This document shows, piece after piece, positions 1 through 49,791 of a stretch of DNA of 49,791 nucleotides; positions within the stretch are counted from its first letter, which is position 1, and every line of letters starts with the position of its first letter. Made by a program: the position numbers and the translations under genes. Under the pieces are notes generated by a model, which saw nothing but the letters and a program-made list of their open reading frames with translations, ran no database searches and was not told the origin of the DNA. Origin of the DNA: Verrucomicrobiota bacterium JB024 (lineage in GTDB: Bacteria > Verrucomicrobiota > Verrucomicrobiia > Opitutales > Cerasicoccaceae); contig JAUTCS010000125.1 of the NCBI GenBank assembly GCA_030673825.1, positions 1-49,791 of the forward strand, written 5' to 3'.

Positions 1-384
1 TTAAGGCCCGGGACCTGGAGGGGTGGTATCTCCTGAACAAGACCCTCGTGCATCAGGGCATGGAGCCGGTGGATGTGGGAGAGTTTCGCAAGGAGCGGCA
101 GACGGTGCCTCAGGGCCTCAAAAACAGCCAGTTGCTCTATATCACGGTTTTGCAGTCCGATACTCGCTTTGCGGTTTTATCCCCCCACGCTTCCCTCTCC
201 CCGCCCCCTTACTCCGGAGGAGGTCCAGAGAATCCACGCACTGAGAACCGAGCACGAGAAATTGATCGACCTTTACGACGAGCCCGCCGAACGCTCGATC
301 TACCGGCACGGCTTCTTGGATGCCTTCGAAGCGGCTGCACTGGTGGATGGGGGAGTAGCTCTGTCGGCGGCTCTGGAGGCGTAG
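1..384 (+). pseudogene. Unidentified protein, C-terminal part, apparently frameshifted
   Basis: I do not recognise this protein. Reading from base 3, an open frame enters from beyond the window edge and reads coherently to about base 180, including residues RQTVPQGLKNSQLLYIT. It then turns into proline/serine-rich text over a run of six C (181-186). Dropping one C moves the reading into the frame that continues LTPEEVQRIHALRTEHEKL and SIYRHGFLDAFEAAAL and stops at TAG 382-384. The joined reading looks like one ordinary soluble protein tail, so a +1 slip in the C run is the simplest explanation, either a real mutation or a sequence error. The 5' end lies outside the window. Two separate small genes cannot be excluded. 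Bases 385-494 hold nothing I can name. Confidence 0.45.
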
Positions 385-494
385 TGTCTTCCTGCCATAT
401 CCAGACTAACTCTTAACGCGGCACAGTTTGTGGAGATGGTCAACTTGAGCTGAGGCACGGTCGCCTGCCGCAACAAATATTCTGACGCGTTTAA

Positions 495-2054
495 TTACTC
501 TTCGGCGGACGAGGAGAGAATCCCATTGTCCGTTCGAAAGGGAGTTACGGGTAAACCACCGTGGCCGTCATAGAGATTGGCGATGGGATTGCTCCCCCAA
601 GCATAGCGAATGGCTACGGGCTCGGCGACTTCATCGCTCCAGACGAGAACTTCATCGTTTGCGACTATCTTTGCATTCGCCCAGACAAATTTGCCATCAC
701 TGCCAGCGATCGCAAAGCCCTTCACCTCCTTGGAATCGTAGGGATACAGGCCTTTATTGACCGGGTAGAAATACACATGCACTTTCCCGTCCTCGATTTC
801 CATAGACTCAAACTGCGGGCTCTCGTAGGGGATATCTGTAAACCCATAGTCGTTGGCCAGTGCCCAACATACTAGGCGGTCGGCTGGTACACGTTTGTTA
901 AGGGGATGGATTTCAAAGCTCTCACCCACATCGATAATGACTGCCTGACCCGTATTGGGAACGCTGTTCATCGTCATGGTCTGGGACTCGCGAAGCTCAG
1001 CCCAAGTAGAATCCGAGGGCTCATCATCCTCAGCCCGAAAATCAGCCAGTTGGATCCAATAAAATGGGAAATCACCTTGGCCCCAATCTTCACGCATATT
1101 ATTTATGACAAGTGGAAACAGCTGTTGATATTCCACTGCTCGTCCTGCGTTTGTCTCGCCTTGATACCAGATGATCCCACGAATCCCATATCCAATGATT
1201 GGGTACACCATGCCGTTATAAATGTTTGAGGGGCGGTGTTGTCCCACGCGTGGGTCGTAGACATTCTGGGGGGGATTTCCTCTGCGGCCGTTGGCGATAT
1301 ATTTCTTGCGTTCGGCCTGATATCTCTCGACCTCTTTCTCATGGACGTCATCGGTATAGGCGGCGACCTTGGCTTTCCATTTTTCCAAGGATTCTGCAAA
1401 CGCCGGGTTTGCTTCCAGTTTCTCACGCGGGACGTAGGCTAATGCGTCAGCGCCGCCCCAGGAGTTGCCAATCAAGCCAATTGGTACGCCCAGAATGCGC
1501 TCAAGACGTTCGCCGAAAAAGTAGCCGATTGCCGAGAAGTTGCGAACACTCTCCGGGGTGCATAACGCCCATTGTCCTTTGATATCTTTCTGCGGTTCCT
1601 GTGTGCCGACGCGTTCGATCGCCAGCAGGCGAATTTGCGGGTTGTTGGCGGTGAGCATTTCCAACTCACTGTTATTTATGGCACGCATGCGAAATTCCAT
1701 GTTGGACTGACCGGAGCAGATCCATACCTCACCGACCAATACATCGGAAAATGTCTTCCTCTGCGATTGCCCCAGTACCTCCAGCGTGTAGGGCCCGCCA
1801 GCGGGCATTGGACTCAATACCAGACGCCATGTTCCATCGCTGTCAGCAGTCGTGGTCTGGGTTTGTCCGTTAATGGAGACGGATATCGACTCTCCGGGAT
1901 CGGCCCAGCCCCAGACGGGGTTTGCCAGCTCACGCTGAAGGACCATATGGTCACTGAAAATGGAGGGCAATGTTACCTCGGCGGCCAGGCAGGCTGTAAG
2001 TTTAAGCAGTGTTAATGTCAGAATGAAAGGTGTAGTTCGGCGCGCTATCTTCAT
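495..2054 (-). CDS. Sialate O-acetylesterase-like SGNH esterase
   Basis: A 519-aa predicted exported carbohydrate esterase of the sialate O-acetylesterase (SIAE, DUF303) family, which removes acetyl groups from sugars. A signal peptide spans about residues 1-25 and ends in LAA. It is followed by the family N-terminal beta-sandwich (SDHMVLQRE, PVWGWADPGE). The SGNH core has the nucleophile block GQSNME (Ser117), GNSWGGA (about 197-203), WYQGETNA (about 296-303) and the His block EIHPLNKR (His383). Bacterial relatives usually read D-I-H-P there; this one has Glu381. The length is normal for the family. It is the last gene of the minus-strand arm, 53 bp after the beta-glucuronidase gene, so it probably deacetylates the same polymer outside the cytoplasm. 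Family sure; true substrate (sialic acid, xylan or algal sugar) unknown. Confidence 0.9.
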   Translation of the reverse strand: MKIARRTTPFILTLTLLKLTACLAAEVTLPSIFSDHMVLQRELANPVWGWADPGESISVSINGQTQTTTADSDGTWRLVLSPMPAGGPYTLEVLGQSQRKTFSDVLVGEVWICSGQSNMEFRMRAINNSELEMLTANNPQIRLLAIERVGTQEPQKDIKGQWALCTPESVRNFSAIGYFFGERLERILGVPIGLIGNSWGGADALAYVPREKLEANPAFAESLEKWKAKVAAYTDDVHEKEVERYQAERKKYIANGRRGNPPQNVYDPRVGQHRPSNIYNGMVYPIIGYGIRGIIWYQGETNAGRAVEYQQLFPLVINNMREDWGQGDFPFYWIQLADFRAEDDEPSDSTWAELRESQTMTMNSVPNTGQAVIIDVGESFEIHPLNKRVPADRLVCWALANDYGFTDIPYESPQFESMEIEDGKVHVYFYPVNKGLYPYDSKEVKGFAIAGSDGKFVWANAKIVANDEVLVWSDEVAEPVAIRYAWGSNPIANLYDGHGGLPVTPFRTDNGILSSSAEE

Positions 2055-2107
2055 GGAAAATTGACAATATGTGGTTCAACGCTTGATGGCTCGGTTCGAC
2101 AACTGGC

Positions 2108-3889
2108 TCACTCCATCCGTCGCCAACGCTCCTTCAGGAAGTGAGCGGCAAGCTTTGGTTGCCTGTCGCGTGTGTGCACCCCCTTGCGATTTCCCATCAC
2201 GCGTACCGTGCCCTGTTTTGTCATAAAATCGCACATGTTCCAGACATGCTCGCCGACGACATAGGAGAGCTTGTCCAGCGAGCGTGTGTAGGCTGCTATT
2301 GTTTCCTTCTGGTACTCTTCGGAAAACATCACGGGCGGGCTGCTGTGCATACCAGCAATTGCGTCAGCTCCAAACTCGGTTATCATGACCGGCTTGTCGG
2401 GAAACATCTGACGCCAGGCGATGGGCTCGTCGAGTGATTGTTTCTCTACAACCTCGAGGTGTCCGGGGTCGAAATACCAGGCTGCGTAGCGGTTATAGCA
2501 AATGACGTCGCAGAACTGCGCACTGCGTGAGACCAATTTGCCATTGGACTCGGGCCACGATGACTGGACGACTGTCGTGGGGCGGCATTCTGGATCGGAT
2601 GCACGGCATAGCTCAAAGAGTTGTCTAAAGTACTCCTCGGCTTCTGCCTCGTAACAGGCAGGCTCGTTGGCGATTGACCACATTACGACGCTGGGGTGCA
2701 TATGGTCGCGCTCGATCAGACGGACAAGCATGTCCTTGTGGACAGCGAGCGTCTGCTCGTCTACGCGGTTGTCAGAGAAAATCGGATACGATGTCCAACT
2801 GTTGAATCCAACGGCTGCTGTTTCGTCGATGACAAGGAGTCCGAGTTCGTCTGCGAGCCGGTAGGCGCTTTCATCGTAAGGGTAGTGCGCAGTTCGAAAG
2901 GAGTTTGCTCCCATGTTCTTGAGCATGGTTAAGTCCCGGACCAGGCGTGCGTCGTTATGTCCTTGTCCGACGAGGTGGAAGTCTTCATGAGTTGCACAAC
3001 CCCTGAGATAAATGCGCGAACCATTCAGGAGAAATGCGTCCGGGACGACTCGAATGCAACGTAGACCAATCTTTGTCTTGTAGCGGTCATCACTACCCAG
3101 AGTGATTTCCAATGAGTATAGATAGGGACTGTCCGGCGACCACAGGTGTGGATATTCCGGATGTAGAGTCACAGTGGAGGAGGGTTGCTTCGCATTTGCG
3201 TTGGCGACCTCATGACCCTTCGCGTCTAGTATCCGGTATTGCACGGGGCAGGATCCCGTGGCCTGACAGCACAGCTCCCATCCCTGTGGCTGGTCGTTTT
3301 GGGAGAGAGTTTTTAAGGTGATGCCGGTTAAATGATTCGCTGGCAGGCTCAAGAGCCAGACCGAGCGCAACAGGCCTCCGTTATTCAGGAAATCGAAGTG
3401 GTATTCCGGGCGTTGGTGATCTTCGATGTTGATGTCTGGAATGCGCTTGGACTTCTGGCATCCCGGGGGGACCGTTTGCCAACTTAGTCGAGTGTCGATG
3501 CGAACCGCGAGCAGGTTGTCCCCTTCTTGCCATTTACCGGAGAGGTCAACCTCAAAGGGGAGTTTTCCGAGGTGAGACTGGTGAAGCTTTTCTCCGTTCA
3601 GATAAACACCAGCATGGTAGACAGCGGCTCCAAAGCGCAGCTTGTGAACTGGAGAATCATCAGGCTTTTCGAGCCGCACGAAGTACCAAGCGACACCAAA
3701 ATAGTCACGCAGATCGGGGTCTTCTGTGATTTCGTTAAAGGCTGCGGGAACGGGCATGGGAATGGTGCCCGCAGGCGGTTGCGTCGCCCAGCCTCTTGCT
3801 TCACCGTCGTCTGAGGTGTCTTTTGCGAACATCCAGACTCCATCCAGTTTTTGAGCGTGCCGGTAGAAGTTGTTTTGTGGGTATAGCAT
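2108..3889 (-). CDS. uidA: GH2 beta-glucuronidase
   Basis: A 593-aa enzyme that reads like E. coli UidA along its whole length: jelly-roll N-terminal domain (about 1-180), immunoglobulin-like middle domain (about 185-280) and TIM barrel (about 285-593). The acid/base Glu409 lies in WSIANEP and the nucleophile Glu505 in MITEFGADAIAG. The N-x-K pair that recognises the substrate carboxylate in glucuronidases is present (Asn567, Lys569 in GNRKGVHTRDRQPK). No signal peptide is visible, so it should act in the cytoplasm on imported uronosides. It sits 70 bp after the pseudopilin gene and 53 bp before the esterase gene on the same strand. It releases terminal beta-linked glucuronate; galacturonate activity is the main alternative. 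The ATG at 3889 aligns with the start of E. coli UidA. Confidence 0.93.
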   Translation of the reverse strand: MLYPQNNFYRHAQKLDGVWMFAKDTSDDGEARGWATQPPAGTIPMPVPAAFNEITEDPDLRDYFGVAWYFVRLEKPDDSPVHKLRFGAAVYHAGVYLNGEKLHQSHLGKLPFEVDLSGKWQEGDNLLAVRIDTRLSWQTVPPGCQKSKRIPDINIEDHQRPEYHFDFLNNGGLLRSVWLLSLPANHLTGITLKTLSQNDQPQGWELCCQATGSCPVQYRILDAKGHEVANANAKQPSSTVTLHPEYPHLWSPDSPYLYSLEITLGSDDRYKTKIGLRCIRVVPDAFLLNGSRIYLRGCATHEDFHLVGQGHNDARLVRDLTMLKNMGANSFRTAHYPYDESAYRLADELGLLVIDETAAVGFNSWTSYPIFSDNRVDEQTLAVHKDMLVRLIERDHMHPSVVMWSIANEPACYEAEAEEYFRQLFELCRASDPECRPTTVVQSSWPESNGKLVSRSAQFCDVICYNRYAAWYFDPGHLEVVEKQSLDEPIAWRQMFPDKPVMITEFGADAIAGMHSSPPVMFSEEYQKETIAAYTRSLDKLSYVVGEHVWNMCDFMTKQGTVRVMGNRKGVHTRDRQPKLAAHFLKERWRRME

Positions 3890-3959
3890 GTCTATGTCTC
3901 TCGAAACTCGATCTTGGCGATGACAGGGCGAGAGTGCGTGGCGGGTTTATTTTTGAAGA

Positions 3960-4700
3960 TTATTCAAAATAATCTTCTCCAAAGTAGTAATCGATTTTCT
4001 CCTTCAACTCAGCAGCTTCAAGGCTCTCCGTATGTCCGTCCGCAAAGACCATGTTGACGTGACCATTGTGGCGATCGACGGGGATGTAATCGTCCTTGGC
4101 AGCCTTGATTCGGTAGGGCACCGCCTGCCAGCCAGCCTGCGGGTATGTTGAACTGGTTGGGTTTAATACCTCGCTGAAAAGGGCAGTGTGTGAAGGCTCG
4201 GGGATGTTGTGAACCGAGTTCATGATCATGGGATTTTCCTCATCCGGCGCGATGAATACATAGCGGTTAGCTCCGTAGTGGGTATGCGGGTACGCTTTAT
4301 CTTTATCAATTGAGGGACAGTAGAAAACAGGAAGGTTATACTGTTTGCCGGTTGTCGGGTTATAGTCGAGCGTGGTGCTTTTTGCCCCTAGGTACACCCT
4401 GAGCTCTCTGTACCAAAAGGATTGGTATGTGCCATTTTCGCTGTGACTGAGTACGGGATAACGATTGTTATGGTCCGTTGTGAACAGCAAGGTGGCGGCG
4501 CCGAGTTGGCGAAGGTTTGCGGCACACTTCGAGTTGTTGCGCGCCTCGGTTATTTTACCGAACGCAGCAAACGACAACACCGACAGCAGTGCAATCACCG
4601 TGATCGACACGAGAAGCTCGACTAATGAGAAAGCCGAACGTCTCGGCCGGTACATACTGTGCGATGAGGACGTGGTAGGGCAAGTCGACGGGGCTTTCAT
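3960..4700 (-). CDS. Pseudopilin-like protein with H-X9-DG motif
   Basis: A 246-aa protein with a type IV prepilin/type II secretion pseudopilin leader: a basic leader, then FSLVELLVSITVIALL starting at Phe24, the usual cleavage/N-methylation site and helix. The body has the SKCAANLRQLG segment and a C-terminal H-X9-DG signature (His211 to Asp221-Gly222) found in the very numerous pilin-like proteins of PVC bacteria. It is predicted to be processed by a prepilin peptidase and to sit in the inner membrane or a pseudopilus. ATG 4655 is a possible shorter start. It follows the AraC gene at 163 bp and precedes the glucuronidase gene at 70 bp, an arrangement echoed at 43.3-45.3 kb. Its role in glycan use is unknown. 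Confidence 0.88.
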   Translation of the reverse strand: MKAPSTCPTTSSSHSMYRPRRSAFSLVELLVSITVIALLSVLSFAAFGKITEARNNSKCAANLRQLGAATLLFTTDHNNRYPVLSHSENGTYQSFWYRELRVYLGAKSTTLDYNPTTGKQYNLPVFYCPSIDKDKAYPHTHYGANRYVFIAPDEENPMIMNSVHNIPEPSHTALFSEVLNPTSSTYPQAGWQAVPYRIKAAKDDYIPVDRHNGHVNMVFADGHTESLEAAELKEKIDYYFGEDYFE

Positions 4701-4863
4701 CTTGGGAGTGAAACAAGGAGCATTGAGGGGGCGAAGAAATCTGAGATAAATGTTACCAGTTTTTTATTGGTTAATCCTTACTGAGCTAGACATCCTTTAG
4801 CACGCTAGCGCCATATGATACGTTTATGCATCAGAACCAATGCTTTCTCGTATCGCGAAGGCG

Positions 4864-5976
4864 TCATTGACTTTGGAGCTGAGATGCCGTGGCATTGGGC
4901 TCTTTTGAACTTTTGGGTGATTTCGTGCTGGAGGGAGAGTATCCGCCAGTGACGCGGTGAGCATTGCGGTACTCGGAGGGTGTGGTCTTGTAGATTTTCT
5001 TAAACGACCGGGAGAAGTGGTTGCTATCGTTGAAGCCTGATGCAAAGGCGACCTCTGTAATCGTCATGACGGGGTCCCGCAGGAGACGCTCTGCCCGTCG
5101 TAGTCTCAGGTAGTATATATATTCGGAGGGCGTCTGCCCTGTGCACTGCTTGAATACCCGAAAGAATTGCCGACGTGAGAGACCGCATACCCGGCCAAGT
5201 TCTACAATCGATATAGGTTCATCAAGCTGACGCTCCATTTTGACAATGGCCTTGGCGACGCGGCGGGTATCGGAGGCCTTTTCCCCTGCGGGGTAGCTAT
5301 GCCAACGCGAGAGCAAGGCAATGATCATTGCCAGTTGGGCCCGGGCAACGGCAATGTAGCCGGGATATGTCTGCTGTATCTCAACATCCAGTTCATTTGT
5401 CAGTGCCAGAAGACGGGCCAACTGCTCGGGGTTAAGGTTGAGCAACTGATTGAATTCACCCCTGTTGTTTAGTGGCGCGGCCAACTCAAAAAGGGTTCGA
5501 TACGCCGGGGCATCCGGAAACTCCTGAGAGGAGAACCCGAGTAGTTCCGGGTAAAAGCAAATGTTGAGGATTTCCAGCGAGTCGGGCTTCTCGATGCTAT
5601 GTTCATGGGGTCCCTGAATAACAAATACATTCCCGGCCTTAAGCTCGAACTCCTGGCCATCGATTCTATTCATGCCAAAACCGCGAATGACGATTCCTAT
5701 TTCCGTAAACTCATGACGATGAACAGGGAATGCTGGATGTGAGTGTATTCTCATGACGGCGATCGGGCACTCATCCGTGCACACCCAGTCGCGCTTCAAC
5801 ACGAGCCCTCCATCCCGGATTTCGTAGCCTGCGAGGGTATCTGGCAAATCATCATGGTGGTAATAGCCGCGTAGGATATTCACGATCTCCGCGTAGGCTT
5901 TTTCTCCTTGGGACAGGTCGCTCATGGGGGGTATAACTCGGGAGTATCGACTCCAGTTGCGTTTAGATGCTAACAT
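4864..5976 (-). CDS. AraC-family transcriptional regulator, cupin sensor
   Basis: About 370 aa. The N-terminal half is an AraC-type cupin sensor domain (HSHPAFPVHRHEFTEIGIVIRG; ELKAGNVFVIQGPHEHSIE). The C-terminal part, about residues 255-355, is a double helix-turn-helix domain (ISIVELGRVCGLSRRQFFRVFKQ, split here by prose, followed by the TPSEYIYYLRLRRAERLL and EVAFASGFNDSNHFSRSFKK elements). It resembles RhaR/RhaS-type sugar regulators. I chose ATG 5976; TTG 5994 and ATG 5925 are alternatives and no ribosome-binding site decides between them. It lies between a PEP-CTERM gene and a pseudopilin gene, so it probably activates the minus-strand arm. An inverted repeat at 6035-6085 lies just upstream. 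The inducer is not predictable from sequence. Confidence 0.92.
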   Translation of the reverse strand: MLASKRNWSRYSRVIPPMSDLSQGEKAYAEIVNILRGYYHHDDLPDTLAGYEIRDGGLVLKRDWVCTDECPIAVMRIHSHPAFPVHRHEFTEIGIVIRGFGMNRIDGQEFELKAGNVFVIQGPHEHSIEKPDSLEILNICFYPELLGFSSQEFPDAPAYRTLFELAAPLNNRGEFNQLLNLNPEQLARLLALTNELDVEIQQTYPGYIAVARAQLAMIIALLSRWHSYPAGEKASDTRRVAKAIVKMERQLDEPISIVELGRVCGLSRRQFFRVFKQCTGQTPSEYIYYLRLRRAERLLRDPVMTITEVAFASGFNDSNHFSRSFKKIYKTTPSEYRNAHRVTGGYSPSSTKSPKSSKEPNATASQLQSQ

Positions 5977-6034
5977 GAGATAACCATTTATCAATACAAT
6001 CGGGCGTCGGGGGAGATGGAATATGGATAGCAGA

Positions 6035-6085
6035 AATCCAGGGCAGCAAGTCGAAGCAGATAACGACTCACTGGTACCCTGGATT
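6035..6085. repeat. 9-bp inverted repeat upstream of AraC gene
   Basis: AATCCAGGG at 6035-6043 is repeated exactly in inverted form (CCCTGGATT) at 6077-6085, with a 33-nt spacer. It lies between the end of the PEP-CTERM gene (6136) and the AraC start (5976). There is no T-run on the minus strand after it, so it is not a typical terminator. An operator pair bound by the regulator, or an RNA structure in the AraC leader, are both possible. Confidence 0.4.
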
Positions 6086-6135
6086 CTACGCGAAAAAGGG
6101 GGACCGTGGCTTAATTAAGCCTGCCAGTTAGTTGC

Positions 6136-6903
6136 TTATCTTCGGGGCTTTAATTTGTGCCGTCTCCAGGCCAGGAACGTGAGTGCTGGCAGGCCAAGCA
6201 GGAGCGCAAAGCTCTTTGACTCGGGAATGACCGTTACTGAGTAACTGTCGATGTCGATAGTTCCGTTGTAGTTGGAAAACAAGCCAAACAGGCCACTGGA
6301 GAAGGTTGTGTCGGTGACGGTTGTTGTGGCCAGTGTCGTGCCTGCGAGCGAACCGGATACGACCGTGTAGGTGACGGTAAACTCACTGTTGGTTGAGGCA
6401 TAGGCGACGGTTATGCTGAGCTTTTCGACCTCTGCGGTTTCACCGGAGTTATCATACATGCCGGTCTTGTAGTAGAGACTTTGGGCGAAGCTGCTACCAT
6501 TTATAGATCCGGTAAATGCCAGGGTTCCAGTACTTGCCGTGGTAAATACTCGATAATAGTTGTCGGAGTCCTCTATCCCAAAGGCTAGGCCGGCGGTATT
6601 GGCATTTGTACTACCGTGAAGATCAAGAATGACAGTCATGGTAAAGTCCTCGCCGCTCCAATTTATCGTACTGGCTGTTGTCGCAGTGATATTACGTGCA
6701 CCGGTAGGCGGGACAATTTCACCGGCCCCATCACTGATGTAGGAGCTTCCGCTGACGATCTCCCACTGTGGGAGAGAGTCGAGAGCTACACCGGAGTCGA
6801 GTGTGTCGAAAGAGTCAGAAAAGGTGACTTGAGCATTGGCGACGGGAGTCCCTGCCAATAGCAGGGCACTGGCTATCGAGAATAGAAATGATGTTTTTTT
6901 CAT
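6136..6903 (-). CDS. PEP-CTERM protein, jelly-roll/LamG-like
   Basis: A 255-aa exported protein. It has a signal peptide (MKKTSFLFSIASALLLAG, cleavage near ANA at 22-24). The beta-rich body (FSDSFDTLDSG at the start; NYYRVFTTAS; GLFGLFSNYNGTIDIDSYSV near the end) looks like a concanavalin/LamG-type jelly roll as in DUF1080-like and sugar-binding domains. It ends in a PEP-CTERM-like sorting tail: IPES, a hydrophobic stretch, then WRRHKLKPRR. The motif is the IPES variant rather than VPEP. By family knowledge it should be processed by an exosortase (none in this window) and anchored or released at the surface. Position between sulfatase and AraC genes suggests glycan binding, which is inference from fold impression only. 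Confidence 0.8.
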   Translation of the reverse strand: MKKTSFLFSIASALLLAGTPVANAQVTFSDSFDTLDSGVALDSLPQWEIVSGSSYISDGAGEIVPPTGARNITATTASTINWSGEDFTMTVILDLHGSTNANTAGLAFGIEDSDNYYRVFTTASTGTLAFTGSINGSSFAQSLYYKTGMYDNSGETAEVEKLSITVAYASTNSEFTVTYTVVSGSLAGTTLATTTVTDTTFSSGLFGLFSNYNGTIDIDSYSVTVIPESKSFALLLGLPALTFLAWRRHKLKPRR

Positions 6904-7072
6904 AGGGCTTGTGATCTATTAGGAGTTTTGAGCTTAGAGTTTTTTTACCACAATGAGCGGAGATCAGCCTGAACCACCGTGCCATTTGTGCGACCAAGGG
7001 TGATATATCCAGTCCAGATGGTTTGGTTCAGATGGAAAGCCTATCGTCTCACAATGAGGCTATGCCCGTCTC

Positions 7073-8461
7073 TTAATGTGAGCTTTGGTAGGCCCAGGCC
7101 GATGGTTGGTTATGGGCATCCCACTGCTTCCAGAGCTCGGTCATTGCTCTGACGCGTTGCGGCTCTTGCTTGGCGAGGTTTTTCTTTTGAAGGGGATCTT
7201 GGGCGATATTGTAGAGTTCAGACCTTCCACTGGGGCCATCAAATCCCAGCAGCATCCAGTCGCCCTGTCGTATTCCCCACAGTTTGTTCCAGGCATAGAG
7301 CTTATAACATAAGCTGTCGTGAGGCAGTGATGTTGTCCGGCCCGTGATGAAGGGCATCAGATTGACGCCTTCCAGTGCCGGCTGTGCGTCAGCTTCGGAG
7401 CCCGCCAGTGCTACCGCCGTCGCGGCAATGTCCAGTGCGCTAACCGGATTGGGATAAATCTCTCCAGCGGGAATCTTGCCCGGCCATTGAGCAATAAAAG
7501 GTACGCGGATGCCTCCCTCGTAGAAGTTGCCTTTGACGCCACGGAAGGGGGCGTTTGAGCCACCGCCGTGCTTGGGGTCGGCCCCGTTGTCACTGAGAAA
7601 GAAGACAAGTGTATCCTCGGAAATAACTTCATCCTCAAGGGCATCAAGTATCTGGCCGACACCGTCATCCATTGCGTAAACCATAGCCGCGTAGATTCTG
7701 CGGTCGGGGTCCTCAATGCCTTCAACGCGGTCGAGGTACTTTTGTGTCGCTTGCAGTGGGACGTGCGGGGCGGTATAAGGGAGATAGAGGAAGAAAGGGC
7801 CGGCTGAGTTGCGCTTGATAAATGAGACGGCTTCTCGGCTGAAGGCATCGGTGAGGTAGTCGGCTTCTTCTATGATGCATTCATTATCGCGATAGATATC
7901 GCTCGGGCGGTCAATATCCAGGTATTCGGTGGCCCAGCGGTAGGGCGGCCTGTAATAACTGGATCCATTGCCAAGTCCGTAAAATGAGTCAAATCCCCGC
8001 TGAAGGGGCAGGTAGCCATCCCCGGTACCCAGGTGCCATTTCCCGACAATCCCCGTGGTGTAGCCGGCCTGTTTCAGGCGAGTCGCGAGGGTGGTTTCTT
8101 CGAGAGATAGGCCCAGGTGGTCGGCATCCCGGACGGGAAAGTTAAACTCGAAGCCGCTGCGTTGTTGATAGCGGCCACAGATCAGCCCGGCTCGGCTCGG
8201 TGCGCACTGTGGCGCAGTGACGTAGCCCTGTTCAAAGAGGACACCATTTCCCGCCAATCGGTCAAGGTTCGGGGTCTTAATGTCTTTGGATCCATAAGCG
8301 CCCATGTCGCCGATGCCAAGGTCGTCTGCAAAGATCACAATGATGTTCGGTTTCGGGGCGATGTCGGCGGCCGGACAGGTTACCGGTACCGTGAAAAGCG
8401 AAGCCAGAAGGCTGGCGGCGCTTATTGCCAGAGTACGGGAAGATAGAGAATACGGAATCAT
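7073..8461 (-). CDS. Exported type I sulfatase
   Basis: A formylglycine-dependent sulfatase of 462 aa from ATG 8461. A longer frame reaches back to 8629, but its extra 56 residues overlap the upstream gene, and a clean signal peptide (MIPYSLSSRTLAISAASLLA, ending near AADI) begins only at 8461. The metal-binding start IIVIFADDLGIGDMGAYG and the sulfatase signature CAPSRAGLICGR are present; Cys86 is the residue expected to become formylglycine. VGKWHLG and FFLSDNGAD, both family landmarks, also occur. It should remove sulfate esters from sugars outside the cytoplasm and needs an FGly-generating enzyme, not seen here. It lies 62 bp after the WbsX gene on the same strand. The sulfate position and subfamily cannot be read by eye. 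Confidence 0.93.
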   Translation of the reverse strand: MIPYSLSSRTLAISAASLLASLFTVPVTCPAADIAPKPNIIVIFADDLGIGDMGAYGSKDIKTPNLDRLAGNGVLFEQGYVTAPQCAPSRAGLICGRYQQRSGFEFNFPVRDADHLGLSLEETTLATRLKQAGYTTGIVGKWHLGTGDGYLPLQRGFDSFYGLGNGSSYYRPPYRWATEYLDIDRPSDIYRDNECIIEEADYLTDAFSREAVSFIKRNSAGPFFLYLPYTAPHVPLQATQKYLDRVEGIEDPDRRIYAAMVYAMDDGVGQILDALEDEVISEDTLVFFLSDNGADPKHGGGSNAPFRGVKGNFYEGGIRVPFIAQWPGKIPAGEIYPNPVSALDIAATAVALAGSEADAQPALEGVNLMPFITGRTTSLPHDSLCYKLYAWNKLWGIRQGDWMLLGFDGPSGRSELYNIAQDPLQKKNLAKQEPQRVRAMTELWKQWDAHNQPSAWAYQSSH

Positions 8462-8523
8462 AGGGACAGGGTGGGGGTGATTAGGAAATCGGATCGGTTG
8501 TATTCCTTTGGGCAACTGCTGTG

Positions 8524-9705
8524 TTAAAGAGGAAGCGCTTGTCCACTGACACGAAATATGTCTCGAATGGCCTCCAGATAAGCCATCCCATTTTTCATGT
8601 CGGGTTCCAGATAGCTGCCCTCTGTCCACTCATTCCAGGCGTTGATTGTCATGAAGGGGTGGGGTGGGTTGTAGGCCTTCAGTTTCTCACGGATTCTTTC
8701 CGCTGAGGCTCGAAATGCTTCCGGTGTGTTTCCGCCGATAACTGGAGTAAACGGATAGCCCCGCCTGAGGTAGCGGTCGGACTGAACAGTGCGCGGACTC
8801 GGGTCCCATCCCATGCTCAGATTCGGGTAGTACGGGAGTGGTGATTCCTCTTGGGCCCTGTCCCAATACTGCAAGTACTGCTCCTCGATGCTCTGGAAGT
8901 TCGATACCGGGAAGTGGTGCGGGGTGGCATGATGGATCCAAGTATAGGAACCGGCACTGTCAAAGCCCAGATCCTCAACGAGTGTGTAGGGATCCGAGGC
9001 GGCTTTCTCACCGGGGAGAATGGGGTTGTTCCAGATGATGGCGTTGAGGTGCAGGTCCGGAAAGCCGGCGGCGCGGACAGCGTCACGAAAGCGTTGGAGG
9101 CAGCGACGCGTATTATCCCTGGACCCGAAGCTGGCCATCAGCTTGGTCAACTCGTAGATCGAGAAATAGGGCCGCCCGTCGCGACACCAGTAGGAGGGAT
9201 GGCGAAAGTACTTGTTCACACATAGGTCGATGATGCGGTCAAATGTTTGTTCGGTGACGATCCCGGGGTACAGCATTGGGGAGGTGCCTTCGGGACTTTG
9301 AATAGACGTTTTCGCAGGGTGGATGTCGATCCAGTTGTGGTTAGCCCACATAAGAGCGAAACGCATACGATCATTATTGGGCGCCTGCATGAATCCATCT
9401 TCGAGCGCGCGCTGCAAGAACGGACCGTCATCGTAGTAGTACCAGTCAAAGATAAAGGTGTCGATACCGTGGTCCGCCGCCGCATCAATACGTAGAGCCA
9501 TACGGTCAGGAGAAGCCTCATCGTCATAGCCCCAAGCGGGAACCTTGGGCTGATCGTGTCCGGGAAATCTGACTTCCGCTCGCTTCATGAGGTCCCACTC
9601 CGTCCAGCCGCTCCCATGGAGGGCTTCATTACGAGCGTCAGCGTGGAAATTGGGAAAATAGTAGGCCGCCACTTCGATCGGCTTGTCTCGGAGGTTCGTT
9701 GACAT
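8524..9705 (-). CDS. WbsX/GH99-like glycan-active protein 1
   Basis: A 393-aa protein of the WbsX (Glyco_tran_WbsX, PF14307) family, related to GH99-like TIM barrels. Landmarks are AAYYFPNFHADARNE at the start, GSGWTEWDLMKRA, GIDTFIFDWYYYDDG, FALMWANHNW, and near the end MTINAWNEWTEGSYLEPD. No signal peptide is visible, so it is predicted cytoplasmic. ATG 9705 is chosen because the family start follows it at once; an upstream in-frame extension to 9765 adds 20 unrelated residues. Related proteins are annotated both as O-antigen glycosyltransferases and as glycosidases; the catabolic setting favours a hydrolase acting on imported oligosaccharides. It is the first gene of the minus arm, divergent from the AraC gene at 9875, and has a paralogue at 13475-14647. 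Confidence 0.85.
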   Translation of the reverse strand: MSTNLRDKPIEVAAYYFPNFHADARNEALHGSGWTEWDLMKRAEVRFPGHDQPKVPAWGYDDEASPDRMALRIDAAADHGIDTFIFDWYYYDDGPFLQRALEDGFMQAPNNDRMRFALMWANHNWIDIHPAKTSIQSPEGTSPMLYPGIVTEQTFDRIIDLCVNKYFRHPSYWCRDGRPYFSIYELTKLMASFGSRDNTRRCLQRFRDAVRAAGFPDLHLNAIIWNNPILPGEKAASDPYTLVEDLGFDSAGSYTWIHHATPHHFPVSNFQSIEEQYLQYWDRAQEESPLPYYPNLSMGWDPSPRTVQSDRYLRRGYPFTPVIGGNTPEAFRASAERIREKLKAYNPPHPFMTINAWNEWTEGSYLEPDMKNGMAYLEAIRDIFRVSGQALPL

Positions 9706-9874
9706 AGTGTGGCCGAAGGGTAGCAGACTTGATGTAGCCCGTCCTTGATTCTGGTGACATTTCACCGCTTTCAGATGTCATCATTGTCATTGCGGAATTT
9801 AGCGGATATGTCGTAGTTGCCCTGTCTATGTTTACTTTGACAAGATCGGATTGTCTCTACGATATTGGATATCC
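9706..9874. promoter_or_regulatory. Divergent intergenic region with short inverted repeat
   Basis: These 169 bp separate the minus-strand WbsX gene from the plus-strand AraC gene and must hold the start signals for at least one arm of the locus. A short perfect inverted repeat, GGTGA-CATT-TCACC, lies at 9753-9766. Directly after it TGTCAT occurs twice, nine bases apart (about 9775-9790), which is the kind of direct repeat AraC proteins bind. I could not assign convincing -10 and -35 boxes. Confidence 0.4.
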
Positions 9875-10786
9875 ATGACTGCCCCCCGTAATGCCTTTTG
9901 GAGTAATCTGAAAAAAACAAAAAACCGGAAAAGTCCGGAGTTGGTCGAGACGGCAGGTGTTTCGTTACACGATTTTCCTATTTCAGGTGCCATTGTCCCC
10001 CTGCACCCCGAGTACCCAGAGCACTGGCATAATTTCTACGAGATGGTGATCGTGCTGGGTGGAACCGGTCGACATCAAGTGGCGGAGATCGAACAGACGA
10101 TTTGCAGCGGACACGTCTTCATTATACCGCCTAAGCTTAAGCATGCGTATCATGCGCCGGAGCACTTGAGCCTGATAAATGTCTGTTTCCGTAAAGATTT
10201 TTCAGGCCTTGATAATGGTACTTTGACGTCCGTTCCAGGGTATCAGGCACTTTTTACACTTGAGCCGAACTTTCGCCAAGTCGATCCCAAGAACCACATG
10301 CTGATGCTGGACCCGAGTCAGTTGACGACCGTGGAATACCTGGCCAAACGATTGGTCCACGAAGCCCGAAAACGTCCAGCTGGTTACGAGGCGATGGCGA
10401 GGGCACTGCTAGTCGAATTGATATGTCTACTCTGCCGCCTGTACAGTGCTGGTAGTGAGCGTCCAAAATATAACCCAAGCCGCATAGAGAAGGTACTGAA
10501 ATATTTGGAAACCGAATTCCGTGAAGAGATCGACCTTTCGAGCTTACACACTCGTTTCCATTATTCTCAGCGCAACTTCTACCGCCTTTTCAAGGCAGGG
10601 ACGGGGTTGACTCCGATGGCATACCTCCAGCAGGTGCGCCTCAAGGAAGCGGCACGCTTGCTGAAAGAAAGTGACTGGCCTGTGACACAGATTGCCTTTG
10701 ATGTGGGTTTTCAAGACTCGAATCATTTCTCACGGAGATTCAGAGATTCCTTTGGCATGTCACCCTCGCAGTTCCGCGACGTCTGA
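9875..10786 (+). CDS. AraC-family regulator, RhaS/RhaR-like
   Basis: 303 aa from ATG 9875; TTG 9851 is in frame but adds only eight residues. The N-terminal cupin sensor has HPEYPEHWHNFYEMVIVLGG and SGHVFIIPPKLKHAYHAPEH. The C-terminal AraC DNA-binding domain, about 200-300, contains a first helix-turn-helix near FHYSQRNFYRLFKAGTG and the second at QIAFDVGFQDSNHFSRRF, ending GMSPSQFRDV. It is divergent from the WbsX gene and 197 bp upstream of a GH78 rhamnosidase-like gene, a classic position for a pathway activator responding to a rhamnose-like sugar (inference). A 7-bp stem hairpin follows the stop. It is clearly a paralogue of the regulator at 4864-5976, so the locus has two sensors. Confidence 0.93.
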   Translation: MTAPRNAFWSNLKKTKNRKSPELVETAGVSLHDFPISGAIVPLHPEYPEHWHNFYEMVIVLGGTGRHQVAEIEQTICSGHVFIIPPKLKHAYHAPEHLSLINVCFRKDFSGLDNGTLTSVPGYQALFTLEPNFRQVDPKNHMLMLDPSQLTTVEYLAKRLVHEARKRPAGYEAMARALLVELICLLCRLYSAGSERPKYNPSRIEKVLKYLETEFREEIDLSSLHTRFHYSQRNFYRLFKAGTGLTPMAYLQQVRLKEAARLLKESDWPVTQIAFDVGFQDSNHFSRRFRDSFGMSPSQFRDV

Positions 10787-10813
10787 ATAGCCTGCTACAA
10801 TGATTGATGGCCA

Positions 10814-10830
10814 GACTGGCAGAGCCAGTC
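10814..10830 (+). terminator. Hairpin after AraC gene
   Basis: GACTGGC-AGA-GCCAGTC is a perfect 7-bp stem with a 3-nt loop, 28 bp after the AraC stop. No T-run follows, so it may be a weak or factor-assisted terminator, an mRNA-stabilising hairpin or an operator for the GH78 gene that begins at 10984. Confidence 0.4.
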
Positions 10831-10983
10831 AGTGATTTGGCGGCTGGGTGTAGGAAAAGTTTCCGGCGATACCATAGAATAACAAGCAGACCCGGGACTA
10901 CGGGACGAAACGGTCAGCGTTATTAAGATGCACAGAAACGATGAGTGTCGTCTTTTAATGCGGTGTTTGAGCTTCTAAATCCT

Positions 10984-13398
10984 ATGGCGAGTATTGCGAA
11001 GAAAGTTATCCTCCAGCAAGATCCTTTTGCCGGACGGTGGAAACGTCAGAGAGATATTTCTCTTTTTGAACGGGGCCAGTGGCCTGCTTCTTGGGTGCAT
11101 CCAATGTCCCTGCCTGTCGAGGCTACCGTGTATGCTTATCGCCGGACCTTTTTTGTGTCCGAGGCGGAGACGATTCGCCTGCATGTCACTGCTGATGAGA
11201 GTTATAGTCTGTATCTGGATGATTGTTTGGTCGGGCGTGGTCCGGAGCGTGGATGCCCTGAGAGATGGTTTTACGATAGTTACGATCTCCAGCTTCCCTC
11301 GGGAACGTATGTCCTGACCGCTATCGTTACTGCTTTGGGGAAAGTGGGACCGCGTTTTCGTATGAGTTTTAGAACTGGTTGGTTGTGCTGTCCTGACCAG
11401 CGGAGGCATAGGAGCCTGTTGGCGACTGGTGCTTGTGAATGGACGGTTGGGCGTGTCGAGGGCCTTACCTTTGAGAAGCCATTCCCGCATGATCGCTTCA
11501 GTATGGGGTGGAACACGCAGACAGCGGGTGCCGGTAAGAAGGGGCTTTGGGGGGACGTTCGCGACGAAGGTGTCGCCCGGACTGGATTACCGGGGGCGGT
11601 TCCAGGCGAGTGTAACCGTTTTCCAGATGGCCCTCGTCTGTCCCATAGCAAACTCCATCAGTTGTCAAAGCGTCTGGATCGTATCCGGGTAGAGGCCATC
11701 CAGAACTTAACCTCCGAGTCGGTGCCTGAGACAGTGCCGGTTAGTGCTACCGAACCGGCATTGGTGACCTGTGAATGGCTTGGCTTGCTAAACGGCCGGT
11801 GCGAGGTACACATTCCGCCATCAACGCGAGTGCGGGTAGTGCTAAATCTCGGGCAGTATTTTACTGCATATTCCTTTGTCCGTGTTAGGAATGGCATCGG
11901 ATCGAGTATACGTGTGCGCTGGGCGGAGTCACTCTTCGACGAACCGGCAGGAGACTCCAAAGGCCAGCGCGATACTGTGGTGGGGAAATACTTTCGTGGG
12001 GTCGGGGACGCTTTTGTTTCAAGTGGGTATTGCGATGATTTTACGACTTTATTTTGGCGGGCTGGGCGGTATGTGGAGATTCTTGTCGAAACTAAAGAGG
12101 AAGCTCTTCACCTAGTAAAAGTCGAGTTCGAGGAAACGCGATACGACCTTGAGATAAAGAGTGAGCTTGATACAGATGACGCTAGGGTTAAGGCACTCAT
12201 GCGGTTGATGAGAAGAACTCTGGAGGTCTCTTCGCATGATGGGTTTATTGATCCCTATTACGAGCAGATGATGTGGGTCGGCGACTGCTACCCGACAGTA
12301 TTGGGACTGCTCGCTTCGGGAGCAGACGATTCGCTGGTCCGGCGTTGCCTGACGCTGTTTGACTTTTCGCGTAATTACGAGGGATGGCTCATGGCTAGGT
12401 GGCCGGCGCGCGACCGCATGATGATTCCGACCTATGGTTTGTTGTGGATCGGGACATTGCATGTCTATTTTATGTGGAGTGGTGATGTGGGGTTCCTGCG
12501 CTCGTGCTTGACGGGAGTACGCAGCGTGCTTGAAGCGTTCTTGCGTAAACGCAACAGTGAGGGGTTGGTCGAGCTTGATTCTGGCTGGAATTTCATGGAT
12601 TGGGTGCCCCAATGGGAGATGGGAATCCCTCCCGGTGGCGATGGGGGTGTAAATGCCTCACAACACTGGATGCTCATATGGGCCTTGAGGATGGCGTCCG
12701 AGTTAGAAGAGTATGCGAATGAACCACAAATGGCTCGGCGTTGGTACCTAGAGGCTGCGATGATGGCCGAAGTAACGCATCGGTCTTTCTGGTCCGAGGC
12801 ACATGGACTGTACGCCGATGAACCGGGAGGTAAGAGCTTTTCGGAGCATGCGCAGTGCCTTGCTGTCATCAGCGACCAAGTTCCGGATGATGTGCATGAG
12901 CGCTTAATAAAGAATCTCCCGCATGCATGTCCAAAGATGACGATTGGGTTTGGACACGTTTACTTTGAGAGTTGCTATCGCTTGGGGCGAATAGACTGGC
13001 TCTGGGAGCGTTTGGAGCAGTGGTTTGAGTTCGCTGATCAGGGATTTCTAACCTTGCCGGAGCAGCCAGAGCCTACGCGTTCTGATTGTCACGCTTGGGG
13101 TATCTATCCCTGGCATCACTTTTATGCGAGCGTGCTCGGGATACGCCCCACGTACCCCGGCTTTGAGGCCATTTGTATTGAGCCAAAGCTTCACCACTTG
13201 AAGACCATACGCGCAACACTGTCTCATCCGCGTGGTAAGATACGGGTCGACGTTTGTGTTCAGGGAGAAAGCGTCACACTCAGTGTCAATGTCCCAGAAG
13301 GGGTCCGTGCCCGGATTAAGTTTGGCGAGCATGATCGTGAGATTTGGGGTGGTGAAGCTGTTCTCCGCATCCATTCTGTCGAGAGTGACGGGCTGTAG
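10984..13398 (+). CDS. GH78-like alpha-L-rhamnosidase
   Basis: 804 aa from ATG 10984; GTG 10945 is in frame and adds 13 residues. It has the build of six-hairpin rhamnosidases: N-terminal beta-sandwich domains (about 35-370), an (alpha/alpha)6 barrel (about 395-690) with DPYYEQMMWVGDCYPTVL (Glu427, Asp434), then SGWNFMDWVPQWEMG, SDCHAWGIYPWHHFYASVLG and a C-terminal beta domain (IRPTYPGFEAICIEPKL). In characterised GH78 enzymes the first motif normally reads D-C-P-x-x-E; here the Asp sits one place later, so the family is firm but the exact catalytic set is not. No signal peptide: predicted cytoplasmic. It lies between the RhaS-like regulator and a WbsX gene and should remove terminal alpha-rhamnose or a similar sugar from imported oligomers. 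Confidence 0.85.
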   Translation: MASIAKKVILQQDPFAGRWKRQRDISLFERGQWPASWVHPMSLPVEATVYAYRRTFFVSEAETIRLHVTADESYSLYLDDCLVGRGPERGCPERWFYDSYDLQLPSGTYVLTAIVTALGKVGPRFRMSFRTGWLCCPDQRRHRSLLATGACEWTVGRVEGLTFEKPFPHDRFSMGWNTQTAGAGKKGLWGDVRDEGVARTGLPGAVPGECNRFPDGPRLSHSKLHQLSKRLDRIRVEAIQNLTSESVPETVPVSATEPALVTCEWLGLLNGRCEVHIPPSTRVRVVLNLGQYFTAYSFVRVRNGIGSSIRVRWAESLFDEPAGDSKGQRDTVVGKYFRGVGDAFVSSGYCDDFTTLFWRAGRYVEILVETKEEALHLVKVEFEETRYDLEIKSELDTDDARVKALMRLMRRTLEVSSHDGFIDPYYEQMMWVGDCYPTVLGLLASGADDSLVRRCLTLFDFSRNYEGWLMARWPARDRMMIPTYGLLWIGTLHVYFMWSGDVGFLRSCLTGVRSVLEAFLRKRNSEGLVELDSGWNFMDWVPQWEMGIPPGGDGGVNASQHWMLIWALRMASELEEYANEPQMARRWYLEAAMMAEVTHRSFWSEAHGLYADEPGGKSFSEHAQCLAVISDQVPDDVHERLIKNLPHACPKMTIGFGHVYFESCYRLGRIDWLWERLEQWFEFADQGFLTLPEQPEPTRSDCHAWGIYPWHHFYASVLGIRPTYPGFEAICIEPKLHHLKTIRATLSHPRGKIRVDVCVQGESVTLSVNVPEGVRARIKFGEHDREIWGGEAVLRIHSVESDGL

Positions 13399-13474
13399 CT
13401 TATCTGGCAGATCGGTGCTGCTCTATGGCAATGGAAACAAGGACGCTTTTGCTGGTTCATGACATACTGTTGGC

Positions 13475-14647
13475 ATGAATACCAATCCGCAGCAGCCCCT
13501 CATCGCGGCCTATTACTTTCCCAACTTTCATGTCGACGTACGTAACGAGCGAGTCCACGGGACTGGCTGGACCGAATGGGAAGTCCTGAAGCAATCACGC
13601 CCACGCTTTGAAAATCACCGCGCACCTTTCCGGCCGGTATGGGGCTATGAGGATGAGGCTGATCCGGAGGTCATGGCCAACAAAATACGCTACGCTAAGA
13701 AACACGGGGTCGATGCCTTTATCTTTGACTGGTATTACTATGATGATGGCGACTTCCTGAACGGCTGTCTGGAAAACGGGTACATGAAGGCCGCCGGGAG
13801 CGAGGATCATCTCTTCGCCCTGATGTGGGCCAACCACGACTGGAGAGATATCGCCCCGGCCAAGCTGTCGCAAAGTAACGATATCCTTCATCAAGGGAAA
13901 GTGACAGAGGTAACAATGCTACGGATGGCTGATGTTGTGGCTTCCCGTTACTTTAGTCAGGAGAACTATCTTCGTATCGACGGCTGCCCCTATTTCTCCA
14001 TTTACGAACTCTGCAACCTCATCGAGCAGGCCGGGGGATTGGAGCAGGCCGCTGAGCAACTCCAGAAATTCCGCGAGCGCGTACGTGAGGTCAGCAGTCA
14101 GCAGGTTCACCTGAACGGAGTTGTCTTTCGGGCTCCGATTTTACCCGGTGAACGTGTCCCGATGAAGGTCGCTGATTTGATTGCAGGCTTGGGTCTGGAC
14201 TCGATCACCTCGTATGTGTGGACGCATTATTGTCCTCAGTTGAATGAAGTCCCGTTTTTCCCTTATACGCAAGCACGTGATCAGTATCTGGAGGCCTGGC
14301 GAGGCTATGTGCGTGATTTCGATGTCCCGTGCTTCCCCAATGTCACGGTAGGGTGGGACCCTTCACCGCGAACCCTTGCCTCTGACACTTGGGAGATGCG
14401 TCGCTATCCGTTTTCCGGCGTTATGACCGGTAATACTCCTGAGTTATTTGGAGATGCGATTTCCACTTGTCTAAAAGAATATTCGCAGACGGAATCCTTT
14501 CAGATGTTAACGATCAATGCCTGGAACGAATGGACTGAGGGAAGCTACCTTGAGCCCGACGATTTCTACGGCTATGCTTATCTCGAAGCTATAGCCAAAG
14601 CAAAAACTGAATTTGTCAGCGCTTTATCTCAAAACACCGCGCAATGA
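13475..14647 (+). CDS. WbsX/GH99-like glycan-active protein 2
   Basis: 390 aa, same family as the protein at 8524-9705 and similar end to end: IAAYYFPNFHVDVRNERVHG, GWTEWEVLKQSRPRFE, GVDAFIFDWYYYDDGDFL, FALMWANHDWRD, VGWDPSPRTLASD and MLTINAWNEWTEGSYLEPD. No signal peptide is present. It begins 76 bp after the GH78 gene, and its stop overlaps the next start in an ATGA (14644-14647), so the two are translationally coupled. The two WbsX copies head opposite arms of the same locus, suggesting duplication and division of labour between linkages of one polymer. Hydrolase function is inferred from context; the family name comes from an O-antigen gene. Confidence 0.85.
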   Translation: MNTNPQQPLIAAYYFPNFHVDVRNERVHGTGWTEWEVLKQSRPRFENHRAPFRPVWGYEDEADPEVMANKIRYAKKHGVDAFIFDWYYYDDGDFLNGCLENGYMKAAGSEDHLFALMWANHDWRDIAPAKLSQSNDILHQGKVTEVTMLRMADVVASRYFSQENYLRIDGCPYFSIYELCNLIEQAGGLEQAAEQLQKFRERVREVSSQQVHLNGVVFRAPILPGERVPMKVADLIAGLGLDSITSYVWTHYCPQLNEVPFFPYTQARDQYLEAWRGYVRDFDVPCFPNVTVGWDPSPRTLASDTWEMRRYPFSGVMTGNTPELFGDAISTCLKEYSQTESFQMLTINAWNEWTEGSYLEPDDFYGYAYLEAIAKAKTEFVSALSQNTAQ

Positions 14648-16722
14648 GTATTTATACCCATCGATTTATTCGAAAAATTTTCGCTACGGGGTTGCTATCC
14701 TTGTCAGTAATAGCCCCTTTGGCTGCTGCCGATGGTCCGGAGGTTCCACGCATAGGGAATACGCTTACAGGTGTGCTGCCAGCGATTGCACCTGCTGCCG
14801 GTGAGCGCTTGTTCATGCCTTTTCCGGAGTTCCGGTGGCAGGCTCTGCCAGATGCAAATGAAAAATTGAGCGCTTTGGTGGAGTATGAGATTCAGATTTC
14901 CACAGATATCTTATTTTCTCAACTGACGGATCAGGACTGTGTCGCGCTGGCACGCTACGTGCCTTCGCAATCTCTTGCCCCGGCCTCATACTTCTGGCGT
15001 GTACGTGCGACGAAGTCTGGTAAAGCCATCAGCTCCTGGTCTGATACGTATGCATTGACGGTGACGGCCCCGGATGAGCAGATTGTTGTGGAGCGTCAAG
15101 TCGGAGCCTCTGATGATTCGGCTGCGGTCGAAGAAGCTGTTTCGCAAGCACGCAAATTAACTGCTTCTGGCAAAACTGTGGAACTGGTCTTTCCTGCAGG
15201 GACATACGTGGGATCAAACCAGCGAAACGGCACGTTCCTGAACCTTAAGGGGATCGAGAATCTTATTATTACTGGCAATGGATCATTGATTAATCTCGCG
15301 ACCTATGACACGAGCTTCTCTAGAATCGAAGACTGCCGGAATGTGCTCATTCAGGGCTTTGAAGTTAACATCCCGGATGAGTTGCCGCAGACACAGGGAA
15401 GGGTTGTATCCGTAAATCCAGCGTCCGCCTCCATCGTGGTGGAATTCGAAAATGGGTATCCTAACTTTGAGGACGCGTATATCCGGGATGGGGACGGCAC
15501 GCTACGTCTGATCGACTCGAAGATCGATGGGCGACTGAAGAGCGGTGTCGGGACATGGTTCCATTTTGACGGTGACAGGCGCGAGCATCTCGGTGGAAGC
15601 AAATATCGCATGTATATGAAGATGCCCAGCTACCGTACAGAGAAGGGCGTGGTCGTTGTTTCGAAAGATCTTTCTGACCTGGTTAAGGACTTTGAGCCTG
15701 GCGACCGTTTCATATATTCGCTGACCTCAACTGGTAGTGCCGTAAGTTTCGCCAAGAACTCGGTACGTATCACCTATCACGACATTACGGACTATGCTTC
15801 AGTTCGGCATTACTGGGCTTTGTATTGCAGTGAGATGCACTACATTCGCACGCGCAGTATTCTGTCCGAGGGCCGTTGGTTTAATGGGCATTCCGATGGC
15901 ATCCATGTCCGCGGTAGTGAGATCGGCCCCTGGATAGAAGAAGCGGAAATTAACGGTATCGGTGACGATGGCGTTGCGCTGTATTCGCGCCCCAACCGTC
16001 TGGTGCCACAATCTTCCGTCAGTGGCACACGTGAGTTGATGTTTTTCCGGGATAATTACTTCGATCTGGAGCCGGGTAACGCAGCGACCCTCTACCGCCC
16101 GACAACCGGTGAAATCCTGTTTGAGTCAATCGTCGTGTCAGTGGAAGAACTCCCCGGTAAAAAAGCGAGAGTCACTTTCGCGGATGAAATCGACTCGGAC
16201 CCGCTTTTTAATGAGGAATGGACGTTGGCAGATCAGGTCTGGAATCGCAGTAAATCATGTGGAGACTTTGCAGTGCGCAATTGCGCACTGCAAAACATCC
16301 GTCGCTACGGTACGATTTTCCGGGCGCGTAATGGACTGATTGAAAACAATCGCTACGAAGGGGTTAGTGCGGCGGCGATTATCTACCTCAATGAGCCACA
16401 GTACCCGAATGGGCTCTACGCCTCGAATATCGTCATTCGCGGTAATACTATCATCGACTGCGCCTTCGATAGGATGCCCACCCGAGTCATCACCTTTATG
16501 TTTAAGCGCCTGGGAGGAGGTGAGGCTGCTGAGAGCATGGGCCCTCGCCATATCCTGATCGAGGATAATACCATCGACGATTGCGGCCGTGAGCCGTTGG
16601 AGTTCTGGAGCACGCGAGATGTTCTACTGCGCAATAATACCGTGGATGGTGAGCCTTTGGGAAATATGCCAAGTCATTTGCAACGAAACTGTGCCAGAAT
16701 CGTTTTCGCCGATAGCGAATAA
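14644..16722 (+). CDS. GH110-like beta-helix glycosidase with Ig-like N-terminal domain
   Basis: 692 aa with a signal peptide (about 1-29, ending AAA). An immunoglobulin/fibronectin-like domain spans about 55-142 (FPEFRWQALPD to SSWSDTYALTV). A right-handed parallel beta-helix fills 155-690, marked by repeats such as IVIRGNTIIDC and ILIEDNTIDDC. The helix carries SDGIHVRG (Asp418) and GIGDDGVALYS (Asp441, Asp442). The spacing of these aspartates matches that remembered for the catalytic triad of GH110 alpha-1,3-galactosidases, which invert at D-galactose in blood-group or carrageenan-type chains. It is coupled by ATGA overlap to the cytoplasmic-looking WbsX gene although itself exported. Other beta-helix families (GH28, PL) lack this DGIH-GDD pairing. 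Substrate is inferred. Confidence 0.78.
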   Translation: MSIYTHRFIRKIFATGLLSLSVIAPLAAADGPEVPRIGNTLTGVLPAIAPAAGERLFMPFPEFRWQALPDANEKLSALVEYEIQISTDILFSQLTDQDCVALARYVPSQSLAPASYFWRVRATKSGKAISSWSDTYALTVTAPDEQIVVERQVGASDDSAAVEEAVSQARKLTASGKTVELVFPAGTYVGSNQRNGTFLNLKGIENLIITGNGSLINLATYDTSFSRIEDCRNVLIQGFEVNIPDELPQTQGRVVSVNPASASIVVEFENGYPNFEDAYIRDGDGTLRLIDSKIDGRLKSGVGTWFHFDGDRREHLGGSKYRMYMKMPSYRTEKGVVVVSKDLSDLVKDFEPGDRFIYSLTSTGSAVSFAKNSVRITYHDITDYASVRHYWALYCSEMHYIRTRSILSEGRWFNGHSDGIHVRGSEIGPWIEEAEINGIGDDGVALYSRPNRLVPQSSVSGTRELMFFRDNYFDLEPGNAATLYRPTTGEILFESIVVSVEELPGKKARVTFADEIDSDPLFNEEWTLADQVWNRSKSCGDFAVRNCALQNIRRYGTIFRARNGLIENNRYEGVSAAAIIYLNEPQYPNGLYASNIVIRGNTIIDCAFDRMPTRVITFMFKRLGGGEAAESMGPRHILIEDNTIDDCGREPLEFWSTRDVLLRNNTVDGEPLGNMPSHLQRNCARIVFADSE

Positions 16723-16814
16723 TCAGCATTCGCGATGGCATGGGAGGCACGACTTTTGGCAGTCCCAGCAAGGTCAACTCTAGCATTTTCCGCTATAATC
16801 CCAAACACCTCATT

Positions 16815-17747
16815 ATGAAAAATCAGATATTCTACCCTCTAATTGCCTCACTAACGCTCTGGTTGGCAGCAAGCACTGCGCACGGTGTCTTAATCGCCAA
16901 AGAGTCCTTTCTCGACGACGGAACGACTGCTGGATGCTATGTAAACGGCCAGATGACGAGTGGCAATAATGCGACAGTTATTGTCGGAAACAGCGGGTTT
17001 TCCACTGAAAACGCGTGGCAAAACGGCACCGGTTCTATCAACGTTGTCGGCAGTTCGTTTTCATCAACTCATCTACCCAGTGCCGCTCTGCAAGGATCTA
17101 TGCGTGTAACGAGTTATGCCAACAACGCAATTGCGCGCAATAGCAGCCGCCAGTTGGCTACAACTCCAACTTTGAGCGCAACCTATTACATGAGCGGTTT
17201 GATCAGCTTTAGCAATGGTAGTCTGCTCAACGATGGTGACTATGTCTGCGTAGGCTTTCAGGGCAATGATCTGTCCTACAATGAAACGAGCTACAGCTCC
17301 GGGATTTCATACGGGTTGAGCCGCTTGGGCGGCTCGACCTATCTGAGCGTTTTTGCTGGGGACAGTATTTATAACCTTTTGGATGTCACGGGGACCGAAA
17401 GCTCGGTGACCTACCAAGTGGTTATCCAGCTCACTGTAGACAGCAGCGGTAATGATATCCTGACCGTCGGTTACGCGGATGATAGTGATGAGTCTTTGGT
17501 GATCGCTCTTTCCGGTACATCTGTGGAAACATGGTCGGGGGCATCATCTTTGAGCTACCTGACAGCCCAGGCCGTTACGACTGGTACCTCTACCTCATCC
17601 AACGTTCCGACTTACTTCGATGAGATTTATTTAGGGACCGCTCTATCCGATGTAACGACCTTCACCTCTATCCCGGAGGCATCTACTTACTCTTGGTTGG
17701 TTGGAGTGTTTGTACTGGCGTTCGTCTATCGTCGGTTTCGACGCTAA
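16815..17747 (+). CDS. PEP-CTERM protein, LamG-like, in main glycan locus
   Basis: 310 aa from ATG 16815; the longer frame from 16740 adds residues with no signal character, while 16815 starts MKNQIFYPLIASLTLWLAAS, a good signal peptide ending near AHG. The body is Ser/Thr/Gly/Asn-rich beta structure (FLDDGTTAGCYVNGQ at the start, YFDEIYLGTAL at the end), consistent with a LamG/PEP-type jelly roll. The tail is IPEAST, a hydrophobic helix and YRRFRR, a standard exosortase sorting signal. It lies between GH110-like and sulfatase genes in the plus arm with gaps of 92 and 67 bp. It is the counterpart of the protein at 6136-6903; surface glycan binding is a guess from context. Confidence 0.82.
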   Translation: MKNQIFYPLIASLTLWLAASTAHGVLIAKESFLDDGTTAGCYVNGQMTSGNNATVIVGNSGFSTENAWQNGTGSINVVGSSFSSTHLPSAALQGSMRVTSYANNAIARNSSRQLATTPTLSATYYMSGLISFSNGSLLNDGDYVCVGFQGNDLSYNETSYSSGISYGLSRLGGSTYLSVFAGDSIYNLLDVTGTESSVTYQVVIQLTVDSSGNDILTVGYADDSDESLVIALSGTSVETWSGASSLSYLTAQAVTTGTSTSSNVPTYFDEIYLGTALSDVTTFTSIPEASTYSWLVGVFVLAFVYRRFRR

Positions 17748-17814
17748 CCCTTCTTTCACCTGTATGGACACTAGCTGGTTGTGGGTCAGTTAGTGTTCAT
17801 GCTTTTTTACCAGT

Positions 17815-19332
17815 ATGCCATCTCACCCATCTATGTGGTCCCAATTCCTTCGATTTGTTCCTCGTATCAGTGCATGGCTTGTTTGCGCGTTTACTTGCTT
17901 GCCGCTCGCAAAGGGTGAGTTGGCTCCAACCCCTTTATCTACTCCGATGCCTCCTGCCAAAAAAATCGTTATCTTCCTTGTGGACGATTTCGGGATTGTT
18001 GACACCGGATGCTATGGCAGTGACTATTACGAGACTCCGGCCATCGATAAGTTGGCGCAGGGGGGGATGCGTTTTACGGATGCCTATGCGGCCTCTCCGG
18101 TCTGTTCTCCGACCCGGGCAAGTCTCCTTACCGGACGTTATCCCCACAGGCTTCATTTGACGTGTTTTATCCCGGGACTGGAGACGCCCTATACCCGGCT
18201 GAAAAGCCCGGACTGGATTAAGTATCTGCGCGACTCCGAGACGACGTTCGCCGAAGCCTTTACTGAGGCTGGGTATGAAACTTTTTTCGTCGGTAAATGG
18301 CACCTGGGGGCCGAATATGCCGGGAATGACTCCCCCAGGCAGCATGGCTTTTCGCATGTGCATCCGGGTGGAGATGTCTTTAAACCGAACCCGGAGGACC
18401 CGCACTTTGTTCGTGAGTACACGCAGGCTACCATCGATTTCCTCGATCAGCACGCAAGCGACGACTTTCTGGTCTATGTCTCGTATGATTCGGTTCATTA
18501 TCCGATCTATGAGGAGGCAGCCGACGTAGATCACTTCCGTGATAAGGCCGCTTCCGCAAACGGACAAGACAACCCCGTGATGGCTGCAATGATCGCCAAG
18601 ATGGACTGGAGTGTGGGAGAAATCCTGAACCAACTCGATAAACTCGACATAGAGGACGAGACCCTCGTTCTGTTCCTGTCGGACAATGGTGGCCTGATGA
18701 GCTACTATGATAATGACAGCGAGCAAGAGGTCACTGCGACGAGTAACTTGCCTTACCGGGGCGGCAAATCGAAACTCTATGAGGGAGGGATTCGGATTCC
18801 GTTTATCGTTCGCTGGCCGGGTGTTGTCGCTCCCGCAAGCACCTGCGATGATCCTGTTATTACAAACGATGTTTACCCGACCTTGCTGGATGCTGCCGGA
18901 TTGGAGCAGCGTCCGGAGCAGCATTTGGATGGGATCGATCTCTGCGGGGTGCTCACTTCGTCATCGAGACTCCCGGAGCGTGCTCTTTTCTGGCATTACC
19001 CCCATTACCACACCGAGCCACCGCACGGTGCCATTCGTGACGGGGAATGGAAGCTTATATGGAACTATCAGAGCGGGGAAATCCAACTCTTTAACTTGGA
19101 TGCTGACCCCGGTGAACAGATGGACCTCAGTGGGACGATGACCGGCAAAGCAGGGAAGCTTCAGCAGATGCTGAAAGACCATCTAGATGCTATTGATGCC
19201 CAGTGGCCTGCCCAAAAACCAGGCTACGAACCGGGTGCTCCAATAAGAAAGGGAGCCACGCAAGCTCCATTTGATCCATACGAATCCCATCAGGAAAATG
19301 ACCCAAGAGCCTATTCGAGCAATCCGCTTTAA
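17815..19332 (+). CDS. Exported type I sulfatase 2
   Basis: 505 aa. The N-terminal signal sequence is hydrophobic (about 15-33, FVPRISAWLVCAFTCLPLAKG). The sulfatase core starts with KIVIFLVDDFGIVDTGCYGS (metal-binding aspartates) and carries the signature CSPTRASLLTGRYP with Cys97 as the predicted formylglycine. FVGKWHLGAEYAG, LFLSDNGGLMSYYD and the C-terminal GEWKLIWNYQSGEIQLFN blocks are all typical. It differs enough from the sulfatase at 7073-8461 to be a different subfamily, so the two probably remove sulfates from different positions or sugars. It is 67 bp after the PEP-CTERM gene and 88 bp before the transporter. ATG 17815 gives the whole signal region; ATG 17833 is also possible. Confidence 0.93.
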   Translation: MPSHPSMWSQFLRFVPRISAWLVCAFTCLPLAKGELAPTPLSTPMPPAKKIVIFLVDDFGIVDTGCYGSDYYETPAIDKLAQGGMRFTDAYAASPVCSPTRASLLTGRYPHRLHLTCFIPGLETPYTRLKSPDWIKYLRDSETTFAEAFTEAGYETFFVGKWHLGAEYAGNDSPRQHGFSHVHPGGDVFKPNPEDPHFVREYTQATIDFLDQHASDDFLVYVSYDSVHYPIYEEAADVDHFRDKAASANGQDNPVMAAMIAKMDWSVGEILNQLDKLDIEDETLVLFLSDNGGLMSYYDNDSEQEVTATSNLPYRGGKSKLYEGGIRIPFIVRWPGVVAPASTCDDPVITNDVYPTLLDAAGLEQRPEQHLDGIDLCGVLTSSSRLPERALFWHYPHYHTEPPHGAIRDGEWKLIWNYQSGEIQLFNLDADPGEQMDLSGTMTGKAGKLQQMLKDHLDAIDAQWPAQKPGYEPGAPIRKGATQAPFDPYESHQENDPRAYSSNPL

Positions 19333-19420
19333 TTAGACTTACTCGTGCCGTTGTCGCCCAAGGATACGCTCAATATATGTGTGAAGGGCTGTGCTATTGG
19401 CTCCTGAATCAATTACCGCC

Positions 19421-20863
19421 ATGAATGCTAATGTTTGTACTGAAACCCCCGACACGAACACCGATAATGCTGCCGCATCTCAAAATGAGTCGTACGGAAA
19501 GCCGTCGGTGACGTCCACCCGGACAAAGCTATCTTATGGTGCCGGCGCGGTATCGGAGGTCCTGATGGTCAACACGGTCAAGAAATTGGCCAGTCCAGTA
19601 ATGAACATTCAACTTGGTATCAACCCTGCCGTTGTGGGAATCTTACTGGCTGTGCCGCGGTTATGGGATGCGTTGACCGACCCGCTGATGGGGTGGGTGA
19701 CTGACCGAACGAATACCCGATGGGGGCGGCGTAAGCCCTACATCCTTCTGGGCAGTATCTGCTCGGCACTAAGTCTGGTTGGCCTGTGGATGGTTCCCGA
19801 AGGGCTGGGGGAGATGGGGATGATCATCTGGTTCATGCTCATGTTACTGGTTTTTTATACCTGCTATACCATCTTCTTTGTGCCGTGGATTGCTCTCGGA
19901 TATGAGATATCCGGCGATATCAACGACCGCACTCGATTGATGTCCTTTCGCACGTTTTTCGTGAATGTTGGTGCCTCGGTAATGCCGTGGATTCTTTACT
20001 TAACTCAGCTTCCTGTCTTCGAGAATACCTTGGAAGGGGCTCGGGTCGTTTGCGCGTTCATCGGAGTTGTTGTCATTGCAAGCGGGCTCATTGTCGTTCT
20101 GATGGTTAAGGAAGACCCTCAGTCGGTTAGGCCAATTAAAAAGGATAAAAAACCGCCATTCTGGAGCAGCATACGTGCTGCTTTGGGAAACAAGCCATTC
20201 TTGCGTCTGGTGATTATCGAGGTGTTGATGCTTTTCGGTATCTCTATCGACTACAACATCGGCTTGTATTTGAATATCTACTACGTGCACAGTGGTGATG
20301 TTCCAGCAGCCTCCGTGTGGTTTGGGTGGGGCGGAACCGGCTATAATGTCATGGCGATTGTGACGGTATTTTTTGTGCCCGCATTGTCACGTCGCTTTTC
20401 CAAGCACCGTGCGCTGGCGCTGATGTTTGTGCTGGCCTTTATTGGGGCGATCTCCCGCTGGTTTACCTACACCCCTGAGGCCCCGTGGATGGTGATCATA
20501 TCGCCATTAATGACTGCATGTTCATTTACCGCTATGTGGATTTTGGTCAACTCAATGATCGCTGATATCTGTGCTGTGGATGAGGCCCAGAGCGGATTTA
20601 AACGAGAGGGGGTGTATGGCGCTGTAAACAGCTGGATTTTCAAGGCAGGTGTTTCGCTCTCATTTCTTATCGGTGGCTGCACGCTGAACTGGTGCGGCTT
20701 CGATGAGGCTCTGGGGGGAAATCAATCTTCACAGACACTCTTGCTGATGCGTGTGATATTTGCATTTGTGCCGGCGGCGGCGATACTGGTATCGATTTTT
20801 CTGGCAGCGACTTACCCTCTGAAGGATAGTGACATCCTGATGGGAAAAAAGGCGGATGCCTGA
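19421..20863 (+). CDS. GPH-family sugar:cation symporter
   Basis: 480 aa from ATG 19421 (GTG 19391 adds ten residues). After a polar 40-residue N-terminus come about 12 transmembrane helices. The glycoside-pentoside-hexuronide symporter signature is present: PRLWDALTDPLMGWVTDRTN followed by RWGRRKPYILLG. The central loop near MVKEDPQSVRPIKKDKKPPF separates the two halves. Members import melibiose, glucuronides, xylosides or similar small glycosides with Na+ or H+. With the cytoplasmic beta-glucuronidase and rhamnosidase of this locus, uptake of uronate-containing mono- or disaccharides fits well, though specificity cannot be read from sequence. It is the only transporter seen in the locus, and there is no SusC/SusD pair. 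Confidence 0.9.
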   Translation: MNANVCTETPDTNTDNAAASQNESYGKPSVTSTRTKLSYGAGAVSEVLMVNTVKKLASPVMNIQLGINPAVVGILLAVPRLWDALTDPLMGWVTDRTNTRWGRRKPYILLGSICSALSLVGLWMVPEGLGEMGMIIWFMLMLLVFYTCYTIFFVPWIALGYEISGDINDRTRLMSFRTFFVNVGASVMPWILYLTQLPVFENTLEGARVVCAFIGVVVIASGLIVVLMVKEDPQSVRPIKKDKKPPFWSSIRAALGNKPFLRLVIIEVLMLFGISIDYNIGLYLNIYYVHSGDVPAASVWFGWGGTGYNVMAIVTVFFVPALSRRFSKHRALALMFVLAFIGAISRWFTYTPEAPWMVIISPLMTACSFTAMWILVNSMIADICAVDEAQSGFKREGVYGAVNSWIFKAGVSLSFLIGGCTLNWCGFDEALGGNQSSQTLLLMRVIFAFVPAAAILVSIFLAATYPLKDSDILMGKKADA

Positions 20864-20966
20864 CCGGTCGTGGATCAGGAGTTATCCGGAATGTAGGTAT
20901 TAGGAGCATATGGTTTAGCACCTGATGACGGGAATATGGCACCTGTGTAAAGGTAGGTTAGTCTTG

Positions 20967-20985
20967 ATTGTGATATCGTCACAAT
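20967..20985. promoter_or_regulatory. Palindromic operator candidate
   Basis: ATTGTGA-TATCG-TCACAAT: perfect 7-bp inverted arms around a 5-bp spacer, 105 bp upstream of the GH110-like gene at 21090 and 104 bp after the symporter stop. It resembles a CRP site (TGTGA-N6-TCACA) but is one base shorter in the spacer, so another palindrome-binding regulator is as likely. It suggests that the last gene of the plus arm has its own promoter. Confidence 0.45.
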
Positions 20986-21089
20986 TCCCGCGGCTTATAG
21001 AAACAATAGGATGCGGAGGCCGTCGTATTCTTGCTTGGACGTGATTAACACCATTATATAAGCTAGTCCTTTTTACTCCGTTGATCTAT

Positions 21090-22769
21090 ATGCGTCTTTT
21101 TATTTTATCTGTACGCTACCATCTGCTGTTTGTGTCTTTCGCCGTAGGTGTCTTTGCCGGATTCATGTCACAAACGGCATCAATCGGAGCGCCTAATGGT
21201 GGCATGCACATTATGACTCCAGAGCAGTATGGAGGATCGCCGGATGCCAATGATAACACAGCTGCCTTTGAGGCGATGATCTCGGCGGCCAAGTCCCTAG
21301 GAGAGCCTGTTGAGATACGGCTAGAAGCTGGCGCTTTCTACCGAGTAAAGGGTAAGGAGGGGCGGGAGTGTGCTGTCATGATTTCTGGCGCGCGCGATTT
21401 GACGCTCAACGGTGAGGGGGCGACCTTGGTTATTACAGATCCATCGCGAGGAGGACTACGAACCATCAACTGCGAGCGAATTTGGATAAAGAATCTGGCG
21501 ATAGACTACGACCCGTTGCCCTATACCGCGTCGACGGTTACGGCTGTCAATGTCGAGGAGAACTGGTTCGAGATAAAAATAGAAGATAGCTATCCGAGCC
21601 CCGGGCTTCCGTATTTTTCCGCCGCAAGGAGCCAGTCTGGAATGATGGTGGTTCCCCAACCAGACGGAGGCACACGGTTTGGTCCAGATGTTATTTCGCC
21701 AGAGAGCATCATTGAAACAGGAGATGGTGTTTGGCGTATCTACCCCCAAAAGCACCATGGCGGGTATTCAGACCCGATTGGCCGCAAGCGGGTGGACGTT
21801 GGTGAACAATTTGTTTATTGTGCACGCACCTATGAGCAAGCACTCTCATCGATCGAATGCGTCGATTTACTTTGGGAAAATATAACTATCTACTCCTCTC
21901 CCGGTGTCAGTAGCTATCCCCGCGGAAATGAAAGACATACCATCCGCGGCTACCATGTCGCAATTAAAGAGGGGCGTATCTTTTCCACGAATGCGGATGG
22001 CATCCATATGCGTGGTTCGCGTGGAGATGTCCTGATTGAGGGGTGTTCTTTCGAGGGAATGGGGGATGATGCCATAAACGTACACAGCTCGGCGATGGCG
22101 ATATCTGCACAGCCCGCGAACAACCAGGCAGAGGTTCGCAAGCACACGTACGGCGTACGGATTGGTGACCGTGTCGTTGCCGTTAATTCTTCGACAGCCG
22201 CCAGTATCGGTGAAGCGGAAATCGTTAACATTGAGGATAAAAAGGATTGCTGGATTCTGACGTTTGATCGAGAGCTTATCCTGCCGGAGGGAAATGCTGG
22301 TAATCGCACCAAGAATGAGCATGGAGAGCTGGTTGCAAGCGTAAACCTCTACAACTTGGATGAGTGCGCCTCTCCGTTTATTATACGCGATTGTGTGTTC
22401 AATGCTTTCCGTGGGCGAGGAATATTGGTGAGTGCGCGCGAAGGGGTAATCGAGGATAATATCTTCCGAGATCAGGAAGGGTGGGGTGTTGTTATGAACT
22501 ATGAGTCAAGCCGTTGGGCCGAGGGGCCGATTGCCTCCAATATTACGATCCGAAACAATACATTCATAAAGCCGTACGGCGCACATCAGCCAGCAATTAT
22601 TTCTGATATTACCGCTCGTAGTAATGGAGCACCGATTATGGGTTTCTTTGAAAATATCAGCATAGAAAACAATGTTTTCTATGGCTGGGAAGAGCCGATA
22701 CGCATGAGATTCGTGAACGGGATGATGATGGAAAATAATGAAATTCGTCCTGGCGTCATGACTGAGTAG
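21090..22769 (+). CDS. GH110-like alpha-galactosidase (beta-helix)
   Basis: 559 aa from ATG 21090 (TTG 21081 also in frame). A signal peptide spans about 1-34. Then comes the pectin-lyase-like start (TPEQYGGSPDANDNTAAFEA) and a parallel beta-helix. The GH110 hallmark region is clear: NADGIHMRGSRGDVLIEGCS then FEGMGDDAINVHS, giving Asp303, Asp326 and Asp327 with the spacing remembered for the GH110 catalytic aspartates. Late coils read ASNITIRNNTFIKP and FENISIENNVFYGW. The expected reaction is release of alpha-1,3-linked galactose, possibly from sulfated galactans. It is closer to the family norm than the one at 14644-16722, lacking the extra Ig-like domain. It ends 44 bp before the IS66 remnant, so it is the last gene of the locus. 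Confidence 0.85.
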   Translation: MRLFILSVRYHLLFVSFAVGVFAGFMSQTASIGAPNGGMHIMTPEQYGGSPDANDNTAAFEAMISAAKSLGEPVEIRLEAGAFYRVKGKEGRECAVMISGARDLTLNGEGATLVITDPSRGGLRTINCERIWIKNLAIDYDPLPYTASTVTAVNVEENWFEIKIEDSYPSPGLPYFSAARSQSGMMVVPQPDGGTRFGPDVISPESIIETGDGVWRIYPQKHHGGYSDPIGRKRVDVGEQFVYCARTYEQALSSIECVDLLWENITIYSSPGVSSYPRGNERHTIRGYHVAIKEGRIFSTNADGIHMRGSRGDVLIEGCSFEGMGDDAINVHSSAMAISAQPANNQAEVRKHTYGVRIGDRVVAVNSSTAASIGEAEIVNIEDKKDCWILTFDRELILPEGNAGNRTKNEHGELVASVNLYNLDECASPFIIRDCVFNAFRGRGILVSAREGVIEDNIFRDQEGWGVVMNYESSRWAEGPIASNITIRNNTFIKPYGAHQPAIISDITARSNGAPIMGFFENISIENNVFYGWEEPIRMRFVNGMMMENNEIRPGVMTE

Positions 22770-22812
22770 AGGGTGTTCCCGCGCTGGCTGAGCTTTATTA
22801 CTCGATCTATTA

Positions 22813-23611
22813 CGACCACGCCTGCCGGAGCATCTTCCGATGAAGGTAGTCGTACTCGACCCCGACGAGGTTAAGGCGCAACCACAGGCTTGGCGCTTGA
22901 TGGGAGAAACGGTCAGCGACGGAGCGCGACAGCGCGAAGATGGCGTAGCCCTGCAACGCAGGGTGAGGAGCGCGGGTGCCCTCTGGGCAGCGTGACGAAC
23001 AACAGCTCGACTACGAGCCGGGACGCTTTTGGAAGAAGCGGCTCATCCGCCGCAAGTACGTCCGTCGCTATGCGCCTTTTACGGCCCCAGTCTCGCTCCA
23101 CTGCCGCCCTGCCTGCAGGAGCGCTGCCTGGCCACGCCGGAGCTGATCGCTCATGTCGTGATCAGCAAATACGTCGACCATCAGCCACTGTATCGGCAGG
23201 AGCAGATTTGCCACCGCCGCCACGGTGTCGTCATCCCGAGGCAAACGCCATGCCGCTGGGTCGAACTGGCCGCCCGTTGGTGTGGCTTACTTTACGAGGC
23301 AAGTAAGCAGCAGCAGATGCACAGCCCTTACCTGCAAATCGACGAGACGCCCATCCGTTTACCTGGAACCGGGCCGGGGCAAAGCTCCGCAGGTCTACTT
23401 TTGGGGCAGCAGCGTGCCTGGCGGCGATGTCATTTACCACTGGCAGCCGGACCGCTCAGCCGAGCGCCTGCAACGCATCGTTGCGAAGGACTTTACCGGT
23501 ACCCTCCAGTGTGACGGCTACGCAGCCTATCCGAGCTTTATTAAACAACGCGATGGACCCATCGAGCAGGCCGCCTGCTGGGACTTCGCAAGCTATCTCC
23601 GGAAGCTCTGA
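22813..23611 (+). pseudogene. Decayed IS66-family transposase (TnpC) fragment
   Basis: IS66 transposase text is readable in pieces: RPRLPEHLPMKVVVLDPDEV from 22813; after an insertion, QLDYEPGRFWKKRLIRRKYV; then, shifted, LPPCLQERCLATPELIAHVV and SKYVDHQPLYRQEQICHRRH to the QIDETPIR block near 23336; then, shifted again, YLEPGRGKAPQVYFW, GGDVIYHWQPDRSAERLQ and LQCDGYAAYPSFIKQRDGPI up to 23611. The last shift coincides with an extra T at about 23360 (CGTTTACC for CGTTACC). The N-terminal third and the C-terminus beyond AACW are missing, and no terminal inverted repeats or partner orfs were found. It is inactive and marks the boundary between the glycan locus and the signalling genes, perhaps a scar of past rearrangement or transfer. 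Confidence 0.9.
22921..22996 (+). repeat. 76-bp hairpin-rich insertion within IS66 remnant
   Basis: Removing 22921-22996 restores a continuous IS66 reading (V-S-D joined to E-Q-Q-L-D-Y-E-P), so this is an insertion into the transposase gene. GAC lies at 22918-22920 and again at 22994-22996, consistent with a 3-bp target duplication. Inside are three successive short stem-loops: GCGC-GACA-GCGC (22924-22935), CCCTGC-AAC-GCAGGG (22949-22963) and TGCCC-TCT-GGGCA (22977-22989), and GGAGCGCG occurs twice (22921, 22967). It looks like a REP/MITE-type small repeat. Its copy number elsewhere is unknown. Confidence 0.6.
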
Positions 23612-23675
23612 TCACCGGCTACACTGTCATTGAGTTATTCGTGCTCTCGGGACTTTGACAGTTGCCTCTTCCTGC

Positions 23676-25205
23676 TCAGCCCGGGAAGGTAAAAATAAAC
23701 TCGCTGCCTTGGCCGAGTGCACTCTTCACTTTCACGTGGCCACCGTTGCGTTCGGTGAAATCCTTGACCAAAAGCAACCCGAGTCCTGTGCCGTTTTCAC
23801 TGCGTGTTCCCAACGTAGACTTATTTCCGCGGATGAGGAAAAGCTTGCTCACCGTTTCCTCGCTCATCCCGACTCCAGTATCCTTAATCGAAATGATAAC
23901 ACGCCCATCTTCTTGCCGGGCTGAGACGACGACTTGTCCGCCCTCCTCCGTGAACTTGAGTGCGTTGCTGATGACGTTGTTCAAGATCACGAGAAAAGTG
24001 GCGTGATCGATCTGAAGCCTCATCCCGGGGGGGACCTGATCTATCAGAAATATCTCTTTGGCTTTCGCCGCAGCGGTATGCGAGGCGAGGGATTCCTCCA
24101 CAATATCCTTCAGGACGACGGACTCCTTTTCTATCTTGATCTTGTCGCTTTGAGATCGAGCCCAGTGCAGTAGGTTTTCCAGCAGTTCGAAGGTGATTCT
24201 TGAGGAGTGGTCGATCTCCTTGATGAACTGTAGGCGCTCTTCGTCGTCAAACTTGTCATAGTCCTCAGAGAGGATGTAGGAATAACCCAGTATGGCATTA
24301 AAGGGGTTTCGCAAATCGTGGGCGATAATCGAGAAAAACGTGTCCTTGGTCTTGTTCGATTCGAGCAACTGCTTGTTTACGCTGTCAATTGAATCGATTT
24401 TCAGCTTCAACTCGTGAGCCATATGATTAAAGGACCCGGCCAATAATTGCAGTTCTCCTTTCGTGTCTAGCTCAACCGTTGTTTCCAGGTTCCCGCGGCC
24501 GATTTCAGCTGCACTCTCCACCAGTTGCATCAAAGGCCGGGAGATGGAGCGGGAGATCAGCAGTCCGACTCCGATTGAGAGCAGGATGCTCAGAATCGAC
24601 AGGTAAATCCCCAACCGGATCGCGGTTTTTACCCGAACATTCAACTGACCGATCGCCCACTGGATCTCCGCTTCCTCAGCGGCTGCCAACTCAGCGGCAA
24701 CCACCTGTATTTTGCGAGCTAATGGCTCCAGATCATTTTCAAAATGTTCATAAGTTTCCTTTTCCTGCTGTGCGTCATGTAGTGCGAGTAATCCGTCCAG
24801 TTCTTGAAAGAAATTTGGCATAAGATCGAGTATGGCGTTAAGCCTCTTCAGTTCTTCCTCATCACTTCCTTCCCGCTCGGCTCCCAAATGGGTCGCGGAC
24901 TTCAGCTCTTCCAACGAGGCTTTTAACTTCGGAACCGCCTCTTGTATCTCTTTTCTTGCCAAGTCAATCTCGTCCGGTCGCTCGGCCACCTTGGTTTCCA
25001 GCAGTATCTCCCGGATGTTTGATTTAATCCGCTGGACCAAATACGCGACACGATAGGATTCAATGACTTCTTTCCGCTTCGTGAGTTCTATGTCGTCAAC
25101 CTGACGAATAATTTGGATATTATCCCGCAACGCATGGTAATCCACCGCCATCATGATGGCAACAACCACAATGAACCCGAGAATGATCCTTTTCCAGATC
25201 TTCAT
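23676..25205 (-). CDS. Sensor histidine kinase with HAMP domain
   Basis: 509 aa inner-membrane kinase. TM1 is at about 7-21, an extracytoplasmic helical sensor domain (about 25-195, rich in Glu/Lys/Leu, four-helix-bundle-like), TM2 at about 198-218, HAMP at about 219-270 (SRPLMQLVESAAEIGRGNLE), and HisKA with FFSIIAHDLRNPFNAILGYS (phospho-acceptor His296). The HATPase has the N box (VILNNVISNALKF), G1 (IKDTGVGMSE) and G2 (NGTGLGLLLV). No receiver or PAS domain is visible. It lies 134 bp downstream of the REC-kinase gene on the same strand, the third gene of a likely three-gene unit. The signal is unknown; no cognate DNA-binding regulator is nearby. Confidence 0.93.
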   Translation of the reverse strand: MKIWKRIILGFIVVVAIMMAVDYHALRDNIQIIRQVDDIELTKRKEVIESYRVAYLVQRIKSNIREILLETKVAERPDEIDLARKEIQEAVPKLKASLEELKSATHLGAEREGSDEEELKRLNAILDLMPNFFQELDGLLALHDAQQEKETYEHFENDLEPLARKIQVVAAELAAAEEAEIQWAIGQLNVRVKTAIRLGIYLSILSILLSIGVGLLISRSISRPLMQLVESAAEIGRGNLETTVELDTKGELQLLAGSFNHMAHELKLKIDSIDSVNKQLLESNKTKDTFFSIIAHDLRNPFNAILGYSYILSEDYDKFDDEERLQFIKEIDHSSRITFELLENLLHWARSQSDKIKIEKESVVLKDIVEESLASHTAAAKAKEIFLIDQVPPGMRLQIDHATFLVILNNVISNALKFTEEGGQVVVSARQEDGRVIISIKDTGVGMSEETVSKLFLIRGNKSTLGTRSENGTGLGLLLVKDFTERNGGHVKVKSALGQGSEFIFTFPG

Positions 25206-25339
25206 GCCTTCAGAATTATCGAAAACCCGTTTGGGGTAAAGGACGGAATAATAGCCAACCTTAGCCCACGGCCTTATTCGCGCTGAATGATAAATTTCCC
25301 ATGAGGGCGGCGTGTTAAGTCTACCCTCGAACGTTGTAC

Positions 25340-26467
25340 CTATGGCCGCTCAGAAAACCGCAAGAGGAACCTGGCGCTTTCATTGGGACGGCTGATCAAA
25401 GCGATGCTTCCGCCTTGGGCGTCCATCAGCTCCTTGGCATGGGCCAGTCCCAGGCCGAACGAAGATTCCCCACCGGTGGGCCGGGCGGAGAGCCGTTGGT
25501 TGCGCTGAAAGAGGCGGTCATAGTCCCGGGCCTCGAATCCGGGGCCTTCATCGGAAACAATCAACTGGAGACCCCCGTTGAGGGCCGTGCCCGTCTGGAT
25601 GGCAACGGTGGTTTGTTCCGGCGAATACTTGATCGAGTTGCTGACCAGGTTATCCAAGACTTCCGTCAACAGAACCGGGTCGGCATAGACCGCCGGGCTG
25701 CCCTCAGAACCAAACACCAGCTCGATCTTTTTACGCATGGCCTGCCCCGCGTTTCTCACCTTTACCGATTCATAGATTTCGGGTAGCGAAACAGGCTTCA
25801 TATTCGGCTGCATCTGGCCACTGCGGTTGAACTTTGCGTTGAGTAGTTCGCTTAACGTGTTCAGGGCATTATCGGCGCATTCCTTCATCGCGGAGAGGAA
25901 TTCCGTCAGCGTCTCTTCAGGATTCTCATCCAGTTCATCGCTGTCGGGGTCGAGCAGTAAGGCGGCCAGGCTGCTGATTGAGGCAATGGGGTTCCGAACA
26001 TCGTGAGCAATGATGCCAATTAATTCGCTCTTCTGTTTCAGCAGATGTTCGAGATCCTGGCGCTGCTGCTGGAGCCGGAGGTGCGTGCGCACGCGAGCGA
26101 TAAGCTCCGATGCGTGAAAGGGTTTTGTGACGTAATCGACAGCTCCCGCCAGAAACCCCGCCTCAATATCAGATGTTTCCACCCGGGCAGTCAGAAAAAT
26201 GACAGGCGTATGTTCGAACTTATCCAGGGATTTGATTTGGCGGCAACATTCCAGGCCATCCATGCCCGGCATCGCCACGTCCAGCAAAATGAGGTCGGGC
26301 TCGTGCTCTTCCAGCCAGGTCAGCGCATCGGAGGCGCTGAGGGCAAATGCCAAGGCAATGCCTTCTTTTTCCAGCGTATTGCCCAGCAGCTTCAGGTTTT
26401 CGGGTTGGTCGTCCACTGCCAGAAGCAGAGGGGCATCCTGAGGGGGTATGGGTTCGATGAGTTTCAT
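25340..26467 (-). CDS. REC-histidine kinase fusion
   Basis: 375 aa, soluble. An N-terminal receiver domain (about 13-128; acidic pair at AVDDQPEN, phospho-acceptor Asp63 in LILLDVAMPGMDG, Lys115 in VTKPF) is followed by a short coiled linker and a HisKA domain (LIGIIAHDVRNPIASISSLA, His155) and HATPase (LDNLVSNSIKYS; VSDEGPGFEA; SSFGLGLAHAKEL). The REC-first layout is that of kinases controlled by phosphotransfer from another kinase. The start lies 5 bp after the stop of the large hybrid kinase (26473), so the pair is co-transcribed and most likely acts in sequence. No transmembrane segment or output domain is present. Confidence 0.93.
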   Translation of the reverse strand: MKLIEPIPPQDAPLLLAVDDQPENLKLLGNTLEKEGIALAFALSASDALTWLEEHEPDLILLDVAMPGMDGLECCRQIKSLDKFEHTPVIFLTARVETSDIEAGFLAGAVDYVTKPFHASELIARVRTHLRLQQQRQDLEHLLKQKSELIGIIAHDVRNPIASISSLAALLLDPDSDELDENPEETLTEFLSAMKECADNALNTLSELLNAKFNRSGQMQPNMKPVSLPEIYESVKVRNAGQAMRKKIELVFGSEGSPAVYADPVLLTEVLDNLVSNSIKYSPEQTTVAIQTGTALNGGLQLIVSDEGPGFEARDYDRLFQRNQRLSARPTGGESSFGLGLAHAKELMDAQGGSIALISRPNESARFLLRFSERP

Positions 26468-26472
26468 GAGGG

Positions 26473-29400
26473 CTAGCGGGTTAAGGTGTCGGCGATGGCA
26501 GGCAGCAATTGGCGGATGCGGGATATATCAAATGATTGGGTCGCTTCATGCAGATTTTTACCCAGTTCATCGAGCCGGGGCGAGCCATAACACGCCGAAG
26601 TTTCAACGATGCGAGCAGCCAGTTGTTCGATTTCGCTGATGACGAGAGCATTTTTCTGTCTCAGCACCCGCTCCAGCAACTCCTGCCTGAGTTCATCCGG
26701 AATGGCGGCCATATCTGCTTGCGCTGAGGATGAGGGTTGGGGAAAAGGGGCGATTGTCCCCGGGCGGATATTCCCTTTCAACCAACGGTGGCAGGTCCTC
26801 AGGAGCAGGTTGGGGGGAATGGGTTTGATCAGGCATTCATCAAAACCGTAGTTGAGGAGGGTGGAGGCGTCCTGCTGGAGGCTTGCGGTGATGGCAATAA
26901 TGGGTGTTTGCGAGAAATCGGCATGGTTGCGCAGCCGTTGGCAAACCTCACGTCCGTCCATATCGGGCATGGATAGATCCAGCAGAATCAGGTCCGGGTG
27001 ATGGGTATGGGCCATCTTCAGACCCATGGCACCGCCGGTTGCCTCCAGTGTTTTCAGTTGCGGGATTTGCTCAAAAATCGCCCGCATCAGTTCCCGATTG
27101 GCAGCCACATCTTCGACCATGAGCAAGGTAGCCGGAGGAAACTCAAGGCGGGCGATGTCTTTTTCGTTTCCATCGGCGGCTTCCACAGAGACGACAGCCT
27201 CACGGATTTCCGGAACCGTGAAGAAGAAGCTTGTTCCTTCCCCCACCGTGCTTTTGTAGTCCAGCCTACCACCCATCAGCTTGACCAGCTTCGAGCAGAT
27301 AGCCAGCCCCAGCCCGGTGCCGCCGTGGGCCGCCCCCTCGGCCTGCTCGAATTTGTTAAAAGCGCGTTCACGGAACGATTCGGGGATACCGCAACCGGTA
27401 TCGGTGACCGAGAACTGGAGCGTATAAGCATCCCCCTTTTTCTCAAAACCGAGCTTGACGGTAATGGAACCGTGATCGGTAAACTTGATCGCGTTCGAGA
27501 TCAAGTTGAGCAGGACTTGCTGGAGGCGAAAGCCGTCGAGATTCAGGTAGGAGGGAAGCCCTTCCTGAATATTGATGATCATCAAGACACCCTTGGTGGC
27601 GGCCTGAAGGTGGAAAACGTCCTTGAGTTCATCGAGCTGTCGTTCGAGGTGGACGGGTTTGGTGACCAATTCAATTTTATCGGCTTCGATTTTGGCCAGG
27701 TCCAGCAGGTCGTTGATCAGTCCGAGCAGAGTTTTGCCGCTGGAGCGGATCGACTGGACAAACTGCCGGTGCCGCGGCTCTTGAATTTCGTTGGCCAGCA
27801 GTTCAGAGAAGCCCAGGATGGAATTCATCGGGGTGCGGATTTCATGGCTCATATTGGCCAGAAAGTTGGATTTGGCCTGATTGGCACTCTCGGCCCGCTG
27901 GCGCAGTTGATCCAGTTCCTTTTCCCGCAGCACATCGGCAGTGATGTCTGCGGTGAATATCATAATACCCCCGACGGAATCGTCGGTATCATTCCACGGG
28001 CGGATTTCCCAGCGCAGGTACTGGTCATGACCCCAACCGTTCGGGCGCCAACTGTCGCGCTCGCTGAATGCGACCTCTCCCTCCAGACAACGGCTGTGGA
28101 TGGCTTTCCACTCCTCGCCGATTTCTGGGAAGATATCATAATGACTACTGCCGATGATGTCTTGCCCTTCGAGCTTATAGTCCTGTTTCCACCTATTGCT
28201 GGCGGCAAGATAACGCATACTCCGGTCAAACATGGCGACAGCGGCAGGTGAATGGGTGACATAGGCTTCCAGGCGAGCCTTCTGCCGGTTCAATTCCTGC
28301 TGGGTTTGTTGCAACTCCTGATACCGATGACGGTTAAGGTAAACCAGATGGACGAGGGCCGCGAAGATGACCGCGATACAAACCCCCTCCAATAAGAAAA
28401 AAATGCCCAGACGCTGGTCCACTTCGACGCTATCCTCATCGACATAGATTTCGAATGCGAAATGCGGGCTTAAGCTCACATAGGCGATGCCTTCACCGGG
28501 AGAGCGAGGCGAATCCCAAGCCTGCTTCAGCAGGCTGACCTTAAAGTGAAACAAACCGCGTGGCAGCTTTTCAAGGGGGCGGATGGCATCCTTGACCAGT
28601 TGTTCCTGGTCCACAATGGCCGTCAGGCGGATCGTTGAAACAGTGGCGCTTGAGGGGTCAACTTCATTAATCGTGTAACAAATCTTGCCCGCTGTAATCG
28701 CCTCCGGCACCGCGGTGACAGGAGCGAGGTGTTGCGCCTGGGGCTCTCCGTTCAACCATTGGTTGTAGCGCTGTGCCCCGGATTCAGGTGCCCACCAATC
28801 GATATTCTTTGTCGGAATTTCCACCCGTAGATATTCAGCCGGGGAGTAGTGGCTGAAAAAAGCCGACGCATCCGTTTCCCATTGTCTTTGCTGCTCGGAG
28901 TCTAAATACCCGGCATGATGCGCCATCTGGGAGAGTGCGCTGGTCAGTTTCTCGTTGTACAAATCGAGCAAACCTGCCAGCAGATTGGCTCTCAGGCCGG
29001 CCAGTTCGATTTGCCGTTGCCGGGACTGGGCATGGAATCCCAGAAAAATAGAACCGATGGCGAAAATGGTGCCGAAAAATGCCGGTGCCCACATCCATCG
29101 AAAAGCTTCCCCGTGGAGCGCTCGCCCGCAACGAAAACGCTGCATGATAATCGCAATCGACAGTAAGAAGAAACCGGCGGCGGTGTGAATCGCCATTTCC
29201 GACAATCTGGCACCCAGCCAGATGACACGGGGGATATCTACGATATAGCAGAAAAGCGATGAGCCGGATAGTCCGGCCAAGAAGCAGGAAAGGGACACGA
29301 TCCCGACTTCCACGCGCGGGCTTTTGCCGGGAACTATGCATAAGACAAGGCTGATTGAGCCCAGGATGAAGCAGAGGCTAGTCAGCAGGGACATACGGCC

Positions 29401-29772
29401 CGGCGCGGGCGAATTATCAGTAACGAACGGTTCGCCCAGCAGAGTGTCGACCCCAAGGTTCCAGCCCAGCGCATGCTGGATCAGGTTCAGGATGCCCCAT
29501 ACCAGCAATCCAGCGGTGAGCAGGCGTTCCCAGTGCCAATGATTCCACTTTGGCTGGGTGGATAAGACAAAGAGAGCCCCGGCGAACAAAAGAAAACCAA
29601 TCGCTGTGGTCGTCTGCATCGGGGCGAGGCCTGGAGATATCTGGACCAATATCCGGCTTTTGACGATCCACCCCAGAATGACCACCAGAGCGACAACTCC
29701 GACGACCAGCGATATCGCTATTGTGACCGGACATTTTCGGCATTCATCGCGTTTATCATGTGATTCTGCCAT
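26473..29772 (-). CDS. Hybrid membrane sensor histidine kinase
   Basis: 1099 aa from ATG 29772, preferred over TTG 29802. About eight membrane helices occupy residues 15-250, including the SPGLAPMQTTTAIGFLLFAG segment typical of a group of integral-membrane sensors. An extracytoplasmic CHASE-like region follows (about 255-455), a further helix at 457-478, a PAS domain (about 500-615, HSPAAVAMFDRSMRYLAA), HisKA (FLANMSHEIRTPMNSILGFS, His643), HATPase (LNLISNAIKF; GGTGLGLAIC) and a receiver (LLMVEDVAANREL; Asp932 in LILLDLSMPDMDG). The C-terminal helical tail (about 1010-1099) looks Hpt-like in shape but has no H-x-L-K-G histidine, so onward phosphotransfer must use another protein, perhaps the adjacent REC-kinase. 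Confidence 0.93.
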   Translation of the reverse strand: MAESHDKRDECRKCPVTIAISLVVGVVALVVILGWIVKSRILVQISPGLAPMQTTTAIGFLLFAGALFVLSTQPKWNHWHWERLLTAGLLVWGILNLIQHALGWNLGVDTLLGEPFVTDNSPAPGRMSLLTSLCFILGSISLVLCIVPGKSPRVEVGIVSLSCFLAGLSGSSLFCYIVDIPRVIWLGARLSEMAIHTAAGFFLLSIAIIMQRFRCGRALHGEAFRWMWAPAFFGTIFAIGSIFLGFHAQSRQRQIELAGLRANLLAGLLDLYNEKLTSALSQMAHHAGYLDSEQQRQWETDASAFFSHYSPAEYLRVEIPTKNIDWWAPESGAQRYNQWLNGEPQAQHLAPVTAVPEAITAGKICYTINEVDPSSATVSTIRLTAIVDQEQLVKDAIRPLEKLPRGLFHFKVSLLKQAWDSPRSPGEGIAYVSLSPHFAFEIYVDEDSVEVDQRLGIFFLLEGVCIAVIFAALVHLVYLNRHRYQELQQTQQELNRQKARLEAYVTHSPAAVAMFDRSMRYLAASNRWKQDYKLEGQDIIGSSHYDIFPEIGEEWKAIHSRCLEGEVAFSERDSWRPNGWGHDQYLRWEIRPWNDTDDSVGGIMIFTADITADVLREKELDQLRQRAESANQAKSNFLANMSHEIRTPMNSILGFSELLANEIQEPRHRQFVQSIRSSGKTLLGLINDLLDLAKIEADKIELVTKPVHLERQLDELKDVFHLQAATKGVLMIINIQEGLPSYLNLDGFRLQQVLLNLISNAIKFTDHGSITVKLGFEKKGDAYTLQFSVTDTGCGIPESFRERAFNKFEQAEGAAHGGTGLGLAICSKLVKLMGGRLDYKSTVGEGTSFFFTVPEIREAVVSVEAADGNEKDIARLEFPPATLLMVEDVAANRELMRAIFEQIPQLKTLEATGGAMGLKMAHTHHPDLILLDLSMPDMDGREVCQRLRNHADFSQTPIIAITASLQQDASTLLNYGFDECLIKPIPPNLLLRTCHRWLKGNIRPGTIAPFPQPSSSAQADMAAIPDELRQELLERVLRQKNALVISEIEQLAARIVETSACYGSPRLDELGKNLHEATQSFDISRIRQLLPAIADTLTR

Positions 29773-29909
29773 GCCCCCACTTTTCAGAATATTTGTTTTC
29801 AACGCGACTGTTTAGTGCGTTAATTTGACGGACATGTCTGTCTCTGTCATGTTTGGCGTTGAGCGAATGAGACGGGAGCCACAGTGATTCTAAGGCCTTC
29901 AATAACGAA

Positions 29910-29934
29910 AAGAGCCCGGCGACGCCGGGCTCTT
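29910..29934 (-). terminator. Rho-independent terminator of PEP-CTERM gene
   Basis: A perfect 11-bp stem (AAGAGCCCGGC / GCCGGGCTCTT) with a 3-nt loop at 29921-29923. Read on the minus strand it is followed by TTTTCGTTATT, a reasonable U-tract. It lies 42 bp after the stop of the PEP-CTERM gene ending at 29977 and upstream of the hybrid kinase start, so it separates the two transcripts. Confidence 0.85.
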
Positions 29935-29976
29935 CAACGGGATGGTATGATGGGGCTTGCTGGCTGCGTGCTGGGC

Positions 29977-30564
29977 CTAGCAATTCTTGTTACGGCGGTA
30001 CCGCCTGAAGCCTAAGGCAAATAATCCAGTGCCGATCCCCACCATAAAAGCCGTTTGGGCGGGTTCGGGAACTTGCTCAGCAGTGATGGATGACAAAGTT
30101 GCGGTATCCGCTAAATTAAAATTAGTAGCAGCAAAAGTAACAACGGAGCCTACGGACACAAGCAGAGGAACATCCAAGTTATAATTGCTGGCTGCAATGG
30201 CCGACAGCATAATCGGGTCGCCCCCATCTACTGAAAGAGTGAAATCACCACCCGTTCCAATCACGCTGCCAATTGAGTAACCGGTTATGTAAACATCGGT
30301 ATCGAAACTCAGGTCGAATGTTGAAACCGCAACAACAGTTACATCTGTCGAGTTGCTGAATACAATGCCTTGAGGTGTCGCGACGAAGAGTCCTGTTCCA
30401 GTGCGCGTCTGAACCGGGGCATCAACCGTGAGTGTTACGCCTGCAATCGTCTGCACTTGCTGGTCTGTGCCAGCGAGTGCATCTCCAAAAGGAAACGAGA
30501 TAGCGTGCAATGCCGGAGCGCAGAGGGCTGTGCAGAGCGCAAACAGGATAGTAAGCTTGTACAT
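29977..30564 (-). CDS. Small PEP-CTERM protein between signalling groups
   Basis: 195 aa. It has a signal peptide (MYKLTILFALCTALCAPALHA). The small beta-rich domain (about 25-165; DVTVVAVSTFDLSFDTDVY, SIGSVIGTGGDFTLSVDGG) is followed by a classic tail: VPEPAQTAFMVG, a hydrophobic helix and RRYRRNKNC. The body matches nothing I can name. It should be sorted by an exosortase to the outer surface. It has its own strong terminator and lies alone between two divergent groups of kinase genes. A link to them is possible but not shown. The region upstream (30565-31048) is a long non-coding gap shared with the plus-strand kinase gene. Confidence 0.85.
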   Translation of the reverse strand: MYKLTILFALCTALCAPALHAISFPFGDALAGTDQQVQTIAGVTLTVDAPVQTRTGTGLFVATPQGIVFSNSTDVTVVAVSTFDLSFDTDVYITGYSIGSVIGTGGDFTLSVDGGDPIMLSAIAASNYNLDVPLLVSVGSVVTFAATNFNLADTATLSSITAEQVPEPAQTAFMVGIGTGLFALGFRRYRRNKNC

Positions 30565-31048
30565 AGAATGTAAGGGTGTGGTGTGAAATACAGGTCAGGT
30601 AGTAAGAATTGGAGTAGTGTGAAATGCAGGCATCGTCAACCTGAAAATATCACAAATAAAAGAGTTGTAGGCATTGTGGTTTATTAATCCATGTCGGACA
30701 TAGACTTGCGCATCTTTCCTGTAGGAACCACATATTTGAACATGCGTCTCCAGTCGCATTTTTACAAAATATTAGCACGCGGATGAACGATATTTGGCCG
30801 GTGGCCACACCTCGATCCAGATATTCCCCAATACCTTGAGCAAGTCGGCATGATACGATTCGCTTGGGACTTCGGCCTCGGCACTGCCCCGGTCCCCCCT
30901 AAGCCTTAAAGTGATCTTTGGCAGCTAAAGATTTCACCTTAGCAATTTGTAAAAACTGCCGATTGCAGATTACTTCCCCAGCAATGCATTTCCTCTGTTT
31001 CATCAAGCCCCGAGGAGACTGTCTCTAACACCAATCCAAACAAACGAC
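30565..31048. other. 484-bp divergent non-coding region
   Basis: No convincing gene on either strand. It separates the minus-strand PEP-CTERM gene from the plus-strand kinase gene at 31049 and should hold both promoters. The part near 30600-30780 is AT-rich; a short TGGCC-GGT-GGCCA inverted repeat lies near 30796. I see no riboswitch or small RNA that I can support. Confidence 0.4.
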
Positions 31049-32623
31049 GTGGATGCTAAATCTCATGGTGACTGGTCTGGCGGACACGCCTGGACGCACT
31101 TTGTCGACAACCTGACATCTTTTCTGATCTTCTGCGTTATCGGGCTCATTATCCTTCGCTACTTCAAAAGACGTTTAAGCCGTGATAATGCTTGGGGAGG
31201 CTATTGCCTGAGCGGATTTATATTCCTGTGTGGAGTGAGCCATCTGGCCGAATCTCTGGCACTGATTTGGCCCTCCGAATTTTTGCTCTGGAGCCTGGAT
31301 ATCCTAACCATCACATCGGCATTCCTGACGATTGTCCTGTTCATTCCAATGCTTCCTCAGTTGTTGAAAATACCGACGGTTGGCGATCTCCAGGGGGAGA
31401 TTCGCCGCCGGGTAGAAACTGAAGCCCGTTTGCGGGATAGTGAGGAAACGTTGAGAAGTGCGTTCACCCATGCCCCTATCGGCATGTCCTTGGTATCCAC
31501 GGCAGGCCAATGGATGCGGGTGAATCAACAGGTCTGCCAGATTGTGGATTACCCCGAGGAAGAGCTCCTTCAGATGACTTTCCAACAGATCACCCATCCC
31601 GAGGATTTGCATTCCGACATGGATCTGCTGAAAGCCTGTCTGAGGGGTGAGCGCGATTCCTACTCGATGGAGAAACGTTATATTCGCAAGGATGGCTCTG
31701 TGGTCCCCATTCAGCTCTATGTTTCGCTGGTGCGCGATGCTGCCAGGCAGCCCCGTTTTTTTGTGTCGCAGATAAAAGACATCCGCCAGGATAAAGCCTT
31801 GCAGCAGCAGCAGAGAAAACTCATCGGAGAACTTCAGCAAAAAACGGACGAACTCCAGCAGATTGTTTATGTGGCTTCCCACGACTTGCGTTCCCCATTG
31901 GTCAATATTATAGGATTCAGTGATGAGTTGAAGCACTGCTGCCATAACCTGAAGACAGCGGCTGCGGGCGGAGACCATACTTCGATTGGGGCTATTATAG
32001 ACGGGGAGATTCCCTCGATCCTGGAATTCATCACCTCCAGTGCGCAACGGATGGATCAGCTCTTGAACGGCCTTTTGCAGTATTCCCGGATGGGACGCTA
32101 TCCAATGACACTGGAACTCATTGACATGAATGAACTGGTGCAAGGACTAAGCAACGAGTTCTCTGTCCAGTTAAGGAAAATTGACGGTCATTTCGTGGTG
32201 GAGACGCTCCCCCCGTGTTATGGCGACGCTATCCTGGTCAGCCAATTGATGAGTAACCTGATCGATAACGCCATCAAGTACCGCTCGCCGGAACGTCGCC
32301 TGGAGCTCAGAGCAACGGGAGAGCAAGGAGTTGGAGTTGTCCGCTATACGCTTGCCGACAACGGCATCGGAATCGCTCCTGATCATCAAGCTGATATTTT
32401 CGACATTTTTAATCAAATCAACCCCTCCGAAAGCACAGGAGAGGGCTTGGGCTTGAGCATTTGCAGTCTTATCGCTAATAAACTGGGCGGTCGCATCTAC
32501 GTGGAATCCGTTGCCGGAGAAGGGGCCGCTTTCCACATTGAGATTCCGATTGCCGAACGTTATCCTGATATTTTGAGACCTGAACAAGAACCCGGTAACT
32601 CCTTGTTTTCGATCCTGCCATGA
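31049..32623 (+). CDS. PAS-histidine kinase with ethylene-receptor-like N-terminus
   Basis: 524 aa from GTG 31049; no in-frame ATG is available upstream of the first helix. Residues 16-106 form three membrane helices resembling the ethylene-binding domain of plant ETR1 and cyanobacterial relatives: the second helix reads FIFLCGVSHL with Cys61 and His65 in the four-residue spacing of the copper ligands Cys65/His69 of ETR1, and Ile58 matches Ile62. Asp20 lies near the ETR1 Asp25 position; the Tyr32 position is Phe or Ile. Then a PAS fold (about 131-246), HisKA (YVASHDLRSPLVNIIGFSDE, His278) and HATPase (MSNLIDNAIKY; GEGLGLSICSLI). The stop overlaps the next start by ATGA. The ligand is unproven; related domains may sense other small hydrophobic molecules or redox. 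Confidence 0.88.
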   Translation: MDAKSHGDWSGGHAWTHFVDNLTSFLIFCVIGLIILRYFKRRLSRDNAWGGYCLSGFIFLCGVSHLAESLALIWPSEFLLWSLDILTITSAFLTIVLFIPMLPQLLKIPTVGDLQGEIRRRVETEARLRDSEETLRSAFTHAPIGMSLVSTAGQWMRVNQQVCQIVDYPEEELLQMTFQQITHPEDLHSDMDLLKACLRGERDSYSMEKRYIRKDGSVVPIQLYVSLVRDAARQPRFFVSQIKDIRQDKALQQQQRKLIGELQQKTDELQQIVYVASHDLRSPLVNIIGFSDELKHCCHNLKTAAAGGDHTSIGAIIDGEIPSILEFITSSAQRMDQLLNGLLQYSRMGRYPMTLELIDMNELVQGLSNEFSVQLRKIDGHFVVETLPPCYGDAILVSQLMSNLIDNAIKYRSPERRLELRATGEQGVGVVRYTLADNGIGIAPDHQADIFDIFNQINPSESTGEGLGLSICSLIANKLGGRIYVESVAGEGAAFHIEIPIAERYPDILRPEQEPGNSLFSILP

Positions 32624-33069
32624 ACCAATCCGTTGACCCATCCCAGCTCACGATTATCCTCGCCGATGATGATGTCGGGCACCGCTTGCTGATTAAGCGA
32701 AACCTGCGTCGCAGCAACATTACCAATGAGATTCTGGAGTTTGGTGATGGCGAGAGCCTGATCAAGTTCCTCATGGGCTGTAAGGAGGACCCTGTGCAGA
32801 AAAACAGGCGCTTCCTTGTCATGCTGGACATCCGCATGCCCCGGATGGATGGCACACGGGCTCTGGCCATCATCAAGCAGGACCCGGATCTGAAGCGAAT
32901 CCCCATTATCATGCTGACGACCACGGAGGACCCTCAGGAGATCGAACGCTGCCATGATCTTGGCTGCAATAGCTATGTGAAGAAACCCATTGACCACGAA
33001 CAGTTTATAAATGCAATACGACAATTGGGACTTTATCTCTCCATTGTCGCCGTCCCTAGCCTTAAATAA
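32620..33069 (+). CDS. Single-domain response regulator, Rcp1-like
   Basis: 149 aa, one receiver domain and nothing else: acidic pocket ILADDDVGH, phospho-acceptor Asp70 in VMLDIRMPRMDG, Thr in MLTTTEDPQE, Lys in YVKKPIDHEQF. The extended loop before the Asp (GCKEDPVQKNRR) is typical of Rcp1-type regulators that partner phytochrome-like and PAS kinases. Its ATG overlaps the kinase stop (ATGA, 32620-32623), which strongly implies that it is the direct phosphorylation target of that kinase. It probably shuttles phosphate to or from the hybrid protein encoded 8 bp downstream, since it has no output of its own. Confidence 0.94.
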   Translation: MNQSVDPSQLTIILADDDVGHRLLIKRNLRRSNITNEILEFGDGESLIKFLMGCKEDPVQKNRRFLVMLDIRMPRMDGTRALAIIKQDPDLKRIPIIMLTTTEDPQEIERCHDLGCNSYVKKPIDHEQFINAIRQLGLYLSIVAVPSLK

Positions 33070-33077
33070 TACTCGTC

Positions 33078-35087
33078 ATGCCCGACTCCTTTCACCCCCA
33101 AACGCATACCATCCTCATCGTCGAGGATGATCCTGGCACTCGACAGCTGATCGGCATGAGGCTGAAGCGAAGGGGGATGAATATCTTGACGGCAGGCAGC
33201 GGCCGGGAAGCCATTGAGCAATTGGAGCATGCCTCTGAAACGATAGGTTTGGTACTTTTGGATTACCGGTTGGTGGACACCAACGCCGAGAAGCTCATCA
33301 AGGAGCACTGGGCGCGTTTGGGTAACCCGGCTTTTATCGTCCTGACTGGGTTCGGGGACGAGCGTGTTGCCGTCAAACTGATGAAGCTGGGAGCGGAAGA
33401 CTACATCGTCAAAGACAAAGATTTTCACGAACTACTGACGGAAGCGGTTGACCGTACCCTCCAGCATCTGGACAGCCAGCGCCGGGTGGAAATAATGGAG
33501 AAGCAGTTGCGCGAAAGCGAGGAACGACTGGCTCTCGCCCTTAATGTGGCCGGTGTGGCCGTCTGGGACGTCGATGTGGAGAAAAACACGGCGATTGTGT
33601 GCGAGCGATGGTGCCGCTTGATAGGGCAGTCTTATCCGCCGGGCCCCGTACCACTGGAGGTACTACACGACCATGTTTATTCGGAAGACCGCGAAAAAAT
33701 CCATGCCGGGTGGGCGCATTTCCTGAGGCAGCCGGAAAAGCTCTATGACGAAACCTACAGGATTCGTGACATCCAGGGAAACCTGCATTGGGTGCACGAT
33801 CAGGGGATTGTCGTTCAGAAGGATGCGGATGGGACCGTTCAGCGTGTGATCCGCGCCATCAACGATGTCAGTGAGAGTAAACGCATTCAGGAGCTGGAAC
33901 TTCAGATGTTGCGGGCTCAGCGCATGGAAACGCTTGGCACACTGGCCAGTGGCATCGCGCATGATTTTAACAATGTGCTGGCGGCCATTCTTGGCTTCAC
34001 TGAGTTGACGATGCGTTGGGCGGATCGCCCCAAGGATGTTGTCGAGAATTGTGGGCGAGTGATCATGGCTTCTCAGCGTGCCAAAGAAGTGATCCGGCAG
34101 ATACTCCTGTTTTGCCGGGATACTCCTCCTCAAAAGAAACCGCATGATCTTAGAGCGATTGCTGACGAGTTTATTGAGATGTCAAAGGGCTCGCTGCCTG
34201 ATTCAATCACCGTAAAGCGGGATTATCGGGTGGAACAAGCCGTTGTCGACGCCGATGCCGGGCTACTAGGCCAAGTCGTTACCAACCTGCTGACCAATGC
34301 GGCCCAGGCCATGCCTGATCGGACTGGCACGATCCTTGTGCGTGTCGATACCTTCCGCGACCTTGATGTAGATATTTCTGATCAGGTCCCTGACCACGTG
34401 GCACCTGCCAGTGGTTACGTCTTGGAAATACATGACGATGGCAGTGGCATTGATCCCAAGAGCCTGGGACACATCTTTGAACCCTTTTACAGCACCAAGG
34501 CGCAGACTCAGGGAACCGGCCTTGGCTTGGCTACGGCCCAAGGGATCGTCCACTCTCACGACGGTATCATCCGGGTCGAGAGTGAGCTTGGCAAGGGGAC
34601 CTGTTTCCGAGTCTTCTTACCCGCGGGCAAAGTTGCCTCTCAGGGGGCGCAGCCATCAGAACAAGCGGCCATTAGCTGCAAAAAAGGCAGGCGTATCCTC
34701 TTTGTGGACGACCAGCACCTGCTGGCCGAGGCAAACTCGCGGCTGCTAGTGGAATGCGGCTATGAAGTGACGACTTTTAACAATCCGCAACATGCCTTGG
34801 AGCATTTCAAAAACCAGGATTCCGGCTACGAACAGGTGATCAGCGATTACAGCATGCCCCAGCTTACCGGCGTACAATTACTCAGAGAGCTGACACAAAT
34901 CCGCCCCCAGCTCAAATGCATATTGATCACGGGAAACCTGGAGACAAATTCCAACGTGCTTGATGAACTCCCTGAACAAACTGTTGTTTTGCGCAAGCCC
35001 TATTCCCTGAACCAATTGCTTGAGGTGATCGAGAATCAGCAATCTTCCGCTCCTGGGGTTTCATGTATCCGAGATGTTTCTTTCTAG
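33078..35087 (+). CDS. REC-PAS-histidine kinase-REC hybrid
   Basis: 669 aa, soluble. Order: receiver (about 10-125; LIVEDDPGTRQL, Asp62 in VLLDYRLVD, Lys112), PAS/PAC (about 145-268, ending VIRAINDVSESKR), HisKA of the NtrB-like type (LGTLASGIAHDFNNVLAAIL, His295), HATPase (TNLLTNAAQAM; IHDDGSGIDPKS; GTGLGLATAQGI) and a C-terminal receiver (ILFVDDQHLLAE, Asp590 in VISDYSMPQLTG, ending in RKPYSLNQLLEV). Both ends can accept phosphate, so it can serve as a relay station. It lies 8 bp after the single-domain regulator and forms a three-gene unit with it and the ethylene-receptor-like kinase. There is no DNA-binding or enzymatic output domain. Confidence 0.93.
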   Translation: MPDSFHPQTHTILIVEDDPGTRQLIGMRLKRRGMNILTAGSGREAIEQLEHASETIGLVLLDYRLVDTNAEKLIKEHWARLGNPAFIVLTGFGDERVAVKLMKLGAEDYIVKDKDFHELLTEAVDRTLQHLDSQRRVEIMEKQLRESEERLALALNVAGVAVWDVDVEKNTAIVCERWCRLIGQSYPPGPVPLEVLHDHVYSEDREKIHAGWAHFLRQPEKLYDETYRIRDIQGNLHWVHDQGIVVQKDADGTVQRVIRAINDVSESKRIQELELQMLRAQRMETLGTLASGIAHDFNNVLAAILGFTELTMRWADRPKDVVENCGRVIMASQRAKEVIRQILLFCRDTPPQKKPHDLRAIADEFIEMSKGSLPDSITVKRDYRVEQAVVDADAGLLGQVVTNLLTNAAQAMPDRTGTILVRVDTFRDLDVDISDQVPDHVAPASGYVLEIHDDGSGIDPKSLGHIFEPFYSTKAQTQGTGLGLATAQGIVHSHDGIIRVESELGKGTCFRVFLPAGKVASQGAQPSEQAAISCKKGRRILFVDDQHLLAEANSRLLVECGYEVTTFNNPQHALEHFKNQDSGYEQVISDYSMPQLTGVQLLRELTQIRPQLKCILITGNLETNSNVLDELPEQTVVLRKPYSLNQLLEVIENQQSSAPGVSCIRDVSF

Positions 35088-35199
35088 ATTGGCACGATCA
35101 AGGCTTTTTTGTCTCCACATTTTAGGCCAGGCAAAAATAATGCACTCTGTCGTTGCGGCTGGATGTTGATTCGCCATCCGTGTCCTGGGCTCGGAAAAT

Positions 35200-36495
35200 T
35201 CAGGCATCGCGTTTGACCCGCACGTAAACGCGGTCATTGCGGCGGACGGGTTCTGGCACAGGAAAGGTGATCTCGTCGCCGGGTTGGGCAGCCGTTAGGA
35301 TTTGCTCCTCCATGCGCATTTCAGGACAGGGAAGGGCAACGACGCCCGTGGTGGGGCCCTGAACCATGATTTCTTCGCCCATCTTTATCCCGTGGTTTTC
35401 TACGCGAATGTGCGCGATCCCGGACTTTGCGTAGTAGTTGAGGACACGCCCGAGGTGAAACTTGCGGTGCGAGGCCGCACTGCCTCCGGCATCGCTCCAG
35501 GCGTTTGCAGGTTGACCGTGGTAAAAGCCGTCCGAAAAGCCCCGGTGGTAAACACTTTCGAGGCGGGTCATCTCTTCGGCCTTGAGGGTGGCGAGGCCAT
35601 CCTCCCAGTCGGGGGCGGGGTTGTCAGGGTGGGTCATGCAGTAGTCGAGTACGCGGCGGTAAGCGGTGGTCACCAGTGAGACATACTCCGGATTGCGGTT
35701 GCGGCCTTCGATCTTGAAACTGTGGACACCGGCCTCGATGAGCTGTTCGATAAAGGGCAGGGTGCAGAGATCCTTGGGGCTCATCACGTAATCGAGACCG
35801 AGGTCGAAGGCCAGATCACCGTCTTTGGCCGAGACGGTGTATTCACGGCGGCAGGGCTGGAGGCACTCACCCCGGTTGGCGGATTTGCCGTATTGGTGGT
35901 AGGACATGAAGCACCGCCCGCTGACCGCGACACACATCGCGCCGTGGGCGAAGGTCTCGAGTTCAACCGAAGCGAGCCCGTTTTCGTCGAGCTCTGTGCG
36001 TATCTGACGAATCTGCTCCAGCGTGCACTCACGGGCGAGCACGGCGCGGTTTACGCCCAGGCTCTCGTGGTAAAAACGCAGTGCGGTGGTGTTGGCGACC
36101 GAGGCCTGAGTGGAGAGCATGACGGGCAGCCCGCAGCGGCGCGCGGCGAGCAGGACTGCCGGGTCCCAGGCGATAATGGCGTCAACGCCCGCCTTGGCGG
36201 CACGGGGAAGGAGCTCATCGAGCACGCTGCGCTCGTCTTCGTAAACGATGGTGTTGACGGTCAGATACGCCTTTGCGCCCGTGGCGTGCGCCTGGCCGGT
36301 GATTTTCGGAAGGTCGGCGTCCGTAAAGGCCGACTGCGAGCGCATGTTGAAATTTTCCGCGCCAAAGTAAACCGCGTCCGCTCCTGACTTGAGGGCCGCC
36401 GTCAGGCAGGTGAAGTGACCCGCTGGCGCAAGCAGCTCAAGCTTCTTGCGCCGAAGGCTGGCGGTGTGGTCCGATGATCCCTCCATGCAGAGCAT
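35200..36495 (-). CDS. U32-family Fe-S protein (TrhP/RlhA-type RNA hydroxylation)
   Basis: 431 aa of the peptidase U32 family. It starts LELLAPAGHFTCLTAALKSG with GADAVYFGAENFNMR and carries the family signature ELETFAHGAMCVAVSGRCFM. Four cysteines, Cys188, Cys195, Cys211 and Cys215, have the spacing of the Fe-S ligands of E. coli TrhP (tRNA U34 5-hydroxylation) and RlhA (23S rRNA C2501 hydroxylation). The length of about 430-450 aa fits TrhP better than the longer RlhA. No signal peptide: cytoplasmic. Despite the family name, protease activity is doubtful for this clade. A housekeeping gene, convergent with the hybrid kinase, 112 bp apart. ATG 36486 is an alternative start. Confidence 0.88.
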   Translation of the reverse strand: MLCMEGSSDHTASLRRKKLELLAPAGHFTCLTAALKSGADAVYFGAENFNMRSQSAFTDADLPKITGQAHATGAKAYLTVNTIVYEDERSVLDELLPRAAKAGVDAIIAWDPAVLLAARRCGLPVMLSTQASVANTTALRFYHESLGVNRAVLARECTLEQIRQIRTELDENGLASVELETFAHGAMCVAVSGRCFMSYHQYGKSANRGECLQPCRREYTVSAKDGDLAFDLGLDYVMSPKDLCTLPFIEQLIEAGVHSFKIEGRNRNPEYVSLVTTAYRRVLDYCMTHPDNPAPDWEDGLATLKAEEMTRLESVYHRGFSDGFYHGQPANAWSDAGGSAASHRKFHLGRVLNYYAKSGIAHIRVENHGIKMGEEIMVQGPTTGVVALPCPEMRMEEQILTAAQPGDEITFPVPEPVRRNDRVYVRVKRDA

Positions 36496-36605
36496 ATAAA
36501 AACCGGAGGTGCCCTTCAGGCAAGCGTGTTGCAGGACCTACGGGAGTTTCGTTGTGCGGTGCAGCTTTTTCGCGCCGCCAAGCGAAAGTGAAGAGAGGGG
36601 AATAA

Positions 36606-36637
36606 AAACCCCGGCTGCGCAAGGCGAGCCGGGGTTT
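36606..36637 (-). terminator. Rho-independent terminator of large PEP-CTERM gene
   Basis: An 11-bp perfect stem AAACCCCGGCT / AGCCGGGGTTT with a 10-nt loop (36617-36626). On the minus strand the distal arm runs into TTTTTATT. It lies 30 bp after the stop of the gene ending at 36667 and before the U32 gene start at 36495. Confidence 0.85.
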
Positions 36638-36666
36638 GCGTGAAGTTAGCGAGTCGCAGGTTGCGG

Positions 36667-39600
36667 TCAGCAAGTCTTTCGGGCGCGGCGGCGCTGCCAG
36701 ACCACGATCGAGGCTCCGAGGGCCAGGAGCAGCGCGGTGACGGAGGGCTCCGGTACCGCCGTGAAGTCGAGGTACACGTCGTCGCCCTGTAGCGACACGG
36801 CGAAGCTGCCGATGCCCGCGGTAAACTCATTACCGAAGGCGTCCTGCGAAACCTGAATGTCGCTGAAGACGAGCAGGTCCACGTCGGGGGTCAGCGCGTT
36901 GTCGAAGATCAGCCATGACTGGTTGGTGTCCCAAAAGGCGTCGGTGAAGTTGACGATGGAGGAGGTGCCGTTGAACGACAGATAGAGCGTCGCCGACGGG
37001 TTGATAGTCAGGAGACCACCGGTCACATCCACCCCGTCGAAGTTCGTGCCGCGGCCACTGGTGCTGTTGGCGATGAACTCGATTTCGACCGAGGAATCTT
37101 CGGTCAGGGTCAGCCCGTTGGTGAAGGTCAGCACGCCGGGCGAGTTGCCGGGGGCGAGCAGGCCGCTGACGGTGGTCGCGGCGTTGATGACACCGCTGCC
37201 CATCAGCCCGGCCCCGTTGTTGACGACGAGTGTGCCGCCGAGGGAGCCATTGACCGCGAGCATGCCCTGCGCGATGGAGAACTCACCGATATTGGTGCTG
37301 GTGCCGGTCAGGGTGAGGTTTCCGAGACCCGTCTTGACGAGATTACCCGAGCCGGTGAAACCACCCGCGAAGCTGGCGTTGAAGCCGTTGGTGTCGATGG
37401 TCGAGGTCGTGCCGGTGCGCAGCTCAGGGTTGATGCCGGAGGACACGCTCAGGTTGCTATCGATCACACGCAGGGTGCCGCCACCGAAGCGGAAGTTGGC
37501 CGCGCCACCGTTGCCGGTACGGATACGGTTGCTCCCGCCGGCTTCGAGGACGCCGCCGTCGAGGTTGTAGGTGCCGGTACCGCGCTGGCCGATGACGAGG
37601 TTGCCGCCGTCACGGATCGAAACCGTGCCGCCGGTCTGGTTGACCGTGCCCGAGCCGGTTAGAGGCTCGGTGTCCTGGGCGCCGCCCAGGAGCAGGTCCG
37701 TCCCTTCGGTGAAGATGAGGTCGCCTCCGCTGACGTTGAGCGTGCCGTTCCCTGTACCCCAGGTGCCGGAGCGTCCAAGCACCATGCCGTTGGAGCCACT
37801 GACATTGATCGTGCCCGCGATGAGGTTGTACACGCCGGTGGCCTGATTGCCGATGTGGATGATCCCGTCGTCGGAGAGCTTGTTGACGATGCCGCCGGTC
37901 TGGTTGACCGTGCCCGAGCCCGTCGTGCCAAAGCCGCCGACGTACATGTCCGAGCGGATGGCGCCGTCCGTGGCATCCCCCAGGTTGAGGACGCCCCCAT
38001 CGATGTTGAGGATACCGGTATTGGCCCCGGTATCTTGGCTGCCCACGAGGACATCCGCGCCGTTGGTGAGCTTCAGGTTGATCGTGCCGTCGGTGAGGGT
38101 GAAGGTGCCGTCGGCCACGCCGAGGACGGAAGGCTCGGCCCCCACAAGCAGGCGGGCTAGGTCCGTGGTGCCCGAGCTGTGCTCGATCTCGCCTTGCTCA
38201 ACCGCCAGCGCATGAAAGCTCCGGTCCGCCGAGCTCAGATCGAGGGTGCCGGTACCCGTCTTGACGAGCCAGCCGTCCCCGTCGATACCGCCCGAGAAGC
38301 TGGCGTTGAAACCGTTCGTGTCGATGACGGATGGTGTAAAGGCCGGGTAGGTGTCGTTATTAACGAGCGTGAAGTCCATCGAGGTGCTCAGGTTGCTCTC
38401 GATCACCTTGATCGTGCCGCCCCCGAGGGTGAAGGTGCTGGTGCCCCCGCCAGTGCGGATGCCGTTGGTCCCGCCGATTTCGAGCGTACCGTCGTTCAGC
38501 GTGTACGAGCCCGTGCCGGAGCCGAACTGCAGATACCCGCCATTGGTGATCGAAACCGTGCCGCCGGTCTGTGTGATGCTGCCGGTGGAGGAGGCGCCGG
38601 TGGCCACGGCGACGTTGCCGCCGAAGTTCGCGGTGCCGCCGCTCATGTTGTATTCGCCGTCACCGTTGTAGCCGATGGTGGTTGCGGTATTCGTGGCGGT
38701 GAGTGTACCGCCGCTTTGGTCGAGCACGCCGGTGGCACCGTCAGCGGAGCCGAAGCGCAGGGAGACCGTGTCAAAGGTCAGGTCACCGGCCTCCAGGTTG
38801 TAGGTACCCGCGCCGCCGGAGGTCGTACCGAACCAGGCCGCACGACCGGAGGTATCACCCCGGAACTCGACCACGGTGCCCGAGCCGATCTGGTTGATCG
38901 TGCCTTCGCCGCCTTCGCCGATAAAGGACTGCGTATCGACCTCCTGGATGAACTGGGCGTCATCGTAGAGATTCATGATACCGACCCCGCCGGTGGTTTC
39001 ACCGAGGTAGAAGGTGGAGCCGTCACCGCCGAGGATGAGCTGGGCGTCATTGTGCAGGTTATAGGTACCGGAGCCGCCGACCACGCCGATCTGCAGCGCC
39101 GCGGCAGTGTTGAAATCAACGATGCCGCCGGTCTGGTTGACAATACCGGTGGAGCCGGTGCCCCAGCCGACGTCGTAGGTGACGTACTGGCCCGTGCCGT
39201 ACTGGGCACTCGTGATGAGGCCGTCGGACATGTTGAGCGTGCCGTAGCCGCCGTCCATGCCGACCTCGAGGCGGGCGAGGTCGCCGTCGAGGCCGAGCGT
39301 GAGTGTGCCGCCGTTAACATTTAAAATGCCGGTGGAGTCGCGGCCGACAAAGAGCTGGGCGTAACCGCTGCCATTACCGATCAGTTCCAGGCTGGAGCCG
39401 CTCTCGAGCGTAAGGGTCGCGAAGTTACCGGCCTCCTCGCCGCCGACGAAGATGTCCGGGCTGACGCCGTCCTGGGCGACGGTCACATCGGCCCCGCTTT
39501 GCAGGGTGAGGTCAGCGTCTTCGGCCACGATCATCGCGTAGCGTCCACCGTAGTTGGGGTTGTCCTCACTGCCACCGGTAAGGGTGACGGTGGTGGAGAC

Positions 39601-40800
39601 ATTGGTGTCGCCCCAGGTTTCGATGGCGGCGGCTTCGATCGCGCCGTCACCCGTCAGGTTCATGGTGGCGTTATTTTCGGCGAAGAGGTAGCCGTCGTCA
39701 TTGAGCGTGAGGGTCGCGCCGTTGGCGATGCTCAGGGTAACATCGCCGTTGAGGACGCCGATGCTGCGCGCATCGGTGTCGCTGTTGACCGCCGCGGTAA
39801 AGGTGGCCGCATCGGTGAAGACGACATTCTGGGTGGGGGAGGGGCCAGCATCGTCGCTCCAGTTGGTGGCGAGGGTAAAGTCCTGCGTACCAGTGGTGGC
39901 GCCGACCCAGGTGGAGGCGTCCACGAAGTCGATCACGTCGCCATCGTTGAGGAAATTGACCGCGGCCCAGTCGAGAGTGCTGGAGGCTGCATCACCGCCG
40001 GAGCCGACGCCGAACTGCATATTCGAGACGGTGCCGCCGGAAACGAGATCGCCGAGCGTTCCCTTGCCGTTGAGCACGATATCGCTCTCCATGATCTCTT
40101 GCAGCGAGTTGAAAGTGCCAAGCGGGCCGGAGCCATAGAAGCCGTTTGAGGCCTGCGCATACACGTACCAGATATTGTCACCGGTGCCGCTGTAGGTATA
40201 GTTTTCGGTATAGAATTCGCCCGCCAGGTCGGCGTTCTGGTTCCATCCGACGATAATGATATCCCAGCTGCCTTCCCCGGAGCGGATGGCGCTGAAGCCC
40301 TCCTGCGACTGGCCGGTTCCCGTGCCCCAGAGGGAGCTCTGGATGCCGATCTTCAGTGACGGGGGAGAGTACGAGGAGGGGCTGCTCCGGGACACGACTG
40401 AATAGCCAAAGGCCGCCTGGAAGTCCGCGTTAAGCAAGGCGGATGCGGACCCGAAACCGGTTGGGCTATTAAGCAAGCTGATGGTGCTCTTGGAGGAGGG
40501 GCCGTTTTGGTCGAGATGGACGCCACCCAGGTTACCACGCGTGCCGAAGTTATTCTGCCAGTAAATCTGGTTCTCTACCGCAGTGGGATCGTTACTGGCC
40601 CCGGCGGCGGGAGCGTGCGTATCGTCGGTGATGATGTTGGTGTTGTTGAAGCGTACGTCGTCGGGTTGCCAGCCATTACCGGGGGCGCCGTCGCCGAAGC
40701 CGGTGATGGCGGCGTTATCTGCATAGGCGCTCCCGGAGATGCCAACCTCCAGGACGGTCAATAGAAACAGTGAGAAGAGTATTAGGTCCGATTTTTTCAT
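36667..40800 (-). CDS. Large PEP-CTERM autotransporter-repeat surface protein
   Basis: 1377 aa. A signal peptide spans about 1-27 (ending SAYA). Residues about 28-290 form a globular domain with no name I can give. From about 295 on, the protein is a long beta-solenoid of autotransporter-associated beta-strand repeats, with many short units such as GSGTVNQTGGIV, GTYNLDGGVLEAGG and NVSGSNGMVLG, and blocks GNLVKTGLGNLTLTGTS typical of that family. After GVINAATTVSGLLAPGNSPG comes the conserved PATR-end segment. The tail is VPEPSVTALLLALG, a hydrophobic helix and WQRRRARKTC: an exosortase signal rather than an outer-membrane barrel. Two copies of a module of about 85 residues are visible (see findings). 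Likely a surface fibre or adhesin. High-GC repetitive DNA gives long antisense frames that I reject. Confidence 0.92.
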   Translation of the reverse strand: MKKSDLILFSLFLLTVLEVGISGSAYADNAAITGFGDGAPGNGWQPDDVRFNNTNIITDDTHAPAAGASNDPTAVENQIYWQNNFGTRGNLGGVHLDQNGPSSKSTISLLNSPTGFGSASALLNADFQAAFGYSVVSRSSPSSYSPPSLKIGIQSSLWGTGTGQSQEGFSAIRSGEGSWDIIIVGWNQNADLAGEFYTENYTYSGTGDNIWYVYAQASNGFYGSGPLGTFNSLQEIMESDIVLNGKGTLGDLVSGGTVSNMQFGVGSGGDAASSTLDWAAVNFLNDGDVIDFVDASTWVGATTGTQDFTLATNWSDDAGPSPTQNVVFTDAATFTAAVNSDTDARSIGVLNGDVTLSIANGATLTLNDDGYLFAENNATMNLTGDGAIEAAAIETWGDTNVSTTVTLTGGSEDNPNYGGRYAMIVAEDADLTLQSGADVTVAQDGVSPDIFVGGEEAGNFATLTLESGSSLELIGNGSGYAQLFVGRDSTGILNVNGGTLTLGLDGDLARLEVGMDGGYGTLNMSDGLITSAQYGTGQYVTYDVGWGTGSTGIVNQTGGIVDFNTAAALQIGVVGGSGTYNLHNDAQLILGGDGSTFYLGETTGGVGIMNLYDDAQFIQEVDTQSFIGEGGEGTINQIGSGTVVEFRGDTSGRAAWFGTTSGGAGTYNLEAGDLTFDTVSLRFGSADGATGVLDQSGGTLTATNTATTIGYNGDGEYNMSGGTANFGGNVAVATGASSTGSITQTGGTVSITNGGYLQFGSGTGSYTLNDGTLEIGGTNGIRTGGGTSTFTLGGGTIKVIESNLSTSMDFTLVNNDTYPAFTPSVIDTNGFNASFSGGIDGDGWLVKTGTGTLDLSSADRSFHALAVEQGEIEHSSGTTDLARLLVGAEPSVLGVADGTFTLTDGTINLKLTNGADVLVGSQDTGANTGILNIDGGVLNLGDATDGAIRSDMYVGGFGTTGSGTVNQTGGIVNKLSDDGIIHIGNQATGVYNLIAGTINVSGSNGMVLGRSGTWGTGNGTLNVSGGDLIFTEGTDLLLGGAQDTEPLTGSGTVNQTGGTVSIRDGGNLVIGQRGTGTYNLDGGVLEAGGSNRIRTGNGGAANFRFGGGTLRVIDSNLSVSSGINPELRTGTTSTIDTNGFNASFAGGFTGSGNLVKTGLGNLTLTGTSTNIGEFSIAQGMLAVNGSLGGTLVVNNGAGLMGSGVINAATTVSGLLAPGNSPGVLTFTNGLTLTEDSSVEIEFIANSTSGRGTNFDGVDVTGGLLTINPSATLYLSFNGTSSIVNFTDAFWDTNQSWLIFDNALTPDVDLLVFSDIQVSQDAFGNEFTAGIGSFAVSLQGDDVYLDFTAVPEPSVTALLLALGASIVVWQRRRARKTC

Positions 40801-41266
40801 TACAAAAACGAGTGGATTCAGCGATTTTTTGGTCCGAAATACATAATCTTCTTATCTTCATGACTGAAGCCCCATCCTTATGGTGGGTATAATTAAATTT
40901 ATTAATGGGATGACTTTTTTATCTATTTAGCTAGGGTTTATACCTTTTTGCCATTGAGGCTAAACGAAAGTCCTGACATCACCCGTACGGGCTGTGTCGA
41001 AAGTGCCAATGGCCGTATTTCAGGCCCGGTGAAGGGGCTTCATCCTTTACCCTTTGCCGCCTTGTTACCGCTATTTCCCGAGAATGCGATGGGGGTCGCG
41101 CACCGAAAAACAGTACCAAATTGTGTGGCATATTTACCATCAAGTCCGGGGCTTATGTCTTTTTTGGTGCGGCTGGATGTGGGATGATTATCTCACCGCG
41201 AAGAGCGATACTCGATGAGGAGACGCTCAAAATCAGCGGCGATAACCTTTATTGATCACCACGCCC
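40801..41266. promoter_or_regulatory. 466-bp divergent non-coding region with distant inverted repeat
   Basis: No gene is supported here. It separates the large PEP-CTERM gene (minus) from the sialidase-like gene (plus). The part 40840-40945 is AT-rich and contains TATAAT at about 40890. CGCACCGAAAAACAG at 41099-41113 has an imperfect inverted partner around 41157-41171 (12 of 15 positions by eye), about 95-170 bp upstream of the sialidase-like start; it may be a spaced operator for that gene. Confidence 0.35.
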
Positions 41267-42433
41267 ATGGCTATGAAAACAGAGCGTAACGTACACCCCG
41301 ATACGGCCATTACCCTTCCCGGCACGGTTATCAACCACCTCCCTGCCGAGGGCCGCCAGTATATCGGCTCACCCAGTCTGGCGATCTTGCCTGACGGCAG
41401 CTATGTCGCTTCCCATGACGTTTTTGGTCCCAAGACGACGGAGATGGAAAAGGGCCGGACGTTTATCTATAAAAGTCTCGACCGCGGCGAGTCCTGGGAG
41501 CCGATTGCCACCGTGCAACCCGCTTTTTGGTCCAACCTTTTCGTGCATGAAGGAGCGCTCTACTTAATGGGGACGTCACACCATCATGGGCTGGTGGTCA
41601 TCCACCGGAGCGACGATGGAGGGAGCACCTGGACGGTCCCGGAGGATGCCGAGACGGGTATCCTCACCGCCTATGGTCAGTACCATACGGCCCCCGTGCC
41701 GATGCTCGTACATCGCGGGCGCATCTGGCGCTCGATTGAGGATGCGACGGCCAGCACGCGTTGGGGCGTCCGGTATAATCCACTCATCATGTCTGCCCCG
41801 CTGGGCTCCGATCTGCTACGGCAGGACAGCTGGACGATGAGTACCATCCTTAGGCAAAATCCAGCCTGGCTGCTGAATGGGTTCGGCGGCTGGCTTGAGG
41901 GTAATGTCCTGGCCATGCCGGATGGGCGTGTCGCGAATCTCCTGCGTGTGGATATCGACGCGGGGGGTGTCGCCGCCCTGGTCACCCTCGACATGGATGG
42001 AAGCACTCTGAGCTTCGATCCCGAGCGGGACTTCGTCGAATTCCCCGGCGGGGCGACCAAGTTCCATGTGCGGCAGGATCCCCGTGGCGGCGGTTATTGG
42101 GCTCTGTCGAACGCGGTTCCCGCTATGCATGCCAAGGATTTGCCCAGGCACACCTTTATCCGCAACACCCTGGCGCTGCTTCACTCCGCAGATGCTCGCA
42201 CCTGGACGTGCCGATCCGTCGTGCTTTATCATCCCGATGCCGTGCTTCATGGCTTCCAGTACGTGGACTGGCTCTTCGATGGTGACGATATGGTTGTCGC
42301 GAGCCGGACGGCCTGGGATGATGCCACCGGCGGAGCCCCCAACCAGCACGACGCCAACTTCCTGACTTTTCATCGCATCCGCGACTTTCGTTCGCTGACT
42401 CCCGACGACATCGCCCGGCAACCGATGAGCTGA
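41267..42433 (+). CDS. BNR/Asp-box sialidase-like protein
   Basis: 388 aa from ATG 41267 (ATG 41273 and TTG 41252 also in frame). A six-bladed propeller is suggested by Asp-box motifs SLDRGESWEP (about 67-76) and SDDGGSTWTVP (about 114-124), YIGSPSLAILPDGSYVASHD at the start, GNVLAMPDGRVANLLRV in the middle and WLFDGDDMVVASRTAWDD near the end. It belongs to the broad sialidase/BNR superfamily common in PVC bacteria; the Arg triad of true GH33 sialidases was not confirmed by eye, so the sugar may not be sialic acid. No signal peptide is visible. It lies 18 bp upstream of the SGNH hydrolase gene, probably in one transcript. Confidence 0.75.
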   Translation: MAMKTERNVHPDTAITLPGTVINHLPAEGRQYIGSPSLAILPDGSYVASHDVFGPKTTEMEKGRTFIYKSLDRGESWEPIATVQPAFWSNLFVHEGALYLMGTSHHHGLVVIHRSDDGGSTWTVPEDAETGILTAYGQYHTAPVPMLVHRGRIWRSIEDATASTRWGVRYNPLIMSAPLGSDLLRQDSWTMSTILRQNPAWLLNGFGGWLEGNVLAMPDGRVANLLRVDIDAGGVAALVTLDMDGSTLSFDPERDFVEFPGGATKFHVRQDPRGGGYWALSNAVPAMHAKDLPRHTFIRNTLALLHSADARTWTCRSVVLYHPDAVLHGFQYVDWLFDGDDMVVASRTAWDDATGGAPNQHDANFLTFHRIRDFRSLTPDDIARQPMS

Positions 42434-42451
42434 CCTCAAAATCTCCCTTCC

Positions 42452-43174
42452 ATGAAAGTTACCTCCCACCGCATCGCCCACACGGCATTCTGGCTCCTTT
42501 TTGTCTTTTTCAGTACGGCCTGCGTTCGTGCCGAAAACCCGGCCACCAGCCCCGAGCCGCGCAACACCTGGATGGACCAGCACAATCGTCTCCTGCAGAC
42601 CGTGCAGCAGACGCCGGGCGCGCGGTTGGTGTTTGTCGGTGATTCCATTACCCAGAACTGGAACAGCCGGGGCAAGGACGTCTGGGCTGAGCGCTATGCG
42701 AACCTCCCGGCGATCAACCTGGGTGTCAGTGGTGATCGAACGGAGAACATCCTGTGGCGCATGCAAAACGGCGAGCTCGACGGGCTGGATCCGGCGGTGA
42801 TCGTGGTCATGGCCGGTACCAACAACATCCACCGTGACAGCGCCGCGCAAATCGCCGAAGGCGTCGAGACCATCGTGGAGGAGATTCTTGTACGCTGCCC
42901 GGACAGCCAGGTCCTGCTGATGGGCATCTTCCCGCGCAGCTCGAACCCCAACGCCACCGAGCGTGTGAAAATCAGGGAAATCAACGCTACGCTTGCCCAG
43001 ATGGCGGGCGACCCCCGGGTGGACTTTCTCGATATCGGCGGATTGCTACTGAAGCCGGACGGCACGATGGACCGGGAGCTTTTCCCCGACTCGCTGCATC
43101 CGCTGGCCCCCGGCTATGTGATCTGGGCCGATGCCATCGCTCCGACCATTGACCCGCTGGTCTCGCGGAAGTAA
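42452..43174 (+). CDS. Exported SGNH/GDSL hydrolase
   Basis: 240 aa. It has a signal peptide (about 1-27, ending VRA). Block I is VFVGDSITQNW with the nucleophile Ser in GDSI (about residue 64); block II is NLGVSGDRTENILWRM; block III is VMAGTNNIHRD; block V is DSLHPLAPGY with the catalytic Asp and His. This matches the PAF-acetylhydrolase-like branch of GDSL esterases, many of which remove acetyl groups from polysaccharides. All four blocks are intact. Located 18 bp after the sialidase-like gene, it probably deacylates the same glycan outside the cytoplasm. True substrate unknown. Confidence 0.93.
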   Translation: MKVTSHRIAHTAFWLLFVFFSTACVRAENPATSPEPRNTWMDQHNRLLQTVQQTPGARLVFVGDSITQNWNSRGKDVWAERYANLPAINLGVSGDRTENILWRMQNGELDGLDPAVIVVMAGTNNIHRDSAAQIAEGVETIVEEILVRCPDSQVLLMGIFPRSSNPNATERVKIREINATLAQMAGDPRVDFLDIGGLLLKPDGTMDRELFPDSLHPLAPGYVIWADAIAPTIDPLVSRK

Positions 43175-43310
43175 CCGCGGCCTCGGGATCTCGCCGGAGG
43201 GCAGGGGAGGCCCGGCGGGATAAACTTGCGGTTTGAGCCAGCTTTGTTGAAATCGTTGTGTCCCTTGCTCAGGCGAGGTTCGAAACCCGGAAACAAAGGC
43301 TGCCCCACGT

Positions 43311-44249
43311 ATGGAACCCCTGGAAACTCTCTGCGCCAGATACGGAGGAAAGTTCAGCAAGCAGCGCGGCAGCTGGTCTGACAAGCGACGGGATTACTGG
43401 CTCGTGTTCGAGGCGCTCCATCCCATTGCCGCCGGCTATGTCAGCCGCAGTGCGCAGATTCATAACAGTTGGGGGATGCGCTGGCACTTCGTGGAGGAGC
43501 AGTTGCGTACACTCGCGTGCTATTCACTGGTGCTCATTACGCGGGGCCGCGGCTCTTACCGCGATGTTCATACCCGGGAAGACCTCGAAGTGTCAGCGGG
43601 AGACTTGATCTGCATATAACCGGGGCAGGGGCATGCCTACTGCCCCAACCCCGGAGAGACGTGGGATGAGATCAATATCGAGTTTGTAGGCCCAGCGTTT
43701 GATTGTTGGATGGGGGTGGGGCTCCTCGATCCCCATGAGCCCGTCCGGCATCTGGCTTCGTCCGGTTCGCCCGATAAAATCGCCTACTGGCAGCAGCGTT
43801 TTTACGATGTGGTACTGCCCCTGGCCAAGTCCGAAACCTTCGAGCCCCGGCTGAGCGATACGGGGAGGATGCTGGCCCTGATCACGGAGATGTGCGAGTC
43901 TTGGCAATCCACCAACTGCGATGTCGAGCTTCAGTGGATCAATGATGCCAAGAAGGCGTTGAAGGAGCTCCCGCTGCACACGAAACCGGACTACGAGGAG
44001 CTGGCGCGCTCCTTTGGCCTCGGAGAGCAGGCCTACCGTAAGAAATTCAAACGTCTGAGCGGCCTGACGCCGGTGGAGTACCGCTCACGGCTGCAAATCG
44101 AAGCGGCCTGCCACCTGTTGATTTCCGAGAAACCGATCAAGGAAATCGGTTACGACCTCGGCTTCGGGAGCTACTATTACTTCTCCCGCCGCTTCAAACA
44201 ACTGACCGGGATGACGCCGGGCGAGTATCGGAATAATGCAACTGCCTGA
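43311..44249 (+). pseudogene. AraC-family regulator interrupted by in-frame TAA
   Basis: The frame from ATG 43311 to TGA 44249 reads as one AraC regulator of about 312 codons except for a single TAA at 43617-43619. Before it are 102 codons of cupin sensor (AALHPIAAGYVSRSAQIHNS-like text ending VSAGDLICI). After it the same frame continues PGQGHAYCPNPGETWDEINI and FVGPAFDCWMGVG, which is normal sensor-domain text, and then the AraC DNA-binding domain (about 210-310; SFGLGEQAYRKKFKRLSGLT, EIGYDLGFGSYYYFSRRFKQ). No other lesion is seen. So it is either a fresh nonsense mutation, a sequence error, or a gene now expressed from an internal start (ATG 43710) as a sensor-less regulator. It lies upstream of the pseudopilin/PEP-CTERM/glycosidase genes. 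Confidence 0.85.
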
Positions 44250-44564
44250 ATAATAGGTGGTTGAGGAATGGCCTCAGCGCGTTTCTCGATCGATCGATAA
44301 CGTTACGTTTTTTAGGGCTGAAACGGGTCCTGCATTTGCACCAGAAAAGACTGCGACAGTATATCTGCTCGAAGCCTGAAGAGGCCCGTTTGCGCCCATT
44401 TTGTCCGCTTGGGAACGAGGATGCATACTTATTTCCGGCCTATAGATTTCCGGTTTTTAGCCGATAATACATCCCCGCGGGATACCAGTTAAGACAATAG
44501 AGAGACGGATTTGTGTGGGGGTTGGCGTTTGAAGATTACCGGAAACAAGACAATACTCATAGCC
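44250..44564. other. 315-bp non-coding region before pseudopilin gene
   Basis: No gene is supported. TGAGG-AATGG-CCTCA just after the AraC stop (about 44264-44278) is a weak hairpin, and a CGATCGATCGAT run lies near 44288. An alternative TTG start at 44511 could extend the next gene by 18 residues, but they do not look like a prepilin leader. The promoter of the pseudopilin/PEP-CTERM/glycosidase genes should be here. Confidence 0.35.
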
Positions 44565-45305
44565 ATGATTACCCCCATTCGCTCTAAAATGAAAACCGGC
44601 AGAGCGACTGCAAGTGGCCTCTCGGTGCAAACGGCAGGCAAACCCAGCCGGGCCTTCTCGCTGGTAGAGCTTTTGGTCGTCGTGGCCGTCATCGGTGCAT
44701 TGGCCGCCGTGATCACGCCGACCTTGTCCGTGGTGCGTGCGCGTGCGCTGACTTCGCAGTGCCAATCAAACCTGCGCCAGCTTCATGGGGGATGTATGAT
44801 GTACGCGGCCAACCATGGCGGCTGGCTGCCGCCGAGTCAGGACGACGGCGGCGTGGGTGCGTGGTGGAAGCAAATTTATCCCGACTATATCGATAACCCC
44901 AGTGTCTTTGTCTGCCCCCTGGATGAAACGGGCGGCATCAGTGACGCCAACGCGCAGATCGAAGGCAATGGCAAGCTCTCCTACGGGGCCATGGGCAATG
45001 ACGATGTGCGCGCCAAACAGGGCGTGATGGATAAGAATCTGGGCGACTTTGTCTGGGCCGGGAAATCCGTCATGCTGCTCGACGATCCGAAGTCAGGACG
45101 TCAGTTGGCCAAGAGCTGGTTCTTCAACTGGCCCAAGTACTACACGGATATTCAGGCCGTGCACGATGACAAGGTGAACATGGTCTTCGTCGACGGGCAC
45201 GTGGACTCTATGACCCTCGAAGAGATCGAGGAGCGCATGAGCGAAGGGACGATCAAAACCTCTTACGGTAACATGTCCCCCCGCACCCCCAAAGTTACAA
45301 ATTAA
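44565..45305 (+). CDS. Pseudopilin-like protein with H-X9-DG motif 2
   Basis: 246 aa from ATG 44565. It has a basic leader, then FSLVELLVVVAVIGALAAVI beginning at Phe31 (prepilin peptidase and methylation site). The body has SQCQSNLRQLHGGCMMYAAN and a C-terminal H-X9-DG signature: His200 in VHDDKVNMVFVDG, Asp210-Gly211. It is the same length as, and domain for domain like, the protein at 3960-4700. It should be inserted in the inner membrane and, if assembled, join a pseudopilus. It follows the AraC gene and is only 21 bp before a PEP-CTERM repeat protein, so these two are very likely co-expressed. No type II secretion machinery is in the window. Confidence 0.9.
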   Translation: MITPIRSKMKTGRATASGLSVQTAGKPSRAFSLVELLVVVAVIGALAAVITPTLSVVRARALTSQCQSNLRQLHGGCMMYAANHGGWLPPSQDDGGVGAWWKQIYPDYIDNPSVFVCPLDETGGISDANAQIEGNGKLSYGAMGNDDVRAKQGVMDKNLGDFVWAGKSVMLLDDPKSGRQLAKSWFFNWPKYYTDIQAVHDDKVNMVFVDGHVDSMTLEEIEERMSEGTIKTSYGNMSPRTPKVTN

Positions 45306-45326
45306 CCCCCATACCATACCCAAGCT

Positions 45327-46709
45327 ATGAATAAAGTATATCCTGTCCTCAGCGCCGCGCTTTTGGCGGCATTACCTCTGAATGCTGATGATTTCTCCTG
45401 GAACTCATCCACATCGGCCAACTGGAGTAGCGCCGGAAGCTGGCTTCAGGGCTCCGCCCCCGGCACCGGCGATTCGATCCTTTCTCCGACCCAAGTTGGA
45501 GCGGCGGTCCTCGATGTCGATGCGGACCTGCTGAACTTTACCGTCACTTCCGGTGGGAACTGGGATATTCAGGCCAATGCTAACCGTACGCTTAGCATTT
45601 CCTCTTTGACCAAGAGCGGCGGCTCAAGGATTCAGTTCTACATCAACGCAGCCACCTCGACGCTCGATATGACGGTCGGTACCATCACGGTATCTTCGGG
45701 CACCCTCGCCCTCGGGCGCGAGAACGGTTTCGCTGACCGTAATCTGACCAGCCTGACGGTGACGGGAAAGACCACGGTGAATGGCGGCTACCTTGCGCTC
45801 AACTCAGCGAATGCGAATCTGAGCGAAGTCGAGATCAACGGCGGCTCCATGGCCATTTTCACCCAGCAGAGCAGCAGCGACATCACGGGTGGGGCGACGA
45901 TCAAAGGTCTCTCCGGTACCGGCGGTCAGATATTTACGATGAACGCCAACGCCACCGCCAAGCGGGATGGTATCCTCACGATTGATACCGACGAAGGCAC
46001 CGAGTACACCTACTCGGGCACGGTGCTGAACCGTGGAGGTGGTACCGGTGGCGAGATTACGTTTTCGATCGTGAAAAACGGTTTGGGTATCCAGCGCCTC
46101 AGCGGCAGCAATAGCTACTCCGGCACAACCACCGTCAATGCCGGCACCTTGCTCGTCAATGGCACCCACGCCGCTGCCGGGGCCTACCTGATCAATGGCG
46201 GCCTGCTCGGCGGGTCCGGCTCTATCACCACGAACAACGCGGACATCACGGTCGCCAATGGCGCGGGCCTGACCCCGGGCGATGGCGGCACGGGCACGCT
46301 CACGGTCAATGTCGGTACCGGCACGCTGGATATCTCCGGTGCGGTGGCCTCGGTCAATGCGCTTGCCTACCAGATCGACGCGATTGGCTCCAGCGACGCG
46401 ATCGATGTTACCGGTACGCTCAACATCGGCAGCGCGATGCTGGACCTGGACTCGTTCGACTTCACCTTCCTCTCGGGCACCGAGGTCGGGGACTACACAC
46501 TGATTTCCACGACCGAAACCATTGTCGGCACCCTCGGCTCGAATACCTCGAGCGTGGTCGATGGCTACGGAGTTACCCTCTCGATCTCGGGTGACGGTAC
46601 GGATGTTGTTCTGTCCGTTACCTCCATCCCCGAAATCTCGCACGTCAGTGCGCTGGTCGGACTGGGAGCACTCCTCTTCATTCTGGTCAAACGCAAGGCC
46701 GTCAAGTAA
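45327..46709 (+). CDS. PEP-CTERM protein with autotransporter beta-strand repeat
   Basis: 460 aa. It has a short signal peptide (MNKVYPVLSAALLAALPLNA). The domain WNSSTSANWSSAGSWLQGS is the usual opening of passenger-like proteins. A run of beta-strand segments follows, with one near-perfect autotransporter-associated repeat around 250-290 (LSGSNSYSGTTTVNAGTLLV then LINGGLLGGSGSI). The end is IPEISHVSALVGLGALLF followed by KRKAVK, a weak, variant PEP-CTERM tail. Likely displayed on the surface. It is 21 bp after the pseudopilin gene and 64 bp before a glycosidase gene. It is smaller than, but of the same kind as, the protein at 36667-40800. Confidence 0.88.
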   Translation: MNKVYPVLSAALLAALPLNADDFSWNSSTSANWSSAGSWLQGSAPGTGDSILSPTQVGAAVLDVDADLLNFTVTSGGNWDIQANANRTLSISSLTKSGGSRIQFYINAATSTLDMTVGTITVSSGTLALGRENGFADRNLTSLTVTGKTTVNGGYLALNSANANLSEVEINGGSMAIFTQQSSSDITGGATIKGLSGTGGQIFTMNANATAKRDGILTIDTDEGTEYTYSGTVLNRGGGTGGEITFSIVKNGLGIQRLSGSNSYSGTTTVNAGTLLVNGTHAAAGAYLINGGLLGGSGSITTNNADITVANGAGLTPGDGGTGTLTVNVGTGTLDISGAVASVNALAYQIDAIGSSDAIDVTGTLNIGSAMLDLDSFDFTFLSGTEVGDYTLISTTETIVGTLGSNTSSVVDGYGVTLSISGDGTDVVLSVTSIPEISHVSALVGLGALLFILVKRKAVK

Positions 46710-46718
46710 GGCCTGAAG

Positions 46719-46750
46719 TCATTTCAAGGGCTGCATTTAATGTGAAATGA
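46719..46750 (+). repeat. Inverted repeat between PEP-CTERM and glycosidase genes
   Basis: TCATTTCA (46719-46726) and TGAAATGA (46743-46750) are perfect 8-bp inverted arms, extended to 11 bp with one bulge (GAA...TTC). It lies 10 bp after the PEP-CTERM stop and 24 bp before the glycosidase start. It lacks a proper T-run, so it may be an attenuator, an operator or a processing site rather than a terminator. Confidence 0.4.
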
Positions 46751-46773
46751 TTCATTCCTAGATAGATTTAATA

Positions 46774-48342
46774 ATGTTTAATGATGTAAAATACTTTATT
46801 GGGTTAATGGTATGCGCTGGCATGACAGGGACCCTTGCTCAGGCTCAGCCCTCCGAGCAGGTGGAACCCTTGTCGGCCAGTCTGGAGTCGAGTATCACCC
46901 CTGTGCGTAATGAGCACATGGGCATCTGCACGCACTTTGTGCGTAAGCGCGGGATGGAGCATTGGGACCCGGAAACCTATATGCCGATGGTGGCCGACCT
47001 TGGATTGGGTTGGATCCGGGATGAGGTTTTGTGGTCACAGATCGAACCCACGCCGGGCCATTACGTTATTCCGGACAAGGCCCGGGAGTGGATCGATCTG
47101 GCTGCGAAGTACGACCTGAAGATTTGCCTCACGCTGGCGGGCGGCAACTGGGACTACGAGGACGCCTACGATCCGGAGGCTTATGCCCGGGCGGCTGCCT
47201 ACTTGGCAACGGCGTTGAAGGACAAGGTCCAGGCGATTGAAATCCTCAACGAGCCTTTTCACGGCTACGCGGAGTATTACGGCGAAGGCACCCGCAAGGG
47301 CGGCGACTGGTATGGCCGCTCAACCAAAACCGATGAGGTTCAGGGCTGGGTCGAACGCTATCGTATCCTGATTAACCAGGCGGCGGATGCGATCAAGGCC
47401 GCCAACCCGGATATGAAGGTCGTCGGTCTGGGCTCGTTCCCGGCGATTAATTACCGGCAGATCGAGGGCGGGCTGGCCGGAACTGTGGACGGAATCACCG
47501 CCCATCCATACAGCTACCGGACGGTGCCTGAGTTGGTCCCGTATGCGGCCAGCCAGCGTAACTTCGTCCGCAACGGGAATCGCAATGTCGCCGATGCCGA
47601 GGGCACCTTTGCTTCGTTCATCCAGATGCTGCGTGAGTTCTCCGCCGAGTACGACGGCCCGAAGGAGATCTGGCTGACGGAGTGGGGGTTCAGTAACTTT
47701 CGCCTGCGCAAGGATCACCGCGGCAACTACTGGGGCTTCACGCCGGAGGCCGCCGCGGCCTATATCCAGCGTCGCTACATGGAGTGTCTCGGTCTCGGTG
47801 TGGAGATGTCAGCCGTGTACTCGCTGATGGACGACCGATACAACATGAACGACCGCCCACTGGAGTCGTCCATGAACTCGGAGAACAACTTCGGCCTGCT
47901 GACCAGTGACGGGGAGAAGAAACCCGCGTACAACGCCGTCCGCAATGTGGCCATAGCCACCGACGGTTTTATCCCGGCCGAGGTCGTGGACGTGACGATC
48001 AAGCCGGGCTCATCACGCCCGGACGGCAATCCTTTTCAGTGGTGGGACGGCACGGAACTGGTCGCTCCCGACCGCATCGCCTCGTACCAATTTATGGATG
48101 AAGACGGAAACGCCGTCATCGCACTATGGTCGATGGAACGCATCGGGGATATTTCAGCCCGACCGGCTGACATCTCCATCGGCATATCGCTTGAGCAGGC
48201 GAAGGGGTTGACGGTTGAAGATCTCATGAGCGGGGAGACCTACACCCCCATCATGAAGGACGCTGGCGACGGAACACTGCTCCTGCCAGACTTTGGAGTG
48301 CCCCCGCATCCGGTTCTGATTCGCTTGGGCAAGGACGTTTAA
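46774..48342 (+). CDS. Exported clan GH-A glycoside hydrolase (GH5/GH39-like)
   Basis: 522 aa. It has a signal peptide (about 1-25, ending AQA). The TIM barrel (about 45-400) shows strand motifs DLGLGWIRDEVLWSQIEPTP, IEILNEPFHGYA (acid/base Glu160), ITAHPYSY and EIWLTEWGFSN (nucleophile Glu303). This Asn-Glu-Pro plus Thr-Glu-Trp-Gly pair defines clan GH-A; the early LGWIRDEVLW text recalls GH39 and GH5. A C-terminal beta-sandwich (about 410-520, DEDGNAVIALWSMERIGD) is typical of GH39-like enzymes. The substrate cannot be named. It is the last gene of the AraC-pseudopilin-PEP-CTERM group and probably its catalytic member. Confidence 0.85.
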   Translation: MFNDVKYFIGLMVCAGMTGTLAQAQPSEQVEPLSASLESSITPVRNEHMGICTHFVRKRGMEHWDPETYMPMVADLGLGWIRDEVLWSQIEPTPGHYVIPDKAREWIDLAAKYDLKICLTLAGGNWDYEDAYDPEAYARAAAYLATALKDKVQAIEILNEPFHGYAEYYGEGTRKGGDWYGRSTKTDEVQGWVERYRILINQAADAIKAANPDMKVVGLGSFPAINYRQIEGGLAGTVDGITAHPYSYRTVPELVPYAASQRNFVRNGNRNVADAEGTFASFIQMLREFSAEYDGPKEIWLTEWGFSNFRLRKDHRGNYWGFTPEAAAAYIQRRYMECLGLGVEMSAVYSLMDDRYNMNDRPLESSMNSENNFGLLTSDGEKKPAYNAVRNVAIATDGFIPAEVVDVTIKPGSSRPDGNPFQWWDGTELVAPDRIASYQFMDEDGNAVIALWSMERIGDISARPADISIGISLEQAKGLTVEDLMSGETYTPIMKDAGDGTLLLPDFGVPPHPVLIRLGKDV

Positions 48343-48363
48343 TGAATTGCACGCATGATCCCA

Positions 48364-48407
48364 TGCCTTGTGGCTTCTCCGCTGCTTTTGCGGTGAGCCG
48401 CAAGGCA
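48364..48407. terminator. Candidate bidirectional terminator
   Basis: TGCCTTGTGGC (48364-48374) pairs with GCCGCAAGGCA (48397-48407): an 11-bp stem with one G-T wobble and a 22-nt loop. It lies between the convergent stops at 48342 and 48431. U-tracts are poor on both sides, so efficiency is doubtful. Confidence 0.45.
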
Positions 48408-48430
48408 GTAGGGTGATAATCAGGGGCCGA

Positions 48431-49791
48431 TCAGCCGACCTGGCTTACACTATTCCGGTAGGCAGTTTCCAGTTTGGGGACAAACTGCGCAGGATCGCCA
48501 AGGGGAGCCGCCTGGATTTTCCGCCGCAGCTGTGAGCGCCAGGCGATAAGTTTTTTATTGTCCGCGGCCAAGGCTTTAGCCGCCTTAACGAACTCATCCT
48601 CATCGGTGGCGATACACGCCTGTAGTCCGACCTGGGATAACAGGCTGGAGCTGACACGGGCGCTGTGGCGCTTCCCTTGGAGCGTGACCATGGGGACTCC
48701 CATCCAGAGCCCTTCCAGCGAGGTCGTGGTACCGTTGACCGGAAAGGTGTCCAACGCGATATCCACACGATGATAGGTCTTCAGGTGAGCCTCCAGTGAG
48801 GCGGTGCCGGGCAGTATCTCGATACGGTCGGCGGCGATCCCGTAAGCGCCGAAACGGGCGCGGAGTCGCTTCCGGCTATCGTTGTTGCCCAGGCCGATCG
48901 CTTTGATCAGGAGTCGGCTGCGGGGCACGGCCTCTAGCGTCCGGCACCACAGGGCGACGACCTCGTCGTTAATTTTAGCGATGTTGTTAAAGCTCCCGAA
49001 GGTGATGCAGCCATTGGAAATAAACGGCGGGGGCTCAGGTGCGGGCGCGTCAAAGTTGGGTCGGTAGCAGTGGAAGCCGGGCTCCAGGCGCACGAGCGTT
49101 TCTGTGCTGTCATGCTCCGTCCCGGTCGGCTCGCAAATCTCGTCGCTAAACCGGTAATCGATGGAGTGCAGGCCGGTTGTTCCGTTGTAGCCGATGAGAT
49201 GCGCCTGTACGGGTGCTGGCCGCCGGGCAAATATCTCCGGTCGGCAGGCTCCAAAGAAACCGGTACAGTCGATCAGCAAATCAAGACCATCCTGCTCGAT
49301 GAGCCCGACAGACTGCGAGACTGAGAACTGGGTCAGGTCGCTCCAATGATCCGCCAGCGTACGGTAACGCTCAGTCACGGCATCCGTGAATAGCGTATCG
49401 CTGTAAAGATACAGTTCAAAGGCCTCCCGGTCGTGGCCCTCCAGAATCGGCAGGAGAAAGTGGCTGATGGAGTGACTCCGGAAATCCGGAGAGTAGTAAC
49501 CGATGCGCCATTTACCCGGTCGGCGAGGGGGCGCGGTACGCTTTGGCGCGACCGGGGCGTAGTGCTTCTCCCAGTTGGAGGCACATTCGATGATGTCCTG
49601 CGTCGTGACGTCCGGCAGATAGCCGAGATTCATCACAAAAAGCTTCCCGGCCAACGCTTGCCACGGGCCCTTCTTGGACTCCGCGATTTCAAAGGCTGCC
49701 AACGCATCCTCGATGTCGCCCCGGGCGGCACAGGCGCGGCCATACCCGATCAACAGGTGCGGGTCCTCGGGCTTGAGCGGGTTGGCGTACC
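48431..49791 (-). CDS. GT41/OGT-like glycosyltransferase, 5' end outside window
   Basis: At least 453 aa; the frame stays open to the window edge (YANPLKPEDPHLL upstream of the apparent start), so the N-terminus is missing. Residues at the edge look like the last TPR repeats (YGRACAARGDIEDALAAFEI). The rest is the SPINDLY/O-GlcNAc-transferase catalytic region: GKWRIGYYSPDFRSHSISHF, QAHLIGYNGTTGLHSIDYRF, FGSFNNIAKINDEVVALW and the signature DIALDTFPVNGTTTSLEGLW with MGVPMVTLQGKRHSARVSSS. It should transfer a sugar from a nucleotide donor to protein Ser/Thr in the cytoplasm. It is convergent with the glycosidase gene; the target is unknown. Confidence 0.9.
   Translation of the reverse strand, partial: YANPLKPEDPHLLIGYGRACAARGDIEDALAAFEIAESKKGPWQALAGKLFVMNLGYLPDVTTQDIIECASNWEKHYAPVAPKRTAPPRRPGKWRIGYYSPDFRSHSISHFLLPILEGHDREAFELYLYSDTLFTDAVTERYRTLADHWSDLTQFSVSQSVGLIEQDGLDLLIDCTGFFGACRPEIFARRPAPVQAHLIGYNGTTGLHSIDYRFSDEICEPTGTEHDSTETLVRLEPGFHCYRPNFDAPAPEPPPFISNGCITFGSFNNIAKINDEVVALWCRTLEAVPRSRLLIKAIGLGNNDSRKRLRARFGAYGIAADRIEILPGTASLEAHLKTYHRVDIALDTFPVNGTTTSLEGLWMGVPMVTLQGKRHSARVSSSLLSQVGLQACIATDEDEFVKAAKALAADNKKLIAWRSQLRRKIQAAPLGDPAQFVPKLETAYRNSVSQVG

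Follow-up and report, generated by a model that had tools for sequence, protein, structure and literature searches.

Almost certainly, the gene at 31049..32623 (+ strand) of Verrucomicrobiota bacterium JB024 encodes a kinase of the ethylene-receptor family; judging from the residues of its binding site, the sensor has probably lost high-affinity ethylene binding, with the kinase and its regulator remaining conserved. The gene lies in the window, the whole stretch of 49,791 nucleotides that was analyzed. Its 524-aa product, which begins at a GTG start and was delineated from the ORF, Pfam matches, and full-length orthologs, is a sensor histidine kinase composed of an ETR1-type membrane domain, PAS, HisKA, and HATPase. 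The ETR1-type three-helix domain covers aa 13–108 (31085..31372, + strand), followed on the same strand by the PAS domain (aa 135–245; 31451..31783; PF00989/PF08447), the HisKA domain (aa 269–348; 31853..32092; PF00512), with the H-box SHDLRSP from aa 277, and the HATPase_c domain (aa 392–502; 32222..32554; PF02518), in which we found the motifs that we take to be its N, D, and G boxes. Upstream of the gene, two imperfect 31-nt direct repeats lie 36 bases apart (window 30564–30630); they may be due to chance.

The ETR1_N profile (PF25487) matched the kinase with 42.1 bits (E 1.1e-10) in the Pfam scan, above the curated cut-off of 27 and far above chance; 96 kinase residues (13–108) were aligned to 96 profile positions (2–97). 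In the 163 contigs (4.60 Mb) of the genome this was the single match to the profile (46.3 bits, E 1.7e-11), and none of 14 control genomes had one. A search with an ethylene-binding-domain profile was the check that the earlier note had proposed for its ethylene-receptor-like membrane domain, and that claim is borne out by homology, both through this match and through the orthologs described below. In a scan of the kinase against NCBIfam, only the sensory_box PAS model reached its cut-off among the 25 listed of 87 families, and those 25 were all kinase and PAS-bearing models.

The AF2 model of the window protein, built from a five-row alignment, contained three long helices (aa 11–42, 45–73, and 77–106) plus a linker helix (pLDDT 78, pTM 0.55), as did that of the Cerasicoccus frondis ortholog (pLDDT 81.8, pTM 0.62); the three N-terminal helices would lie in the membrane, ahead of the signalling domains. 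Foldseek returned no match to the PDB at E ≤ 0.001 for either model, the top rows (all E > 0.001) being small subunits of complex I along with further helical proteins, and a sequence search of solved structures with the membrane domain returned nothing at E ≤ 1. Because Foldseek gave no match at that level, structure neither supports nor opposes the ethylene-receptor claim. The lack of a structural match would also fit a three-helix membrane domain of unrelated origin, similar to ETR1 only by coincidence. That explanation is scarcely credible given the E value of 1.1e-10 for PF25487, and it is already refuted by the domains of 64–125 bits found at the same position in four orthologous genes.

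Domains of this kind are not rare in the lineage. Of the 384 genomes examined from the class, 52 had a PF25487 match, which exceeded the cut-off in 50, so that the suggestion that such a domain would be notable here did not hold. Matches were also found in 24 of 387 genomes drawn from the phylum (a draw that overlaps that of the class), in 37 of 117 from the phylum of an Oscillatoriales genome, in 19 of 289 from the class of a Phenylobacterium genome, and in 20 of 199 from the phylum of a Planctomycetales genome. A sample was drawn from 246 loci, a subset of all the matches found, to which each search contributed no more than 30; removal of duplicates and of rows with >12 core gaps reduced 175 matches to 155 domains, namely 154 from prokaryotes and the ETR1 row. 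Two phylum genomes (L256 and L263) were left out. Altered sites are over-represented in the sample, since it includes 20 added matches from the class and 20 mainly low-scoring matches from the cyanobacterial phylum. All seven ethylene-binding residues were present in 90 of the 154 non-redundant prokaryote domains, six in 27, and five or fewer in 37; with this share of complete sites, in a sample enriched for weak matches, annotation as an ethylene receptor should not rest on a match to PF25487 by itself. Two close genomes of the same class (G147 and G209; loci L052 and L053) retain Cys65 but have Phe in place of His69 and Tyr32, Met in place of Ile35, and Ala in place of Pro36, and appear to carry another worn ethylene domain. 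A tblastn search of plasmids with the membrane domain yielded 3 records at 25–27% identity. On plasmid p2 of Novosphingobium sp. ES2-1, typed as conjugative, a protein with a distant match to the ethylene-type domain (L255, 2929–4396; 25% identity to the window protein; annotated as an ATP-binding protein) is found with a response regulator near a cas9 gene.

The residues of the binding site were compared by alignment with those of ETR1. Tyr32 of ETR1 was presumably the seventh required residue and was treated as such. Seven residues of ETR1 are required for ethylene binding (PMC11819568, PMC6682694), the positions having been found necessary by alanine scanning; the accessible text of that study names Asp25 and Cys65 (PMC11819568), and that of another names Ile35, Pro36, Ile62, Cys65, and His69 (PMC6586836). 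In modeling, Asp25 positions His69 and pairs with Lys91 (PMC11819568). The window protein retains four of the seven. Ile58, Cys61, and His65 (31220..31243, + strand) correspond to ETR1 Ile62, Cys65, and His69, in agreement with the earlier note, and thus preserve the copper-ligand pair; Ile31 corresponds to Ile35. The same codon stretch (31130..31144, + strand) encodes Phe28 and Gly32 at the positions of Tyr32 and Pro36; of the two readings first offered for the Tyr32 position, Phe or Ile, it was Phe that stood and Ile that did not. The residue aligned with Asp25 is Asn21 (31109..31111, + strand). Asp20, which had been put forward as lying near the Asp25 position, is one residue off and was rejected as its equivalent: the register is ungapped, with 40 residues between Asn21 and Cys61 as between ETR1 Asp25 and Cys65, and is fixed upstream by Trp15 and His17, which were invariant in the five-row alignments. 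On helix 3, Lys91 is replaced by Asp84 (31298..31300, + strand), a reversal of charge, so that the Asp25–Lys91 pair of helices 1 and 3 is missing and Asn21 and Asp84 stand in its place. Read across positions 25/32/35/36/62/65/69/91, the signature is NFIGICHD, as compared to DYIPICHK in 86 of the 155 domains. A Cys near the N-terminus, which may form a dimer disulfide in cyanobacterial receptors (PMC6682694), is also missing from the window protein; of the 90 prokaryote domains that keep the complete set of seven, 88 have it (one of the others having a different residue and one a gap).

Full-length orthologs of the kinase, membrane domain included, were found in four others among the 10 family genomes searched with the whole protein, with identities to the window kinase of 50, 46, 46, and 44%. 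All belong to one other genus, Cerasicoccus (Verrucomicrobiota, Opitutia, Puniceicoccales, Cerasicoccaceae in the NCBI taxonomy): C. frondis (L070), C. arenae (L071), C. maritimus (L073), and genome G007. Three additional genomes, from the genus to which JB024 itself belongs, matched neither PF25487 nor, at E ≤ 1e-20, the regulator; their best kinase matches start at residue 113 or later and thus do not include the membrane domain. Of 273 genomes sampled across the order, 7 had a match at E ≤ 1e-70, with the membrane domain covered only in the same five (window included). In a Planctomycetales MAG (L072), a more distantly related kinase has an intact domain and lies next to a regulator. All seven residues are retained in C. 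frondis and G007. C. arenae departs at a single one of the seven, with Tyr in place of His69, and C. maritimus at four, with Phe in place of Tyr32, Val of Ile35, Ala of Pro36, and Ser of Cys65. The N-terminal Cys follows the same division: C. frondis, G007, and the Planctomycetales protein have it, and the three damaged proteins (window, C. arenae, and C. maritimus) do not.

Conservation of the kinase was uneven along its length. For the intact pair, C. frondis and G007, the membrane domain was the best conserved part (70.8% identity, as compared to 66.1% for PAS, 63.5% for HisKA, 62.7% for HATPase, and 52.0% for the linker). For the window protein against the four orthologs it was the lowest of the four domains, at 25–31% versus 47–59% for PAS, HisKA, and HATPase (the short linker gave 21–48%). 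The membrane domain of C. maritimus was 28–37% identical to those of the other four proteins and its PAS, HisKA, and HATPase 47–70%; that of C. arenae, at 61.5% identity to C. frondis, was not clearly less conserved than the other domains (61.9–72.9%). Terminal branch lengths of the membrane domain were divided by those of PAS plus kinase, on the PAS-plus-kinase topology, giving ratios of 3.2 for the window protein, 3.15 for C. maritimus, 2.5 for C. arenae, 1.09 for G007, 0 for C. frondis (a branch of zero length), and 0.6 for the Planctomycetales outgroup. Over the kinase alone, the corresponding ratios were 2.1, 2.7, 1.7, 0.88, 0, and 0.39. The three highest are those of the three damaged lineages; with six tips and node supports of 47, 65, and 87, the ratios serve as a description and not as a test. 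The earlier note had raised the prospect of a copper/ethylene-type sensor. A working receptor of that kind fits poorly with the change of three of the seven binding residues and of the helix-3 Lys, in a domain far less conserved than the PAS and kinase domains, and good ethylene binding by the window protein is unlikely on this comparison. Relaxed constraint on the sensor, with a kinase and regulator that are still useful, is the simplest account.

An ethylene receptor that still works but with lowered affinity, in which Asn21 would act like ETR1 Asp25Asn and Phe28 would replace Tyr32, seems very doubtful to us. According to the accessible part of a review, exchange of the conserved Asp for Asn leaves the receptor functional with an affinity about 100-fold lower (PMC13012798, citing Aman 2025), and natural variants of the aspartate exist (PMC13012798, whose sources are Aman 2025 and Azhar 2023). 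Four hybrid kinases of the same family (L002, 1414–3009; L009; L010, reverse strand; L011) have Asn25 and Leu91 with Tyr32, Cys65, and His69 kept, and appear to be natural Asp25Asn receptors; L011 also has Pro36Ser. They favor a lowered-affinity receptor, as does retention of the copper ligands in the window protein, and the reported function of ETR1 Asp25Asn (PMC13012798), together with the mildness of a Tyr to Phe exchange, counts against the reading of loss. In the window protein, however, Tyr32, Pro36, and Lys91 are changed too, at a site where alanine scanning of ETR1 reportedly left none of the seven positions dispensable (PMC11819568), and the membrane domain is poorly conserved.

Copper binding by the window domain is possible, since Cys61 and His65 are kept. 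It is the basis of another alternative, a retuned sensor in which Cys61 and His65 would still bind Cu(I), the acid would have shifted from its place on helix 1 (Asp25) to one on helix 3 (Asp84), and the pocket would read copper itself or a ligand other than ethylene; we consider this improbable, though deserving of weight. Six domains in the sample are altered at all of positions 25, 32, and 36, and only the window protein among them keeps both copper ligands, which hints at selection and argues against simple loss; of the other five, three score just 18–28 bits with our own profile and may for that reason not be true members. Retention of Cys and His was nevertheless rejected as proof of a copper site and is weak evidence by itself, because both ligands are kept by 5 of the 20 domains in which at least two of these positions are altered. 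Positions 25 and 91 covary in the 126 domains (ETR1 included) that have Cys65 and His69: Asp/Lys in 104, Asp/other in 5, other/Lys in 4, and other/other in 13, one 'other' being a gap (Fisher test, 1e-10, relatedness ignored). On a domain tree of 125, which is weak (98 columns, two masked), Asp25 was lost nine times, one of these a gap (the L220 row, counted as without Asp25), and Lys91 six times, with joint loss on three branches; Lys91 was kept in four of the nine Asp25 losses, which weakens the case for a coupled shift.

The combination of Asn25 with Asp91 occurs twice among the 155 domains, in the window protein and in L231. The two are probably independent in origin, since L231 groups with L243 (Asn25/Arg91; support 0.997) and the orthologs of the window protein have Asp25/Lys91. 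The window protein itself was placed with three other divergent rows (0.80), probably by long-branch attraction. No further case of Asn25/Asp91 was found in the order of genome G608, where two of 10 genomes had the domain, both already in the sample. The proteins of L231 (1526–2116, – strand, 196 aa) and L243 (1166–1747, + strand, 193 aa) have the ethylene domain without a kinase, next to a separate histidine kinase gene, in what looks like a split receptor. Recurrence of the combination in L231 favors retuning and may mean that it is functional; the fast change of the membrane domain is consistent with adaptation as well. Against retuning stand its reliance on a single sequence, the identity of just 25–31% to the membrane domains of the orthologs, and the loss of the N-terminal Cys. 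More speculatively, and with a low probability in our estimation, an ethylene-receptor fold may have been turned into a different copper-based sensor, the Cys and His having been kept, the aromatic and proline residues replaced, and the Asn25/Asp91 swap having arisen at least twice in bacteria.

The gene that follows the kinase encodes an Rcp1-like stand-alone response regulator of 149 aa (32620..33069, + strand), overlapping the kinase stop by four bases (ATGA). Against solved structures it matched RCP1 (1i3c) at E 4.3e-18, its best match being the CheY-type receiver 3heb (E 1.5e-41), and the presence of an Rcp1-like regulator next to the kinase, as noted before, was thus upheld. A hybrid REC-PAS-HisKA-HATPase-REC protein of 669 aa, identified with Pfam, comes third (33078..35087, + strand). 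Features of a two-component system are present in the kinase motifs, the receiver Asp and Lys, and the adjoining position of the genes. From their spacing and conserved order, the three genes are presumed to form one operon: the order is identical in C. frondis, C. arenae, and C. maritimus, where identities to the window proteins are 43–49% for the kinase, 45–58% for the regulator, and 42–44% for the hybrid protein. Regulator matches at E ≤ 1e-20 were found in four others of the 10 family genomes. The genes belong to a longer two-component run (window 23676–35087), made up of a HAMP kinase, a REC-kinase, and a hybrid kinase on the – strand and then the three + strand genes; a small ORF between the two sets (29977–30564) reads as PEP-CTERM-like. 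Elsewhere in the window, a 1377-aa ORF (36667–40800, – strand) matched nothing in Pfam at E ≤ 0.001, and a beta-helix protein (21081–22769, + strand) matched NosD only marginally (23.7 bits against a cut-off of 23.6).

Among known systems, AzoEtr1/AzoRR-etr1 of Azospirillum brasilense is similar in layout, with 525 aa, a three-helix ethylene domain, PAS, histidine kinase, and an adjoining regulator gene; unlike the window protein, which keeps four of the seven residues, AzoEtr1 keeps all seven and is reported to bind ethylene (PMC11819568). SynEtr1 (slr1212) of Synechocystis and GeiEtr1/2 also have the N-terminal ethylene domain on a histidine kinase, and SynEtr1 signals to a regulator; SynEtr1 differs in having a cyanobacteriochrome domain, GeiEtr1 and GeiEtr2 in keeping the seven residues, and these cyanobacterial proteins in having the N-terminal Cys, according to the accessible text of PMC6682694. 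Bacterial carriers of ethylene receptors named in the accessible part of another paper are proteobacteria and cyanobacteria (PMC7700396). Our search of the accessible literature on bacterial ethylene receptors, Verrucomicrobiota, and Cerasicoccus found no report of these genes among the papers listed; judging by title and abstract, those for Verrucomicrobiota dealt with moss kinases and a rhizobial inoculant, and the one for Cerasicoccus dealt with cattle feed. Arabidopsis ETR1 shares with the window protein the three-helix domain, the Cys/His copper pair, and the Ile35 and Ile62 positions; in the window protein Asp25, Tyr32, Pro36, and Lys91 are replaced, PAS takes the place of GAF, and the regulator is separate.

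The history that we favor, loss of high-affinity ethylene binding from a kinase that continues to function, can be reconstructed as follows. The window kinase would descend from an intact ethylene-receptor-type kinase of the sort still found in sister species. In the window lineage, constraint on the ethylene pocket would then have been lost: Asp25, Tyr32, Pro36, and Lys91 were replaced and the N-terminal Cys disappeared, with Cys65 and His69 staying in place. The membrane domain would now most likely serve as a three-helix anchor and dimerization module, with ligand sensing at most weak. The better-conserved PAS and kinase domains, with PAS probably as the main input, would still drive phosphotransfer to the adjoining Rcp1-like regulator and to the hybrid protein. 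Across five related bacteria, the sensor of this one kinase occurs in two intact and three differently damaged forms, a set of naturally occurring mutants of the ethylene site. Such a set makes it possible to ask which of the residues hold ethylene and which of them copper, and how a receptor kinase behaves once its ligand has been lost.
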